From assembly GCA_946699065.1 (NCBI GenBank), contig CAMPDV010001535.1, positions 43,291 through 107,290 of the forward strand: a stretch of 64,000 nucleotides of DNA. The letters are read 5' to 3'. This document shows positions 1-64,000 of this stretch, piece after piece; position 1 is the stretch's first letter, and each line of letters opens with the position of its first letter. The notes under the pieces were generated by a model. That model was not told the DNA's origin, ran no database searches, and saw only the letters and a program-made list of their open reading frames with translations. A program made the position numbers and the translations under genes. This DNA is from Loxodes magnus. Taxonomy: Eukaryota; Ciliophora; Karyorelictea; Loxodida; Loxodidae.

Positions 1-240
1 TTATAGAAAAAATTCTTTAATTCAAATCTTAATCCTTGGATAAATAATTAGGAACGCTACGTGCAAAATCAAAACTATTCAGAATATTAAAGGATGGTGC
101 ACTAATGAAGTGCTACACCGCCTAACTAAGCCTAGTAGGAATCCAAGACAAAATAATGGAGATAAGCTGATAGAATAGATGAGATGGCTGACTACTAAGA
201 CTTTAACAAAGCTTTTAAAACTTAAACCTTTAACTTTTTT
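1..240 (+). repeat. 3' fragment of F-type retroelement (inverted copy at 28,790-29,015)
   Basis: Bases 1-235 match the reverse complement of about 28,790-29,015 with few differences, so both are copies of one repeat in opposite orientation. In the better copy this stretch encodes the C-terminal part of an ORF1-like protein; here a lost A breaks the frame. It holds an imperfect hairpin near 95-125 (GGTGCACT / AGTGCTACACC) of the same design as the tails at 2,532 and 19,745. It is cut by the window edge. Confidence 0.6.
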
Positions 241-941
241 TTTATAATAAATAAAAAAATTATTTTTAATTAATAGAAATTATAAGACATAAATAAATGT
301 AATATGCAATAATTTGCAAAAACTATAATTAAAAATAAAAATAAAATATAAGAAAAATTACTAGAAAAATAATTTAACTTTAAAGATTTGAATTTGCTTG
401 GTTTCTAGTCCAAGGCTTTAAAGAAAAAATAAAAATAGTTTTCGATTTAATTTAATAAAAATCAAAGTAACATTTAAAGAATGATTGGATAAAATAAGCA
501 AAAGATCAATATTAAATCTAAAAGCAGGACAATAAACTGTAAAATTTTTAGATAGTTTATATTGAATTCAAAAATAGATAATATTTGAAGGAAAAGCATA
601 ATTGAAATATTTTAAATTTAAATAGTGGTAATTAAAAAGAAGGTTAAAAAAAGCAATACTATAATTTAAATAATAAATATAATCATAAAAATAATTCCAA
701 TAAATATAAAAAATAATAAGAATTAAAGAATAATCAAAAGAACATTCTTAAATCAAAAAAGAAAAAAATTAGCTAATCTTGAAAAATTATATTTTATTAA
801 ATAAAGCTAAATTTTTTAATCTTAATCATAAGTTTAATAATAATTTTATGTAAATTAGCTTATTTGGCTAAATTTCTCATTTATTAAGATATTATGTTTG
901 AAATTTTGAATTAAGAAGAAAATTATTATCTAGATAAAAAA
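241..941. other. AT-rich spacer
   Basis: Very A+T-rich sequence rich in A-runs. I see no conserved motif, repeat or convincing protein in either strand. Confidence 0.5.
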
Positions 942-953
942 ATGGGGGAAAAA

Positions 954-1646
954 ATGGATTAATCTCTTCGACTCTCAAAAAATTAATTTAGAAACCTAAA
1001 GAGAAAAGCGGCAAAAGAAATTTAGAAAAAATAATAACAATAGGAGGAGTCAAGCTCTTCTTCAGAAGGTAAAGTTATGGTAGGATAAATAGAGATAAAT
1101 TAACCTAAAAACAAAACTAATCAAAAACTTTAAATTTAATTAGACCAAATGTAAAAAGTAATCTAAAATTATGAAGAAACAACTTACAACTTAGGCGAAA
1201 AAATACGGGAACTAATGAGTAACATAGAAGATTAGAACAACAAATTACTAATACTTAGAAGATAACTTATTTGTAGCAAATTAATAACGGAAGAATAACT
1301 CTGAACTTAATCATAATAAAATTTTTTATACGACACAAAAATGAAAATAGAAAAAATACCAATAGAATTAAAAACAGAATTTGAATCCAGAAAAAGAAAT
1401 GATTGCTACAAGTTTCATTAAAAGATTAGAAAATATATAAAATAAATTATCATAAAAAAGAACGAAATAAAGACAATAATACAAACTTTGTTGATGTTGC
1501 AAATCAAATCAACATATTTTAAAAAACTGTTGATAATGAAAGAAAATAAACGAATAGGAGCAGAAAAGAACATGGAGACAACTCAATAAACTATGAATAA
1601 CTCCAACAGGGATCTACAAATAAAAGCTTTTTGCAAGACCACTTGA
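954..1646 (+). CDS. ORF1-like retroelement protein, family A (copy A1)
   Basis: About 230 codons with TAA/TAG as Gln; an in-frame ATG also lies at 942. Seen: a basic N-terminus beginning MDQSLRLSKNQ, a run of five serines followed by EGKVMVG, and a long coiled-coil-like middle. All three recur in the family members at 5,618, 11,973 and 39,068 (minus), which are the reason for calling it. One in-frame TGA lies at 1,302; its homologues do not have Trp there, so this one may be a true lesion. The CCHC knuckle present in other members is degraded here (a Cys-Tyr-Lys-Phe-His remnant near 1,403). By family knowledge this resembles the RNA-binding ORF1 of non-LTR retrotransposons. No RT follows. It ends at TGA 1,644 just before the structured 3' tail. 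Confidence 0.6.
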
Positions 1647-1659
1647 ACGGTTACAGTGG

Positions 1660-1793
1660 TAACCTTCCACTTAATAAAAAGGTCGTGGATTACACCCACG
1701 TTAAAAAAACTGTCCGCAGAAACTGGTTGCAATTCCAGAGAATGCAAAACTCTACTAGCTTTAAGTATATTATTATTATTATTAGATAAAAAA
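1660..1793 (+). other. Structured 3' tail of family A element with (ATT)n end
   Basis: Two short hairpins are visible: CGTGG/CCACG around 1,684-1,700 and ACTGG/CCAG around 1,726-1,740, followed by an (ATT)n run at 1,770-1,782. The same order occurs at 6,329-6,415, 12,672-12,788 and inverted at 37,500-37,620. Likely the 3' RNA structure recognised by a LINE reverse transcriptase (inference). Confidence 0.55.
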
Positions 1794-2519
1794 ATGGTAC
1801 CTAAGAAATAATAGACCTCTATTAACGAATACTTGAAAAAATAAGAATAACCTAATTTAATTGAAGAATAGCCTTAATAAGATAAAGATTAATAATCTAA
1901 GGAATCCTTTGCATAATCAGTTCAGCAAAGGATATCAAATATCCAATATGACTTGAAAAAGCAAAGATAAAAAATAGAAAATTTAGAAAACTTACTAGAA
2001 AAATTAATGAAATAATTAAACCTATAATTCCCATCCATAGACGAATCATTAAATAAAATCTAATCGTAAATAGTAATTAAATTGGAATAAATTGATAAAT
2101 AATTTAACGAAGTCCCTCAAATGTTCCAATTTCATTTTTCTTAAATTGAATATCAAATAAAGCAACTTTAAGAAAAACAAGAATAATAACAAGTAATAAT
2201 TTAAAAATTATAAGATTAATAAGATTAATAATCAAATATCCCAATGGAAATCGAATCGGAATTCTAATAATAAGAAATAAATAAGATCAATATTATCGCA
2301 AAAAGATTCGGTGCTATTTATGCTAGAAAAATAATTGCTGGAAAAAATGCTGGAAGAAACAAGAAATTGAAAAAATTAGCAAGTAATAAATATTAGACTA
2401 ACTTTTCAGAATATGACCAACAAGAACAGGATAAGTATACAGAAAGAAATTCTACAACTCAAGAAACAACTAGTTTTATAAAAATGGAAGAAGAAACTAT
2501 AACGATAATTAGTGGATGA
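1794..2519 (+). CDS. ORF1-like Gln-rich protein, family B (copy B1, intact)
   Basis: A complete 241-codon ORF from ATG 1,794 to TGA 2,517 with no internal TGA. It starts MVPKKQQTSINEYLKKQ, has a long Gln-rich coiled-coil-like centre, then NIPMEIE near residue 160, then a basic stretch (ARKIIAGKNAGRNKKLKKLA). PMEIE is the same short motif that precedes the CCHC knuckle in families A, C and D, but here a Lys/Arg-rich block replaces the knuckle. Two degraded copies lie at 15,367 and 55,721. The ATG follows the (ATT)n end of the upstream A element by a few bases, so B probably inserted into that tail or is fused to it. Function is inferred from the family pattern only: nucleic-acid binding in a retroelement particle. 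Confidence 0.6.
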
Positions 2520-2650
2520 GGGAGAGACAAGGATGGCGGACTAATGTAGTCCTACGCAGTCCTTTAGTTCAGGAAAGAGCAGGAACAAAAACAAGTGAAC
2601 CCTGGAGCTCTTTCCTAAAACTATAAACTTAATTTTATCCTTTATCCTTT
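2520..2650 (+). repeat. Family B 3' hairpin tail
   Basis: GGATGGCGGACTAATGTAGTCC-TACGC-AGTCC at 2,532-2,564 folds as a bulged hairpin (GGACT/AGTCC). The loop and the TACGC bulge are shared with the SINE tail at 19,745 while the stem bases differ. The same tail follows the copy at 55,721 (56,422-56,530). Confidence 0.5.
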
Positions 2651-2699
2651 TATCTATATAAAATATAAGTGGTTAATGGTAAAAAAATTAGATAAATAA

Positions 2700-3060
2700 A
2701 TAAATTGGATTATAGAGCGCGTAGCACTCTCGTTGGTTCGCAGCTCTTTAAATTAATTTTATTTAATGTCGAAACTTTTTTTATAGGTCTCTCTTTCCTT
2801 GTTTCCTCTTCCTGCAGTACGTCCCTGTAATTTTTCCTTCCAAGGCATAGAATGCAATATACGATTACGGGTACATTTCCCCGACCTATGATGAAGAAAG
2901 TTTCCTCCTGGCATTCAGAGTTCTCCAGCTTGTCACTTCTTCCTCCTATTGTAATTGGTTTCTCTTCCTCCGATTTATTCTCCGTCCGCGCTCATTTTTT
3001 GTTGCCTTGCTGGGCCTCCAAGCAGCATCCGAAGGAAAGGGCTTTCCACTCTATATAAAT
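2700..3060 (-). mobile_element. Minus-strand retroelement fragment with shared SINE-type 3' hairpin
   Basis: On the minus strand a less AT-rich stretch of about 300 bases (3,050 to 2,770) ends in the hairpin GAGC-GCG...CACTC-type tail at 2,712-2,752, then an ATTTA-rich end. The minus strand has readable frames with many Glu and Arg codons, including a possible start near 2,995, but they shift frame and I recognise no domain. It is probably a truncated ORF1-type or SINE unit. Confidence 0.4.
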
Positions 3061-3250
3061 TATATATAATAGAGCTTATATTACCACAAGCGTGCAACTC
3101 TTTTATAAAATTTTTTAAAATTCTTTGAAGAAAATCTACTCAAATGCTAGCATTCCCTTTAAAGTCTTGTTTTCTATTGAATCATAATTAGAAAGCTATT
3201 CTAAGAGGCTTTAGTGTCTGGCATCTTTTATCCCAAATGCTACCTAATGC
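3061..3250 (-). repeat. SINE-like unit S5 with shared hairpin tail (inverted)
   Basis: It matches the reverse complement of 56,580-56,775: the same head (GCTAGCATTCCC, AGGCATC blocks) and the same degenerate hairpin tail at 3,065-3,100. It lies just upstream of the duplication boundary at 3,273, and its relative lies just downstream of the other copy's end. Confidence 0.5.
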
Positions 3251-3272
3251 TTCCATTCCTGTCTTCCGCTGG

Positions 3273-4560
3273 ACTTAATTCTTGCTCTAGAATCATTTTA
3301 TAACAATATTGATGCTAAGTTTATTATTGATGGATATCTTACTAGATTAATAAAGATTAAAATTGGTGATTATTGGGAAATAGTCATGGTTCTGTACTAG
3401 CAATTTTATACTATGATATTGCAAAAAGATAACCAGAAGACAATTAAAAAAATTAGGATTTAATATTAGTTCCAGATCTTTAGTTGTGCTTAGTTTTGCT
3501 GATTATTTAATAGAATTTGCAGATTTCTAAAAAATACCCAGAAACAATAAAATCAACAGCCAATATTATTACTTGAGTAAGACTTAATATAAAAGCAAAG
3601 AAATGAGAAGTGATTTAGTTTTTTAAAAAAAGAAAAAGAAACTAAAATTAGCTTAAACATTAAAGGAATTGAAATCACATAGAAAAACTCAATTACTTAT
3701 CTGGACTATGAATTGGGTATAAAGTAGAATTTTAAATAAATTTGTGAAGAAAAGGTCTCTTCATATAGAAGTGCAATTTTGAAATCGATTGCTGTAATTT
3801 CCAAATATGGCCTTTTATCTCCAATTAGTTTAAAGAATCTTTGTAAACTTTCATATTATCCAAAGTAGAAAATGAAAGCAATAAAGCACCTTGAGCGGTA
3901 ATGCCATTAAAGGAATGATTAGAAAAATTACTAGATCACAAAGACTTAAATCAAGATAAGCTTTAAAATCTTTTTAATATTCCTTTAATAATCTTTTTTT
4001 ATTGATCTAAATTGACTTACATTTATCCACTCTTCGACATAAAAATTTATGTGTTTTTACTGTAAATAACTCAATTCAGCTAGGAAAATTCTAATTCAGG
4101 AATAGCCTTTTTACTTAAAAATGCAATAAATATAACCTTTCCTACAAGAAATATATAGATAAAATAATTTAAAAATATGATTTAGATATTTAAAAAACTT
4201 ATGATTTAAAAGAGTTTAATAAGCATATCAATATCTAAATCTAAACAATTATTATTCTAAGAATGCCTTTAAAGGAATGTAGTAATATCAATAGCGAAAA
4301 TATTTATTGAAACAAACTATACTTAAATAACTCAAAAATATGGACTAATAAAATTATAAACTTTTAAGATACATACAAGAGGTAAGATAATGCTGTCATT
4401 TTAAACAAAAATGAGAATAAAAAACTTAAAATTATGGCAATCGTTCAGTAATTTATATTGTACTCAAAATGGGACATTATACAGAAAGAAAATATATAGA
4501 GGGAGAAAAATTTTAAGAGACATAGGAGTGACGACGGGGAAGAAACGAACAAATGCTAGG
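3273..4560 (+). pseudogene. LINE ORF2 fragment: reverse transcriptase, 5'-truncated (LINE-1 copy 1)
   Basis: Begins inside the palm domain. After a frame shift near 3,385 it shows HGSVLAIFIL (the xQGSVLSP region), then near 3,485-3,530 FADYLIEFAD (the Y/FADD box, second Asp changed to Tyr), and near 3,700 a TYLGYEL-like block of the RT thumb. Near 4,055 lies a Cys-rich CFYC segment, as in C-terminal zinc motifs of LINE ORF2. Several frame changes are needed, so it is decayed. The 5' part of the palm, including the catalytic IDVEKMFD motif, is present only in copy 2 (44,075). Non-LTR family assignment beyond LINE is not possible from this. Confidence 0.7.
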
Positions 4561-4755
4561 CAGTGGACTTAACGTGATTAACTTTCCAATTATGAAAGTG
4601 GGTTAAATCAGTAGAAGGAAATATGACCTTTGGAAAGCGATCCTAATAAAGGCTTGAAATAGAAGATTTAGCATAACATCTTAACTTTAATTCAGAGATG
4701 AATCTATTAAAAGTGAAATCACAAAAAACTCATTATTATATTATTTTTAAATAGA

Positions 4756-5590
4756 ATGAACTTTGAATCGTTGAACAGCTTATTAGGTGAGCTGATATAG
4801 TGTATATTGTATTAAGAGTACTATCGTAATAAAGGCCATCATCGTAATTATGCTCCTAATAATAAAAAAGGAAAAATAGAGAGCAATAAATAATCTAAAC
4901 TTATTAAAAATAAGAGTTAAATAAGATCAGAAGAGAAAATGTAAAAATCGCATTAATCCTCTTCATCGTATCAAAGTAATCGACTATAAGGAAACTAGAA
5001 AAACTCTTTTATAAGTGAGCAGGAAAATGAATTAATATCAAATAATACGACAAAATGAAGAAAAATTCTTTGCAAGCAGGATAAAATTCTTTACAATCTT
5101 TCAGAGAATTAGCTAATTAATAATGGATATTGAAAAACTGACCTTAGAAACAACATATTTACGGGAATAATCTACTCAAAATAAATTTTTAACAGAAGAA
5201 CAACTGTGGCGTTATCCTAAGATAATTTAATAAAAGAAATTCCAATTTTTACTGAAGAAACTAAGAGTGATAAAGTAATTAATTAATAGAATAATTAAAT
5301 AAAATAAGAAAGAACTGAGACTATAAGAAAATTGGAAAAACTTGATAGATTTATTCTTCCTTAATTTAAACAGAAATAGAAGATAAGATGTGCTGATTCT
5401 GCTATTCTTCGTAGCATCTAATAAAACACTGCATTTATAATAGAGTCTACAAAAAAAATTGGAGACAGACGAAACCTAAGTCAGAAGGAGGAATGATTAT
5501 CAACTACATTAAGGAATGGTTGAGGAATTTAACCTTGATAAAAACTGGACAACTGAATTCGGTTGAAGTTCCTGGAAAGTAATATTTATT
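4756..5590 (+). pseudogene. ORF1-like protein, family A (copy A2)
   Basis: Starts MNFESLNSLLGE and has a Ser-rich patch, a coiled-coil-like middle and, near 5,390-5,435, a CCHC knuckle readable as C-x-F-C-YSSQ-H-LIKH-C. The residue after the first Cys is TGA, where the copies at 12,487 and 37,795 (minus) have TGG, that is C-W-Y-C. Reading it needs at least two frame changes, so the unit is probably dead. It lies directly downstream of the RT remnant and directly upstream of another family A unit, separated only by an (ATA)n run at 5,600-5,616. Confidence 0.55.
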
Positions 5591-5617
5591 AAATTTTTAG
5601 TAGATAATAATAATAAA

Positions 5618-6415
5618 ATGAAAAAAATGGAATAGTCGCTAAAACTTTCTAGGAATTAAGCTAGAAAAGCTAGAAAATAAGTAGCCAAGATACTCAGACA
5701 AGAAGAGAAACAAAATGAGTCTAGTTATCTTCCCAAGGTAAAATGATGGTGGGACCTTCAAAACAGGAAGAAAAGTAAACAAAAACTGTACTATTAACAA
5801 TGGAATAATTTTAGAAACTAAACTAAAAAATAACGGATTTCGATGAAATAATATTTAACCAAGGGGAAAGAATTCGTGAATTTATGAACACAATTGAAGA
5901 TCTAAATAATGAAATAATAATATTAAAAATTAGTTAATATAAAACAAAGTAGTGACTGAATAAGAACTGTATCTTTAATCTTAATAAAGTTTTAAGGCAA
6001 CAAATAGAATGATAGTCGAAGATCAATAACCTATTATTTAGCAAAATCATATGAATAATGATGAAGATAAAAATTCAGAAATTTTAAAACGAATTGGAAT
6101 CCTAGAAAGAAAAGTTTTGCCAAAGACTAAAGAAAAAAAATAAGTTAAAAAATGTTTCTATTGTAAGTCAAAGTATCATTTATTAAATTCTTGCAAGGAT
6201 TGATGAAGACTAAAAACAAGAGAAGAAAATAGAAGATGAAAAGAAATAAATTGACTCTATATCAACTAGTAAGGAATTTATAAAAGAAGAATTTTTACAA
6301 ACATAGATCTAAACAAGACGTGGTATCCATCCACGAAACCAAAATGGTAGCATAAACCTGGTTGAGAGTCCAGGGGAAGGCAAAACATTTTACATTTAGT
6401 TTATATATATATATA
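5618..6415 (+). pseudogene. ORF1-like protein, family A (copy A3) with 3' tail
   Basis: Two ATGs (5,618 and 5,627) open a protein like MEQSLKLSRNQARKARKQ, followed near 5,710 by ESSSSS-type residues and KMMVG, the family A signature. The copy at 46,497 keeps the full serine run; here it is shortened. A CCHC knuckle, CFYCKSKYHLLNSC, lies at about 6,151-6,192. After the knuckle come two adjacent TGAs, then further TGAs at spacings matching Trp/TGA positions in the 12.5-kb and 37.7-kb copies. Several frame shifts are present. The tail at 6,329-6,415 repeats the two-hairpin layout (CGTGG/CCACG and CCTGG/CCAGG) and ends in (TA)n. Confidence 0.6.
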
Positions 6416-6479
6416 ATAATAAAAATAACATATTCCTAATACTTTTATTTACTAGAAAATCTATATTTATCATAATTCG

Positions 6480-6790
6480 ATGTCTTTTTTGCAGAATTGA
6501 AGGTTGCTGATCATCCAACTACTTTAGCAAATTTTTATTCTTTAAATAAAAAAGCACCCTCAAACTCTGTAATTTTTGTGTAGAGCGAACAGGCTCCTAA
6601 ATAAACTCTTAGGCTTGATCATATATTAACTAGAGTTCATCTTCAATAGTTTATTATTTCTAAAAGGGGAATTCAAAAATAATCAATTAAAAAATTCCAC
6701 ATATTAGCTTAAATCAGGATTAATATTAAATCATTTATAAATAAATCATGGTAAATAAGACACATTTCAAGTAAGCTGAAAAGTGAGAAG
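6480..6790 (-). pseudogene. Inverted fragment of a MACPF gene N-terminus
   Basis: The reverse complement of this stretch aligns with 8,455-8,830, the 5' end of the MACPF gene: ATTTAAGCTAATATGTGGAA and the following region coding TTEDEL are shared. The frame is broken, and the conserved Trp codon after GATGAACTC is TAG here. It is a dead, inverted partial copy about 1.7 kb upstream of the intact gene. Confidence 0.65.
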
Positions 6791-8441
6791 AAAAACTAAA
6801 TATTTCATATAAGCCTTACCAATTCGTTATCAAAGATATATATAGAGTATAGTAGTAACTAATGCGCAACATCTATCCTCTGGAAATGAAGTTAAACATA
6901 ATGATTTGCTATCTACAAGTTATGTTAAAAGTTAGAATTAGTTAATTCATATAAATAAATTAATGAGAACGGTATAAAAATAGATAATAATAAATAAAAG
7001 TGGTTTTTAATAAACAAAAGATAAGCTAAATAAGTAATAATTAATTGAAAAGAAAGCAATGCTAATAGCATTCAGTTATCTTCATTAATAATATTAGCAA
7101 ACAATTCTAATAGATCAAAAACATAATCATATAACATAATTAATAAGGGAGATTAGAAAAATAGTGCAAGATAAAGATAAATTATTCTTATTTATTTAGA
7201 GAAATTCTTGTTGGGAAGAGTTATATTAATTAAGATTAACCAAAATATAAAAAGCTAAAGCATAAATTTAATTAAAGCAATATAAATTATTCTTAGCTCT
7301 TTTATTTTCTTTTATAAACTCAATTTTAGTAATCTATTAAATTAGTGTATCTCAAGTAATTCAATAAATGAGTGAAACTTAATTTAAATATTAGAATAAA
7401 TAAAATATTTACTATTTTAGCTTATTAAATAGGCTCATATATAATAATTAGAATTAAGCTTAATTTTTGCTTATTAATAGCCTTATCTTTCTTTAATTAC
7501 TTAATTATTTTTAATTTATTATTTATTTTACTTTTCTATTTCCTTTAAAGTTTTTTCTAGTTCTAAGTTTAAAGTTTAAGCTTATACAATTTAATATCCA
7601 GTTATGTTTTGAAATGTTTCTTTTCATAAATGTTTCTATATCATAAACTTTCATTAGATCTGAAGATCTTAATAGATTACCTATTCTAAAATTTAGGATT
7701 TATAATATAATATTTTGATGATATATTAGACATTGATAGCACTAGAGTCTATATACTAAACTGGTTTTGGTTATATTTTAAAGGTGTTTATAAGTGTTCT
7801 TTTATATAACTCTTTCTTAAGGATAATGTGACTTACTAATTTATAATATAATTTCCTTATTTAATGATTATAATTAAAAAAGCACATCACTTAGTACTTA
7901 AGATCTAAAGAAATTATCTCTATTAGATAAAGAAAGATAATGCTATTTCTCTTTTTACTGTCAGACTTTTATATCTTGAAGTTGTGATTAATTGATGCGT
8001 TTTTATGAATAGACCATGTAAGAAATAGATTCTAGTCTATTAATGTCTAATATATCCTAAAAAATATTATATTATAAATCTAAAATTATAGAATCTGTAA
8101 TCTGATAACTTCTTAAATCTAACCAAAAGTTACAATATAAAGGAAATAATTATAAATATTTAATATTTTCAAATTAATTGCTTAGTATACTATACTTTAG
8201 GAACTTCAAGTTCTTACAATTTCAGTTTAAAATAACAATTAAATATCTATTAAAATAGAAAGAATACAAGTTATTAGAAGTATAAGACTAAAAGAATTTA
8301 ATTTACTAAAGCAAGCTAATATATTTTGTAATCTCTTATTAGATTTACTTTTATGGTCATTTACTTTTTATTAATCAAGTTTCTAATTAAACCTTATATA
8401 AAATACATATTTCAACTTTTCATTTTTGTTTCCATAAATGA
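6780..8441 (+). CDS. Unassigned protein X1 (copy 1)
   Basis: One frame stays readable from after TGA 6,777 to TGA 8,439, about 553 codons, if five internal TGAs are read as Trp. First in-frame ATG is 6,963. The translation begins with polar, Gln/Lys-rich sequence (for example IVVTNAQHLSSGNEVKHND) and then has hydrophobic stretches near 7,290-7,330 and 7,480-7,600 that could be membrane segments. I do not recognise a family. Support: a consistent frame, some enrichment of G at first codon positions, and a stop (TGA 8,439-8,441) overlapping the MACPF start (ATG 8,438) in an ATGA arrangement. Against: with only TGA as stop, such open frames also arise by chance, and copy 2 carries several indels in this frame. 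It could be a truncated multi-pass membrane protein. Confidence 0.35.
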
Positions 8442-10096
8442 AATCCTTGGTGCTTCTCTTCGCTTTTCAGCTCATATGAAGCGTACCTTATTTGCCACGA
8501 TTTATTGGTAAAGGACTTGACATACACAGTAGCCACCCTGATTTAAGCTAATATGTGGAATTTTTGAAATTGAACATTTTTGAATTCTCCTATTAGAAAT
8601 AATAAACAACTGAAGATGAGCTCTGGTTAATTCCTGATTACGCCTAAGAAGTTGATTTAGACACCTGTTCCTTTAATGCCCAAATTTCAGAATATTATGG
8701 TGCTATTAAATTTAAAGAAGCAAAAATTGCTAAACTTGTCGGCGGATCAACAGCCTTCAATTCCGAAAAAACGAAAAAGACATCGAATTATGATAAATAT
8801 GCCTTTTCTAATAATAAGGATTATTAGAGTAATGTTGACGACACTTTAAATTATAACATCATTACTATAGAAGTGAAATAAGCTTGCGAAGCTTACTAAA
8901 TAGCTATAGATTATCTTAATCATAACTTGACCAGCAGCTTTATTAAATCTGTCTATTAACTAGTTGATTCTTAAGATCCTAACATCGCTATTAACTAGCT
9001 ATTCGATAGATATGGTAGCTTTTATGTTTAGTAGATCACATATGGTGCCGTTTCAAAAGAGAGATCTGATTTAAAAATAGAAGATTACAAATATTTAGAA
9101 AAATAGAATATTAACATTAACTTAGCTGCCACTGAATCTTTGTAATAGAAAACTAAATAAAATTCTAAAAATAAGAAGATAACTACCAACGATGATTCTC
9201 AAAATTCTTAAAGTACTAGCGTTTAAGAATCTATTGATCTAGCTTTAACTTTTAAGTCTAAAGTTTATAAATTTACTTCAATCTAAAAAGGTTCAATTCC
9301 TAACAGCGACTAATAGGAATGGTATTAAAATGTAAAAACTAATCCTACTCCCATAAGGTTTTAAATAAGACCTATATGAGAACTAATTAACAAAGATAAT
9401 TTTTATAAACTAAATAGCTAATAAATTAACTTACTATAGGACTAGTTCTACGATGCTTTTGAGTATAGAGTTATTTACCTTCAAACACCTGAAATTTACT
9501 ACAGCTTTGTTAAAAGCTAAGCTTAGGTAGTAAAAATAAATGAAATGTAAGATAATATTAATATTACTAATCTAAATGGAAGACCTTAAGAGACCGGAAG
9601 TGATTTTATATATCCACAGATGTAAAGTAACTACGATATAGACTCAATTACCTTCTTTTTCAGTTAGCTTTCGACATTTACAGGTTGCTATAAAGATAAC
9701 TATTTCAAGTATATGTTTCTTTAGGGTACTAAAGTTGTTATAAGGGATTAAGGGGGGTAATTATTTTAAAAAGTCGCTTTAGGGAAAATCTATTCAACTG
9801 CTGAAAACTACACTTTTCAGCTGTAAAAAAATGAAAAGATAACAGCAATGAGGATTCAAGGAGATGGGTACTCTATCCAAAAAATAACAGCAGAAACAAG
9901 TTTGCAAAGAAATTTAGTAACTCCATTTTCTACTCAACCTCTTTGTAGTTCTGAATCATTTGACTAAAATATAATATTTTAAAACAAGACTTTAATTGGA
10001 TTTTCAGGCGGATGGAGTTTTTTTAACTAGAACATCTGGAGATAGAGTTTGCTGAAGTTTTTATACTATGAGTCTTAAATCTAAAACTAATATTTT
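8438..10096 (+). CDS. MACPF (perforin-like) domain protein, copy 1
   Basis: ATG 8,438 opens a signal-peptide-like start (MKSLVLLFAFQLI), then SVPYLPRFIGKGLD, the entry to a MACPF domain. Around residues 185-205 is the family hallmark LFDRYGSFYVQQITYGA (compare YGTHY...GG in perforins), followed by a Ser/Gln-rich insert and NPTPIRF-x-RPI-x-EL at about residues 302-317, the usual end of the domain. The C-terminal third (ITAMRIQGDGYSIQKI, LIGFSGGW) resembles a jacalin-like or other beta-rich lectin module. The frame is unbroken, with two TGAs, at 8,477 and 9,377. The second is also TGA in the paralogue at 34,290-35,951. Homology ends near 10,096; the next in-frame TGA is at 10,448, so the true stop is unclear. 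MACPF proteins form membrane pores or attach to membranes; secretion is inferred. A Tyr-for-Thr/His change at YGSFY is typical of divergent members. Confidence 0.75.
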
Positions 10097-10169
10097 ATCT
10101 TATTTTAAATAAAAATGGTAGTGTTTACAATTAATAATATATAACTATCTTATTTAATCTATTCTATTA

Positions 10170-11583
10170 TATTTAAACATTTAATCATTCTTTAGAGGAA
10201 TTTAATTAACTTATTATATGCTCTCCTTCTAGTTTTCTTAGTAGAATATATCTTTCTTTTGTGCTTATCTTATATCTACAATAAAGTATATAATTCTCAA
10301 ATTTCTTGTCAATATATAAGTCTATGTTATTGTATTAAAGTTAAAATATATACCTTAACTAGCAGCATTGAGTTATATGGATTTATTAATTATTCATTTT
10401 ATAATTTATTACCTTCTTAAAAATAACTGGGAAGCTCTCTTTCTATTTGAAGCCAGTATGTAGTTGCTTTTAAAAATTTATGCTTGCAGTATCAATTTAA
10501 CTAAAAGCAAAATCTTAACTGCTATTTTATTCACATCGCTTTATCTCATAAAATTATAGCATGCTAATCATTAAAAGACTTAGTTGGAGGTAAATAAACT
10601 ATAATATAATTTAGTGCCTTGCTAAGCATACTGAAAACATAGTTATAGCTGCTAATTAAAGATTTATTTTGGATCTTCATCAATATTGAAATCTTAAAAT
10701 AGAGAGATAGCAAACTAATACTAATTTTATAGAGTTAATTTGTAATTTACAACTAAGAAGGAGAGGATCAATTCATTAGAATCTGATAAATGCAAGTAAC
10801 TGTAAGAGAGTTATAATTAAATACCTACAGTATTAAAGCTTATCAAGCTTTAAATAAAGATACATCACAGAAATTGTTAACTTTTATGACTAACTGATTA
10901 AAGAGCAATAACCAACTATTTAAGATGTAGCTCTACTTAAACGTTTCGTGAAACCTTTCTAATTGATAAGCTTACTTTAACTGTTCCTTTACAATAAGAC
11001 AAGGAATTTAAACTTAAACTTAATCTTAATATTTAGAAGCTTAGTACTAATAAAATTTAGTTAAATAAGCAATCTTACAGAGTAAATTTAGCTGGTTAGA
11101 ATTTCTTAAAGCTGGTATAATCAAAAATTAAATTTAGACTTTACTTTAAATCATTTTAAATAATAACATAATTTAAGAGAAATCTAATCAATTATCAGAA
11201 ATTTATCCAAATCTTAAGCTGAAAATTCAAGTCTCAAAAGAAAACACATTATATTAAGAACTTGCCTCCATATAAGCTTTCAACAGTTAAATATAAAATA
11301 CTATAGAAGAACAATCAATTAATGCAGGATTTTAGTTTAAATACGCCTTAAATTTTATCAAAATAGATTACTAAAGAAGAATCTTATATGAAATGATCAT
11401 TCTAAAAGAAGAGATATATCGATTAATGAGGAATCAACTAAAGAAACTATAGCTAATACATAAATAAAATTAAAATAGACAATAAATTACCAAAATAACC
11501 AATAAAAGGAATTTACGTTTTAATTTAGTTTTATCATTAACACCCTAAGAGTAGATGAGAACTTTTACATATTTAAGAGATGA
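10170..11583 (+). pseudogene. Unassigned gene X2 with shared frame shifts (copy 1)
   Basis: Protein-like sequence continues after the MACPF gene. Segments such as GEDQFIRI, VRELQLNTYSIKAYQALNK, FYDQLIKEQQPTIQDVALLK, KLTLTVPLQQDKEFKLKLNL, TLYQELASIQAFNSQIQ and FTFQFSFIINTLRVDENF follow each other in order but in different frames, ending at TGA 11,581. Hydrophobic runs near 10,190-10,400 suggest an N-terminal membrane region. I do not recognise the family. The frame changes near 10,880, 10,960 and 11,100 also occur in copy 2, so they predate the duplication. A fourth, near 11,405, is only here (one G missing against copy 2). Shared shifts could also mark very short introns. Confidence 0.4.
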
Positions 11584-11849
11584 AAAAATGTTTAATATAT
11601 ATATGTTTCTTAAGAATGACTTCATAGAGAATCTTAATTTTAGGAAAATAAAGATAAGACATTAAGCATTAATCCTATATATAGTAAATAAGTATCCGTA
11701 TAACAGTTAAATTAAAAAATGATTTTTTTTCAATAATCGAAATCTGAAAATAATAAACTTATATTCATATTGTTTATGAAAAATACCGCATTTATTTTTA
11801 AAGTGCAAATAATCGATATGAGAGTGACTGCTTATTAGTAAAAAATTAA

Positions 11850-14440
11850 CTTTATTTTACAAAACTTCCTTAACATTTGTAAAATGTTCAAAATGTAAAC
11901 TTACTTATTGCCTCATGTTATATACCAACGAAAGAAATTACAAATATAGATAAAGATATAGCATAAAAAAAATGGAGAAGAACATTCGTCTTTCTAAGAA
12001 ACAACAAAGAAAAACAAGAAAACAAGTGACGAACGAGGAGCTAAAAAAGCAAAGACAGGATAGAGAATCTAGCTCGTCTTCAAAGGAAAAAGTAATGGTT
12101 GGTCCGAATGAACAATAAAACCCTGAAACCAAAAATAACAATTTACTCCAAAGCGAAATCGAAAAAATGAAAGAAAAAATTGCAAAATATGAAGAGATAT
12201 TTTTTAATCAAGGAACTAATGAATTACATAGAAGATTAAAATAACGAACTGCTAATTCTCAAAAGTTAACTGATTAAAAATTCAGTAGTAACAGAAAATT
12301 AGCTTTATGAAATGTCGTAAACTAACTTCAATTAATCACAAAGAATGACCATAGAAGAAGATTAGCACAAAATACAACATTAAGAAAAGTAAAATTAAGT
12401 AAAAAATGATACAAACATAAACAAAAGAATTGATATGCTGGAGAAAAAAGTTTTTTAAAAATAGAAATTAGAAAAATGATATAAAAATTGTTGGTACTGC
12501 TAATCTTGGTATCATTTACTAAGACATTGTAAGAAATGAAGATAACTCAAGTATAATGAAGATTAAAGGACCTGAAGAAACTTAAACAAACTTTGGATTA
12601 CTGAGTAAGGAATATATAAATAGAAACTATGAACAAGAAACTAAGAGAATCCTTCTTGGTAACCGTCCACTTTAAAAAAAGGTCGTGGAGAACAACCACG
12701 GAAAAAAACTTGTCAGCAGAAACCTGGTTGAAAACCCAGGATATGCAAACTTTAATTTTACATTTAGTTAAAATAATAATACTAATAATAAAGATATAGC
12801 ATATAAATACCTCAATAGTATTATAAATTTTAGCAGTCAAATATCTGCTACTTTTTGTGGTGACTTTAATGCTTTACTTCCTAATTATGATAATAACTAA
12901 TCTCTAATAAATAAAAATACTTAAAAATTCCAGATTTTATAATAGCAAATGAATCAATCATTTGAAATAATTAAAAATCTAGCCTTTTCATCCTTAGACT
13001 CATATTTGATGCTATTGCAATTATTATTTATTAGCAACCTAGCATTAAATTCTAATTATTTTGCAGATTTTCTAGTTATTCAAGATTCTGGATTAAATAC
13101 TGATAATTTCCCTTAAAGTATTACCTTGAAATAAAACTAAAAAGATATAGATAAGAAAAATAATGACATTAACTCTAGAAAATGTCAAAATTATAGGATT
13201 TACAAACAAGAAACTAATAGTAAAGTGTTTTATAGGACATTTTTAATAGTTTAATAACTTTACCTCAACACTTTTAACTTTTATGCCAATTCTCTTAAAA
13301 TCTAATTAATTGAAATCCATAAACTGCACTTTGTCTTAAAATTGATCAAAACATTATTGCAAATTACTAAGTTTTCTTTGAAAATATTACTTAAGAAAAG
13401 TAGGATAATATTACATATTAGAGAATTTTTTGCTTACATGGATATTATAATTAGGAAGCTATGAGTCTTTATCAGGTTAAAATAAATTTTATAAGCATTT
13501 TTAGACAAATTTTGGAAATGGAAAAAAGCAAACAAAAAACATAAATAACTCAACAAAAAGCCTTAAATAATGTTCAACCAAGCGAAAAACTTAATTAATC
13601 CAAAATTCGAAATAAAATGAATTTTAATTCTAGGTAACAATGACATTTTATAGAGAATTGAGAGAATTCAGTTTTTGATAAATATTTGAACTTAAGTTAA
13701 GAATAAACTGATACTTCAAATAGAAAAATTGATGAATTATATAAAAATAAATCTTTTGTATTAAATAAGCTAAGTCAATTTTAAAATAAACCTCTTTTCA
13801 CTGACTGAGAATTCTAAAAGTAATAAAAAATTAGCGAATAATAAAGCCATAGGTAATGTAAAGCGGAAATTGTAAATATGCGGGTGAAGAATTGCAATAA
13901 ATAATTGCAAGTTTTGTCAATAATATTTCAGAACATTTTCTGTATTAAATGCAGTGAAGAAATGAATATTCTTCCTATTTTTAAATAAGGATGTAAGATT
14001 TCTTGACGAAACTAACGTCCATTCTTTTACTAATCTATTTATCAAAAATATATGACAAACAAGTAACTCAATAATTATATAAATACATTTAGATAGAAAT
14101 ATTTATCATCCAACTTAATTTGGATATATTCGTAAACATCTAAAACCTAACAAATTTGAAATATCTAATAAATTATTGATTTACATCATAGTTGGTCACA
14201 TTAAGAGCAAGTAATAACTAGCCTAATTGATTTAGTGAAATGTTCGATACTATATCAAGAAGAATACTATTTGCTCATTTAAGAAGACTAAGACTACTCT
14301 TAAACTTAATTCTTGTTTTAGATCGTTTTATGGCATCAGTGATGCTAATTTTTTTTATTGAGAGTTATCTTACAAGATCAATTTAAACTAAAACAGAGTT
14401 CTATAAGGAAGTAACCTAGATCAAATATTGAAACTTTATA
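11850..14440 (+). pseudogene. LINE ORF2 (LINE-2, copy 1): AP-endonuclease and RT parts, interrupted
   Basis: Left of an inserted element, 11,890-11,965 reads LIASCYIPTKE...DKDIA; right of it, 12,803 onward reads YKYLNSIINF...TFCGDFNALLPNYD. GDFNA is the metal-binding core of APE-type endonucleases of LINEs, and the preceding Tyr-x-Pro block is the usual neighbour. Near 14,225-14,350 follows MFDT-SRR-LFAHLRRLRL, a diverged relative of the RT palm MFDSIHRKLLFGHLRRLRL at 44,090. The RT is then interrupted by ORF1-type units at 14,467 and 15,367, and its 3' part resumes at 16,118. Frame shifts and TGAs are frequent. It is the host of at least three nested insertions. Confidence 0.65.
11966..12788 (+). 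mobile_element. Complete ORF1-only element, family A (A4), with 15-bp target duplication
   Basis: The unit is absent from copy 2 (53,155-53,170), which has the uninterrupted site. It is flanked by the 15-bp direct repeat TAAAGATATAGCATA (11,951-11,965 and 12,789-12,803). Inside, ATG 11,973 opens MEKNIRLSKKQQRKTRKQ with ESSSSSKEKVMVG; after a frame shift near 12,215 comes ELMNYIEDQNNELLIL, and near 12,487 the knuckle CWYCQSWYHLLRHC (CX2CX4HX4C). The 3' end has hairpins CGTGG/CCACG and CCTGG/CCAGG and a (TAA)n-like run. So an 823-bp unit with an ORF1, a structured tail and no RT has transposed, probably using the enzyme of a LINE partner. Confidence 0.8.
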
Positions 14441-14466
14441 ATATGATATAGTTACATAATAAAAAT

Positions 14467-15360
14467 ATGTCAGTATTCAAATCAGGATTTTTCGCGGCTC
14501 CAAATAGCAAAAATTATAGACATCCTAGAGAGGTAGGGAAAGGGCACCAAAAAGATCAACCATAAAATTGAATCTCTCACTTCTGAAGAAAAGTCTAGGA
14601 AATTTGTTAAAAGTATTATGCGCTCGGAAGTCTCGAGTCTCATCACAACGCAACTAGTTATGATTAGCTGATAAAGTGACACTGGACCTCCTGGAAAATG
14701 TCAAAAAAATATAGAAAGCCAATAATAGACTGATGGAAAAACTTGAAATTACAGAGGAAATTGAATCGAGACTCATGACTTAAGAAAGAGACCTTAACGC
14801 ATTTTAAATATTTCACAAGACCAGAACAATTAATTATGGCACATCAATAGAAGCAGAAAGAATTTATCAACAAATAGAAGAAAATCAACAAAAATTGCAG
14901 CGTTAAATGGACCTACATGAATAAGGAAATTACCAGTGATAATCGAAGAAGAAAATAACTAAAGATTTAAACCTGAACGAGAAGCAAAGAGATGTTATTA
15001 TTGTAACTCTCGAACGCATATATGGAAAAGATGTTAGAAAACTCAAAAATTTAAATTATAATACTGAAATTACTGAAAGAAGTTGGAAAAAAAGAGTTGA
15101 GACAATAACAACTAAAAAGAGAAAGAGAAAGATTATATTGCAGCAAAAAACGGAAAAATACACAGATAAAAGATATCAATCCTTATCTAGGTGAAAAAAT
15201 ACCTAAAGAACATTATGGAATGCAAGGATAAAAGTGTAGAAACATGTGATTTTTTATATTTAGCCTCTAGAGAAATCTAGAGGTTGGTGGGAAAGAGATT
15301 GAAATATCTGCAAGAACACCAAGCATTTAATTTTGTATTTGTATTTATATTTATTATAAT
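14467..15360 (+). pseudogene. ORF1-like protein, family C (copy C1)
   Basis: Starts MSVFKSGFFAAP, equivalent to FKKGFYTTS in the copies at 27,634 and 31,032. After frame shifts the middle reads NRLMEKLEITEE...RLMTQERDLNAF, matching DRLMENLNKQ...RLMSQERELSAF at 31,370-31,455. The knuckle CYYCNSRTHIWKRC lies at 14,993-15,034, with TGG for its Trp; the 31-kb copy has TGA there. Just after it, FKLQY-TGA-NY at 15,065 aligns with QYW encoded by TGG in the other two copies. The unit is inserted in the RT of LINE-2 and is followed within a few bases by family B. Confidence 0.65.
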
Positions 15361-15366
15361 AATAAA

Positions 15367-16117
15367 ATGACACCTAAGAAACAATCCTCTTTTGACCCAT
15401 TTATTAAAAAATAAGAGAAATAATAAAACCTATCAGAATAAGTTCCTTAATTAGCTTAAGAAAAATAATTTAAGGAAGCTTAAACATAATCAATTTATTA
15501 ACGAATAACTAAATACAATACGAATTAAAATAACAAAGATAAAGGATAGAAAACTAGAAAAATTGATTTAATAGCTGGACTATAATTCACAGCTTTAGAA
15601 GAAACTTTATATAAAATTTAATTGTAAATAGTAGGTAAATTGAATTATACTGATAAATAATTATTCAAGAATCCTCCAATATTTTAATTCCTATTTTCTT
15701 AATTTTAATATCAAATAAAGCAACTTTAAGAAAGGTAAGAATAATAACAAGCAGTAATTTAAAAATCATAAAATTAGTAATCCAGCATTCCAATGGAAAA
15801 TTAAATCTGAATAATAATAATAAGATGCTAGCAAGATTAATTTCTATCGTAAAAAGATTTAGTGCTATAAACTAGAAGAATCATTGCTGAAAAAGATGCC
15901 GAGAGATAACTGAAATTGAAAGAATTAATAAGAAATAAATATTAGACGGTCTTTTCTGCTTTTGATTAGCAATGACAGAACTAATAAATAGGAAGAAATT
16001 TATAATTAAAAAATATAAGAATATAATAACAATTGAAGAAGAAACCGGAAGGAAAAATGGAATTTAGGGGAGATAAGGATGATGGACTAACGAAGTCTTA
16101 CGAAATCCTTTATTTTT
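15367..16117 (+). pseudogene. ORF1-like Gln-rich protein, family B (copy B2)
   Basis: ATG 15,367 opens MTPKKQSSFDPFIKKQEKQ and the frame stays open to about 15,805, where IPMEN replaces IPMEIE: a one-base shift brings TGA at 15,811. The basic C-terminal block of the intact copy at 1,794 is recognisable only in another frame (15,840-15,940). The tail hairpin at 16,076-16,110 (GGATGATGGACT/AGTC-TTACG) is cut off at the duplication edge. Decayed relative of B1. Confidence 0.6.
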
Positions 16118-16640
16118 GGAGAAAATCTGCTTTTAGAATAGCAATCTCTAAAGCTGATACAATATTATCAAAGTATCAAATAATTTTTCTGCATTATTTT
16201 AAAACATTTGTTGTGCTTTTATTTTATCTAAAGCAGAATATGTTGACGATATTTTACCTTGGCTAAATTATCAGGATTTAAAGGAATTTATGATAAAATA
16301 ACTGAACCTTAAAGACTAATATCAAGAATGATTTTTAAATCTTCTTAATCTACTTTAATGAATCTTACTTAATTGATTTAAACTGACCTCTTTGTACACT
16401 TGAAAGCAATTAAATTTACTTTAATTTAAGACAAATTAATCAAAAAATTCTAGACTCTGAAATAGTGTTTTTATTGTCAAAATGCTCTTAATACAATTTA
16501 CCACATTGGAGATTTTTAAGTAAAAACCCTATATAGAAATTAAACAGAATGCAAGTTCAAAGAATTTAACAATTTATAAAATAAAAAGTTAGTCTAATTT
16601 CCTCTAGAAATGTCTCTAAAGATATTAACTCGCGCCTAAC
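16118..16640 (+). pseudogene. 3' remnant of LINE-2 ORF2
   Basis: It resembles 3,770-4,080 of LINE-1: an ISK-x-LSKY-like segment, the run around ATCAAGAATGATTTTTAAATC, and then a Cys-rich CFYCQNA...H segment at about 16,467-16,505, matching the C-terminal zinc motif of LINE-1. It is heavily decayed and is the continuation of the RT interrupted at 14,467. The remaining 16,641-16,925 is AT-rich and I see nothing in it. Confidence 0.45.
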
Positions 16641-16925
16641 GCGAGAAAACACATTGATTAAAAAAATATAATTAAAGTTAATTCCTTTAGGTAACTTATA
16701 CTAAATTTAATAAATATCTTATTTAAGAGACAATTTTATTTATAAACTGAGAATATACTCATTCAATAAATAAAATGAACTAGATTAAGGTATATTCCAA
16801 TCTAATTCAGTACATTTTGTTTATGTAGTTAAGATTTTGAATATAAGCACATATTTAATTAATTTTACTATAGAGATATTGCCAGGATTTTATTAGTCGT
16901 AAAATGATTGCAAAGAGATTAGCAT

Positions 16926-17690
16926 TGTAATAATAATAATAATAATGAATTATAGTGATATCACCCTTGTTGGGTTCATCATTTTTAAAAAGTTTAATAG
17001 TTTTGTTAAATTTTTCATTTTCAGTTTTCTTATGGTTTACTTTCCTAAAGTTACATGTATTGCTGTAGTGCATTTTCCACTCTTAATCGTTGGAAACTAA
17101 TTCAATCGAACTCCATTCCAAGCATTTATCGATTTCTTCTTTATTGTGCATATGCAATGTCCATCAGTATTTCACTTCCAATATACATTTTTTTCCTATA
17201 TACGAGTCCTTCTGGAGTACAGTATAGATTACTTATGGATTTCCGTAACTAAAAGTTTTCTATTCTTATTTTTATTAAAATTTTCAACATTATCTTAAAA
17301 TATGTCCATATTTCCTTCAATACCAGCATAACTTTTTATTCTTTACTATAGTAATTTTTGCTGGTCAAAGATTTGGTTCCACATCCATGGAATCATTTGT
17401 TGTTGTATTTTTTAAAATAAGTTTTCAGGCAATTACGCTAATTGATAATTTGGATTCTATTTGTTCAATTTTCAAATTGACATGTTGGGAATTTTTGTTT
17501 TTTAGTATTTAGGTGCTTGACATTAGGTATGTTATTTTTCCTTCTAGTTCTTATACGTTTCTTAAAAGTTTAAAATTATCCTATTGCATAACTTTGAGTT
17601 CTTGAAGAATATTTTTTTGATCATAAAACAATTGAGATGGATCCTATTTAGAAGGGACTTATTGCAAGAAATTTTCGTTTTTAAATATTT
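16926..17690 (-). pseudogene. ORF1-like protein, family D (copy D1), start codon lost
   Basis: On the minus strand, the position of the family start (17,678) is ACG instead of ATG. The protein then reads NFLQQ...KNILQELKVMQQDNFKLLRN-x-QELEGKITYLMSS, nearly the same as the copy at 41,885. DSMDVEPNL follows, then a damaged knuckle CWY-TGA-RKYGHILRQC at about 17,330-17,290, in which the second Cys (TGC) has become TGA. Two other TGAs fit Trp. The 3' part runs to a (TAA)n run at 16,929-16,945. Length and order match family D at 37,903. Likely dead because of the start and knuckle changes. Confidence 0.6.
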
Positions 17691-19378
17691 TTTATTTTAA
17701 CATAACATAATAAATTAACTTCGGGCCTGCCATTATTAGGCTAACCACGGATTAATGTGCTAATAAAGAAATTTTAAATTTCCTTTCTCCTTCCTTTAAT
17801 TCAAAAATTTTAAACCCTCTTCCCTTAAAACTTGTGGAAGCTGTCGAAGGCCGGGGTTGAATCTCATTTAGAGTTTTCATTCGTTTACAAATGTCGGTCT
17901 TGAGTAATCTTCTATAATTAAAAATCTTAGTTAAATTAAATTTTGCCTCAGCTGTACCTTGCTCTTATCCAAACTTCTATCCAAGTTTACGGCATATAAT
18001 AGGAGAATTTCTGAGACACGGAATACAGAATAAGACTTGCTTATTATGATATTGATTTTCAAGCTATTCCTTAGCTTGAGACTCACCTTCCATATTTTAA
18101 ATTATATTGGAAAGATATTAATAAAAAATTAATTTTATACGACTAAAATTACTTTCACCAAAACTAAACTACAAATTAATTCCAATCATTGGCAAAATTA
18201 TCAATATCTTTCACAATGATTTACTTAAAAAGGCAATTACAAATTTTAAAATAAAACAAAACTAAAAAAATTCCTTAGTAAAGAGTGAAACGATGAAGAA
18301 ATCTGGGACTAGATATAGCATGATGATTGAGACTAAGAGATTTGATAAAGATAAATTTTTATTTTAGCAAAGTTTGCATGTGTTCTCAAAGTAACGATGT
18401 CAAAATACTACAAAATATAAAAAATGGTTTTAAATTTAACTTTAGAATTATTAAAGATAAATAATTAATATAGATTAACTTAGTAATAGTGAATACTTAA
18501 AATTTATTAATTTTACTTTTTTTACTAAATTGCATTCCTTTTATTTTTACTAGCTTATACTGCTTATCTTCGTCAATTTTTAAATTATCTATTATAATTC
18601 GTTAAAAATCTATAAGCCTAAATATTAGCTTAAATCATCTTATAATTAAAAAGAACTAAAGAAAAGTTTGCTTTTGATTAATATGAGGTAAGAAAATATA
18701 GCTGTGAGAATATATTTGTTTTAGTTAAAGAGAACAAAATTTAAAATAAATTAAGAAATAAATATAGTGATTAATGGAGTTTCTCACATAATTAGATGAT
18801 TCAAATTAATTTTATTTATTTAAAATTATACTCTCATGCTCTGAGCATTAAAAGTTAATTAATAGCTGAAATTAAATTAAACAGAAAAAACAAGCATCTA
18901 GAAATCTTAATCAGCAAGAACTAAAAAATATTACTATAATCATTCTATTTAAAATTAGCGATGAAAGCATATAAGTTTTCATCAGTTTTATCTTTAAATT
19001 TCTTAATAGTCCTCACTATATTTTTTGTAATTTAAATTTATATAGATTTAGTCCTAGAGAAGTATTTTTAAAATTATATATAAAGCACAATAAAATAAGA
19101 TTAAATCTTAAAATAAATTAAGTAGAAAAGCATTCTGAAATAGATTTAAATTAAAATATATAATATGTAATTGTTCAGTCTTTTAATTCTAATTTTATTC
19201 ATCTTATTTTCTTATTAAATCGTCCTTAATAACTTTAACATAACTATTGAATATATCTAGGATTATATTTTTATAAATAATATTCTTCATAAAATTTCCT
19301 ATAAACCTAAATTATTTTAGGTAATTTTATAAATAGATTAATATAAATAAATATTATTATATTATAATATAAAATCGA
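17691..19378 (+). other. Possible coding remnant X5 in AT-rich sequence
   Basis: 17,691-17,945 is a mixed patch, somewhat GC-richer around 17,820-17,870, with no match. From 17,946 one plus-strand frame reads PQLYLALIQTSIQVYGIQQE and, further on, YFKLYWKDINKKINFIRLKLL and PIIGKIINIF, which faintly recalls the segment before the RT palm in LINE ORF2. It stays readable with a few TGAs to the SINE at 19,379. The amino-acid make-up is only partly convincing. It could be a decayed LINE or host gene, or chance. Confidence 0.25.
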
Positions 19379-19788
19379 TGTCGACCGCGCCAGCCAAACT
19401 AGTAGGTAATCTGGTGCAGTGTATACTGCATTGCAAGTAATCTCGCACTAGATGTTACCACGGGGAAGAGTGGATAAGCTCTGTTGAGACGTACCTAACT
19501 TACCCCGAGGGTTCTCTCTAGCAGTATGAAAGTTTGACTGACGGGCCTTCTAATTACCGACTTAATAACTATCTCTTATTTGGACCTTATTCAAGAAGAC
19601 TGAAGCATTTGACTCAAGATTTTGGAATAATTTTTAATAAGAAGATTCCCCATTTGGAGAAGTTGACATGACTCATCGGACCTCTAGAATTTAACATGAA
19701 GCATGAGAACATTTTTTAATATTAAATATTAGTATTGAAAGAGCTGCGCGCCAATGAGGTGCTACGCGCTCTATAATCATTTTTATTT
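19379..19788 (+). mobile_element. SINE-like unit S2 with shared 3' hairpin (copy 1)
   Basis: A GC-richer island in AT-rich DNA. The head (19,379-19,715) recurs at 33,524-33,880 and inverted at 20,171-20,585. The tail at 19,738-19,775 is the hairpin GAGCTGCGC-x-CCAATGAG-GTGCTACGCGCTC followed by an (ATTT)n run. Blocks resembling Pol III boxes occur (GCCAAACTAGTAGG near 19,391; GAGGGTTCTCTC near 19,507), but this is weak. No ORF. Interpreted as a SINE whose tail matches a LINE partner. Confidence 0.6.
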
Positions 19789-20170
19789 ATTTATTATTAT
19801 AATATTATTTTTTAAAACCGCCATAGTTGTTCGAAGGTGAACAACAAGGTCATCTTCATCAGAGGTGGGGAATTTAAGTACCCATAATTGACACATGTCG
19901 TCTTCTGCTTTGGTGATGCAATGAGACACAATCCTGCCATGTCCTTGGACCTCCAACAAGTAGATAAGATTACGAGTATTCTAAAATTATATCAGTATTG
20001 AACATTTTTATCAGTACTGAATAATTATATCAGTATTGAACAAGGTTTACCAGTATCTGATAATTTTATCAGTAACAAACATTCTTGTCAGTATGAAACA
20101 TTTTTTTAAAGAGCTGCGCACCAACGAGAGTGCTACGCGCTCTATAATCAAATTTATTTATTTATATTTA
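19789..20170 (+). mobile_element. SINE-like unit S3 with direct subrepeats and shared hairpin (copy 1)
   Basis: The head starts AAACCGCCATAGTTGTTCG (a GTTGTTC/GAACAAC hairpin at 19,828-19,847) and is nearly identical to parts of 58,494-59,016. Its 3' half holds at least five spaced ATCAGTA(T/C)TGAA-like subrepeats (19,990-20,100), then the hairpin GAGCTGCGCACCAACGAGAGTGCTACGCGCTC at 20,111-20,142 and (ATTT)n. A short minus-strand ORF within it is conserved between copies but is likely incidental. Confidence 0.6.
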
Positions 20171-20585
20171 TTTATTATAGTGCGCTTAGTACCTCGTTAT
20201 CGCGCAACTCTTTCAATATTAATATTTAATACTAAGAAAAAATGTTCTTATACTTCACGTTAAAATTCTAATAGTTCAAAGATTCACATCAGCTTCTCCA
20301 AATGGGGAATGTAATTATAAGATTATTCTCGAAACTTAAATTAAATGTTTATTTCTTCTTGAATAAGATCCAAATAAGAATTAGTTGTTAAATCATAAAT
20401 AGACCCGTCAGTCAAACTTACATACTGTTAGCGAGAAATATCGGGAAAGTTAATCTTGTCTCTTCTGAACTTGTCCACCCTTCCTCGTGGTAGCATCTAG
20501 TGCGAGATTAATAGAAATGCAGTATAAACTGAACCAAATTGCCTAATAGTACTTAGACTGCAACCGACATCTATTCTATATAATA
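20171..20585 (-). mobile_element. SINE-like unit S2 (copy 2, inverted)
   Basis: The reverse complement matches the unit at 19,379 over its whole length, with more divergence: the same head, ATTAAATATTAATATTGAAAG junction and hairpin (minus strand, 20,215-20,172). It sits tail-to-tail with the S3 unit, so 19,379-20,585 is a cluster of three tail-sharing units. Confidence 0.6.
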
Positions 20586-21535
20586 TATAATAAAATAATA
20601 ATCAACCAAATAAGAAATTACTTAAAGCTATTTTTAATCATATTTTAGTTACTTTATCATTCATATCTAATTCTGCATTTCTATTCTTACGTTATTTTTC
20701 TTTTTTGTAGCAAGCTAATATTTTTTTCTCCAGTCTAAGATGCCTCTCTGAATTTAAGATTTTATCTCTTATAAAAATAAGCTTATGCTATCTTTTATAT
20801 TAGTTCGCTAAACTTAATTTAAGCCATTTGATAATAAAATTTTTTCCAAATGTAAAATAAATTTATTATTTACAGGATGCATAAATATTGACTCTTAAAT
20901 TAGAAAAGAGAAGCTTCTTTAAGATTATGAAATAGATAAAAAATAAATGAAATATAACTAAAAATAATAATAGAAGCTATATAAAGCTTAATAATTGCGA
21001 TTTAATTTGCTTTATAATACCAAACCTATATATTCTACTATCTCTATATATAACTAATTTTTTATATGCATTATAATTAAAGAAATACTCTTAGTGTTTA
21101 TTTAGCTTAGCATTTATCTGCTTTAAAATTAAGACTTGAAGAGTAAAATTAAATAGTAATTTATACAGTTTGTATATTTAAATGACTGAATTAGAAATAA
21201 ATAGAATTTTGAAAATTTAATTTGGAAGCTAGCAAATTAAATAATTGCTTTTAGGACTTAAAGAGCATGTGATAGTTAAATGATAAATAGTTAAAGTAGA
21301 CTTGCTTATTTTTATTGGATATGATATATATCGTAATCAGATTGCTTTTACAAAATTTAAAGGACTTGGATTGGTTAAAAATTGTTGTTAGATTGAGAAG
21401 ACAAATGGAATCTTTCAATTTCATAATAATTTAAGGTTTTTGCTAAAATAGGTAAGGATATAAAATAGCTCCATTGTTAAATAATTTATTTCATGCAAAA
21501 ATTAATTTTCATGCTGTATAACTATTAAATTATAA
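20586..21535. other. Upstream region of the ABC gene
   Basis: AT-rich. On the minus strand at about 20,870-20,640 a frame reads EKILLSNGLNQVQRTNIKDS and RGILDWRKKYQLATKKK, which looks protein-like, but I cannot assign it and its limits are unclear. The last 300 bases before ATG 21,536 are A/T-rich, as ciliate upstream regions usually are. No defined promoter element is visible. Confidence 0.3.
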
Positions 21536-24500
21536 ATGTCAGAACTTTAAGCTCCAGTAGATTTTATGACTTCACCAGATAACTTAGATACAAATTTGTA
21601 GTCGTAAAGAGATTAACTTAAAGACCTTAATTTGGAAAAATCTGGTTTTGACATGAAAGAAAAAGTTTAAGAAATAGAATCTCCGTCTAAGAGGATAAAA
21701 TAAAAAGCTTCTCCATTTATTAATGAGGTTGAAGAAAACGAAGGAATGTTCAACATTTTTAAAGAAACAACTTCAGGTGAAAGATTTCTTTTATTTGTTG
21801 GAACAGTATTTGCTATATGCATAGGTGCTATTACTCCACTTTTTGCAGAAACTTTTGGATAGGTTTCAAGCAGTTTAGGACCAACGTCTACTAGATTCAC
21901 CATTTACGAAGATATTAGAGATGTTTCTGTTAATCTATTTAGTATATGCTTAGTTCAACTGCTTTTCAGCTTTATTTATACCACTTGCTTTGTTTATGTA
22001 TCCGTTCAAATGTCTATAAAAATGAGAAACAAGTTTTTATAAGCTATTTTAAGCTAAGAGTAAGCATGGTTTGATAAATAGCCAGACATAAGTGGTTTAG
22101 CTACTAGATTAAATATAGACTGTGATCAAGTTTAGAAAGGTACTGGAGCTAAACTAGCTAAAATCATAACTGATTTTAGTTAAATGATTGTTGGTTTTGC
22201 ATATAGTTTCTATAAAGGATGGCAACTTGCTCTTGTTCTTTCAGGTTTACTTCCTTTCTGCATCGGGGCAGGATATTGGTGGATTAAAAGACTACAAGCC
22301 ACAAATAAATTGAAAAAAGAAGCGTATACGCAAGCAGGAGGATTAGCAGAAGAAGTTTTAGGTAACATAAAAACAGTAGCAGCTTTCAATGGATAACTGA
22401 AAGAATACACCAAATACGAAAATTCTCTTCAACAAGTCTTAAGTAAATCTCTTAGAAACAACTTTGTGTTTGCAATAGGAGGAGCATTATTCTTTTTCTT
22501 TTTTATACTAGTCCATTGCTTAACTTATTTTGCAGGAAGTCACTTTATTGACTTGGAATTAGAAATAAGAGGTGAAAAGTATGATGCTGGTGTTGTTTTA
22601 GCCGTTAATCTTTGCATGATGATAGCTTGCTTTTCTCTTACAATGGGACTTCCTTGTCTTAAAGAGTTTTACGATGCACTCAGCGCTAGTAAAAACTTAT
22701 ATTCCATTATTAATAGAAAATCATAAATTGATTTATATACTGGAAAGATAGTATAGAAGCTCGAAGGAAGAATAGAGTTTAGAGATGTTTGCTTTAAGTA
22801 TGAAAATTAAGAAAATTACGTACTAAATCATTTCAATTTGACTATTGAAGCTGGCCAAACTTTTGCTTTGTGTGGTCCATCAGGATAAGGAAAATCAACG
22901 GTCATTTCTCTTCTATAAAGGTTTTATGACCCTAATTCAGGAGAAATCTTGTTAGATGATTAGAATATTTAACTTTTGAATTTCTCTCACGTAAGAAATT
23001 TCATTTCCTTGGTTGGCTAAGAACCAGTACTTTTTTCAGGAACAATTGAAGATAATATTAGATTTGGTAGTTTGCAAGCAACTGAAGAATAAATAATACT
23101 AGCAGCTTAATAAGCTTAAATTCATAGCTTTATTTTAAGCAACAAGGAGGGATATAAAACTTTTATTAATGCAGGAGGAAGTAACTTATCTGGTGGCTAA
23201 AAGTAAAGAATAGCCATTGCTAGAGCAATTGTAAAAGATCCTAAAATTCTTTTACTAGATGAGGCAACAAGTGCTTTAGATAGAGAAGGCGAGAAAGAAG
23301 TGTAAAAAGCTATAAATTCAGTGAAATATGGAAGAACTGTTTTTATAATAGCTCATAGACTTGTAACAATTTAAAGCGCGGATAAAATAGGTGTTATAAA
23401 TCAAGGAAGAATATGGCAACTTGGAACACATTAATCTTTGATGGCAGAAGAAGGTATTTATAGAAGTTTAGCAGCTGCTGATGAAATGGCTACTAAAGAA
23501 AGAAAGAAGAAAGAGAAAAAAGTATAAGTATAACAAGATGAAATCTTTTTGCAAGAAACCAAATCTTTAACTTCTATTAATGAGACAAATGAACAATAAA
23601 AAAATGCAATTTCAAGAAGTTTTGCTGTAATAAAAAATAAATTATGGTTTTTAGTAATAGGATGCTTAGGTGCTTGTGGTAATGGATGTGGATATCCAAT
23701 GTAAGGAATGCTTATGATTTAAAGTATGGAAACTTTAAGTGAGTTCGGAGATGATTATGAGAAGAAAAATAATATGACCAGTTTGTTTTGGTTTTTGCTT
23801 GCTATATACTTACTATTAATATTTTTTACCTAAGTTAGTTGCTTTGGATCATTTAGTGAACATTTAACTGACAAGCTTCGAAGATTATCAATGCAAAGTG
23901 TTCTTTACTAAGATGTTGGATACTTTGATCATGAGAAAAATAGTTCAATCAAAGTTTGCTAGAGACTTTAAGATGATTGTGTGAAAGTAAATGGGGCTGC
24001 AGGTTAAGTTTTTGGTACAATATTTATGTCTTTATTTGCAGTTTTTGGAGGCCTTGCTGTTTGCTTTATTTTTTGCTATTGAGTTGGAATTTTAATGATA
24101 GTGAGCATTCCTATAAACGGTCTTTTCATAATTACTGCAGCTAGAATTGAGTTTTTAGGAGAAGTAGGGAATACTTCATCTTAGGAAACTTCACAAATTG
24201 CAAGTGAAGCTATAGTAAATGTCAAAACAGTAAAATCATGCAATAATGAGTAATATATTGCATAAAAGTTCGCAGAAACTCTTCAAAAAAATAGCGTTAA
24301 TTCATAATATCAATCTTGCTCAAGTGGGATTGTTTTAGGAATGGCTAGATTTGTGATGTGGGGTATGTTCGCTATGTTTTTTATATTTGGAGCTTTTATT
24401 TAGAGAGATGATGAATCATTCAAATTTAAGGAAACAATGATTGCTTTAATGTCTGCTATTTTTGGATTCTTAGCTATAGGAGACACTCAAATTTATGCTC

Positions 24501-25324
24501 CAGACATGATCGGTGGAAAAACAGCTGCGGCGTCAATATGGAAAACTATTGATTAGAAACCAAAATTAACTGGATAATTAGAAAATAAACCTCAGATAAC
24601 TGGAAGAATAGAATTCAGTAAAGTCGAGTTCAAGTATCCTACTAGGCCTGATCAATAAATTCTAAAATCCTTTGACTTAATTATAGATGAAAATAAAACA
24701 ACAGCTTTAGTTGGCTATAGTGGAAATGGAAAATCAACTATAATTTCTTTAATTTTAAGATATTATGAAATTGAAAGTGGAACTATTATCTTCAACACTT
24801 CAAATGGACCTTAAAACTTATAAGATATCAATATATACCACTTGAGGAGTTAGATTGGACTTGTAGGATAAGAACCTGTACTCTTCTAAGGGACAGTAGC
24901 AGACAACATTTAATATGGAAGAGAAGGTGATATTGAAAAAATTAAGGAATGCGCTTAAATTGCTAATATCAACCTTGAAAGATGTCCTTTAGATAAAGAA
25001 GTAGGGTTGAAGGGAAGTCATGTTTCCGGAGGAGAAAAGCAAAGAATCGCTATAGCAAGAGCAATATTTGCAAATCCAAAATTAATGCTATTAGACGAAG
25101 CAACGAGTGCACTAGATAAGGAAACGGAAATCAAGGTTTAGGAATCAATATAAGCAGCTTTTAAAAATCGCACAGTTGTAGTGATAGCTCATAGACTAAG
25201 CACAATTAAAGAAGCAGATTAGATTTGCGTTATAAACGAGGGTAAAGTTGTTGAGCAGGGGACTCATAATGCTTTACTTTCCCATGAAGGACTTTATTAT
25301 CGTTTAGTCAGATCTATGGCATGA
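21536..25324 (+). CDS. Full-length ABCB-type (multidrug/P-glycoprotein-like) transporter
   Basis: A single-exon ORF of 1,262 codons from ATG 21,536 to TGA 25,322 with TAA/TAG as Gln. Layout: cytosolic N-terminus (1-95), membrane domain 1, nucleotide-binding domain 1 with Walker A CGPSGQGKST (about 446), signature LSGGQKQR (about 550), Walker B ILLLDEA (about 571) and H-loop IIAHR; a charged linker (about 655-695); membrane domain 2; nucleotide-binding domain 2 with GYSGNGKST (about 1,060), VSGGEKQR (about 1,163), LMLLDEA (about 1,184) and VIAHR. Every ATPase motif is intact, so it should use ATP to export hydrophobic or conjugated substrates at a membrane; the substrate is unknown. Codon 849 (24,080) is TGA at the Trp of the GW-x-L-type motif of membrane domain 2; the equivalent in domain 1 (KGWQLAL) is TGG. 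ABCB proteins are usually 1,200-1,300 residues. The N-terminus of Walker A2 has Tyr for the usual Ser. Confidence 0.95.
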
Positions 25325-25730
25325 ATTTCTAACATTTTAACTTTGAATCTTCGTTTATTATAAAAATAAAAAACAAATAAGTTAAAAATTAATAGCTAAG
25401 CCCTAATCTTTATAAGGTTAAGTGGTTTTTAATAATCTTAAGCAATCTTTCTTAATTTTATTTTATGTAGTTACTAAGAAATATATAAATAACTCTCTTA
25501 ATGATTAAGAAAATCCTTTATTCAAAGAGCTATATTAAATAAGCAAAGAATTAAATATAAAAATTAAGTAATTTATAAACCTTACAAATTTGAACTGTAT
25601 GTTTATAGTTTATAATATAGTGTATCTCTTTAAAAATATAAAGATAGAAATTAACCAAGATAATTATGAGAGATATTTATAATTTTATTTTTTATAAATA
25701 ATAAAATTAATTAAATATAATAAAATTAAA
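25325..25730. other. 3' flank of the ABC gene, AT-rich
   Basis: AT-rich sequence with poly-A/T runs and no ORF or repeat that I can support. Its last part (25,703-25,730) is the left target duplication of the next element. Confidence 0.5.
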
Positions 25731-26033
25731 TCGATAATTGAAAAGATGGAGGGAGCTGAGAATCACCTTCGTGACAACACTTTCTGGTTTTATGGCTAGG
25801 AACAAGTTCCTTTCCTGTCGTTGAGAAAGTCCCTGGTCAGAGTTATTTTCTGAAGGGAACGCTGTCTTTGAGATTATCCGCTCTTGGTAGGGGCTTGAAG
25901 CCTGGCTGCTCATATGGAGCTCCCTAGCAGCTGTGTCTGGAGCACAACAGGATATCCCCGTTATTCCATAAAAAGAGAGCGTCGGGTCGTGCAATCGGAA
26001 AGGAGTTTCCGGTCCAAAAACTTTTTTAGTTGA
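25731..26033 (+). mobile_element. SINE-like unit S1 (copy 1)
   Basis: A GC-richer unit of about 300 bp (GGAGCTGAGAATCACCTTC ... GGTCCAAAAACTTTTTTAG) that recurs inverted at 43,278-43,575 and, diverged, at 52,476-52,790. It is flanked by a long AT-rich direct repeat (25,703-25,730 and 26,032-26,060, near-identical). Internal blocks such as GGAACAAGTTCC and CAGGCTTCAAGCCCC (minus strand) suggest a folded RNA. The latter resembles a Pol III B box, which would make the minus strand the RNA strand; this is unproven. The ORF across its minus strand has no homologue and is taken as incidental. Confidence 0.65.
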
Positions 26034-27633
26034 AATTAATTAAATATAATAAAATAAAATTTAGACATTTCTCTAAACAAAATAGTTAAATCTAAATTCT
26101 AAATACTAATAAATTACATATATTTATTCTTTCTATTTTAATTTAAAAATTATATAAATATTGTTATTATCTAATAAAGCTTTTTTAAATAAAATTAACT
26201 AAAATAAAAAAATTCAGTCAGATTAGTAAAAAATAATTAAGGGATGATGCTAACATTGTATTAAGAAAATCTATAAAACTTACCTATTTATAAAAATAAT
26301 AAAACTATTTTTATGATTTTATTTAAACTAATATAGGATATTTTTAACTATTATTCTTAAAATAATAGCATAATATTTCTTATTAATAAAGATATTTTTA
26401 AAAATGCTAGTAAATTATAAAAGTTTTATATAGTTAAAAAAGTAAAAATTTACTAATTTAGAGTTTTAAAGATTTTTAAGAAATTAATTAGAAGAAAAGT
26501 ATTAAGAGATTGTTAAAGATGTATATGTAAAGATAATCTTGTCTTAATATAAATTAAACTATTTAAATTATTAAAGCAGATAAAAAATATTTAATAAGTT
26601 AAGAGTTTTGTCAAAAAAATGCAAGAAAATATAAACCAATTTTCTTAAATTTATAAATACATAGATTTATTTTTCGTTATAAAGCATAATTAAACTTTGT
26701 CAAATAAAATTATAAAAATAACTAAAAAGTTAACTTTTTAAAGAAAAATAAAGATTTAAGTTTCTTTTGCTGGAAAAATGTATTAAATTAATTTTTTTTA
26801 AGTTAATCTAGAAATAGATGAAAAATAGATAAAGTAATATCTTTTTTATCAAACATTAAACAAATAAAAATAAAAATATTATTTAAATAAAAATAACTAA
26901 AATTTTCTTCAATAATGTTATTTGTGTAAATTATTTATTTTAAAAGTAAATAAAATTTAGAACATCTTTTAAACAATTTTTAAAGAGTCTATTAATAACT
27001 TTAATTACTAGATAAAAAATAAATTTAATATTTAATCTTCTTATTAAAAAATATTATCTTAAAATTAAAAAAGTAAACTAATTAATTAGTTTTACAGATT
27101 TAAGTTATAAAATGAATGGAATAAAATAATTAATTATTATAAAGCAAAATATAAATTAAAATAATCTTAATTAATAATTATAAATTTAATTTCATTAAAA
27201 GTATTTTAGATATTTCTAGGTTATAATAATTTAAGTTATTTCAATAAAGATTTTATTTTATCTTAGAATATATCTAAAATACTACTTTTGTAATTCATTA
27301 TTTAATGCAAATTTAATAGTTTCTATAAAAAATTATCTTTAAAATTGTTTAGTTATCAAATTCAATCTTTAAATAAACATCTTTCAACCTCAGCACTTAT
27401 TAGAATTTAAGTTTTATTGAAATTATTTAAATAATTAAAAAAGAATGCTTGATTAGCTATGATGAACTTTAAAAATTAATTATTCAATTTTATCTAAAAA
27501 TAAAGAAAATTGACATATAAAAATTTAAAAGCACGTAATAACTAAATAGTTATACTAATAGTTATATTTCTGTAATCTAAATATAAAGATATTTATATAA
27601 AAATATAATCAATAACTTGTGCAGATTAAAAAA
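26034..27633. other. AT desert
   Basis: About 1.6 kb of extreme A+T content with runs of AATAAA/TTTATT. No repeat, RNA gene or protein-like frame is seen in either strand. Confidence 0.5.
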
Positions 27634-28545
27634 ATGCTAGAAGGGTTCAAGAAAGGCTTTTATACCACCTCCTAAAAAGGGAAGAGAAAGTAAGAACCCT
27701 CATCTTTAATTCATACATCTTCTTCCTAGAAATAATCTTCTTCTCAAAACCTTCAAGAATAATAGACTCAACTAGGAACTTCCAGACCAACCTAAAAGAT
27801 GGGGTAAAAGCGCCAAAAGGCTACCCCCGATGACACCAACTGAAGAGGAAGGACCTAGAAAGGTGCTGAAGACGCAAGAAGCAGCAGCCGTGCGAGAGTT
27901 TGCGATGCCATAGTTCCAGGAAGAACAGGCATAAATTTTAGTCGCATTCGCTGACCTGAAGGAGGAAGTAAAGAGGTTATGATTAGAGAATAGAGCTCTA
28001 AAAAATCAAGTTACTGAGCTCAAGGAATGGAAAGAAAGCTTCTGGGAAGTCTACGATCGAGAGAAAAACACTTTCTTCAGGGAAATGGGATTGCTGCAGC
28101 AGAGAACAACTGTGCTTGAAGAGAACAGCAAGTAGCAACAGTAGTAAGAATTCAAAGTTAGGACAATTCAAGATCCAATGGACATAGAAGGAACTACTAC
28201 ATTACCGAGGAGTCCAGACAAGAAATGAATTAAGAATAAGCCAAGATACTTTGTATGCAAACAAACTGGACATAAATATAGACAATGTTAGAAATTGAAA
28301 TTAATTAAATAATAGTACTGGAATAGAAAATAATAAGAAAAATAATAGTACTAATTTTAGGATAAGATTAGACGAGAATTCTGTAACTAATTTTATCCGT
28401 CAGGAGGTCAAATCTACAAACCGAAGTGGTACACAATCCAAGGCTACTGAAGAAAGAGTTCTGAAGGAAGCTGGTTCTAGCCAGGTTATCAAACTAGTCC
28501 TGTGAACACGAGGTTGAAAGTCCTCCAAGTTCACTAAACTCCAAT
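27634..28545 (+). pseudogene. ORF1-like protein, family C (copy C2)
   Basis: Starts MLEGFKKGFYTTSQKGKRKQ, then a Ser/Gln-rich region. A frame change near 27,830 leads to MTPTEEEGPRKVLKTQE, LKEEVKRL and a coiled coil with ENRALKNQVTELKEWKESFW, then DPMDIEG and a knuckle-like RYFVCKQTGHKYRQC with the first Cys replaced, then KQQYWNRK. Internal TGAs occur in the coiled coil and before the knuckle. Base use is clearly richer in G+C than the flanks, with CAG/CAA mixed with TAA/TAG for Gln. The tail with a GCTGGTTCTAGCCAGG hairpin is at 28,468-28,490. Related to the better copy at 31,032. Confidence 0.6.
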
Positions 28546-28789
28546 TTAAACTTTTTAATTTAATTTAGTACAACATAACTTCTGCAGATTTTAGAACCTA
28601 ATTTTAGGCACTATCATTAATTTATTCTTTATTTCGACTATAATTTATTGAGTTTTTTATTTTTTATTTTTTATTTATATTAAGAAAAATAATAAAAAAA
28701 TAAAATATGCATAAAGGTTTTCATTATAATTAAATCTATAAAATTTTAATTATAATAATTAATTAAAAAAGATTCACTTAAAAAAGTTA

Positions 28790-29625
28790 AAGTTAAAAAG
28801 CTTTGTTAAAGCCTTAGTAGTCAGCCATCTAACCTATTCTATCAGCTTGTCTCCATTAGTTTGTCTTGAATTTCTACTAGGCTTAGTTAGGCGGTGTAGC
28901 ACTTCATTAGCGCACCATCCTTTAATCGTCTGAATAGTCTTCATCTTGCATTTAGCGTTCCTAATTATTTCTCCAAGGATTAAGATTTGAATTAAAGAAT
29001 TTTTTTCTATAAATTTTTCCGCTTTATGTTGGATATATCCTAAATAGTTTTCTAAAAATATCTTATTTATTCTTTCTTTAAATTTCGCTTAGTTAGTAGC
29101 AGTATTTTCATTGGTGTTATTTATTGCACACGTAGTATTTTATTCTTCTTTTAACCTATTATTCCTGTAACACTTATTTAATTTAAATTTACTACTTATT
29201 TTAAATAAACGTTTATTGTTTATTTTAATTTGAGGCTTCATTTTCTATTTCCATAGGATCTGATTAATTCTGTTAAATCGAAAATAGTGTAACCTGAATT
29301 TATTATTAAATTTAAAGAATTCTTTGCTCCAGTTTGTCTTCTATTTCTTATGATGATTAATATTGTTTCTCAAGTAAAGACGTTATTAGTTTTTTCTAAT
29401 TTTTCTACTTTATCAGTGAGGTATCTATTTTTAAACATAAACTCTTTTAATGACTTAGATAATATTTCTATTTGAGTTTGTGTCGGAAGTTTTTTTAGTT
29501 CTGGATTTCCAAGTGGTTAATGTTCGTCGTATCAATCATATTTCTCACTTTCACTCATTGTAATTATTTCGCTTTTTTATTTTTTAAATGTTTTGTTCAA
29601 AGTTCTGTTATTTCTTAGAAGCCAT
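28790..29625 (-). pseudogene. ORF1-like protein, family F (copy F1)
   Basis: From ATG 29,625 the minus strand reads MASKKQQNFEQNIQKIKK. In another frame, near 29,560, it reads MSESEKYD-x-YDEHQPLGNPELKKLPTQ followed by a coiled-coil-like segment with two TGAs. PMEIENEA near 29,255 and a knuckle-like YYVCNKQHQ-x-KYC near 29,130 (x = TGA, where family C has Trp) give the usual ORF1 order. A further frame gives the C-terminal IKGWCANEVLHRLTKPSRNS (about 28,935-28,870), which is also present, damaged, at window position 1-240. The 3' hairpin (GGTGCGCT/AGTGCTACACC) lies within that last part. Several shifts are needed, so it is decayed. Confidence 0.45.
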
Positions 29626-29784
29626 TTTATATTATTTAAATAAGGTTATAATTACAATTAAAAGAATATAATTATTTTAATTATTTTAATTAAATTATGC
29701 CCCTAAACTTTATAGATATTATTTATTTCTTTAAATTTATTCTAGAATTTTTCTAATTTTATGTACTATTTTAAATAATTGAAA

Positions 29785-30232
29785 TTAAAGAGGGTGGAAA
29801 TGGGACCTGAGATGCACAAGGGACCTTCAGCAGGTTTAAAGGGACTTGCGATGAAGATGCAATCCCCCGTGCTGAGAAATAAGCCACAGAAAGGCTTAAA
29901 TACCTTCCCTCAACAACTTGTGCATTCATCCTTGGACTTCCCAACTAAGGGACTCAATTACACCTCCTACTAACTCAGACCGAGATGCCACCTTGGAGTG
30001 ATCTCTCCACCTCTTAGGAGCTACCTAGGCAGATTGACGGTTTCTACCAGTTGAAGACGGACTGGATGGCGATATTCGCCTATAAAGCCGAGAAATGGGT
30101 CCAGGCGAGACGATAAGAAAGCCCAAAAAGACATAAACAAGAAGAAAATATTAGTGATGATGTGCACTTAACACACATCAGTTAGGCATCTATTAAGATA
30201 GCAGTACCTTCCTTAACACTTAATTTAATTTT
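29785..30232 (+). mobile_element. GC-richer insertion with about 30-bp target duplication
   Basis: A 0.45-kb island flanked by direct repeats of about 30 bp (29,755-29,784 and 30,233-30,263, three mismatches). One frame reads MGPEMHKGPSAGLKGLAMKM at its start; another reads MPPWSDLSTSQELPRQIDGF near 29,985 and YKAEKWVQARRQESPKRHKQ. Base use is like the family C ORF1 genes on either side, so it may be a 5'-truncated or internally deleted member. I recognise no domain. Confidence 0.5.
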
Positions 30233-30263
30233 AATTTTATGTACTATTTGAAATAATTAGAAA

Positions 30264-31031
30264 ATTTTATCAAACATTTTTCTTTAATACAAGAATAAAA
30301 AATAATTTAAAATATTAAATTTTTAGTTTACTATCTATAAAAGTTTAAATAAGTAAATAAATTAAATCTTTAAAATTGCCTTACTTTGAAATTTCATGTT
30401 TAAATTTTAAGAAAATAAAACTAAAAGAAATATTAATTATTTTAAATCACTAGCTGTGATTAAAATAATTTAGAAATATAAAATAAATGAATTTTCATTA
30501 TCGATAATAAATATCTAAAGAATATACTACTATCTTATTACATATATAAAATAGTATTTACAAAGAAAAATTAATTATTGCTATTTTTTATATAATATCA
30601 TTATACTAATATTTGCAAAAAATTAAAAAATTATAAATCTAAAGATGCAGTTGTAAAATATAAAAAATAAGTTATATAACAGATATAATTTGATAAGAGT
30701 TTAAAATCACTTTTATTTTATCAAGTTAAAATAAAATAAAATCTACTATTTTAATTAAAACTTTAAAATAGTTACAAATTTAATCTTAAAATAAATTATA
30801 AGTTATTATTTTTAATGCACTTTTTACAGCTATTAATAAAATATTATCAATTTCATTATAGCTAAGTTTATTTTTAAAAGTTAAATAGAAAGATTAACAT
30901 TTTTTTTCTTTATTTTGGCACTAATTTTAATTATTTTTAATGATAAAAATTGTAATAAATTTAATAAGAAATAATGATTACTTTAATAAACGTATATAAT
31001 TTCTTATCTTTAATAAAGAAATATAAATAAA
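30264..31031. other. AT desert
   Basis: Extremely A+T-rich sequence between two retroelement insertions. Nothing recognisable is seen. Confidence 0.5.
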
Positions 31032-31995
31032 ATGGTGCAAAGTTTCAAGAAAGGCTTCTATATCACCTCTTCCTAAGCTAAAATGGAAGGGAGGAAGCAG
31101 GAAACCACTTCTTGGATGTCGTCTTCTTCACACTTTTAACCTTTTTCTTAATATTAACAACCTGGAATTTAACAAGAAGAACAGAAGAAGGCTCAGAAAA
31201 GCAAGCATACTGAAACACCGACTTCACTAGAGAAGCCTAGAAAGCAGGCAAAGTCTGTTTTACACCAGGAGGTGTCGGAATTTAATCCTTCTGGCCAGAT
31301 GAGCATGGAACAGCTCATCCAAGTTGTACTAAATCTCCAGGAAGAGGTCAAGAGACTAAAGAAGGACAACGACAGGCTAATGGAGAATCTGAACAAGCAA
31401 GAGGGAAATCGAGAAAGACTTATGTCCTAAGAAAGGGAATTAAGTGCATTTTGGAGCATATCACAGAGTCAGAACTGATAATCCTAAAATTAGCAATAGA
31501 AACAGACGGAGCTGGACAACAAGCTTGGAGAAATAGAAGAGAAGGTGCAACAGCAAATGAAACTTAATGAGCAAAGAGGTGATCCAATGTTGATAGAGGT
31601 GATTGACAAGAAGAAGAAGGTTAAGCCAATCAAAGTAGTTAAAAGGTGCTACTATTGTAATTCAGAGAAACATCTATGAAGAAGATGTGAATAATTCCTA
31701 AATTTTAAGAACCAGTATTGGAGAAAATAGAGGAAGCAGCAAGGGTAGCAAAAGAAAATGACAACTATAACAAAGGAAAATTAGAGAGAGACTATTCATG
31801 AACTAACTTGGAAATATTTATAGGAAGAAACCTTTGCTGAACTGAAGACATTGTTAGAGACAACAAGAACAAATGGGTGGGAGAAGAGTAGAGACCTATA
31901 AACTTTTTTTTAATCCGGAGCAATCTGGGATCGGCATGAAGAGGTGAAAATCCTCAAAAATTGCCAACTTAATTATTTTAATAATAATAATAAAG
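31032..31995 (+). CDS. ORF1-like protein, family C (copy C3, best preserved)
   Basis: One frame runs from ATG 31,032 through the whole unit. MVQSFKKGFYITSSQAKMEG is followed by a Ser/Gln-rich region and a long coiled coil (LQEEVKRLKKDNDRLMENLN and RLMSQERELSAFW). GDPMLIEV comes at about residue 185, then the CCHC knuckle CYYCNSEKHL-x-RRC at about residues 207-220, then FKNQYWRKQRKQQGQQKK. Two TGAs are in frame (31,476 and 31,677). The second sits at the Trp of the knuckle, which is TGG in the copy at 14,993. No in-frame TGA marks the C-terminus before the tail (a GGAGCAATCTGG-type hairpin and (TAA)n at 31,976), so the stop is unclear. Likely an RNA-binding ORF1 protein. Base use is GC-richer than the flanks, suggesting recent insertion. 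Confidence 0.65.
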
Positions 31996-33523
31996 AAATA
32001 TTAAAAAAATTAATTTTTCTTAGTAAAAATAATTAGATGGAATAAATAAGTATAAAGTAGTTAAATTTATTAATTTTTTAATAAAGTTTATAATATAATA
32101 TTCTTTTAATCGTTTTTTTTCAAATTTTAATAGTTTTTAATAGCTAAATAATCAACTATTTTAATAATTAATAAATTATTTAAATTCTATATTAAAATTT
32201 TTAAATATATCATTTACTTTGATTTAATCAGTTAAATTAATTAATTCCTATTCTCTTTTAATATATTTTTAATTTTCCAAAAAATTTATTTTAAGTAGTA
32301 TGTTAAATTTACAATTTTTTATTATTTTATGCGAAATTCTCAAAAAATAAAAACGGTCTTTTGATATTATTCTAATATATTTATAATCTAGAAATGTATT
32401 GAAATATTTAATATATTAGCATTATATGTAATTATTTTTAATTATTTTCATTTTCATAAAAAATCTTAAAAATTCATAATTTTCTATTTGAGAAAGACTT
32501 TAAAATAAAAAATTGCAAGAAGTTAGAAATTTTAGATGAATTGCCTTAAATTTTCTTGCTTAAAATTATTTTTAAGTATAATTTTAAGTTTCTTAATTTT
32601 ATAAAAATTTAATTAGAAATCCATTAAAATTTAATAAATCCCTTGAAATTCTAAATAATTTAAAAAGTACAAGTAAATAAATGGGATATATGCTATTTAA
32701 TTTTTCTATTTTATGTGAATTAAACTCTGTAAATGAATATAAACAAATTAGATCTGATTCTTTTTAAAAATTTGAAGTAGCTCAAATTTTCATTAATTGT
32801 TTATTTATTGTATTTACGAAATAAATTTTAAGCTTTATTAACATAATCTATAAGATCCATCATGTTATTTAAATATTTAGCTAATCTTAAAAATTTGGAG
32901 CTTTTACTTTTAAATTTAATTATTTGCCTTAACTTATGAAAACTTTCTTAAAATTTTGTAAAAGCTATTAGTCTTTTTAAATCTCTTTGATCATGTTATA
33001 ATTTAATTATTTTATTGTTAATAATAAAAATAAAATAATTAAATGTTAAGATATAAGCAATAACTAACTAATCTACTTAAAGCTTCGATAATATATATTA
33101 AAAATGATACCTATACTTATTTAAATTAATATTAATAGTAATTAATTAAATATAAAATTTATTTTTATATTTAAAACTTTATTCCCATTATTTTATTTAC
33201 GCTATTGCTTAAAAGAATAAATTTATTTATTTAATAAATACAATTTTTAGAGTTGTTAAATTTAAAGCTATACAAATTAATAATGTTTTATATTCATTTT
33301 TATAATTATAGTAAAAGTAGCCTATTCTTCAAAGTTAAACTTATTGCTATTTATTATTTAAATTTTTGTTATTTGAAAGATGTATAAACGCTTTGTTGCT
33401 GCAATGTATTTCTAATATATTTGCTATATGCATATAATTTTATTTCATTTTCTAATTTATAAATTATTAACTTAAATTAATTCAATTTTTACAATCAAAT
33501 TCTGTTTTATTATTATCAAATCA
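31996..33523. other. AT desert
   Basis: About 1.5 kb of very A+T-rich DNA. I find no repeat shared with the rest of the window and no convincing protein. Confidence 0.5.
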
Positions 33524-33880
33524 AATGGATGACGGACGAGTCAGCCAAACTACTAGGTAATCTAGTGCAGTTTATACTGCATTGCGAGTAATCTCGCACT
33601 AGATGCTACCACGGGGAAGGGTGGATAAGCTCTGTTGAGACGTACTTAACTTACCCCGAGGGTTCTTTCCAGCAGTATGAAAGTTTGACTGACGGGCCTT
33701 CTAATTACCGACTTAATAACTAATTATTATTTAGACTTTATTCAAGAAGACTGAAGCATTTGACTCAAGATTTTAGAATAATTTTTAATAATAAGATTCC
33801 CCATTTGGAGAAGCTGACATAACTCATCGGACCTCTAGAATTTAACAAGAAACATAAGAAGATTTTTTAATATTAATGAA
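33524..33880 (+). mobile_element. SINE-like unit S2 (copy 3, tail lost)
   Basis: It matches the unit at 19,379 over about 330 bp, with most differences being single substitutions (for example CCACGGGGAAGGGTGG for CCACGGGGAAGAGTGG). It ends at GATTTTTTAATATTAATG, before the shared hairpin, so the tail is missing or replaced. Confidence 0.65.
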
Positions 33881-34289
33881 GGATAAAGTATTTTATAATA
33901 AACTAATTGCTTAAGTTATAACTCCTTTTAATTAAATGTCAATAGTATTTTTACTAAAAAGTAATTCATACAAAGTAGGAACTAGAATTTATATTCAGAA
34001 GGTTACATTAAATTTAGTTTATAAATAGAACTATAAATATCTTAACCGATGTTAGAAAACTGCTTTTTTTATCTAATTTCAAATAAATATTTTCCTAACT
34101 GTATACCATAGAAACTATGCTAAATAATAAAATTTAGTAAATTTTGAAGTGAAGTTAAAAGTAACTCACATAATACTTTAAACAGATTTAACTTCATCTT
34201 AAAGGATGGTTAAATGATGGTAAAATATACCGAATTAAAATAGTTATACTCTTTATTTTATAAAGATAAGTATTTTTCTTAAAATTAGA
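33881..34289. other. AT-rich 3' flank of the minus-strand MACPF gene
   Basis: Nothing recognisable; it would hold the 3' untranslated region and terminator of the gene ending at 34,290. Confidence 0.4.
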
Positions 34290-35951
34290 TCATAAAAATG
34301 TTAATTTTAAAGTTAAGAATCGTAATATAAAAACTTCAGCACAGTCTACCTCCACCCAATACCCAAATAAAAAGTGTATCCTCCTGAAAATCCAATTAAT
34401 TTCTTGTTTTGCAAATGAAAAAGTTTTATCGAAAGGTTCGTTACTGCAAAGATTCTGAACTTCAAAAGGTGTTTATAAAACTCTTTATTAATTTGTTTCT
34501 ATTATTATTTTTTGTATGGATCACCCGTCTCCTTGAACTCTCATTTGTGTTATATTTTCGTCTTTTTATAATTTAAATGTGATGCTTTGATTGGATGAAT
34601 AAATTTTTCCTATAGGGACTCTTTAAAATAATTCCCCTTCTTAGTTTCTTAGAGTAATTTAAGTACCCTAAAGAAACATGTATAAAAACGCAGCATCTTT
34701 ATTGCATCCAGCAAAGGAACTTAAAAGTTAAAAAAAGAAAGTGATTGAATCTAAAGTGTAGGCATTTGATATATTCAAATCAATATAATCAGTTCCATTA
34801 TAATTAGGTTTCCCATTTAAATTGGTAACACTTATAATATCGCTTAATTCCTTTATCTTTACTATCTAAGAAGTGTTCTAAGGAGTGTTCTAAGTAATGT
34901 TGGAAGTATAGTTTTAGTTAATTTTTGGAGGTTAAAGATAAGCAGCTCTATACAAATAAGCATCAATGAATTGCTTTTATAATAAATCAATTTCCTAACT
35001 TTAAAGTTATGGGAAATTATCTTAGTTAACTAGTTCTCAGATAGGTTTCATTTGGTATCTAATAGGAGTGGGATTAGTCTTCACATTTTAAAACCATTTT
35101 TATTAGTCAGTTAGAGGAACAGATCCTTTTTGTATTTTAGTTTTCTTATATATTCGTGAACTAAATGTTTAACTTTAAGAAATAGCTTGATTTAAATTTT
35201 ATTAGGAGTTTTCCTAATAAATTTAACTAAATCTCCAACCATTGTTAATAAATGTCTAACTAGCTGCATAGTCAATATCAATACTTTACTTTTGTAAAAA
35301 CTTCATATCTTCTGCTTTAATATCATATCTTTCTTATAAGATAGCTCCGTATGTTATCTACCAAATATAGAAGCTCCCATACTTATCATATAGCTAATTT
35401 ATTGTAATGTTAGGGTTAGTAGAATTTACTAATTTATATATGGATTTTTTGAAACTGCTTGTCAGATTATGATTTTAAAAGTCTATTGATAATTAATAAG
35501 CCTCACAAGCTTATTTTACTTGTATGCTTGAAATACTATAAGCTTTAGTGTCTTCTACATATTCTTAATACTTATCATTATAAGAAAAAGCAGAACTAAA
35601 AAAATTAAATCTTCATCATGAACTTTAAGCAACTGCATATTGCCATCCACTGAAATATTTAGAAAATTTAGAATCTCTTCATTCATAAGCACTATTAAAC
35701 TATTAAACTTGGGTATCAAATGAACAAGCAGCTAAATCAACTACTCAAGCTTTATCAGGAATTAGTCAGAGTTCATCCTCAGTAGTTTATTACTACTAAT
35801 AAGTGAAATCGAAAATGTTCAGTTTCAGATACTGCTCAAACGTGCTTTAATCTAGGTAACAGTTGTAAGAGTCGATTCCTTGGCTATAGAATCTGGGTAG
35901 AAATGGAACACTTTAAACGATGAAAGGCAAGATAAATATAAAATATTTCAT
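34290..35951 (-). CDS. MACPF (perforin-like) domain protein, paralogue 2
   Basis: One frame of 553 codons from ATG 35,951 to TGA 34,290 (1,662 bp). Signal-peptide-like start MKYFIFILPFIVQ, then SVPFLPRF. The MACPF hallmark LYDKYGSFYIWQITYGA is at about residues 185-201 and NPTPIRYQMKPI-x-EL at about 293-307. The C-terminal module MRVQGDG-x-SIQKI matches the gene at 8,438. TGA codons fall at aromatic positions: residue 62 (35,768) aligns with a TGG in copy 1, residue 305 (35,039) is TGA in both, and x in QGDG-x-SI is Tyr in copy 1. One extra base near 34,405 puts the last 27 codons out of the family frame, so FSGG is read only in the neighbouring frame; this may be a sequencing or real lesion. 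Likely secreted, pore-forming or membrane-binding, by family. Confidence 0.75.
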
Positions 35952-36339
35952 TTATATAGAATACTAAAAAATAGAGCTTAAATATATGATTTATGGTTAG
36001 CTTTTATTAGATTTATATAAATATATGAGCATAAATAATCCATACATTTAGATTAAATAATTTAATAAGATATGATAACTTACTCAAGTATCTAAGTTAA
36101 TAATTATTAATTTATGAATACTAATTATAAACTTAACTACAGTCTCTTTTAATTTACACTCTTAGTATAAATCTCTATTTCTCTCAATTGCAAGTTTATT
36201 AGGATTTATTTATTTTAGTTAGAAAACATATCTGAGCAGGTTATTATAGATTATGCTTTAGTAATAGAGTTTAAGTAGTTTAAGAAATGCTTAGCTCTTC
36301 ATTTTATTATAAATCAAATAGAATACAAATTTAACTTTG
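35952..36339. other. Upstream region of MACPF paralogue 2
   Basis: AT-rich, probably holding the promoter of the minus-strand gene. No defined element is seen. Confidence 0.4.
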
Positions 36340-37270
36340 CTACTAAAAGGCTTTTTATCCTAAATTAGAAGAAAAGAAAGAACCATCATTACTCATATCT
36401 GTGTCTACATTTCAAAAGATGAAACTTTCTTCAAAACCCTTTAAAACTTAGTTGACCAACTTAAAGAACCTAATATCCCTTAATCTACCAATGAGGGGAT
36501 AAGATAAAACATAAAATTACTAAATAACAAACGTTGGGAATGCAAATAACTGAAGAAATTTCGTAGAAAGAACACGAATTATGTATCAGGAAGTACAGAT
36601 ATTCGATTCTGGAACTGAGCAATTAAATATTTCTTAACCTGCACAAAGATCTTTAGCCTCCATGAAGAAGTATAGATGCTATAGTATCTTAGCCAGAAAA
36701 TCTCAGAAAAGTTTAAGGAGAAAAATCAACAAGATGCGCAAGAATTAATTACTATGAACGCAAGATGGATGCTTTCTTCTATATTTAGAATAACACAAAT
36801 CTAGTCTAAGTCCATTTAAATGAACGCGTAGCCAAAATGAAAGACGAGTTACGTTAATTAAAACAAAGGCTAAAGTAGATTAACATTATAGTATAGTAAT
36901 GAATGTGAAATCTAAAGAATAACTTTTGTTAAAGAAATTATAAAGATTAAAAGAGAAAAACTTCTAATACAGAAGAGCTCGACACTGTAGCGAAATAGTT
37001 AGAAATCATAAGAGAAAAAATGGAATTATTGAATTTAAGGACAGCAAAGGAAGAAACGAGAAGAAGTCAGATTGTATAAAATGTATTGCAGTCTAAACGC
37101 CGCAATATATAACACCAAGAAAGATACGAAAAATCCAAGACTGGAAATGAAAGGAAGAAAATCTGGAGAAACTCTATTTCACAAACTCTCAAAAATCAGA
37201 AATTTCAAACATTTTGAAAAACAATAGGGAGTATGAGCTACTTTTTCTGGACAGAGTTGAGATTAAATAA
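36340..37270 (+). pseudogene. ORF1-like protein, family C (copy C4, decayed)
   Basis: Pieces in several frames match family C in order: a Lys-Arg/Lys-Gly-Phe start at about 36,345, RIMYQEVQIFDSGTEQ near 36,580 (compare VLHQEVSEFNPSGQ), HEEVQMLQYLSQKISEKF near 36,665 (compare QEEVKRLKKDNDRLMENL), and a basic C-terminal part RRSQIVQNVLQSKRRN near 37,050. The knuckle is not readable. At least three frame changes are needed. Confidence 0.4.
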
Positions 37271-37479
37271 TGGATAACACTTATAAGTTTAATTGAATCT
37301 AAATAAATGTATTTATATTTTATATTCTAATAGCAGACACAAAGTATCTAATTATACTGAGAAATTGAATCAATAAATTATATAAGAGAAATAATAAAAA
37401 TTCTTAGATAGTGCTAAGTATGAAGCCAATATATTAATTATTTAAAGTATCTTAAGAAAAGTAGTTACTTAATTTAGCA

Positions 37480-39068
37480 TTTAATAATAATAATAAATGA
37501 ACTTAGTGTCAAATAAAAGTTTGCTATCCCTGGGCTTTCTTCCAGGTACCAGCAGACGAATTTTTTTACGTGGTAAGTCTTCCCCCGACCTTTTTTGTAA
37601 GTGGATGGTTACCACTATTAATTTTCTTTGTTGCGTATTAAAAGTTTTTGTCTGTAAACTCCATTTTCAGTAATTCCATAGTTTATTTAAAGCTCTTCAT
37701 GTTTTCTGCTCTTCTCTTATCTGTAAATTCTTTCATTCTTTGCAGTGTCTTAGTAAGTGATTCCGTGAATAGCAATACCAACAATTTTTTATTTATTTTT
37801 CAGTGTTCTTCTTTTTAAAAATTTTATTTTCCAGTTGTTCAATTCTTTTAGTTAAATCCATACTAGCCTATCTTAACTAGGTTTATTTTATTATAAGAAA
37901 AAATGGAAAGCTTCTTGTAAAAAACCTCTTCTCAAAAGGATTCATCTTACAAGCAATAAAATATATTTTAAGTACTCCAATTGCTGTAATAAGAAAATTT
38001 CAACCTCCTAAGAACAGTTCAAGAACTAGAAAGAAAAATAGAGCACCTGATGTACAATTAATAAGAATAAATGAAAAATTAAAATAAATAGACAGGAAAC
38101 AACAAAATAGAAGAGCTAGAGAAAAAATTCGACTAATTCGCAGAACTAACTGAAAGCATATTTTTCCAAAATATACAGGGGAATGATCCTATGGATGTGG
38201 AGAAACAGCCTGCAATAAAAGATATTCCCTATAGGAAAATACTGCGATGCTGATACTGCAAGAGACCAGGACACAAAGTTAGAAGCTGCTTCTAATTCCA
38301 ATAAAAACAGAAAGCAGAAAATTTAAAGCTATGAAGAACCATAAGTAACTATATTGCACTATGGAAGGAAGAATTTATAGAAGAAAGATGTACGCAGGGC
38401 ATGAAATTCTAGAAGACGTGATTATAGTAGGACAAAGAAGAAATGAACAAATGCTTGGAATAAAGATTGATTGAAGCAAGATTACGAAAATAAAAAAGGG
38501 AGAACACAGCACAGATAGATATGTGCTTCGAGAAGAAGACCCAGAAGAAGACTGGAAATGGAAATTTTAACAAAACTATTAAACTTTAAAAAGTGACGAA
38601 CCTTATTGATAGGTGGAATCACTATAATTAATTATTATTATTATGTATTCTAAAATTGTGTTGGAGTTTCTTCTTTAACAATGCATTGAGATTATTTAAA
38701 ATTTGATTATGACATTTCTCATAATTACTATTCTGTAACTAAACTACTTTTTATTAGCTAGCTTCTCAATATTTTTAATTCGTTGTTTTAATCTTCGATG
38801 CAATCCATAAGTTCTCGAATTCGATCTCCGTAATTGAATATCATTTCATCTTATTTAGTGATCATTGCTTTCAATTTTCAATTTAATCTTGAAGAAAGTC
38901 GTTACTCTAAATTTGTGGATTAATTGACTCAGCTGGACCTATCATTATTTTTCCTTCAGGTGAAGAGCTAGATTCTTATTATTGTTTTTATTTTTTTAGT
39001 TCCTCTTTCGTCGCTTGCTTTCTTGCTTTCCTTATTTAGTTTTTTGAAAGACGGACCTATTATTCCAT
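37480..39068 (-). pseudogene. ORF1-like protein, family A (copy A5), split by insertion
   Basis: N-terminal half on the minus strand from ATG 39,068: MEQQVRLSKNQIRKARKQAT, the run ESSSSPEGKIMIGP, then after a shift FNYGDRIRELMDCIEDQNNE and LVTEQQL. It breaks at about 38,645. The C-terminal half resumes at about 37,885 with MDLTKRIEQLENKIF, the knuckle CWYCYSRNHLLRHC (37,796-37,755) and TGAs at spacings equal to those in the 12.5-kb copy. The tail with hairpins and a (TAA)n run ends near 37,480. The order and sequence of both halves match the continuous copy at 11,966, so the gap is the family D unit at 37,903. Confidence 0.65.
37903..38706 (+). CDS. ORF1-like protein, family D (copy D2, frame intact)
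   Basis: ATG 37,903 to TGA 38,704, 267 codons in one frame. Start MESFLQKTSSQKDSSYKQQ, a coiled coil with LLRTVQELERKIEHLM and ELTESIFFQ, then NDPMDVEKQ at about residue 92. The knuckle C-x-YCKRPGHKVRSC is at about residues 116-129, with x = TGA at 38,251 where family A has TGG. Two more TGAs (38,332 and 38,419) follow; the first is also TGA in the copy at 41,885. The C-terminal part ends in KKTQKKTGNGNFNKTIK. The unit interrupts the minus-strand family A gene, so it is younger than it; its 3' end is the (ATT)n run at 38,620-38,635. Likely a nucleic-acid-binding ORF1 protein. Confidence 0.6.
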
Positions 39069-39165
39069 TTTTTTTTAATTTAGCATTTAATAGTTAACGT
39101 AACTAATCTTGAAATCTACATACTTTATATAGGTAAGGTTTATATTATATTAGTGTTATTATAAA

Positions 39166-39595
39166 ATGGACACAAATTTAGTAGATCTCTCCAACAAAGC
39201 CATATAACTCGTAACAGGACGTTGCCTACGGTTTTTAACTCCTTTAGATAAAAAACTAAGAATTAGCAAAGGCTATCAGGGAACTTTATTAACGAACTAA
39301 TGATTTAATTAACTCTATGGAAATTTAAAATCTGAAAACTCTTTACAAGATAGGAATTAGTTCTAAACCTTCCCCTGTAGCAAATTTAGGAAAAATTCAT
39401 AAATATAATTGACCGTAAAGAAATGTAAAATTCCAGTAACTATAAGCAATAACAACGAAATAACAAAACTACCTAATGGAAATAGAACAATAAACTCAAA
39501 TATAAGAGATTCTTTTTCAGAAAATAATGATATGCTGGTATTGAAAGCAGTCAGGTTATAAAATACACTATCTCTCTAGTTTTAGACATTTAGAT
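39166..39595 (+). pseudogene. ORF1-like fragment, family E (copy E1)
   Basis: ATG 39,166 opens MDTNLVDLSNKAIQLVTGR and a Lys/Gln-rich stretch. In another frame, near 39,473, comes YLMEIEQQ, the PM(D/E)(I/V)E motif with Met kept, then a damaged knuckle CWY-TGA-KQSGYKIHYL at about 39,528-39,565, where the second Cys is TGA and the His is Tyr. It stops abruptly at the SINE tail at 39,598. Only one copy is seen, so family E is tentative. Confidence 0.4.
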
Positions 39596-39597
39596 TA

Positions 39598-39665
39598 AAT
39601 ATTAATATTGAAAGAGCTGTGCGCCAATGAGGTGCTACGCGCTCTATAATCATTTTTATTTATTA
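39598..39665 (+). repeat. Shared SINE 3' hairpin, 5'-truncated unit
   Basis: ATTAAATATTAATATTGAAAG, then the hairpin GAGCTGTGCGCC...GGTGCTACGCGCTC, then ATTTATTTATT. This is only the 3' end of an S2-type unit, as expected of 5' truncation during target-primed reverse transcription. Confidence 0.7.
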
Positions 39666-41884
39666 ATTCTTTGATTTTAAAGTCAAAATAATGGAAAATT
39701 TTTATGAGAGCAGTTAAAAATTAAATCTTTGAAAGAATTGAATATTATGCTTTTAATCCATCAATTGTTTCATTTAATTGGTTTTTTATTTTATGAGTTA
39801 ATTGATTATTAAAAAGATATTTATATTACTAAGAATAATTTTCTTTTATAAATAATTGAAATAATTGTGTGATTTAAATTAAAAAATAGTCATATGCATC
39901 GTAAGGTTATAATAATTAATCTATTTTATCTATTTAAAATCTGAATTAAAGAGTAATAATATATATCAAAAGAGTATGAATTTAAACTTAGGTGATTTTT
40001 TTACTTTTAATAGATCTATATTTCCTTTAGTTGGTTCATATTTTAATTTAATTTTTGTTTATGGATATGATTTAATAATATTTTTATAAATAAATTAAAA
40101 TTAAATTTCTTTTATTATTACTTAATATAAGGTAATTAGATTTATCTACAACTTTTTATTTTTATTTTAACTTATTTCAAAATAAAGTATAAATATTAAA
40201 GATATTAGTTAAAGCAAAACTAATAAATATTTTTTATAAGCTTACAAATAATTATATTCAGAGACTATAAAATAATAAATTTTTATCTAAATTTAAGTGT
40301 TTTAAAGATAAATTGTTTTTTTTAATTATTGTTCATATTAATTTAAATTTATGAGATTTTATGACTCTTATAAACAAACTATAAAATTTTTGGTATGTGA
40401 TTCTTAAATGAACGGTCATCAATTTTATTTTTATAATCTTCTATTAAAATAATTTGAGTTTACTAAGATTTCTATATACACTGCTCCATTCTACATCCTA
40501 TTCTTTTTGATTTAAATGATTAATAATATCGAAATTCATTGCTTACGACTTCTAAATACATAAAAATCTTTAATAATCTACTTTTATAAGAATTTTACAT
40601 TCGTTGCTAAATTATCAGTTTTATAATCTTTAAGAATTTCTTCTCATTTAAGAAATTATCTAGTAAAACATTTTATTTTTTATTTTTTTATTCAATAAAT
40701 TGATTTTAATTCTTCCTAACTAAATTAGTTTAAATTATTTTTTAAAGGTAAGCACTAGAATATATTATTTACATTTTATAATTCTAATTAAAATTTTAGG
40801 AATTTATACCCTTTTATTTCTAAATATTTTGATGGAATAATTTTTAATATTTTTCTTTGACTGGAATTTATGTAAAAAATAAATAAATTATATAACTTAT
40901 TCTCTTTTATTTATTATATAAAGCTTAGCTAATAAATTATACATAAATAGTCCCTTTTTTAATTAAAATTTTAAACAAATTCATTTACTCAAAGCATGCT
41001 AAATAATTATATAATATTTTATATATTTATTTAGATTTTACTTGTCTCTAAACTAAAACTAAAGGGATTTTTTTAATTATGTAATATTTAGAATGTAAAT
41101 TTAATTAATAAAATAAATATTCATGCTGCTATATATAAATACAAAAATTAAATAAAGTTACCACTTTTCATTCTTAAACATTCATGAATATGTATGAAGA
41201 AATATTTTAATTCTATTATCTACACTAACTTCTTTCTGAAATTAGCATTTTTAAAGGCTTTCATATATGCTTTTTAAAAAGAAACTTTTTATTTAATTAT
41301 AATAAAAATTAAATTTCTTTAGCAAATTAAACATTATCAAGCATTTTTAATTAAATTAAGATAATTAAAACCTTTAAAATTTATTAATTGTGCAGAGTTT
41401 TTCTCATTATTTTTTCAATTTATAAAAAGTGTTTATTTAACCAAAAAAACATAATTATTTGCATAGTTAAAGTATTATCAAACTACTAGATTTATTCAAA
41501 ATAGATATTCCCTATTAATCATGTATATTCATAGATTGATTTTAGTAGTTTTTTGTTTAAATCTGTTTTAGTTATTAGAAATATCAAATTGCTTTAATTA
41601 ATTTTAGCTTGTATTTTTAGGGGAAACATTCCATATATTATTATTTATTCATTTTTATAAATAGAAATATTAAGCCTTTAAAACAGAAATTTACTTCATT
41701 TCCTGCTCTTTAGACAACAAAATTTTCTTTGCATTCATTTAATTAAATAGGAAAAATACAATTCTTTAATAAGCAAGAAAAAAGCAATAAATGCAAAAAT
41801 AGAGCAATTGTAGTCAATTAGTGAACAGATTTAGCAGTCAATTTTAAATAATTAAATGCTAGATTTTAAATTTATTTTATAAAA
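39666..41884. other. AT desert
   Basis: Over 2 kb of extreme A+T content. No repeat, RNA gene or convincing protein is seen. Confidence 0.5.
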
Positions 41885-42612
41885 ATGCAAAAAGCTTATT
41901 CTAAACAGTATGCAATCCCAATCAAATTACGATTATCAAAGCATACCCAAAGAGCTCAAAGCTATGCAATAGGATAATTTTAAATTTTTAAGAAACTCAT
42001 AAGAACTAGAAGGGAAAATCACTTACCTAATTTCTAACACATAAATGCTAAAGAGTGAAAATTCCAAGCCAGTCAATCTGAGAATTTAATAAATAGAATC
42101 TAATTTCAGTCAATTAGCGGAATTGGCTGAAAACTTATTCTAAAAATAAAACAAAAAATTACCCCATGGATGTGGAACCAAATCTTCAACCAGCAAAATT
42201 CGATAGTTAAGAATAGAAAATAATGCTGATATTGCAGGAAATATGGTCACATTTTAAGATGTTGCTGAAAATTCTAATAAAAATGAAAACTTGAAAGTTT
42301 TAAGTAATGAAAATCCTTAAGGCAATCCATACTACGCCCCAGAAGGTTTATTATCCAGAAAAATATATACATTGGAAATTAACTTTTGAAAGACATCTCA
42401 TTTGCTCAATAAAGAAGAAATTTGAATATGCTTGGAATCGAACTAGATTGAAGCAAGATACCTTAAGGGCGAACAAAGTACTGCAAGATATGTATTCTAA
42501 GAAGAAGACTCAGAAGAAGATTGTAAATGGAATAGTACTTAAGACGATTTTAAACTTTAAATTTTTTGAAAAGTAGCAAACCAAATAAAGGTGAAGTCAC
42601 GTTAATAAATTA
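41885..42612 (+). pseudogene. ORF1-like protein, family D (copy D3)
   Basis: The family start is at ATG 41,885, but the matching frame is shifted: QSQSNYDYQSIPKELKAMQQ, DNFKFLRNSQELEGKITYLI and SQLAELAENLFQ follow. PMDVEPNLQPAKF (42,163) is in another frame, and the knuckle C-x-YCRKYGHILRCC-x-KFQQK (about 42,207-42,268, x = TGA twice) in a third. A TGA shortly after aligns with one in D2. The C-terminal part from 42,307 reads EKYIHWKLTFERH and ends KKKTQKKIVNG, matching the end of D2. Frame shifts make it a pseudogene, though its order is complete. Confidence 0.55.
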
Positions 42613-43277
42613 TGTTAAAGTGTGTCATGTTATGTTCTTATTTGAAAGTAATTAAAATCTAATTCTCTTTTACATCTTTCTTAAGTTAAAGTAAGTTATT
42701 TCACAAAGAACTGAACAATTATTAAATTTTAATTAGCATATATAATAAATTTAAAAAAGGATTAACTTTTTATAATTTTATGAAAATTGCTAAATATAAG
42801 ATTTCTTAAAAAAATTTAATTAAATAGAAAATACCTTACGAACAAAATTTATGATAAAGCTTTATGTTCTAAAATAAAATTAAAATCCTATAAATCGCTA
42901 AATTAACCAATTTATAAATGAATTAATATTTTAATTATTTAGTTTTTTTAACTAATATTATATGATTTAAGTAAAATAAAAGTTTGAAACTCTAAAATAA
43001 ACACATAAAAAACGTAGTAAAAAGCACTAAGAAAAATAACTTTATTATATACTGAAATTTTAAAACTTTTTGTATATAATTTCGATTTTAGAATAATTTA
43101 TTTAATGATATTTAAAATAAATAAAATCATTTAATCTGAAATTATATTAATACAAATTTTTTGCAGACACTCAAAATAAAATTTCATTTTATTTTTGGGA
43201 AAAATTTCTTTTTACAACAATTTTTATCTGATATCTTAAATAATGAAATAATTTAATAATAATTAATTAATAAATTT
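42613..43277. other. AT-rich spacer
   Basis: Nothing recognisable; A+T content rises toward the next SINE-like unit. Confidence 0.5.
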
Positions 43278-43575
43278 CAACTAAAAAAGTTTTTGGACCG
43301 GAAACTCCTTTCCGATTGCACGACACGACGCTCTCTTTTTATGGAATAACGGGGATATCCTGTTGTGCTCCAGGCACAGCTGCTAGGGAGCTCCATATGA
43401 GCAGCCAGGCTTCAAGCCCCTACCAAGAGCGGATAATCTCAAAGACAGTGTTCCCCTTCAGAAAATGACTCTGACCAGGGACTTTCTCAGCGACAAGAAA
43501 GGAACTTGTTCCTAGCCATAAAACCAGAAAGTGTTGTCATGAAGGTGATTCTCAGCTCCCACCATCTTTTCAATT
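43278..43575 (-). mobile_element. SINE-like unit S1 (copy 2, inverted)
   Basis: The reverse complement is almost identical to 25,731-26,033 (a few substitutions over 295 bp). Similar AT-rich direct repeats flank it (ATTTAATAATAATTAATTAA before, ATTTAATAATTATTATTAAT after), consistent with a target duplication. Confidence 0.7.
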
Positions 43576-43929
43576 ATTTAATAATTATTATTAATTTACA
43601 TTTATTATAAATAAAAAAGTTAAAAATTAAACTAAAAGTAGAATTTGTATTTTTGAATTTATTTATTAAATATTAAAAGTTTTAATTAAAATAAATAATT
43701 TAAATTACCATAAAATAATAATAAAGAGCTAAGTTAATTAAACTGCTAAAGAGAAAAAGATGTTAATTTTTTTTCTTTATAAAAGTTCAATAAATATATA
43801 ATTTAAAAATGCTTATTTAATATTTTTTGATATTTTATTAAAAGATAAAAAATTTTAAGGGCAATTTTTCTAGAAATTTATCAAATAATAAAAAAAATGT
43901 ATGATAAGGCATTACTTAAAGACTTTATA
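43576..43929. other. AT-rich spacer
   Basis: Nothing recognisable between the S1 unit and the LINE fragment. Confidence 0.4.
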
Positions 43930-45440
43930 TTTGTATATATAAACGAAATATTTTACACTCAGCTTAGTTTGTATTTCTTCGTAAACGTTCTTCTATTTAA
44001 TAAATTTGAAATGTTTAATAAATAATTTATTTATATCGTAGATGATCACGGAAAAAAATTAATTGCTACTTCAATTGATGTAGAAAAGATGTTTGATAGT
44101 ATACATAGGAAATTACTTTTTGGTCATTTAAGAAGATTAAGGCTTCCATTAAACTTAATTCTTGCTCTAGAATCATTTTATAACAATATTGATGCTAAGT
44201 TTATTATTGATGGATATCTTACTAGATTAATAAAGATTAAAATTGGTGATTATTGGGAAATAGTCATGGTTCTGTACTAGCAATTTTTATACTATGATAT
44301 TGCAAAAAGATAACCAGAAGACAATTAAAAAAATTAGGATTTAATATTAGTTCCAGATCTTTAGTTGTGCTTAGTTTGCTGATTATTTAATAGAATTTGC
44401 AGATTTCTAAATAATACCCAGAAACAATAAAATCAACAGCCAATATTATTACTTGAGTAAGACTTAATATAAAAGCAAAGAAATGAGAAGTGATTTAGTT
44501 TTTTAAAAAAAGAAAAAGAAACTAAAATTAGCTTAAACATTAAAGGAATTGAAATCACATAGAAAGATTCAATTACTTATCTGGGCTATGAATTGGGTAG
44601 CAAGTATAATTTTAAATAAATTTGTGAAGAAAAGGTCTCTTCATATAGAAGTGCAATTTTGAAATCGATTGCTGTAATTTCCAAATATGGCATTTTATCT
44701 CCAATTAGATATAAGAATCTTTGTAAACTTTCATATTATCCAAAGTAGAAAATGGAAGCAATAAAACACCTTGAGCGGTAATGTCATTAAAGGAATGATT
44801 AGAAAAATTACTAGATCACAAAGACTTAAATCAAGATTAACCTTACAATTTTCTTAATCTTCCTTTAATAATCTTTTTTTATTGATCTAAATTGACTTCC
44901 AATTTATCCACTCTTCGACATAAAAATTTATGTGTTTTTACTGTAAATAACTCATTCAGCTAGGAAAATTCTAATTCAGGAATAGCCTTTTTTACTTAAA
45001 AATGCAATAAATATAACCTTTCCACAAGAAATATATAGATAAAATAATTTAAAAATATGATTTAGATATTTAAAAAACTTATGATTTAAAAGAGTTTAAT
45101 AAGCATATCAATATCTAAATCTAAACAATTATTATTCTAAGAATGCCTTTAAAGGAATGTAGTAATATCAATAGCGAAAATATTTATTGAAACAAACTAT
45201 ACTTAAATAACTCAAAAATATGGGACTAATAAAATTATAAACTTTTAAGATACATACAAGAGGTAAGATAATGCTGTCATTTTAAACAAAAATGAGAATA
45301 AAAAACTTAAAATTATGGCAATCGTTCAGTAATTTATATTGTACTCAAAATGGGACATTATATAGAAAGAAAATATATAGAGGGAGAAAAATTTTAAGAG
45401 ACATAGGAGTGACGACGGGGAAGAAACGAACAAATGCTAG
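43930..45440 (+). pseudogene. LINE ORF2 fragment: reverse transcriptase (LINE-1 copy 2, longer at 5' end)
   Basis: Starts with QFVFLRKRSSIQQI (about 43,965; compare QFGFRxxRST of RT). After a shift come IVDDHGKKLIATSIDVEKMFD and HRKLLFGHLRRLRL (44,030-44,150); ID-x-EK-x-FD is the first catalytic Asp motif. The HGSVLAIF block, a FADYL-like box and TYLGYELGSKY (44,570) follow in shifted frames, then a CFYC segment near 44,935. The box loses one T against copy 1. The region left of 44,153 is not part of the duplication, so copy 1 begins inside this gene. Confidence 0.7.
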
Positions 45441-45635
45441 GCAGTGAACTTAACGTGATTAACTTTCCAATTATGAAAGTGGGTTAAATCAGTCGAAGGA
45501 AATATGACCTTTGAAAGCGATCCTAATAAAGGCTTGAAATTGAAGATTTAGCAAAACATCTTAACTTTAATTCAGAGATGAATCTATTAAAAGTGAAATC
45601 ACAAAAAACTCATTATCATATTATTTTTAAATAGA

Positions 45636-46475
45636 ATGAACTTTGAATCGTTGAACAGCTTATTAGGTGAGCTGATATAGTGTATATTGTATTAAGAGTA
45701 CTATCGTAATAAAGGCCATCATCGTAATTATGCTCCTAATAATAAAAAAGGAAAAATAGAGAGCAATAAATAATCTAAACTTATTAAAAATAAGAGTTAA
45801 ATAAGATCAGAAGAGAAAATGTAAAAATCGCATTAATCCTCTTCATCGTATCAAAGTAATCGACTATAAGGAAACTAGAAAAACTCTTTATAAGTGAGCG
45901 GGAAAATGAATTAATATCAAATAATACGACAAAATGAAGAAAATTTTTTTGCAAGCAGGATAAAATTCTTTACAATCTTTCAGAGAATTAGCTAATTAAT
46001 AATGGATATTGAAAAACTGACCTTAGAAACAACATATTTACGGGAATAATCTACTCAAAATAAATTTTTAACAGAAGAACAACTGTGGCGTTATCCTAAG
46101 ATAATTTAATAAAAGAAATTCCAATTTTTACTGAAGAAACTAAGAGTGATAAAGTAATTAATTAATAGAATAATTAAATAAAATAAGAAAGAACTGAGAC
46201 TATAAGAAGATTGGAAAAACTTGATAGATTTATTCTTCCTTAATTTAAACAGAAATAGAAGATAAGATGTGCTGATTCTGCTATTCTTCGTAGCATCTAA
46301 TAAAACACTGCATTTATAATAGAGTCTACAAAAAAAATTGGAGACAGACGAAACCTAAGTCAGAAGGAGGAATGATTATCAAACTACATAAGGAATGGTT
46401 GAGGAATTTAACCTTGATAAAAACTGGACAACTGAATTCGGTTGAAGTTCCTGGAAAGTAATATTTATTAAATTT
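45636..46475 (+). pseudogene. ORF1-like protein, family A (A2, second copy)
   Basis: Counterpart of 4,756-5,590 with scattered substitutions and indels. The C-TGA-FC knuckle near 46,270 is preserved, which shows the TGA predates the duplication. Decayed. Confidence 0.55.
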
Positions 46476-46496
46476 TTAGTAGATAATAATAATAAA

Positions 46497-47290
46497 ATGA
46501 AAAAAATGGAATAGTCGCTAAAACTTTCTAGGAATTAAGCTAGAAAATAAGTAGCCAAGATACTCAGACAAGAAGAGAAACAAAATGAGTCTAGTTCATC
46601 TTCCCAAGGTAAAATGATGGTGGGACTTTCAAAACAGGAAGAAAAGTAAAGAAAAACTGTACTATTAACAATGGAATAATTTTAGAAACTAAACTAAAAA
46701 TAACGGATTTCGATGAAATAATATTTAACCAAGGGGAAAGAATTCGTGAATTTATGAACACAATTGAAGATCTAAATAATGAAATAATAATATTAAAAAT
46801 TAGTTAATATAAAACAAAGTAGTGACTGAATAAGAACTGTATCTTTAATCTTAATAAAGTTTTAAGGCAACAAATAGAATGATAGTCGAAGATCAATAAC
46901 CTATTATTTAGCAAAATCATATGAATAATGATGAAGATAAAAATTCAGAAATTTTAAAACGAATTGGAATCCTAGAAAGAAAAGTTTTGCCAAAGACTAA
47001 AGAAAGAAAATAAGTTAAAAAATGTTTCTATTGTAAGTCAAAGTATCATTTATTAAATTCTTGCAAGGATTGATGAAGACTAAAAACAAGAGAAGAAAAT
47101 AGAAGATGAAAAGAAATAAATTGACTCTATATCAACTAGTAAGGAATTTATAAAAGAAGAATTTTTACAAACATAGATCTAAACAAGACGTGGTATCCAT
47201 CCACGAAACCAAAATGGTAGCATAAACCTGGTTGAGAGTCCAGGGGAAGGCAAAACATTTTACATTTAGTTTATATATATATATAATAAT
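46497..47290 (+). pseudogene. ORF1-like protein, family A (A3, second copy)
   Basis: Counterpart of 5,618-6,415. It keeps the full ESSSSSQGKMMVG signature (46,585-46,625), which is shortened in copy 1 by a three-base deletion, but it lacks a nine-base AARK-type repeat found there. The knuckle CFYCKSKYHLLNSC and the two-hairpin tail are the same. Confidence 0.6.
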
Positions 47291-47349
47291 AAAAATAACA
47301 TATTCCTAATACTTTTATTTACTAGAAAATCTATATTTATCATAATTCT

Positions 47350-47670
47350 ATGTCTTTTTTGCAGAATTGAAGGTTGCTGATCATCCAACTACTTTAGCAA
47401 ATTTTTATTCTTTAAATAAAAAAGCACCCTCAAACTCTGTAATTTTTGTGTAGAGCGAACAGGCTCCTAAATCAACTCTTAGGCTTGATCATATATTAAC
47501 TAGAGTTCATCTTCAATAGTTTATTATTTCTAAAAGGGGAATTCAAAAATAATAAATTAAAAAATTCCACATATTAGCTTAAATCAGGATTAATATTAAA
47601 TCATTTATAAATAAATCATGGTAAATAAGACACATTTCAAGTAAGCTGAAAAGTGAGAAGAAAAACTAAA
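47350..47670 (-). pseudogene. Inverted MACPF fragment (second copy)
   Basis: Counterpart of 6,480-6,790, the same inverted 5' part of a MACPF gene with the TAG at the conserved Trp position. Dead. Confidence 0.6.
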
Positions 47671-49308
47671 TATTTCATATAAGCCCTTACCAATTCGTTA
47701 TCAAAGATATATATAGAGTATAGTAGTAACTAATGCGCAACATCTATCCTCTGGAAATGAAGTTAAACATAATGATTTGCTATCTACAAGTTATGTTAAA
47801 AGTTAGAATTAGTTAATTCATATAAATAAATTAATGAGAACGGTATAAAAATAGATAATAATAAATAAAAGTGGTTTTTAATAAACAAAAGATAAGCTAA
47901 ATAAGTAATAATTAATTGAAAAGAAAGCAATGCTAATAGCAATCAGTTATCTTCATTAATAATATTAGCAAACAATTCTAATAGATCAAAAACATAATCA
48001 TATAACATAATTAATAAGGGAGATTAGAAAAATAGTGCAAGATAAAGATAAATTATTCTTATTTATTTAGAGAAATTCTTGTTGGGAAGAGTTATATTAA
48101 TTAAGATTAACCAAAATATAAAAAGCTAAGCATAAATTTAATTAAAGCAATATAAATTATTCTTAGCTCTTTTATTTTCTTTTATAAACTCAATTTTAGT
48201 AATCTATTAAATTAGTGTATCTCAAGTAATTCAATAAATGAGTGAAACTTAATTTAAATATTAGAATAAATAAAATATTTACTATTTTAGCTTATTAAAT
48301 AGGCTCATATATAATAATTAGAATTAAGCTTAATTTTTGCTTATTAATAGCCTTATCTTTCTTTAATTACTTAATTATTTTTAATTTATTATTTATTTTA
48401 CTTTTCTATTTCCTTTAAAGTTTTTTCTAGTTCTAAGTTTAAAGTTTAAGCTTATACAATTTAATATCCAGTTATGTTTTGAAATGTTTCTTTTCATAAA
48501 TGTTTCTATATCATAAACTTTCATTAGATCTGAAGATCTTAATAGATTACCTATTCTAAAATTTAGGATTTATAATATAATATTTTGATGATATATTAGA
48601 CATTGATAGCACTAGAGTCTATATACTAAACTGGTTTTGGTTATATTTTAAAGGTGTTTATAAGTGTTCTTTTATATAACTCTTTCTTAAGGATAATGTG
48701 GACTTACTAATTTTATAATATAATTTCCTTATTAATGATTATAATTAAAAAAGCACATCACTTAGTACTTAAGATCTAAAGAAATTATCTCTATTAGATA
48801 AAGAAAGATAATGCTATTTCTCTTTTTACTGTCAGACTTTTATATCTTGAAGTTGTGATTAATTGATGCGTTTTTATGAATAGACCATGTAAGAAATAGA
48901 TTCTAGTCTATTAATGTCTAATATATCCTAAAAAAGATTATATTATAAATCTAAAATTATAGAATCTGTAATCTGATAACTTCTTAAATCTAACCAAAAG
49001 TTACAATATAAAGGAAATAATTATAAATATTTAATATTTCAAATTAATTGCTTAGTATACTATACTTTAGGAACTTCAAGTTCTTACAATTTCAGTTTAA
49101 AATAACAATTAAATATCTATTAAAATAGAAAGAATACAAGTTATTAGAAGTATAAGACTAAAAGAATTTAATTTACTAAAGCAAGCTAATATATTTTGTA
49201 ATCTCTATTAGATTACTTTTATGGTCATTTACTTTTTATTAATCAAGTTTCTATTAAACCTTATATAAAATACATATTTCAACTTTTCATTTTTGTTTCC
49301 ATAAATGA
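47660..49308 (+). pseudogene. Unassigned protein X1 (second copy, frame broken)
   Basis: Counterpart of 6,780-8,441. Indels against copy 1 (one A lost near 48,127; changes near 48,700-48,735, 49,035 and 49,200-49,255) break the single frame repeatedly. Most are in homopolymers, so either decay or assembly error could explain them. The stop-start overlap with the MACPF ATG (49,305) is kept. Confidence 0.35.
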
Positions 49309-50960
49309 AATCCTTGGTGCTTCTCTTCGCTTTTCAGCTCATATGAAGCGTACCTTATTTGCCACGATTTATTGGTAAAGGACTTGACATACACAGTAGC
49401 CACCCTGATTTAAGCTAATATGTGGAATTTTTGAAATTGAACATTTTGAATTCTCCTATTAGAAATAATAAACAACTGAAGATGAGCTCTGGTTAATTCC
49501 TGATTACGCCTAAGAAGTTGATTTAGACACCTGTTCCTTTAATGCCCAAATTTCAGAATATTATGGTGCTATTAAATTTAAAGAGGCAAAAATTGCTAAA
49601 CTTGTCGGCGGATCAACAGCCTTCATTCCGAAAAAACGAAAAAGACATCGAATTATGATAAATATGCCTTTTCTAATAATAAGGATTATTAGAGTAATGT
49701 TGACGACACTTTAAATTATAACATCATTACTATAGAAGTGAAATAAGCTTGCGAAGCTTACTAAATAGCTATAGATTATCTTAATCATAACTTGACCAGC
49801 AGCTTTATTAAATCTTGTCTATTAACTAGTTGATTCTTAAGATCCTAACATCGCTATTAACTAGCTATTCGATAGATATGGTAGCTTTTATGTTTAGTAG
49901 ATCACATATGGTGCCGTTTCAAAAGAGAGATCTGATTTAAAAATAGAAGATTACAAATATTTAGAAAATAGAATATTAACATTAACTTAGCTGCCACTGA
50001 ATCTTTGTAATAGAAAACTAAATAAAATTCTAAAAATAAGAAGATAACTACCAACGATGATTCTCAAAATTCTTAAAGTACTAGCGTTTAAGAATCTATT
50101 GATCTAGCTTTAACTTTTAAGTCTAAGTTATAAATTTACTTCAATCTAAAAAGGTTCAATTCCTAACAGCGACTAATAGGAATGGTATTAAAATGTAAAA
50201 ACTAATCCTACTCCCATAAGGTTTTAAATAAGACCTATATGAGAACTAATTAACAAAGATAATTTTTATAAACTAAATAGCTAATAAATTAACTTACTAT
50301 AGGACTAGTTCTACGATGCTTTTGAGTATAGAGTTATTTTACCTTCAAACACCTGAAATTTACTACAGCTTTGTTAAAAGCTAAGCTTAGGTAGTAAAAA
50401 TAAATGAAATGTAAGATAATATTAATATTACTAATCTAAATGGAAGACCTTAAGAGACCGGAAGTGATTTTATATATCCACAGATGTAAAGTAACTACGA
50501 TATAGACTCAATTACCTTCTTTTTCAGTTAGCTTTCGACATTTACAGGTTGCTATAAAGATAACTATTTCAAGTATATGTTTCTTTAGGGTACTAAAGTT
50601 GTTATAAGGGATTAAGGGGGGTAATTATTTTAAAAAGTCGCTTTAGGGAAAATCTATTCAACTGCTGAAAACTACACTTTTCAGCTGTAAAAAAATGAAA
50701 AGATAACAGCAATGAGGATTCAAGGAGATGGGTACTCTATCCAAAAAATAACAGCAGAAACAAGTTTGCAAAGAAATTTAGTAACTCCATTTTCTACTCA
50801 ACCTCTTTGTAGTTCTGAATCATTTGACTAAAATATAATATTTTAAAACAAGACTTTAATTGGATTTTCAGGCGGATGGAGTTTTTTTAACTAGAACATC
50901 TGGAGATAGAGTTTGCTGAAGTTTTTATACTATGAGTCTTAAATCTAAAACTAATATTTT
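49305..50960 (+). pseudogene. MACPF domain protein, copy 2 (frame broken)
   Basis: Counterpart of 8,438-10,096 with the same two in-frame TGAs, near 49,344 and 50,237. At least five indels separate it from copy 1: one A lost near 49,625, one T gained near 49,815, one A lost near 49,965, two bases lost near 50,127 and one T gained near 50,338. The hallmark region FDRYGSFYV is unchanged. Read literally it cannot make the full protein. All indels are in short homopolymers, so read errors must be excluded first. Confidence 0.65.
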
Positions 50961-51034
50961 ATCTTATTTTAAATAAAAATGGTAGTGTTTACAATTAATA
51001 ATATATAACTATCTTATTTAATCTATTCTATTAT

Positions 51035-52445
51035 ATTTAAACATTTAATCATTCTTTAGAGGAATTTAATTAACTTATTATATGCTCTCCTTCTAGTTTT
51101 CTTAGTAGAATATATCTTTCTTTTGTGCTTATCTTATATCTACAATAAAGTATATAATTCTCAAATTTCTTGTCAATATATAAGTCTATGTTATTGTATT
51201 AAAGTTAAAATATATACCTTAACTAGCAGCATTGAGTTATATGGATTTATTAATTATTCATTTTATAATTTATTACCTTCTTAAAAATAACTGGGAAGCT
51301 CTCTTTCTATTTGAAGCCAGTATGTAGTTGCTTTTAAAAATTTATGCTTGCAGTATCAATTTAACTAAAAGCAAAATCTTAACTGCTATTTATTCACATC
51401 GCTTTATCTCATAAAATTATAGCATGCTAATCATTAAAAGACTTAGTTGGAGGTAAATAAACTATAATATAATTTAGTGCCTTGCTAAGCATACTGAAAA
51501 CATAGTTATAGCTGCTAATTAAAGATTTATTTTGGATCTTCATCAATATTGAAATCTTAAATAGAGAGATAGCAAACTAATACTAATTTTATAGAGTTAA
51601 TTTGTAATTTACAACTAAGAAGGAGAGGATCAATTCATTAGAATCTGATAAATGCAAGTAACTGTAAGAGAGTTATAATTAAATACCTACAGTATTAAAG
51701 CTTATCAAGCTTTAAATAAAGATACATCACAGAAATTGTTAACTTTTATGACTAACTGATTAAAGAGCAATAACCAACTATTTAAGATGTAGCTCTACTT
51801 AAACGTTTCGTGAAACCTTTCTAATTGATAAGCTTACTTTAACTGTTCCTTTACAATAAGACAAGGAATTTAAACTTAAACTTAATCTTAATATTTAGAA
51901 GCTTAGTACTAATAAAATTTAGTTAAATAAGCAATCTTACAGAGTAAATTTAGCTGGTTAGAATTTCTTAAAGCTGGTATAATCAAAATTAAATTTAGAC
52001 TTTACTTTAAATCATTTTAAATAATAACATAATTTAAGAGAAATCTAATCAATTATCAGAAATTTATCCAAGACTTAAGCTGAAAATTCAAGTCTCAAAA
52101 GAAAACATGTGGTATTAAGAACTTGCCTCTATCTAAGCTTTCAACAGTTAAGTATAAAATACTATAGGAGAACAATCAATTAATGCACGATTTTAGTTTA
52201 AATACGCCTTAAATTTTATCAAAATAGATTACTAAAGAAGAATCTTATATGAAATGATCAATGTGAAAGGAAGAGATATATCGATTAATGAGGAATCAAC
52301 TAAAGAAAGTATAGCTAATACATAAATAAAATTAAAATAGATAATAAATTACTAGAATAACCAATAAAAGGAATTTACATTTTAATTTAGTTTTATCGTT
52401 AACACCCTAAGAGTAGATGAGAACTTTTATATATTTAAGAGATGA
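51035..52445 (+). pseudogene. Unassigned gene X2 (second copy)
   Basis: Counterpart of 10,170-11,583 with the same internal frame changes. Its 3' end is better preserved: from about 52,225 one frame reads RRILYEMINVKGRDISINEE through FTFQFSFIVNTLRVDENF to TGA 52,443, whereas copy 1 has lost a G here. Confidence 0.4.
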
Positions 52446-52475
52446 AAAAGGGATTTAATATATAAGCGTTTCTAT

Positions 52476-52790
52476 AATTAAAAAGATGGTGGGAGCTGAG
52501 ATTGACCTTCTGAATCATACTATCTGGTTTTTATGGCTAGGAACAAGTTCCTTTTCTGTCGCTGAGAAAGTCCCTGGTCAAAGTCAACCTTTGCAAAGGA
52601 ACGCCTTCCTCTTGATTATCCACTCCTGGTAAGGGCTTGAAGCCTGGCTGCCCATAGCGATGGAGCTCCCTGGCAGCTGCTTATCGAAAGTAACAGGATA
52701 TCCCCGTTATCCCATGAAGGGAGTGTTGGGGTCGTTAAACTGCAAGAAGTTGCAGTCCAAAAACTCTTTTAGCTTAAAATTAATTAAATT
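52476..52790 (+). mobile_element. SINE-like unit S1 (copy 3), inserted after the duplication
   Basis: It is absent from the equivalent site in copy 1 (about 11,594-11,612). It is flanked by near-identical direct repeats of about 18 bp (52,457-52,475 and 52,791-52,810, core ATATA...CGTTTCT). It is more diverged from the 25.7-kb and 43.3-kb copies than they are from each other, so it comes from a different subfamily. Confidence 0.75.
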
Positions 52791-52899
52791 AATATATATA
52801 CGTTTCTTTATGAGGATTTCTTAGAAGATTTTAATTTTAGGAAAATAAAGATAGGACATTAAGCATTAATCCTATATATAGCAAATAAGTATCCATATA

Positions 52900-54810
52900 A
52901 CAGTTAAATTAAAAAATGATTTTTATATTTTTCAATAAACGAAATCTAAACATAATAAACTTATATTCCTATTGTTTATGAAAAATACCGCATTTATTTC
53001 TAAAGTGCAAATAATCGATGTGAGGATGACTGCTTATTAGTAAAAAATTAACTTTATTTTTCAAAACTTCCTTAACATTTGGAAAATGTTAAAAATGTAA
53101 ATTTACTTACTGCCTCATGTTATAGCAACGAATGAAATGAAAATTTAGATAAAGATATAGCATATAAATACCTCAATAGTATTATAAATTTTAACAGTCA
53201 AATATCTGCTACTTTTGTGGTGACTTAATGCTTTACTTCCTAATTATGATAATAACTAAACTCTAATAAATAAAAATACTAAATAATTCCAGATTTTATA
53301 ATAGCAAATGGATCAATCATTTGAAATAGTTAAGAATCTAGCCTTTTCATCCTTAGACTCATATTTGATGCTATTGCAAATTATTATTTATTAGCAACCT
53401 AGCATTAAATTCTAATTATTTTGCAGATTTTCTAGTTATTCAAGATTCTGGATTAAATACTGATAATTTCCCTTAAAATATTACCTTGAAATAAAATTAA
53501 AAAGATATAGATAAGAAAAATAATGACATTAACTCTAGAAAATGTCAAAATTATAGGATTCACAAACAAGAAACTAATAGTAAAGTGTTTTCTAGGACAT
53601 TTTTAATATTTAATAACTTTACCTCAACACTTTTAAATTTTATGCCAATTTATTTAAAATCTAATTAATTGAAATCCAGAAACTGCACTATATCTTAAAA
53701 TTGGACAAAACATTATTGCAAATTACTAAGTTTTCTTTGAAAATATTACTTAAGAAAAGTAGGATAATATTACATATTAGAGAATTTTTTGCTTACATGG
53801 ATATTATAATTAGGAAGTTACAAGTCTTTATCTGGTTAAAATAAATTTTATAAGCATTTTTTACACAAATTTTGGAAATAGTAAAAAGCAAACAAAAAAA
53901 CATAAATAACTCAGCAAAAAACCTTAAATAATGTTCAAGCAAGCGAAAAACTTAATTGATTGAAAATTTTAAATGAAATGAATTTTAATTCTAGGTAACA
54001 ATGACATTTTATAGAAAATTGAGAGAATTCAGTTTTTGATAAATATTTGAACTTAAGTTAAGAAGAAACTGATACTTCAAATAGAAAAATTGATGAATTA
54101 TATAAAAATAAACCTTTTATCTTAAATAAACTAAGTAAATTTTAAAATAAACCTCTTTTCACTGACTGAGAATTCTAAAAATAATAAAAAATTAGCGAAA
54201 TAATAAAGCCATAGGTAATGCAAAGTGGAATTTATCAAATATGTGAGTGAAGAATTGCAAGTTTTGTCAATAATATTTCAGAACATTTTCTGTATTAAAT
54301 GCAGTGAAGGAATGAATATTCTTCCTATTTTTAAATAAGGATGTAAGATTTCTTGACGATACTAACGTCCATTCTTTTACTAATCTATTTATCAAAAATA
54401 TATGACAAGCAAGTAACTCAATAATTATATAAATACATTTAAGATAGAAATATTTATCATCCAACTTAATTTGGATATATTCGTAAACACTCTAAAACCT
54501 AACAAATTTGAAATATCTAATAAATTATTGATTTACATCATAATTGGTCACATTAATAGCAAGTAATAACTAGCCTAATTGATTTAGTGAAATGTTCGAT
54601 ACTATATCAAGAAGAATACTATTTGCTCATTTAAGAAGACTAAGACTACTCTTAAACTTAATTCTTGCTTTAGATCGTTTTATGGCATCAGTGATGCTAA
54701 TTTTTTTTATTGAGAGTTATTTTGCAAGATAAATTTAAACTAAAACGGAGTTCTATAAGGAAGTAACCTAGATCAAATATTGAAACTTTATAATATGATA
54801 TAGTTACATA
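52900..54810 (+). pseudogene. LINE ORF2 (LINE-2, copy 2), endonuclease part uninterrupted
   Basis: Counterpart of 11,700-14,440 without the family A insertion. The site TTAGATAAAGATATAGCATA (53,146-53,165) runs straight on, and the GDFNA region is at about 53,215-53,235, although one T is lost in TTTTGTGGTGACTTAATG, so the motif is out of frame. The RT palm fragment is at 54,590-54,720. Decayed. Confidence 0.6.
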
Positions 54811-54828
54811 ATAAAAATATGTCAGTAT

Positions 54829-55712
54829 TCAAATCAGGATTTTTCGCGGCTCCAAAATAGCAAAAATTATAGACATCCTAGAGAGGTAGGAAAAGGGCAC
54901 CAAAAAGATCAACCATCAAATTGAATCTCTCACTTCTGAAGAAAAGTATATGAAATTTGTTAAAAGTATTATGCGCTCGGAAGTCTCGAGTCTCATCACA
55001 ACGCAAACTAGTTATGATTAGCTGATAAAGTGACACTGGACCTCCTGGAAAATGTCAAAAAATATAGAAAGCCAATAATAGACTGATGGAAAAACTTGAA
55101 ATTACAGAGGAAATTGAATCGAGACTCATAACTTAAGAAAGAGACCTTAACGCATTTTAAATATTTCACAAGACCAGAACAATTAATTATGGCACATCAA
55201 TAGAAGCAGAAAGAATTTATCAACAAATAGAAGAAAATCAACAAAAATTGCAGCATTAAATGGACCTACAAGAATAAGGAAATTACCAGTGATAATCGAA
55301 GAAGAAAATAACTAAAGATTTAAACCTGAACGAGAAGCAAAGAGATGTATTATTGTAACTCTCGAATGCATATATGGAAAAGATGTTAGAAAACTCAAAA
55401 TTTAAATTAGAATACTGAAATTACTGAAAGAAGTTGGAAAAAGAGTTGAGACAATTCAACTAAAAAGAGAAAGAGAAAGAGAAAGAGAAAGATTATATTG
55501 CAGCAAAAAACGGAAAAATACACAGATAAAGATATCAATCATTATCTAGGCGAAAAAAATACCTAAAGAACATTATGGAATGCAAGGATAAAAGTGTAGA
55601 AACATGTGATTTTTTATATTTAACCACTCTAGAAATCTAGAAGTTGAATGGAAAGAGATTGAAATACCTGCAAGAACACCAAGTATTTAATTTTGTATTT
55701 ATATTTATTATA
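54829..55712 (+). pseudogene. ORF1-like protein, family C (C1, second copy)
   Basis: Counterpart of 14,467-15,360. The knuckle region near 55,345-55,390 has lost one T (ATGTATTATTG for ATGTTATTATTG), so its frame differs. An AGAAAG run is expanded to about four units at 55,465-55,488, a small tandem expansion not in copy 1. Confidence 0.55.
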
Positions 55713-55720
55713 ATAATAAA

Positions 55721-56530
55721 ATGGCACCTAAGAAACAATCCTCTTTTGACTCATTTATTAAAAAATAAGAGAAATAATAAAACCTATCAGAATAAGTTCC
55801 TTAATTAGATTAAGAAAAATAATTTAAGGAAGCTTAACATAATCAATTTATTAGCGAATAACTAAATACAATACGAATTAAAATAACAAAGATAAAGGAT
55901 AGAAAACTAGAAAAATTGATTTAATAGCTGGACTATAATTCACAGCCATAGAAGAAACTTTATATAAAATTTAATTGTAAATAGTAATTAAATTGAAATA
56001 TACTGATAAATAATTATTCAAGAATCCTCCAATATTTTAATTCCTATTTTCTTAATTTTAATATCAAATAAAACAACTTTAAGAAAGGTAAGAATAATAA
56101 CAAACAGTAATTTAAAATCATAAAATTAGTAATCCAGCATTCCAATGGAAAATTAAATCTGAATAATAATAATAAGATATAAGCAAGATTAATTTCTATC
56201 GTAAAAGGATTCGGTGCTATATATGCTAGAAGAATCATTGCTGAAAAAGACGCTGAAAGAAACTTAAATTGAAAGAATTAATAAGAAATAAATATTAGAC
56301 GATTTTTTCTGCTTTTGATTAGCAATGACAGAACTAATATATAGGAAGAAATTTTATAACTCAAAAATATAGGAATATAACAATTGAGAAGAACCAGAAG
56401 AAAAAATGGATCTTGGGAGATAAGGATGACGGACTAACGAAGTCCTACGCAATCCTTTACTTGAAAGAGAACGGTTTCAAATGAAAATTAGCTGTGAAGA
56501 CTCTTCTTAGACTATAAACTTAAAATTATC
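55721..56530 (+). pseudogene. ORF1-like Gln-rich protein, family B (second copy, longer 3' end)
   Basis: Counterpart of 15,367-16,117 that continues past the duplication edge. It keeps FGAIYARRIIAEKD (56,210-56,250), close to the intact copy at 1,794, and a complete tail hairpin GGATGACGGACTAACGAAGTCC-TACGC-AATCC at 56,425-56,456. A frame shift after IPMEN remains. Confidence 0.55.
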
Positions 56531-56589
56531 CTTTTTTTTAATTTAAAAACAATTTTTTGTGCTTATTTTATCATTATTTTATGAAAGAT

Positions 56590-56775
56590 GCCTGATACTA
56601 GGGTCTCTTAGGTTAGCATTCCGATCGCGGCCCTATAGAAGACAAAAATCATTAGGGAATGCTAGCACTGTGGGAGACTTCAACAAGGAATTTTTTAACT
56701 TTAAAATCTTTATTAAAGAGCTTCGCATCATTGAGGTGTTACGTTCTCTATAATTTCATTTATTTATTATTTATA
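56590..56775 (+). repeat. SINE-like unit S5 with shared hairpin tail
   Basis: The head (ATGCCTGATACTAGGGTCTC to GGAATGCTAGCACTGTGG) matches 3,061-3,250 inverted. The tail GAGCTTCGCATCATTGAGGTGTTACGTTCTC at 56,719-56,749 is a diverged form of the common hairpin, followed by (ATTT)n. Confidence 0.55.
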
Positions 56776-57058
56776 AAATATAAAACCTAGCATTTCATGC
56801 TTAATTTAACTTTTCTTAGCCTTTTAAAGTATAAGAGATTTACATTTTTGAAAGCACCATCCAATTAATAACTATCACATTACTTATATACAAATCTTAA
56901 CTAAAATTTACAGAGGAATGAAAAATGTAGTCAAATCTAGCAAATAAAAATTTAACTTTAAGAAATATCGTATTCTAATAATCTTAGTCTTAGTGAGCTT
57001 ATATCTTAAAGACTATTAATTTTCATTAGATTATTTAATAATATTAGGCTTAAATAAA

Positions 57059-57668
57059 ATGGAACTTTTCTTGCAAAAGTCTCTTTTAATAAGATTCATC
57101 TCAACAAAACAAAATTAATAAATAGAAATTAGTTTAAATGTTTTCCTTTTATTGGCGTACAAAAGACATATAATTCAAGAAACTATTTCAATCTATAAAC
57201 TAAGGATTTGTGGTATTATTTTTTAATACGAACTGAATCAGCTATATATCAAAATTTAATTCAATTAACTTTTTTATGCAGAAAGAAATATGATACATTT
57301 GAGGGAATTTTTAACTGTAATCTTAATGTAGACTTTTTTAAGAAATTTAATAATCATAAAATATTTACTGGAAAAGATTGTAAAAGACTAATTTTATGAA
57401 GCTAAAATTATAATAACCAATATTTACAAAAAACTTTGATTAAAGTAGATAAATACAAAAAAAATAAATCAAGAATTATTTAGATCATTATAAGAATTTT
57501 TGAGGACTATAGCGAAAAAAAAATCCTATTAATAGAAATCCATAAAAGATTTAAAAAGCTAATTATGTACTTTTCAAGATGAAAGTGTAAAAGAATCATG
57601 ATTAAAAGCGTAGAAACTTTTAAATTTTGCATAATTTGAATAATTTGCATAATTAAATTATAATAATA
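57059..57668 (+). pseudogene. Family D 5' fragment, then unassigned AT-rich sequence
   Basis: ATG 57,059 opens MELFLQKSLLIRFIS, the start of family D (MESFLQKTSSQKDSS at 37,903), preceded by the same A-run. Similarity ends within about 70 bases. 57,130-57,668 holds protein-like pieces (for example KKYDTFEGIFNCNLNVDFFKK near 57,285) without a recognisable family and is otherwise AT-rich. Confidence 0.35.
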
Positions 57669-60237
57669 ATGCAATTATGTCTCAATATTTCAAATATTGA
57701 AATTATTAAAGTTTATTACGATTATGAAGTAACGAGCAAAGAATTTACATGAATAAAATTAAGCTTTTATTTAAAGAAGAGTATTAGAAAGTTCTTTTTA
57801 GAAATAAGCATTTTTAAACATATAATTATTAATGCTAGCATAAATTTGAACAATTAGTAAATAAAAAGATTAAAGAAGGTAATTAACTTGGCAATATTTT
57901 AATGAAGTTATAATAAAATAGTCCATGCTAAGAAATATAATCAAAATATAAGAAATATGTTAGAGGATTTATTTCAAAGTTGTCAAAACACCAGTTTATT
58001 ACTCTTTAAAATTTTAATCAGATTTTTCGAGTTTTTTTACTTCTTAAAGAAGATTATATTTCAGAAGCTATTTCATGAGCCATTCTGTGCGGTGTTTAAA
58101 AAGGAAAAATATAACTATTAGTTAAAGAAAAGTATCAAAGCGTGCAATTTAAAATAAAAACAAGATTTAACGAGTTTTTACTCCATAGATCTCGATTGGC
58201 TATTTGTTGAGTTTTGCATAAATATTAAAAATTTAAATTTTTATTTAGATTATAGTAAGAAATGTTAGCTCATCCTCAATACTATTGCTTTTATTTTTAA
58301 TAATACAAAGAATGATAACATGAGATATTTTAAAAATCTGGAGTAATAAATCTAACATTATAAGATAGATGTGTGGAATATTGAAGACCATAAAAAGAAC
58401 TCGAACAAAATTTAATATATAATAAAAGAAATTTTCAGATAAGATGCTATAGATAGGATGAGATCAATGTCAATTGTATACTTTTATTAAATATTATTTT
58501 TTAAAACCGCCATAGTTGTTCGAAGGTGAGCAACAAGGTCATCTTCATCAGAGGTTGGGGAAGTTAAGTACCCATAATCGACTTTATATCTTCCTCTGCT
58601 CTGGTTTGGCCTCGAGACAAAAGATTCTTAGACCTTCGGCACTGGCTTAATTTGGATTGCATTCTGGAACAAAAAAGAAATAATATTGCGAGCTTCATCA
58701 GAGGTGGGGAATTTAAGTACCCATAATTGACACATGTCGTCCTCTGCTTTGGTGATGTAATGAGACGCAACTCCGCCATGTCCTCAGACCTCCAGCAAGT
58801 AGATAGATTACGAGTATTCTAAAATTATATCAGTATTGAACATTTTTATCAGTACTGAATAATTATACCAGTATTGAACAAGGTCTATCAGTATCTGATA
58901 TTTTATCAGTAAGAAAACATTCTTGTCAGTATGAAACATTTTTTTTAAAGAGCTGCGCACCAACGAGAGTGCTACGCGCTCTATAATCAAATTTATTTAT
59001 TTATTATTATTTAATAGACTTTGATAAAAGCATGATATTTCAAATTAATACAAACAAGTTAAACAAATTTAGGAGCAGAGAAATATTTGCTGAATACAAA
59101 TTTTGAAAAATTGCTATAATTCTTATATATTTATAATTAAAACAATTCAAATTAAGCTTTTATGTCTACCTCTGTGGAGAGTTAGATATCTTTGATCAAC
59201 ATTAAATATGTGAAAATCTGCAATATCTTATTTAGTAAGTCTAAGATTAAAAATATATGATTACTAAAGATCTTAATATATAAAAAAAATTATTTTAGCT
59301 AAATTTTCATACTTAAAAATAGTCTAATAAATCATTTTAAAATATAAAAGCTTTGATCAAAATTATTAAGAAGGAGAATTGAAGATCTCTAGTTAAATTT
59401 GCAATTTTTATGAACTGCAGCAATATTAGTATGACTAGGATAAAATAAAAGTAAGAAGAAGAAAAATAAAAGAAATAGGAAATGGATTGATAACTGGAAT
59501 AAATAATAAATATTTGTATTATCTATATGAAAATATAATATAGATATATTAATCTATATTAACTAATTAAATGAGATAAAATTTGAGGATAGAGGTCTTT
59601 AAAAATTTTCGCTAGTTAAAAATATAAAATAGTTGAAATTAAATAAAAAATAATCTTATTTGAGATATCTTCTATAATGAATATGAAAAGAATAAAACAA
59701 TCATATAATAAAATTAATAAAAATGCCTAAAATTCAACTGATTGCAAAGCAATTTAATTTAATTCAAAAATATCATCATTTATATCAAGTTTTATTAATT
59801 AGATTCTTAGTATTAAAGAACTTTTTACATTAGTTAGTTAATTTTAAATTTAGAAAATTTCACTTTATAAACATTTTCAAAGAAAGTCAATGCTACTTGG
59901 TGAAGTTTTTATTTTTATATTTTAATTATTAAAAAGATATTAGCTATGCTTGAGATCTTTAAAAATCTAAATGAAGATATTTATCAATTTTATTTTAACT
60001 TTAGTTATTAAAATAGGCTCAAAAAGTAAGCTATTAGTAGTAAAATCACATTACTAAAATTTTAATCTAAATCTTTCATAATTTTCAATTTTATAGGTCT
60101 TTTTTAAATTAGTTGGTGAAATAAATTAATAAGCATATAAAAATCCATTATGTGATCAGTTTAACTTTAATATAACTTTGCTTCTAAATATTAGAATTAA
60201 AAAATAAGCAAATAAACTAATAATTTCTTTAAGTTGA
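57669..60237 (+). CDS. Unassigned gene X3, interrupted by a SINE-like element
   Basis: From ATG 57,669 (after an (ATA)n run) one frame reads MQLCLNISNIEIIKVYYDYE, KEFT-x-IKLSFYLKKSIRKF, NIRNMLEDLFQSCQNTSLLL, SIDLDWLFVEFCINI and so on to 58,493 (275 codons, two TGAs). The same protein character resumes at 59,014 (IDFDKSMIFQINTNKLNKF, LCGELDIFDQHQICENL) and stays open to TGA 60,235 with five TGAs. Taking out 58,494-59,016 with one copy of the flanking repeat joins the two parts in frame. It is mostly helical and Lys/Asn-rich with hydrophobic runs; I recognise no family. Codon-position bias is clear in places but weak in the last third, so the true end is uncertain. The tRNA gene follows 80 bp downstream. 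Confidence 0.4.
58494..59016 (+). mobile_element. SINE-like unit S3 (copy 2) with internal duplication, inside gene X3
   Basis: Matches the unit at 19,789, including the ATCAGTATTGAA subrepeats (58,825-58,935) and the hairpin tail at 58,950-58,984 with (ATTT)n. About 150 bp is extra: the block CTTCATCAGAGG...TTAAGTACCCATAAT occurs twice, at 58,542 and 58,693. It is flanked by TATTAAATA (58,485-58,493) and TATTTAATA (59,008-59,016), a probable short target duplication. A minus-strand ORF across it spans the duplicated block and is taken as incidental. Confidence 0.65.
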
Positions 60238-60319
60238 AAAAATATATAGTCTGCTATTTTATGATTTTATAGAGTATTTTAGATAGTTTAAATAATTTCA
60301 ACAATGTTTATATTAACAA

Positions 60320-60392
60320 GCCTCTATGGCTCAGTTGGCAGAGCATTCGCTTAGTAAGCGAAAGGTCCGTGGTTCGAGCCCGCGTGGAGGCT
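60320..60392 (+). tRNA. tRNA-Thr (anticodon AGT)
   Basis: A complete 73-nt cloverleaf: acceptor GCCTCTA/TGGAGGC with one G-U pair, D-arm GCTC-AGTTGGCA-GAGC, anticodon stem TTCGC/GCGAA around loop TTAGTAA (anticodon AGT, Thr), variable region AGGTC, T-arm CGTGG/CCGCG with loop TTCGAGC. The A box (TGGCTCAGTTGG) and B box (GGTTCGAGCCC) are intact. Discriminator base is T. No intron. It decodes ACU and, after A-to-I editing of the wobble base, ACC. It is the most GC-rich stretch nearby. Confidence 0.97.
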
Positions 60393-60397
60393 TTTTT
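60392..60397 (+). terminator. Pol III terminator of tRNA-Thr
   Basis: A run of six T directly at the 3' end of the tRNA, the usual RNA polymerase III stop. Confidence 0.85.
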
Positions 60398-60948
60398 GTT
60401 TTATTTCTATTATTAATTTTATCTTAATAAGCAATTAAGTCATATCTATATAAATAATTTGCTAATTAAGATAAATAAGTTTAAAGTAGAATTTATTTAC
60501 CTCTTAGTTCATATAAAAATATTTTAAAATTTCATTTATGAAATACCTACTAAAAAGGAATAGAAAACACTAAGCTCATTATAATTTCTTAATTAATTTT
60601 TTATCTAGGAAGATGACATTTTTTTGCTTATTTCAATACGAACCTTTAAGCTAGATATTTGAAAGCTATTAAAAGCTTCTCTTAAATTTTAAATTTATTA
60701 ATAATAAAGTGAGATTTATTTTGTTGGTATATTAATTATAAAATATTTAATAAATTTTGATAATCATATATATTAAATTTTATCTAAATCTATATTTATA
60801 TAAGTATGAAAATTTTAATGCTAAATATTAAAAATGATAAATTATAAAAATATCGACATCATTTATATTATAGTTTCATTATAGCATAATCATATCTTAT
60901 TCTCCGATTCTCTGCTTTTTTCTATACATATCATCATTTAATTCCTAT
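60398..60948. other. AT-rich spacer
   Basis: Nothing recognisable. It would include the 3' flank of the minus-strand gene that follows. Confidence 0.45.
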
Positions 60949-62506
60949 TCATATTTTTATTTGAATGGTTATTCTTAAAAGTACTATAAATTTTCAATAT
61001 CCATCAAACATTGTTACTCTAGTTATTTCTTTTATTACTTTATCATTTTTAAGTATATCTTGTTCATTTAATGCTTTGATTTTATTAGCTTCATATTTAA
61101 ACCACTTTTTTTCTAGTTTTTATTGACTTTTTCTTGCTTATTATAAGGTATATACTTATTAATGTAATTTTCAGAAATTTTTTCATATTCTCTGCTTATC
61201 AATTAACTTCTCTTGATTTGCTTTTCATTTTTTTGAATTATTTAAACTCTTCATTAGATTTTACTTTTTCTTAATATTCTTTTTTTTGATTTTTCTAGAA
61301 AGACACAATGTGTAGTCTTTTATGAGTCATCATATTCTGAACTTATAACACTTATTAACTAAGTATTGTCTTCATTAAAATCTTGTAATAAGTAATTTTC
61401 AAATTAAGAAAATAATGATTCGAGATTTTAAATTTGCAAAATAAGTTGAATTTACTCAATAAACTATGAATGAAAGCTAGCTTATCTTTTCATTATATTC
61501 TCTGTTGCTATAATTATTTCTATCATTTTATCTATATTCATGAAAATTTAACTCTAAAATAGTTAATAAAGTACTAATAATTAACCAATGCAAAATTATT
61601 CTTAATCAAGATTGCTCACAAGTTCTTACTTAAAAGCTTCTAGAAATGGGAATAAACTGATAAACTTTTCAGTCATCGCTATACTCTAGCTGCTTGATAT
61701 TTCATTATAATGATCTTAAAATTTCTGCATTGTAAAGGCAATTACAAAATAAATTTAGCTAATTATCCTTAGTAGAATATACTTGAAATAATTTATTACA
61801 TAATTTTAAATTTCATTAATAAGTTTCCTCTTATAAAATAAAGATAGCATTATAGATTATGCTACTACTCAGATAAACCAACAAGAATTTATAAATTGCT
61901 TCTTATTTATTTATTTATATTATTGCTTTTATCTAGCAAAGAAATAAGAGCTTTATCTTATAAAAAATATTTAAGATTTTAATAGTTTCTATGATAATTT
62001 GATACTTAGCATGCTTGATTTAAATAAGATATATTTAGCATATCTTTGAAAGTTTTAATAAGAAGATTAATCTAGAGAAAAATAGCAATAGTTTTGGAAT
62101 TAATTAGAGGAAATTAATTAAACTTAAAACTTATCTTCAAACTAAATTTGTAGATCTAGAAAATACTTTATCTTATTGCATTCAGCAAGAGGAAACTAAT
62201 TTCAGATTTATCTTAAAAAGTTAAAGGTATAATTTAAAGATAGATAATTTTCCTATGATTTTATAAAGATTATCTAGAACATCAAGTTAGACTTTTTAAT
62301 TAAAGTTGAACTTCTTTATTTATTATTATATAACTACGAAAAATTAAAACTAACTAGTTTTGTTTAGTGAAAATTTTAAAATTATAGCTAATAAATTTTT
62401 ATATGATACCAAAATTTAATATCCAAAGAATCTATGCCTTAAATCTTATAAAGAAATGAATTTTAACATTTTTTACAATTTTAATTAAAAAACTTGACAT
62501 TATCTC
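60949..62506 (-). CDS. Unassigned minus-strand gene X4 with one frame change
   Basis: After TGA 62,507 (complement) one frame runs about 417 codons to TGA 61,253, then on to about 61,090. First ATG 62,282. Readable parts include FPLAECNKIKYFLDLQIQFE, TEKFISLFPFLEAFKQELVS, QLLVLYQLFQSQIFMNIDKM, LFSQFENYLLQDFNEDNTQL and SSEYDDSQKTTHCVFLEKSK. Acidic and G-first codons are frequent, unlike the spacers, so I take it as coding. Two or three TGAs would be Trp. Near 61,090 the frame must shift by one at an A-run to continue as WFKYEANKIKALNEQDILKN and TRVTMFDGY, ending at TGA 60,951. The segment NYINKYIPYNKQ...WFK faintly recalls a PAS-type ciliate protein, but I cannot assign it. Hydrophobic stretches around 61,800-62,000 may be membrane segments. 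Confidence 0.45.
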
Positions 62507-63475
62507 AGAAAGAAACTTTAATGAGCACGTTATAATGAAGGGATTATTAATTGTACCTTCATTAAAAAATAACTATTACGATTTACGTAAAAAAAGTTAT
62601 TCATAACTATAAGCACCATTTAAATAAATTTTAAGCTTATTATATTTATGAATAGTATAATTGAAAATTTAAGAAAACAAATTAATAACATTCTCTTACT
62701 AAATAGACTTGAGATTGAGATTTAGCATTTCATGATAAAATTTCTTAATAAGAATAGCATATGTAAAAACGCACGTCTTGAAAATATAATTTAAATCTAC
62801 ATAAGGATATTAGTATTTTGACATTATAAAGTAGTTTTTCCTAAGTTTATTTTATAATTTATAAAATTCAATATTTTAAAACTAATTCTTGCAAATTTAT
62901 TTTTAATAATCCTTTTATCTAAATTCAATTTAATTTATAAAATTTACAATTTACTCTTATTTTATTACAATTAAAAATTCTAAAAAAGATATAAAAAATT
63001 GTAATTTTTAACTAGTAGTTTTAAATGAAAAGAATGATCATTATTTTAGCTTAGAAGTAAATAGAAAATTAAATTTTAATATTAAAAAATATAAGATTTA
63101 AATATATAAATTCTTTAATATTAAAATATAAGAAACTATAATTTATAAATTAATCCAGATAAATTATAAGCATGTAATTCAAAATTACTCATGAATAAAA
63201 ATTTGATAAATTTGATTTATATTTTAAATATTTAATAATTATTAAAATTAACATAACCTAAATAGATCTATTATTAAATATTAAATTTATAAATTTCCTT
63301 TTTTTCTGAATATTTTAGTTGGCTTATAAGCTTGGAAACTTATATCTTGACTTATTGTGATTTAATTACTAATTTTATTACATATTTTAAATTTAATATG
63401 TTTATTTATATTTTAAATTTCTTTAACTTTATTTTAAGGCTTAATTTTTATAAAAAAGCGTATAAATAGCTATTG
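62507..63475. other. AT-rich spacer
   Basis: Very A+T-rich; no convincing gene or repeat. Confidence 0.45.
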
Positions 63476-63770
63476 GATTTAAAAGTTTAATTATAGAACA
63501 CGTAGTCTCTCAAAAGTCAAAATTCTTATAGGAAAACTTTAAATTTTTTAAATTTCTTCTTTGAATGCCTCTCCTAGTGCTAATATTTCCTAGAGCAATA
63601 TTGTCTTATACAGGAATGTGATTTGAGTGCTATTTAAAGAGTTCTTAATAACTAATATCTTTCATCATCGACGTTTCTCGATGCCTCAAATCTTATCCCA
63701 TTTGATTTCTGCCAAGATTCTTGAGCATTTCTTATAGTAGAGTATTCTGGTACCAAAGTTTTAGTCAGCA
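63476..63770 (-). repeat. Possible diverged SINE-like unit (inverted)
   Basis: TTATAGAACACGTAGTCTCTC at about 63,492 recalls the inverted shared hairpin (ATTATAGAGCGCGTAGCACTC at 2,712). The following block is less AT-rich than its surroundings and has CTAGTGCTAATATTTCC-like and AGGAATG-like pieces similar in layout to the S5 unit. The match is weak. 63,771-64,000 shows nothing. Confidence 0.3.
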
Positions 63771-64000
63771 TCAGTAGGAAGATCGTTTCTTTCTATTCGA
63801 ATTTTTTTTAAATAATCAAAAATTATGTTTTTTGAAATATTTTCTTTAGGTTCTAAATTTTATATTATTTAATAATAATATTAAAACTAAAAGAGTTTCA
63901 ATATTTGAAAATTGAGAAATGATTGCACAGTTATTGGCAAATAATCATGTAAATTATGTCTAATTAAAATTTCTGCATTTTCAATCACAACTCTCTTTCA

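Follow-up and report, generated by a model that had tools for sequence, protein, structure and literature searches.

Codon patterns in zinc-knuckle repeat reading frames suggest that UGA is a synonym of UGG in a ciliate-type genomic window

What does UGA mean in a locus where it occurs both inside apparent reading frames and at the end of a gene? We considered this question for the window, that is, the complete stretch of 64,000 nucleotides that was analysed. It is AT-rich, full of repeats and resembles ciliate DNA. Judging from the sequence, the answer is probably that UAA and UAG encode Gln, that UGA encodes Trp within reading frames and that a UGA near the 3' end of the message is a stop. 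The window would then belong to a ciliate-type nuclear genome. By analogy with karyorelicts, internal UGA would be read by a tRNA-Trp (predicted to carry a CCA anticodon on a 4-bp anticodon stem, not UCA), the release factor would prevail only close to the mRNA end and UGA near the 3' end of the message would terminate translation. Such a karyorelict-type code (NCBI table 27) is already known and has been described for some ciliates.

The reassignment of UAA and UAG can be followed in an ABC transporter gene of the ABCB type (positions 21,536 to 25,324, plus strand), which has 1,262 codons when UAR is read as Gln. It matches Pfam PF00664 (2.2e-83) and PF00005 (2.7e-59) and, in the PDB, ABCB1 (1.8e-209). 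The initial annotation read both codons as Gln, a table 27 feature, and this is borne out: TAA is the codon for the Gln of each Q-loop (VGQEPVLF) and for the two Gln residues of one signature motif (SGGQKQR). The gene contains 59 TAR and 24 CAR codons; taken separately, TAG was not seen at any conserved Gln of this gene. With TAR masked, comparison with two bacterial relatives gave five matches (two overlapping each other), in which Gln was the commonest partner in three (9/39, 5/11 and 7/23), tied in one (4/19) and second in one (3/22).

The same gene has a single internal TGA (24,080 to 24,082; 1 in 1,262 codons, 0.08%) and ends on TGA (25,322 to 25,324), as originally reported. This usage is similar to the 0.120% given for Parduczia in the excerpted text of PMC4967479. 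The internal TGA was thought to occupy a Trp conserved in the family. This is not the case: the conserved Trp corresponds to the Tyr one codon before, and the TGA itself is opposite Gln in 10/10 PDB chains (the alignments listed, five of 260 matched sequences and five of 43, all ABCB1/ABCB4 entries). In the first transmembrane domain of the second five chains the same column holds Lys in 5/5, and two bacterial homologues have Gln (with a four-residue gap just before) and Arg. This internal UGA would also be read, as Trp, where relatives have Gln, Lys or Arg. The gene avoids UGA, since it has nine TGG and one TGA although 282 of the 354 codons (80%) in its other A/G-ending pairs end in A (p = 8e-6). 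A code in which UGA is only a stop accounts for this avoidance equally well.

We infer that the terminal UGA is the stop. It lies at the expected C-terminus, and GC content falls from 31.7% before it to 19.3% after it; the proposal of UGA as a stop draws on this one gene. The last 33 codons include no TAA, TAG or TGA, but depletion cannot be read from one gene. Under table 27, coding UGA and UAA are expected to become scarce within about 20 codons of the stop.

UGA is best read as a sense Trp codon from three patterns in the zinc-knuckle ORFs: columns in which TGA and TGG are mixed, an excess of third-position differences past TGAs common to several copies, and a TGA:TGG ratio of 23:8. Group A comprises six diverged copies. 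On the plus strand these are at 38,248 to 38,352 (TGA at 38,251, the aromatic knuckle position, and at 38,332, an invariant TGR column), 42,224 to 42,328 (TGA at 42,227 and 42,308), 12,489 to 12,593 (TGG at 12,492, TGA at 12,573), 1,489 to 1,593 (TGA at 1,492, TGG at 1,573) and 6,153 to 6,257 (TTC at the aromatic position, TGA at 6,237; a near-identical duplicate lies at 47,023). The sixth is on the minus strand at 37,679 to 37,783 (TGG at 37,780, TGA at 37,699). Column 28 holds five TGA and one TGG; column 1 three TGA, two TGG and one TTC; column 16 four TGA and two TTC; and column 35 one TGA, two TGG, TAT, ATT and ATA. If TGA is read as Trp, group A has six invariant columns: column 28, the four zinc ligands and one Glu.

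Past the column-16 TGA common to four copies, differences by codon position are 43/34/66 in columns 17 to 35 (p = 0.001), and in columns 36 to 49 of three of these four copies they are 11/14/24 (p = 0.017). Other columns are less regular. Between columns -3 and 35, K/N/Q/R codons mainly oppose four of the eight TGA columns (5/18 cells), and one more TGA, at column -4, has TAA opposite it in three copies.

Group B consists of two plus-strand copies, one at 14,993 to 15,091 (TGG at 15,023, TGA at 15,065) and one, with a long open upstream part, at 31,647 to 31,745 (TGA at 31,677, TGG at 31,719). Both TGG columns (2/2) have TGA in the partner copy, while, of the four TGA columns, two have TAG and AAG as partners. 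These are the family C sites of the initial annotation; both exchanges were recovered, but only one (31,719) of the 'two other copies' said to carry TGG opposite 15,065 was located, and a near-identical duplicate of the 15,065 site carries TGA. A ninth knuckle with its own spacing (5,391 to 5,480, plus strand; duplicate at 46,270) has TGA at the aromatic position, 5,394. The proposed correspondence of TGA at 38,251 and 5,394 with TGG at 12,492 and 37,780 (minus strand) was confirmed.

Five of the six columns that hold TGG in groups A and B also hold TGA. The ungapped knuckle blocks contain 15 TGA-TGG pairs, a number equalled in 0 of 20,000 shuffles, and five mixed columns compared with 2.0 on average under the null (p = 0.0165); because the copies share ancestry, the p values from shuffling and from binomial tests are too low. 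TGA makes up 74.2% of TGR (23/31) in the knuckles, compared with 74.5% A-ending codons (114/153) in six other pairs. In the ungapped blocks the coding frame has 23 TGAs and the two shifted frames have 0 and 4. The lack of TGA-TGG pairs in these shifted frames says little, since they are nearly devoid of either codon (TGG occurs once in each). In a gapped alignment of the nine copies, TGA faces TGG in 20/198 discordant pairs in frame and in 2/120 and 10/134 in the shifted frames. The frame controls in the knuckle alignments are therefore weak.

Over the whole window, knuckle alignments included, TGA faces TGG at 11/61 discordant sites in coding-like frames compared with 8/150 in others (p = 0.0065); when TGG is set against TAA alone, p = 0.064. 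The alignments in which third-position bias is strongest contain 13 discordant TGA sites, and TGG is the partner at none. The corresponding Gln control (TAA versus CAA/CAG/TAG) does not separate the frame classes (63/244 versus 89/385, p = 0.45). An unsorted pairwise six-frame self-comparison, in which TGA partners seemed random, was set down to frame-shifted or non-coding alignments and given less weight after the knuckle alignment. A scan for coding potential, with the ABC gene as training set, was not used because its frames at 31,085 and 37,905 disagree with the knuckle frames there. Nor were Pfam scores of five pairs of knuckle pieces with TGA as W or X, since all were under cut-off. On reading W for X, zf-CCHC at 38,203-38,352 rose from 15.6 to 19.0 bits (cut-off 20.8), zf-C2H2_10 at 42,179-42,328 from 13.7 to 17.4 and Lin-28A-like at 12,444-12,593 from 12.5 to 12.8; a DUF was gained in one piece and zf-CCHC at 31,602-31,751 was lost.

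Two paralogues with a Pfam MACPF match (8,435 to 9,979, plus strand; 34,413 to 35,954, minus strand) give mixed evidence. The initial annotation drew attention to one site with TGA opposite TGG and another with TGA in both genes. Such sites exist, yet they are just two of eight TGA sites in an alignment of 523 columns; two others face TAA and four face other codons. Only one of the seven discordant sites is thus opposite TGG. The case for UGA as Trp, a table 27 feature, is supported in the knuckle ORFs (mixed columns, 23:8 ratio, third-position excess) and not at the ABC site, where the argument was one codon off, nor clearly in the MACPF genes, and the controls are weak.

NCBI table 6 is the Tetrahymena and Paramecium nuclear code, in which UAR is Gln and UGA is the only stop. 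Under this code the knuckle copies would be dead repeats, in which AT-biased mutation would commonly turn TGG into TGA; the ABC TGA would stem from a recent nonsense mutation (of a Gln TAA, for instance) or from an error in the assembly. We regard this as unlikely, though it agrees with several observations: the strong avoidance of TGA in the ABC gene; its one TGA in a Gln/Lys/Arg column, one substitution away from TAA, of which the gene has 46, or from AGA, of which it has 36; the mixed MACPF sites; the half of the knuckle-block TGA columns that resemble decay; and the 0/13 result in the most third-position-biased alignments. Against it, TGA is common to four and five of six diverged copies with a third-position excess downstream, column 28, where neutral decay should have produced TAG and others too, holds TGR alone, and knuckle TGAs number 23 in the coding frame against 0 and 4 in the other two. 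Table 6 lacks sense UGA, and the knuckle ORFs appear to use it, as judged from codon patterns rather than protein.

The Condylostoma magnum nuclear code (table 28), which gives each of the three codons a double role as sense and stop, shares UGA as Trp and UAR as Gln, and is supported by the same arguments; with just one stop placed in the window, UAA and UAG stops are also compatible with it. We consider it improbable: the sole inferred stop is UGA, and the repeat-rich content recalls Loxodes as presented in excerpts of PMC11441545, though this is no test of the code. A last alternative, in which UGA specifies selenocysteine or is subject to programmed readthrough in a small number of genes, seems most improbable. 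According to the excerpted text of PMC4967479, selenocysteine is among the meanings of UGA in C. magnum and Parduczia, but the partner codons at common columns are TGG and TTC, not Cys, and a search of the window against Rfam gave a tRNA as its sole match, with no SECIS element reaching the gathering score.

The table 27 reading thus remains the preferred one, and the comparison with karyorelicts made at the outset fits published features. As far as the excerpts of PMC11441545 and PMC4967479 go, Parduczia sp. and Loxodes magnus have UAA/UAG as Gln and UGA as Trp or stop, low UGA usage, coding GC above that of the 3' flank and, as here, a repeat-rich genome. The excerpt of PMC12005148 describes a similar situation in Amoebophrya sp. 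ex Karlodinium veneficum (in-frame UAA, UAG and UGA, with inferred UAR as Gln and UGA as Trp), but this is a dinoflagellate lineage in which all three codons are ambiguous. L. magnus is reported to be rich in reverse transcriptase and endonuclease domains, whereas a six-frame Pfam scan of 66 pieces (about 1-63,002, E up to 0.05) found neither. It returned ABC-related ATPase families, MACPF and two weak matches (CRLF2-like_D2, 0.011; Mor, 0.041). The three plus-strand frames of 27-36 kb gave no Pfam match and two knuckle ORFs none in PHROGs. Half of the ABC gene had no relatives in genome contigs, and the whole gene none in viral contigs; in plasmids at least 5,000 records, bacterial and below 60% identity, were related (two were aligned). 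A repeated 8.3-kb segment of the window had no near match in plasmids.

The TGA:TGG ratio differs between the knuckle ORFs (23:8) and the ABC gene (1:9; p = 0.0005). It is possible, though we put this forward tentatively, that with an ambiguous UGA the ORFs of mobile elements encode Trp by it freely, whereas the host gene shuns it. If so, repetitive elements would be the part of the genome in which the ambiguous code operates free of the selection that, in host genes, holds sense UGA at a low level. If this contrast were genome-wide, the less constrained elements would provide a background, within one and the same genome, against which to measure what an ambiguous stop codon costs host genes. 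The codon patterns of this one window suggest a stop codon acting as a synonym of UGG in zinc-knuckle repeat ORFs, an argument carried by these repeats and not by the most obvious example, the ABC gene.

In the 64,000 bases of the window (GC 25%, no N), strong homology marks a single gene, for an ABCB-type ABC transporter (21,536-25,324); MACPF-domain genes and many repeats are also present. Two large direct duplications (3,273-11,613 with 44,153-52,477, 98.7% identity; 12,788-16,112 with 53,149-56,459, 94.7% identity) keep their order at an offset of about 40.4-40.9 kb and contain a MACPF gene and zinc-knuckle repeats. They may be parts of a single segmental duplication of about 13 kb. A tRNA-Thr (AGT, 60319-60393) is the only tRNA found in the window and its only Rfam match at gathering score. 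Unless stated, UAA/UAG were translated as Gln and TGA was flagged separately.

The assignment of UAA/UAG to Gln can be followed in the ABC gene. Both Q-loop Gln residues (VGQEPVLF; 23,012 and 24,863) are TAA, as are both Gln of SGGQKQR (23,189), while the second signature motif uses CAA. With TAA and TAG masked, Gln was the commonest residue opposite them in three of five bacterial matches (9/39, 5/11 and 7/23), tied in one (4/19) and second in one (3/22). Two of these matches overlap and, at their identity of about 30%, a mixed Gln share may be expected.

The 1,262 codons of this gene include a single internal TGA (24,080), and a further TGA lies at the expected end. The initial annotation placed the internal TGA at a conserved Trp. 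This was not borne out: the family Trp column corresponds to the Tyr preceding the TGA, and the TGA itself corresponds to Gln in all ten chains examined (5 of 260 matched sequences and 5 of 43; all different, all ABCB1/ABCB4 entries). The equivalent column of the first transmembrane domain is Lys in 5/5 chains of the latter set, and two bacterial relatives carry Gln (adjoining a four-residue gap) and Arg at the TGA column. Within the window gene itself, the first half carries GWQLAL, where the Trp in question is encoded by TGG. Since relatives have Gln, Lys or Arg here and the Trp column is one codon earlier, 24,080 is not diagnostic of Trp. An ABC-transporter-like stretch was also seen in a Phocaeicola massiliensis plasmid record (OY726067.1), where it has no annotated feature; the gene table gives one feature for the entire record.

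The terminal TGA is the only gene end placed in the window. GC falls from 31.7% in the coding sequence to 19.3% over the next 150 bases, similar to values of 33.5% and 18.6% reported for Loxodes magnus (PMC11441545), a likeness that would suit any AT-rich ciliate. The last 33 codons of this single gene are free of TAA, TAG and TGA. The gene avoids TGA (TGA:TGG 1:9 versus 282:72 in six other A/G-ending pairs, p=8e-6). Taken alone, this avoidance would fit a code in which UGA is only a stop. Sense UGA is likewise rare in Parduczia, at 0.120% of codons (PMC4967479), compared with 1 in 1,262 (0.08%) in the ABC gene.

The knuckle ORFs bear most directly on this question. The pattern C..C....H....C gave 12 matches, of which nine were kept; one antisense match within the ABC gene and near-identical duplicates at 46,270 and 47,023 were left out. 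By spacing, six copies form group A (1,489+, 12,489+, 37,783-, 6,153+, 38,248+ and 42,224+), two form group B (14,993+ and 31,647+) and one stands alone (5,391+). Many knuckle-bearing repeat ORFs occur across 1-63002, and the longest-looking (31002-32000 and 37903-38652) have, by eye, Gln-rich, coiled-coil-like stretches ahead of the knuckle, an arrangement that we take to be reminiscent of ORF1 or Gag-like proteins. Six-frame Pfam scans of 1-63002 (66 pieces, E up to 0.05) revealed no domain of a reverse transcriptase, endonuclease or transposase, and a PHROGs search of two knuckle ORFs gave no match.

With codon columns numbered from the first Cys (column 0), group A has three TGA, two TGG and one TTC in column 1; four TGA and two TTC in column 16; five TGA and one TGG in column 28; and one TGA, two TGG, TAT, ATT and ATA in column 35. 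Group B pairs TGG with TGA in column 10 and TGA with TGG in column 24, and has two more TGAs, opposite TAG and AAG. Thus, five of the six TGG-holding columns in these blocks also contain TGA. If TGA is read as Trp, column 28 joins the four zinc ligands and a single Glu as the only invariant columns in group A. Not all TGAs follow this pattern: 5 of the 18 TGA cells in columns -3 to 35 fall in columns 14, 17, 20 and 33, mainly opposite K/N/Q/R, and another, in column -4, has TAA opposite it in three copies. From the aligned codons, these look like decay.

The ungapped blocks contain 15 TGA-TGG pairs, and at least 15 arose in 0/20,000 shuffles permuting codons within copies; mixed columns number five against a shuffle mean of 2.0 (p=0.0165). 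The knuckle p values ignore kinship among copies and are hence too small, so that the argument rests on the pattern. TGA occurs 23 times in the coding frame and 0 and 4 times in the other two, which have no TGA-TGG pairs; with only 1 and 1 TGG there, this control has low power. The frame contrast is much weaker in the gapped nine-copy alignment, where TGA faces TGG in 20/198 discordant pairs (TGA opposite another codon) in frame and in 2/120 and 10/134 in the shifted frames. Past the column-16 TGA common to four copies, differences by codon position are 43/34/66 in columns 17-35 (p=0.001) and, in three of those copies, 11/14/24 in columns 36-49 (p=0.017), so that third positions are in excess in both stretches. 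Protein-level constraint therefore seems to have carried on beyond this TGA, which a stop would not permit. In addition, TGA makes up 23/31 (74.2%) of TGA plus TGG in the knuckle ORFs, matching the proportion of A-ending codons across six other pairs (114/153, 74.5%); UGA thus behaves as an ordinary synonymous A-ending codon. We consider it probable that UAA and UAG are Gln and that UGA is Trp inside frames and a stop at their end; that UGA is only a stop appears unlikely.

Other comparisons are less uniform. Over the whole window, knuckle alignments included, discordant TGA sites face TGG in 11/61 cases in coding-like frames and 8/150 in the rest (p=0.0065; TGG against TAA alone, p=0.064). 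The whole-window Gln control did not separate the frame classes (63/244 versus 89/385, p=0.45), and 0/13 discordant TGA sites were opposite TGG in the 18 alignments whose third-position bias was strongest. Among the eight TGA sites in the MACPF paralogue alignment (523 columns), one is shared, one faces TGG, two face TAA and four face other codons. The sites cited in the initial annotation as Trp are indeed two of these, but all eight taken together are mixed, and neither support nor exclude Trp.

Under the favoured reading, a tRNA-Trp would read internal UGA and a release factor would read terminal UGA near the mRNA end, a model published for Parduczia and Condylostoma (PMC4967479). Such a code corresponds to NCBI table 27, which is already known. 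A possible novelty is how differently element and host use the codon: TGA:TGG is 23:8 in the element ORFs versus 1:9 in the ABC gene (p=0.0005; one host gene against eight related copies, some decaying). Tentatively, the element ORFs might use UGA freely as a Trp codon while the host gene avoids it.
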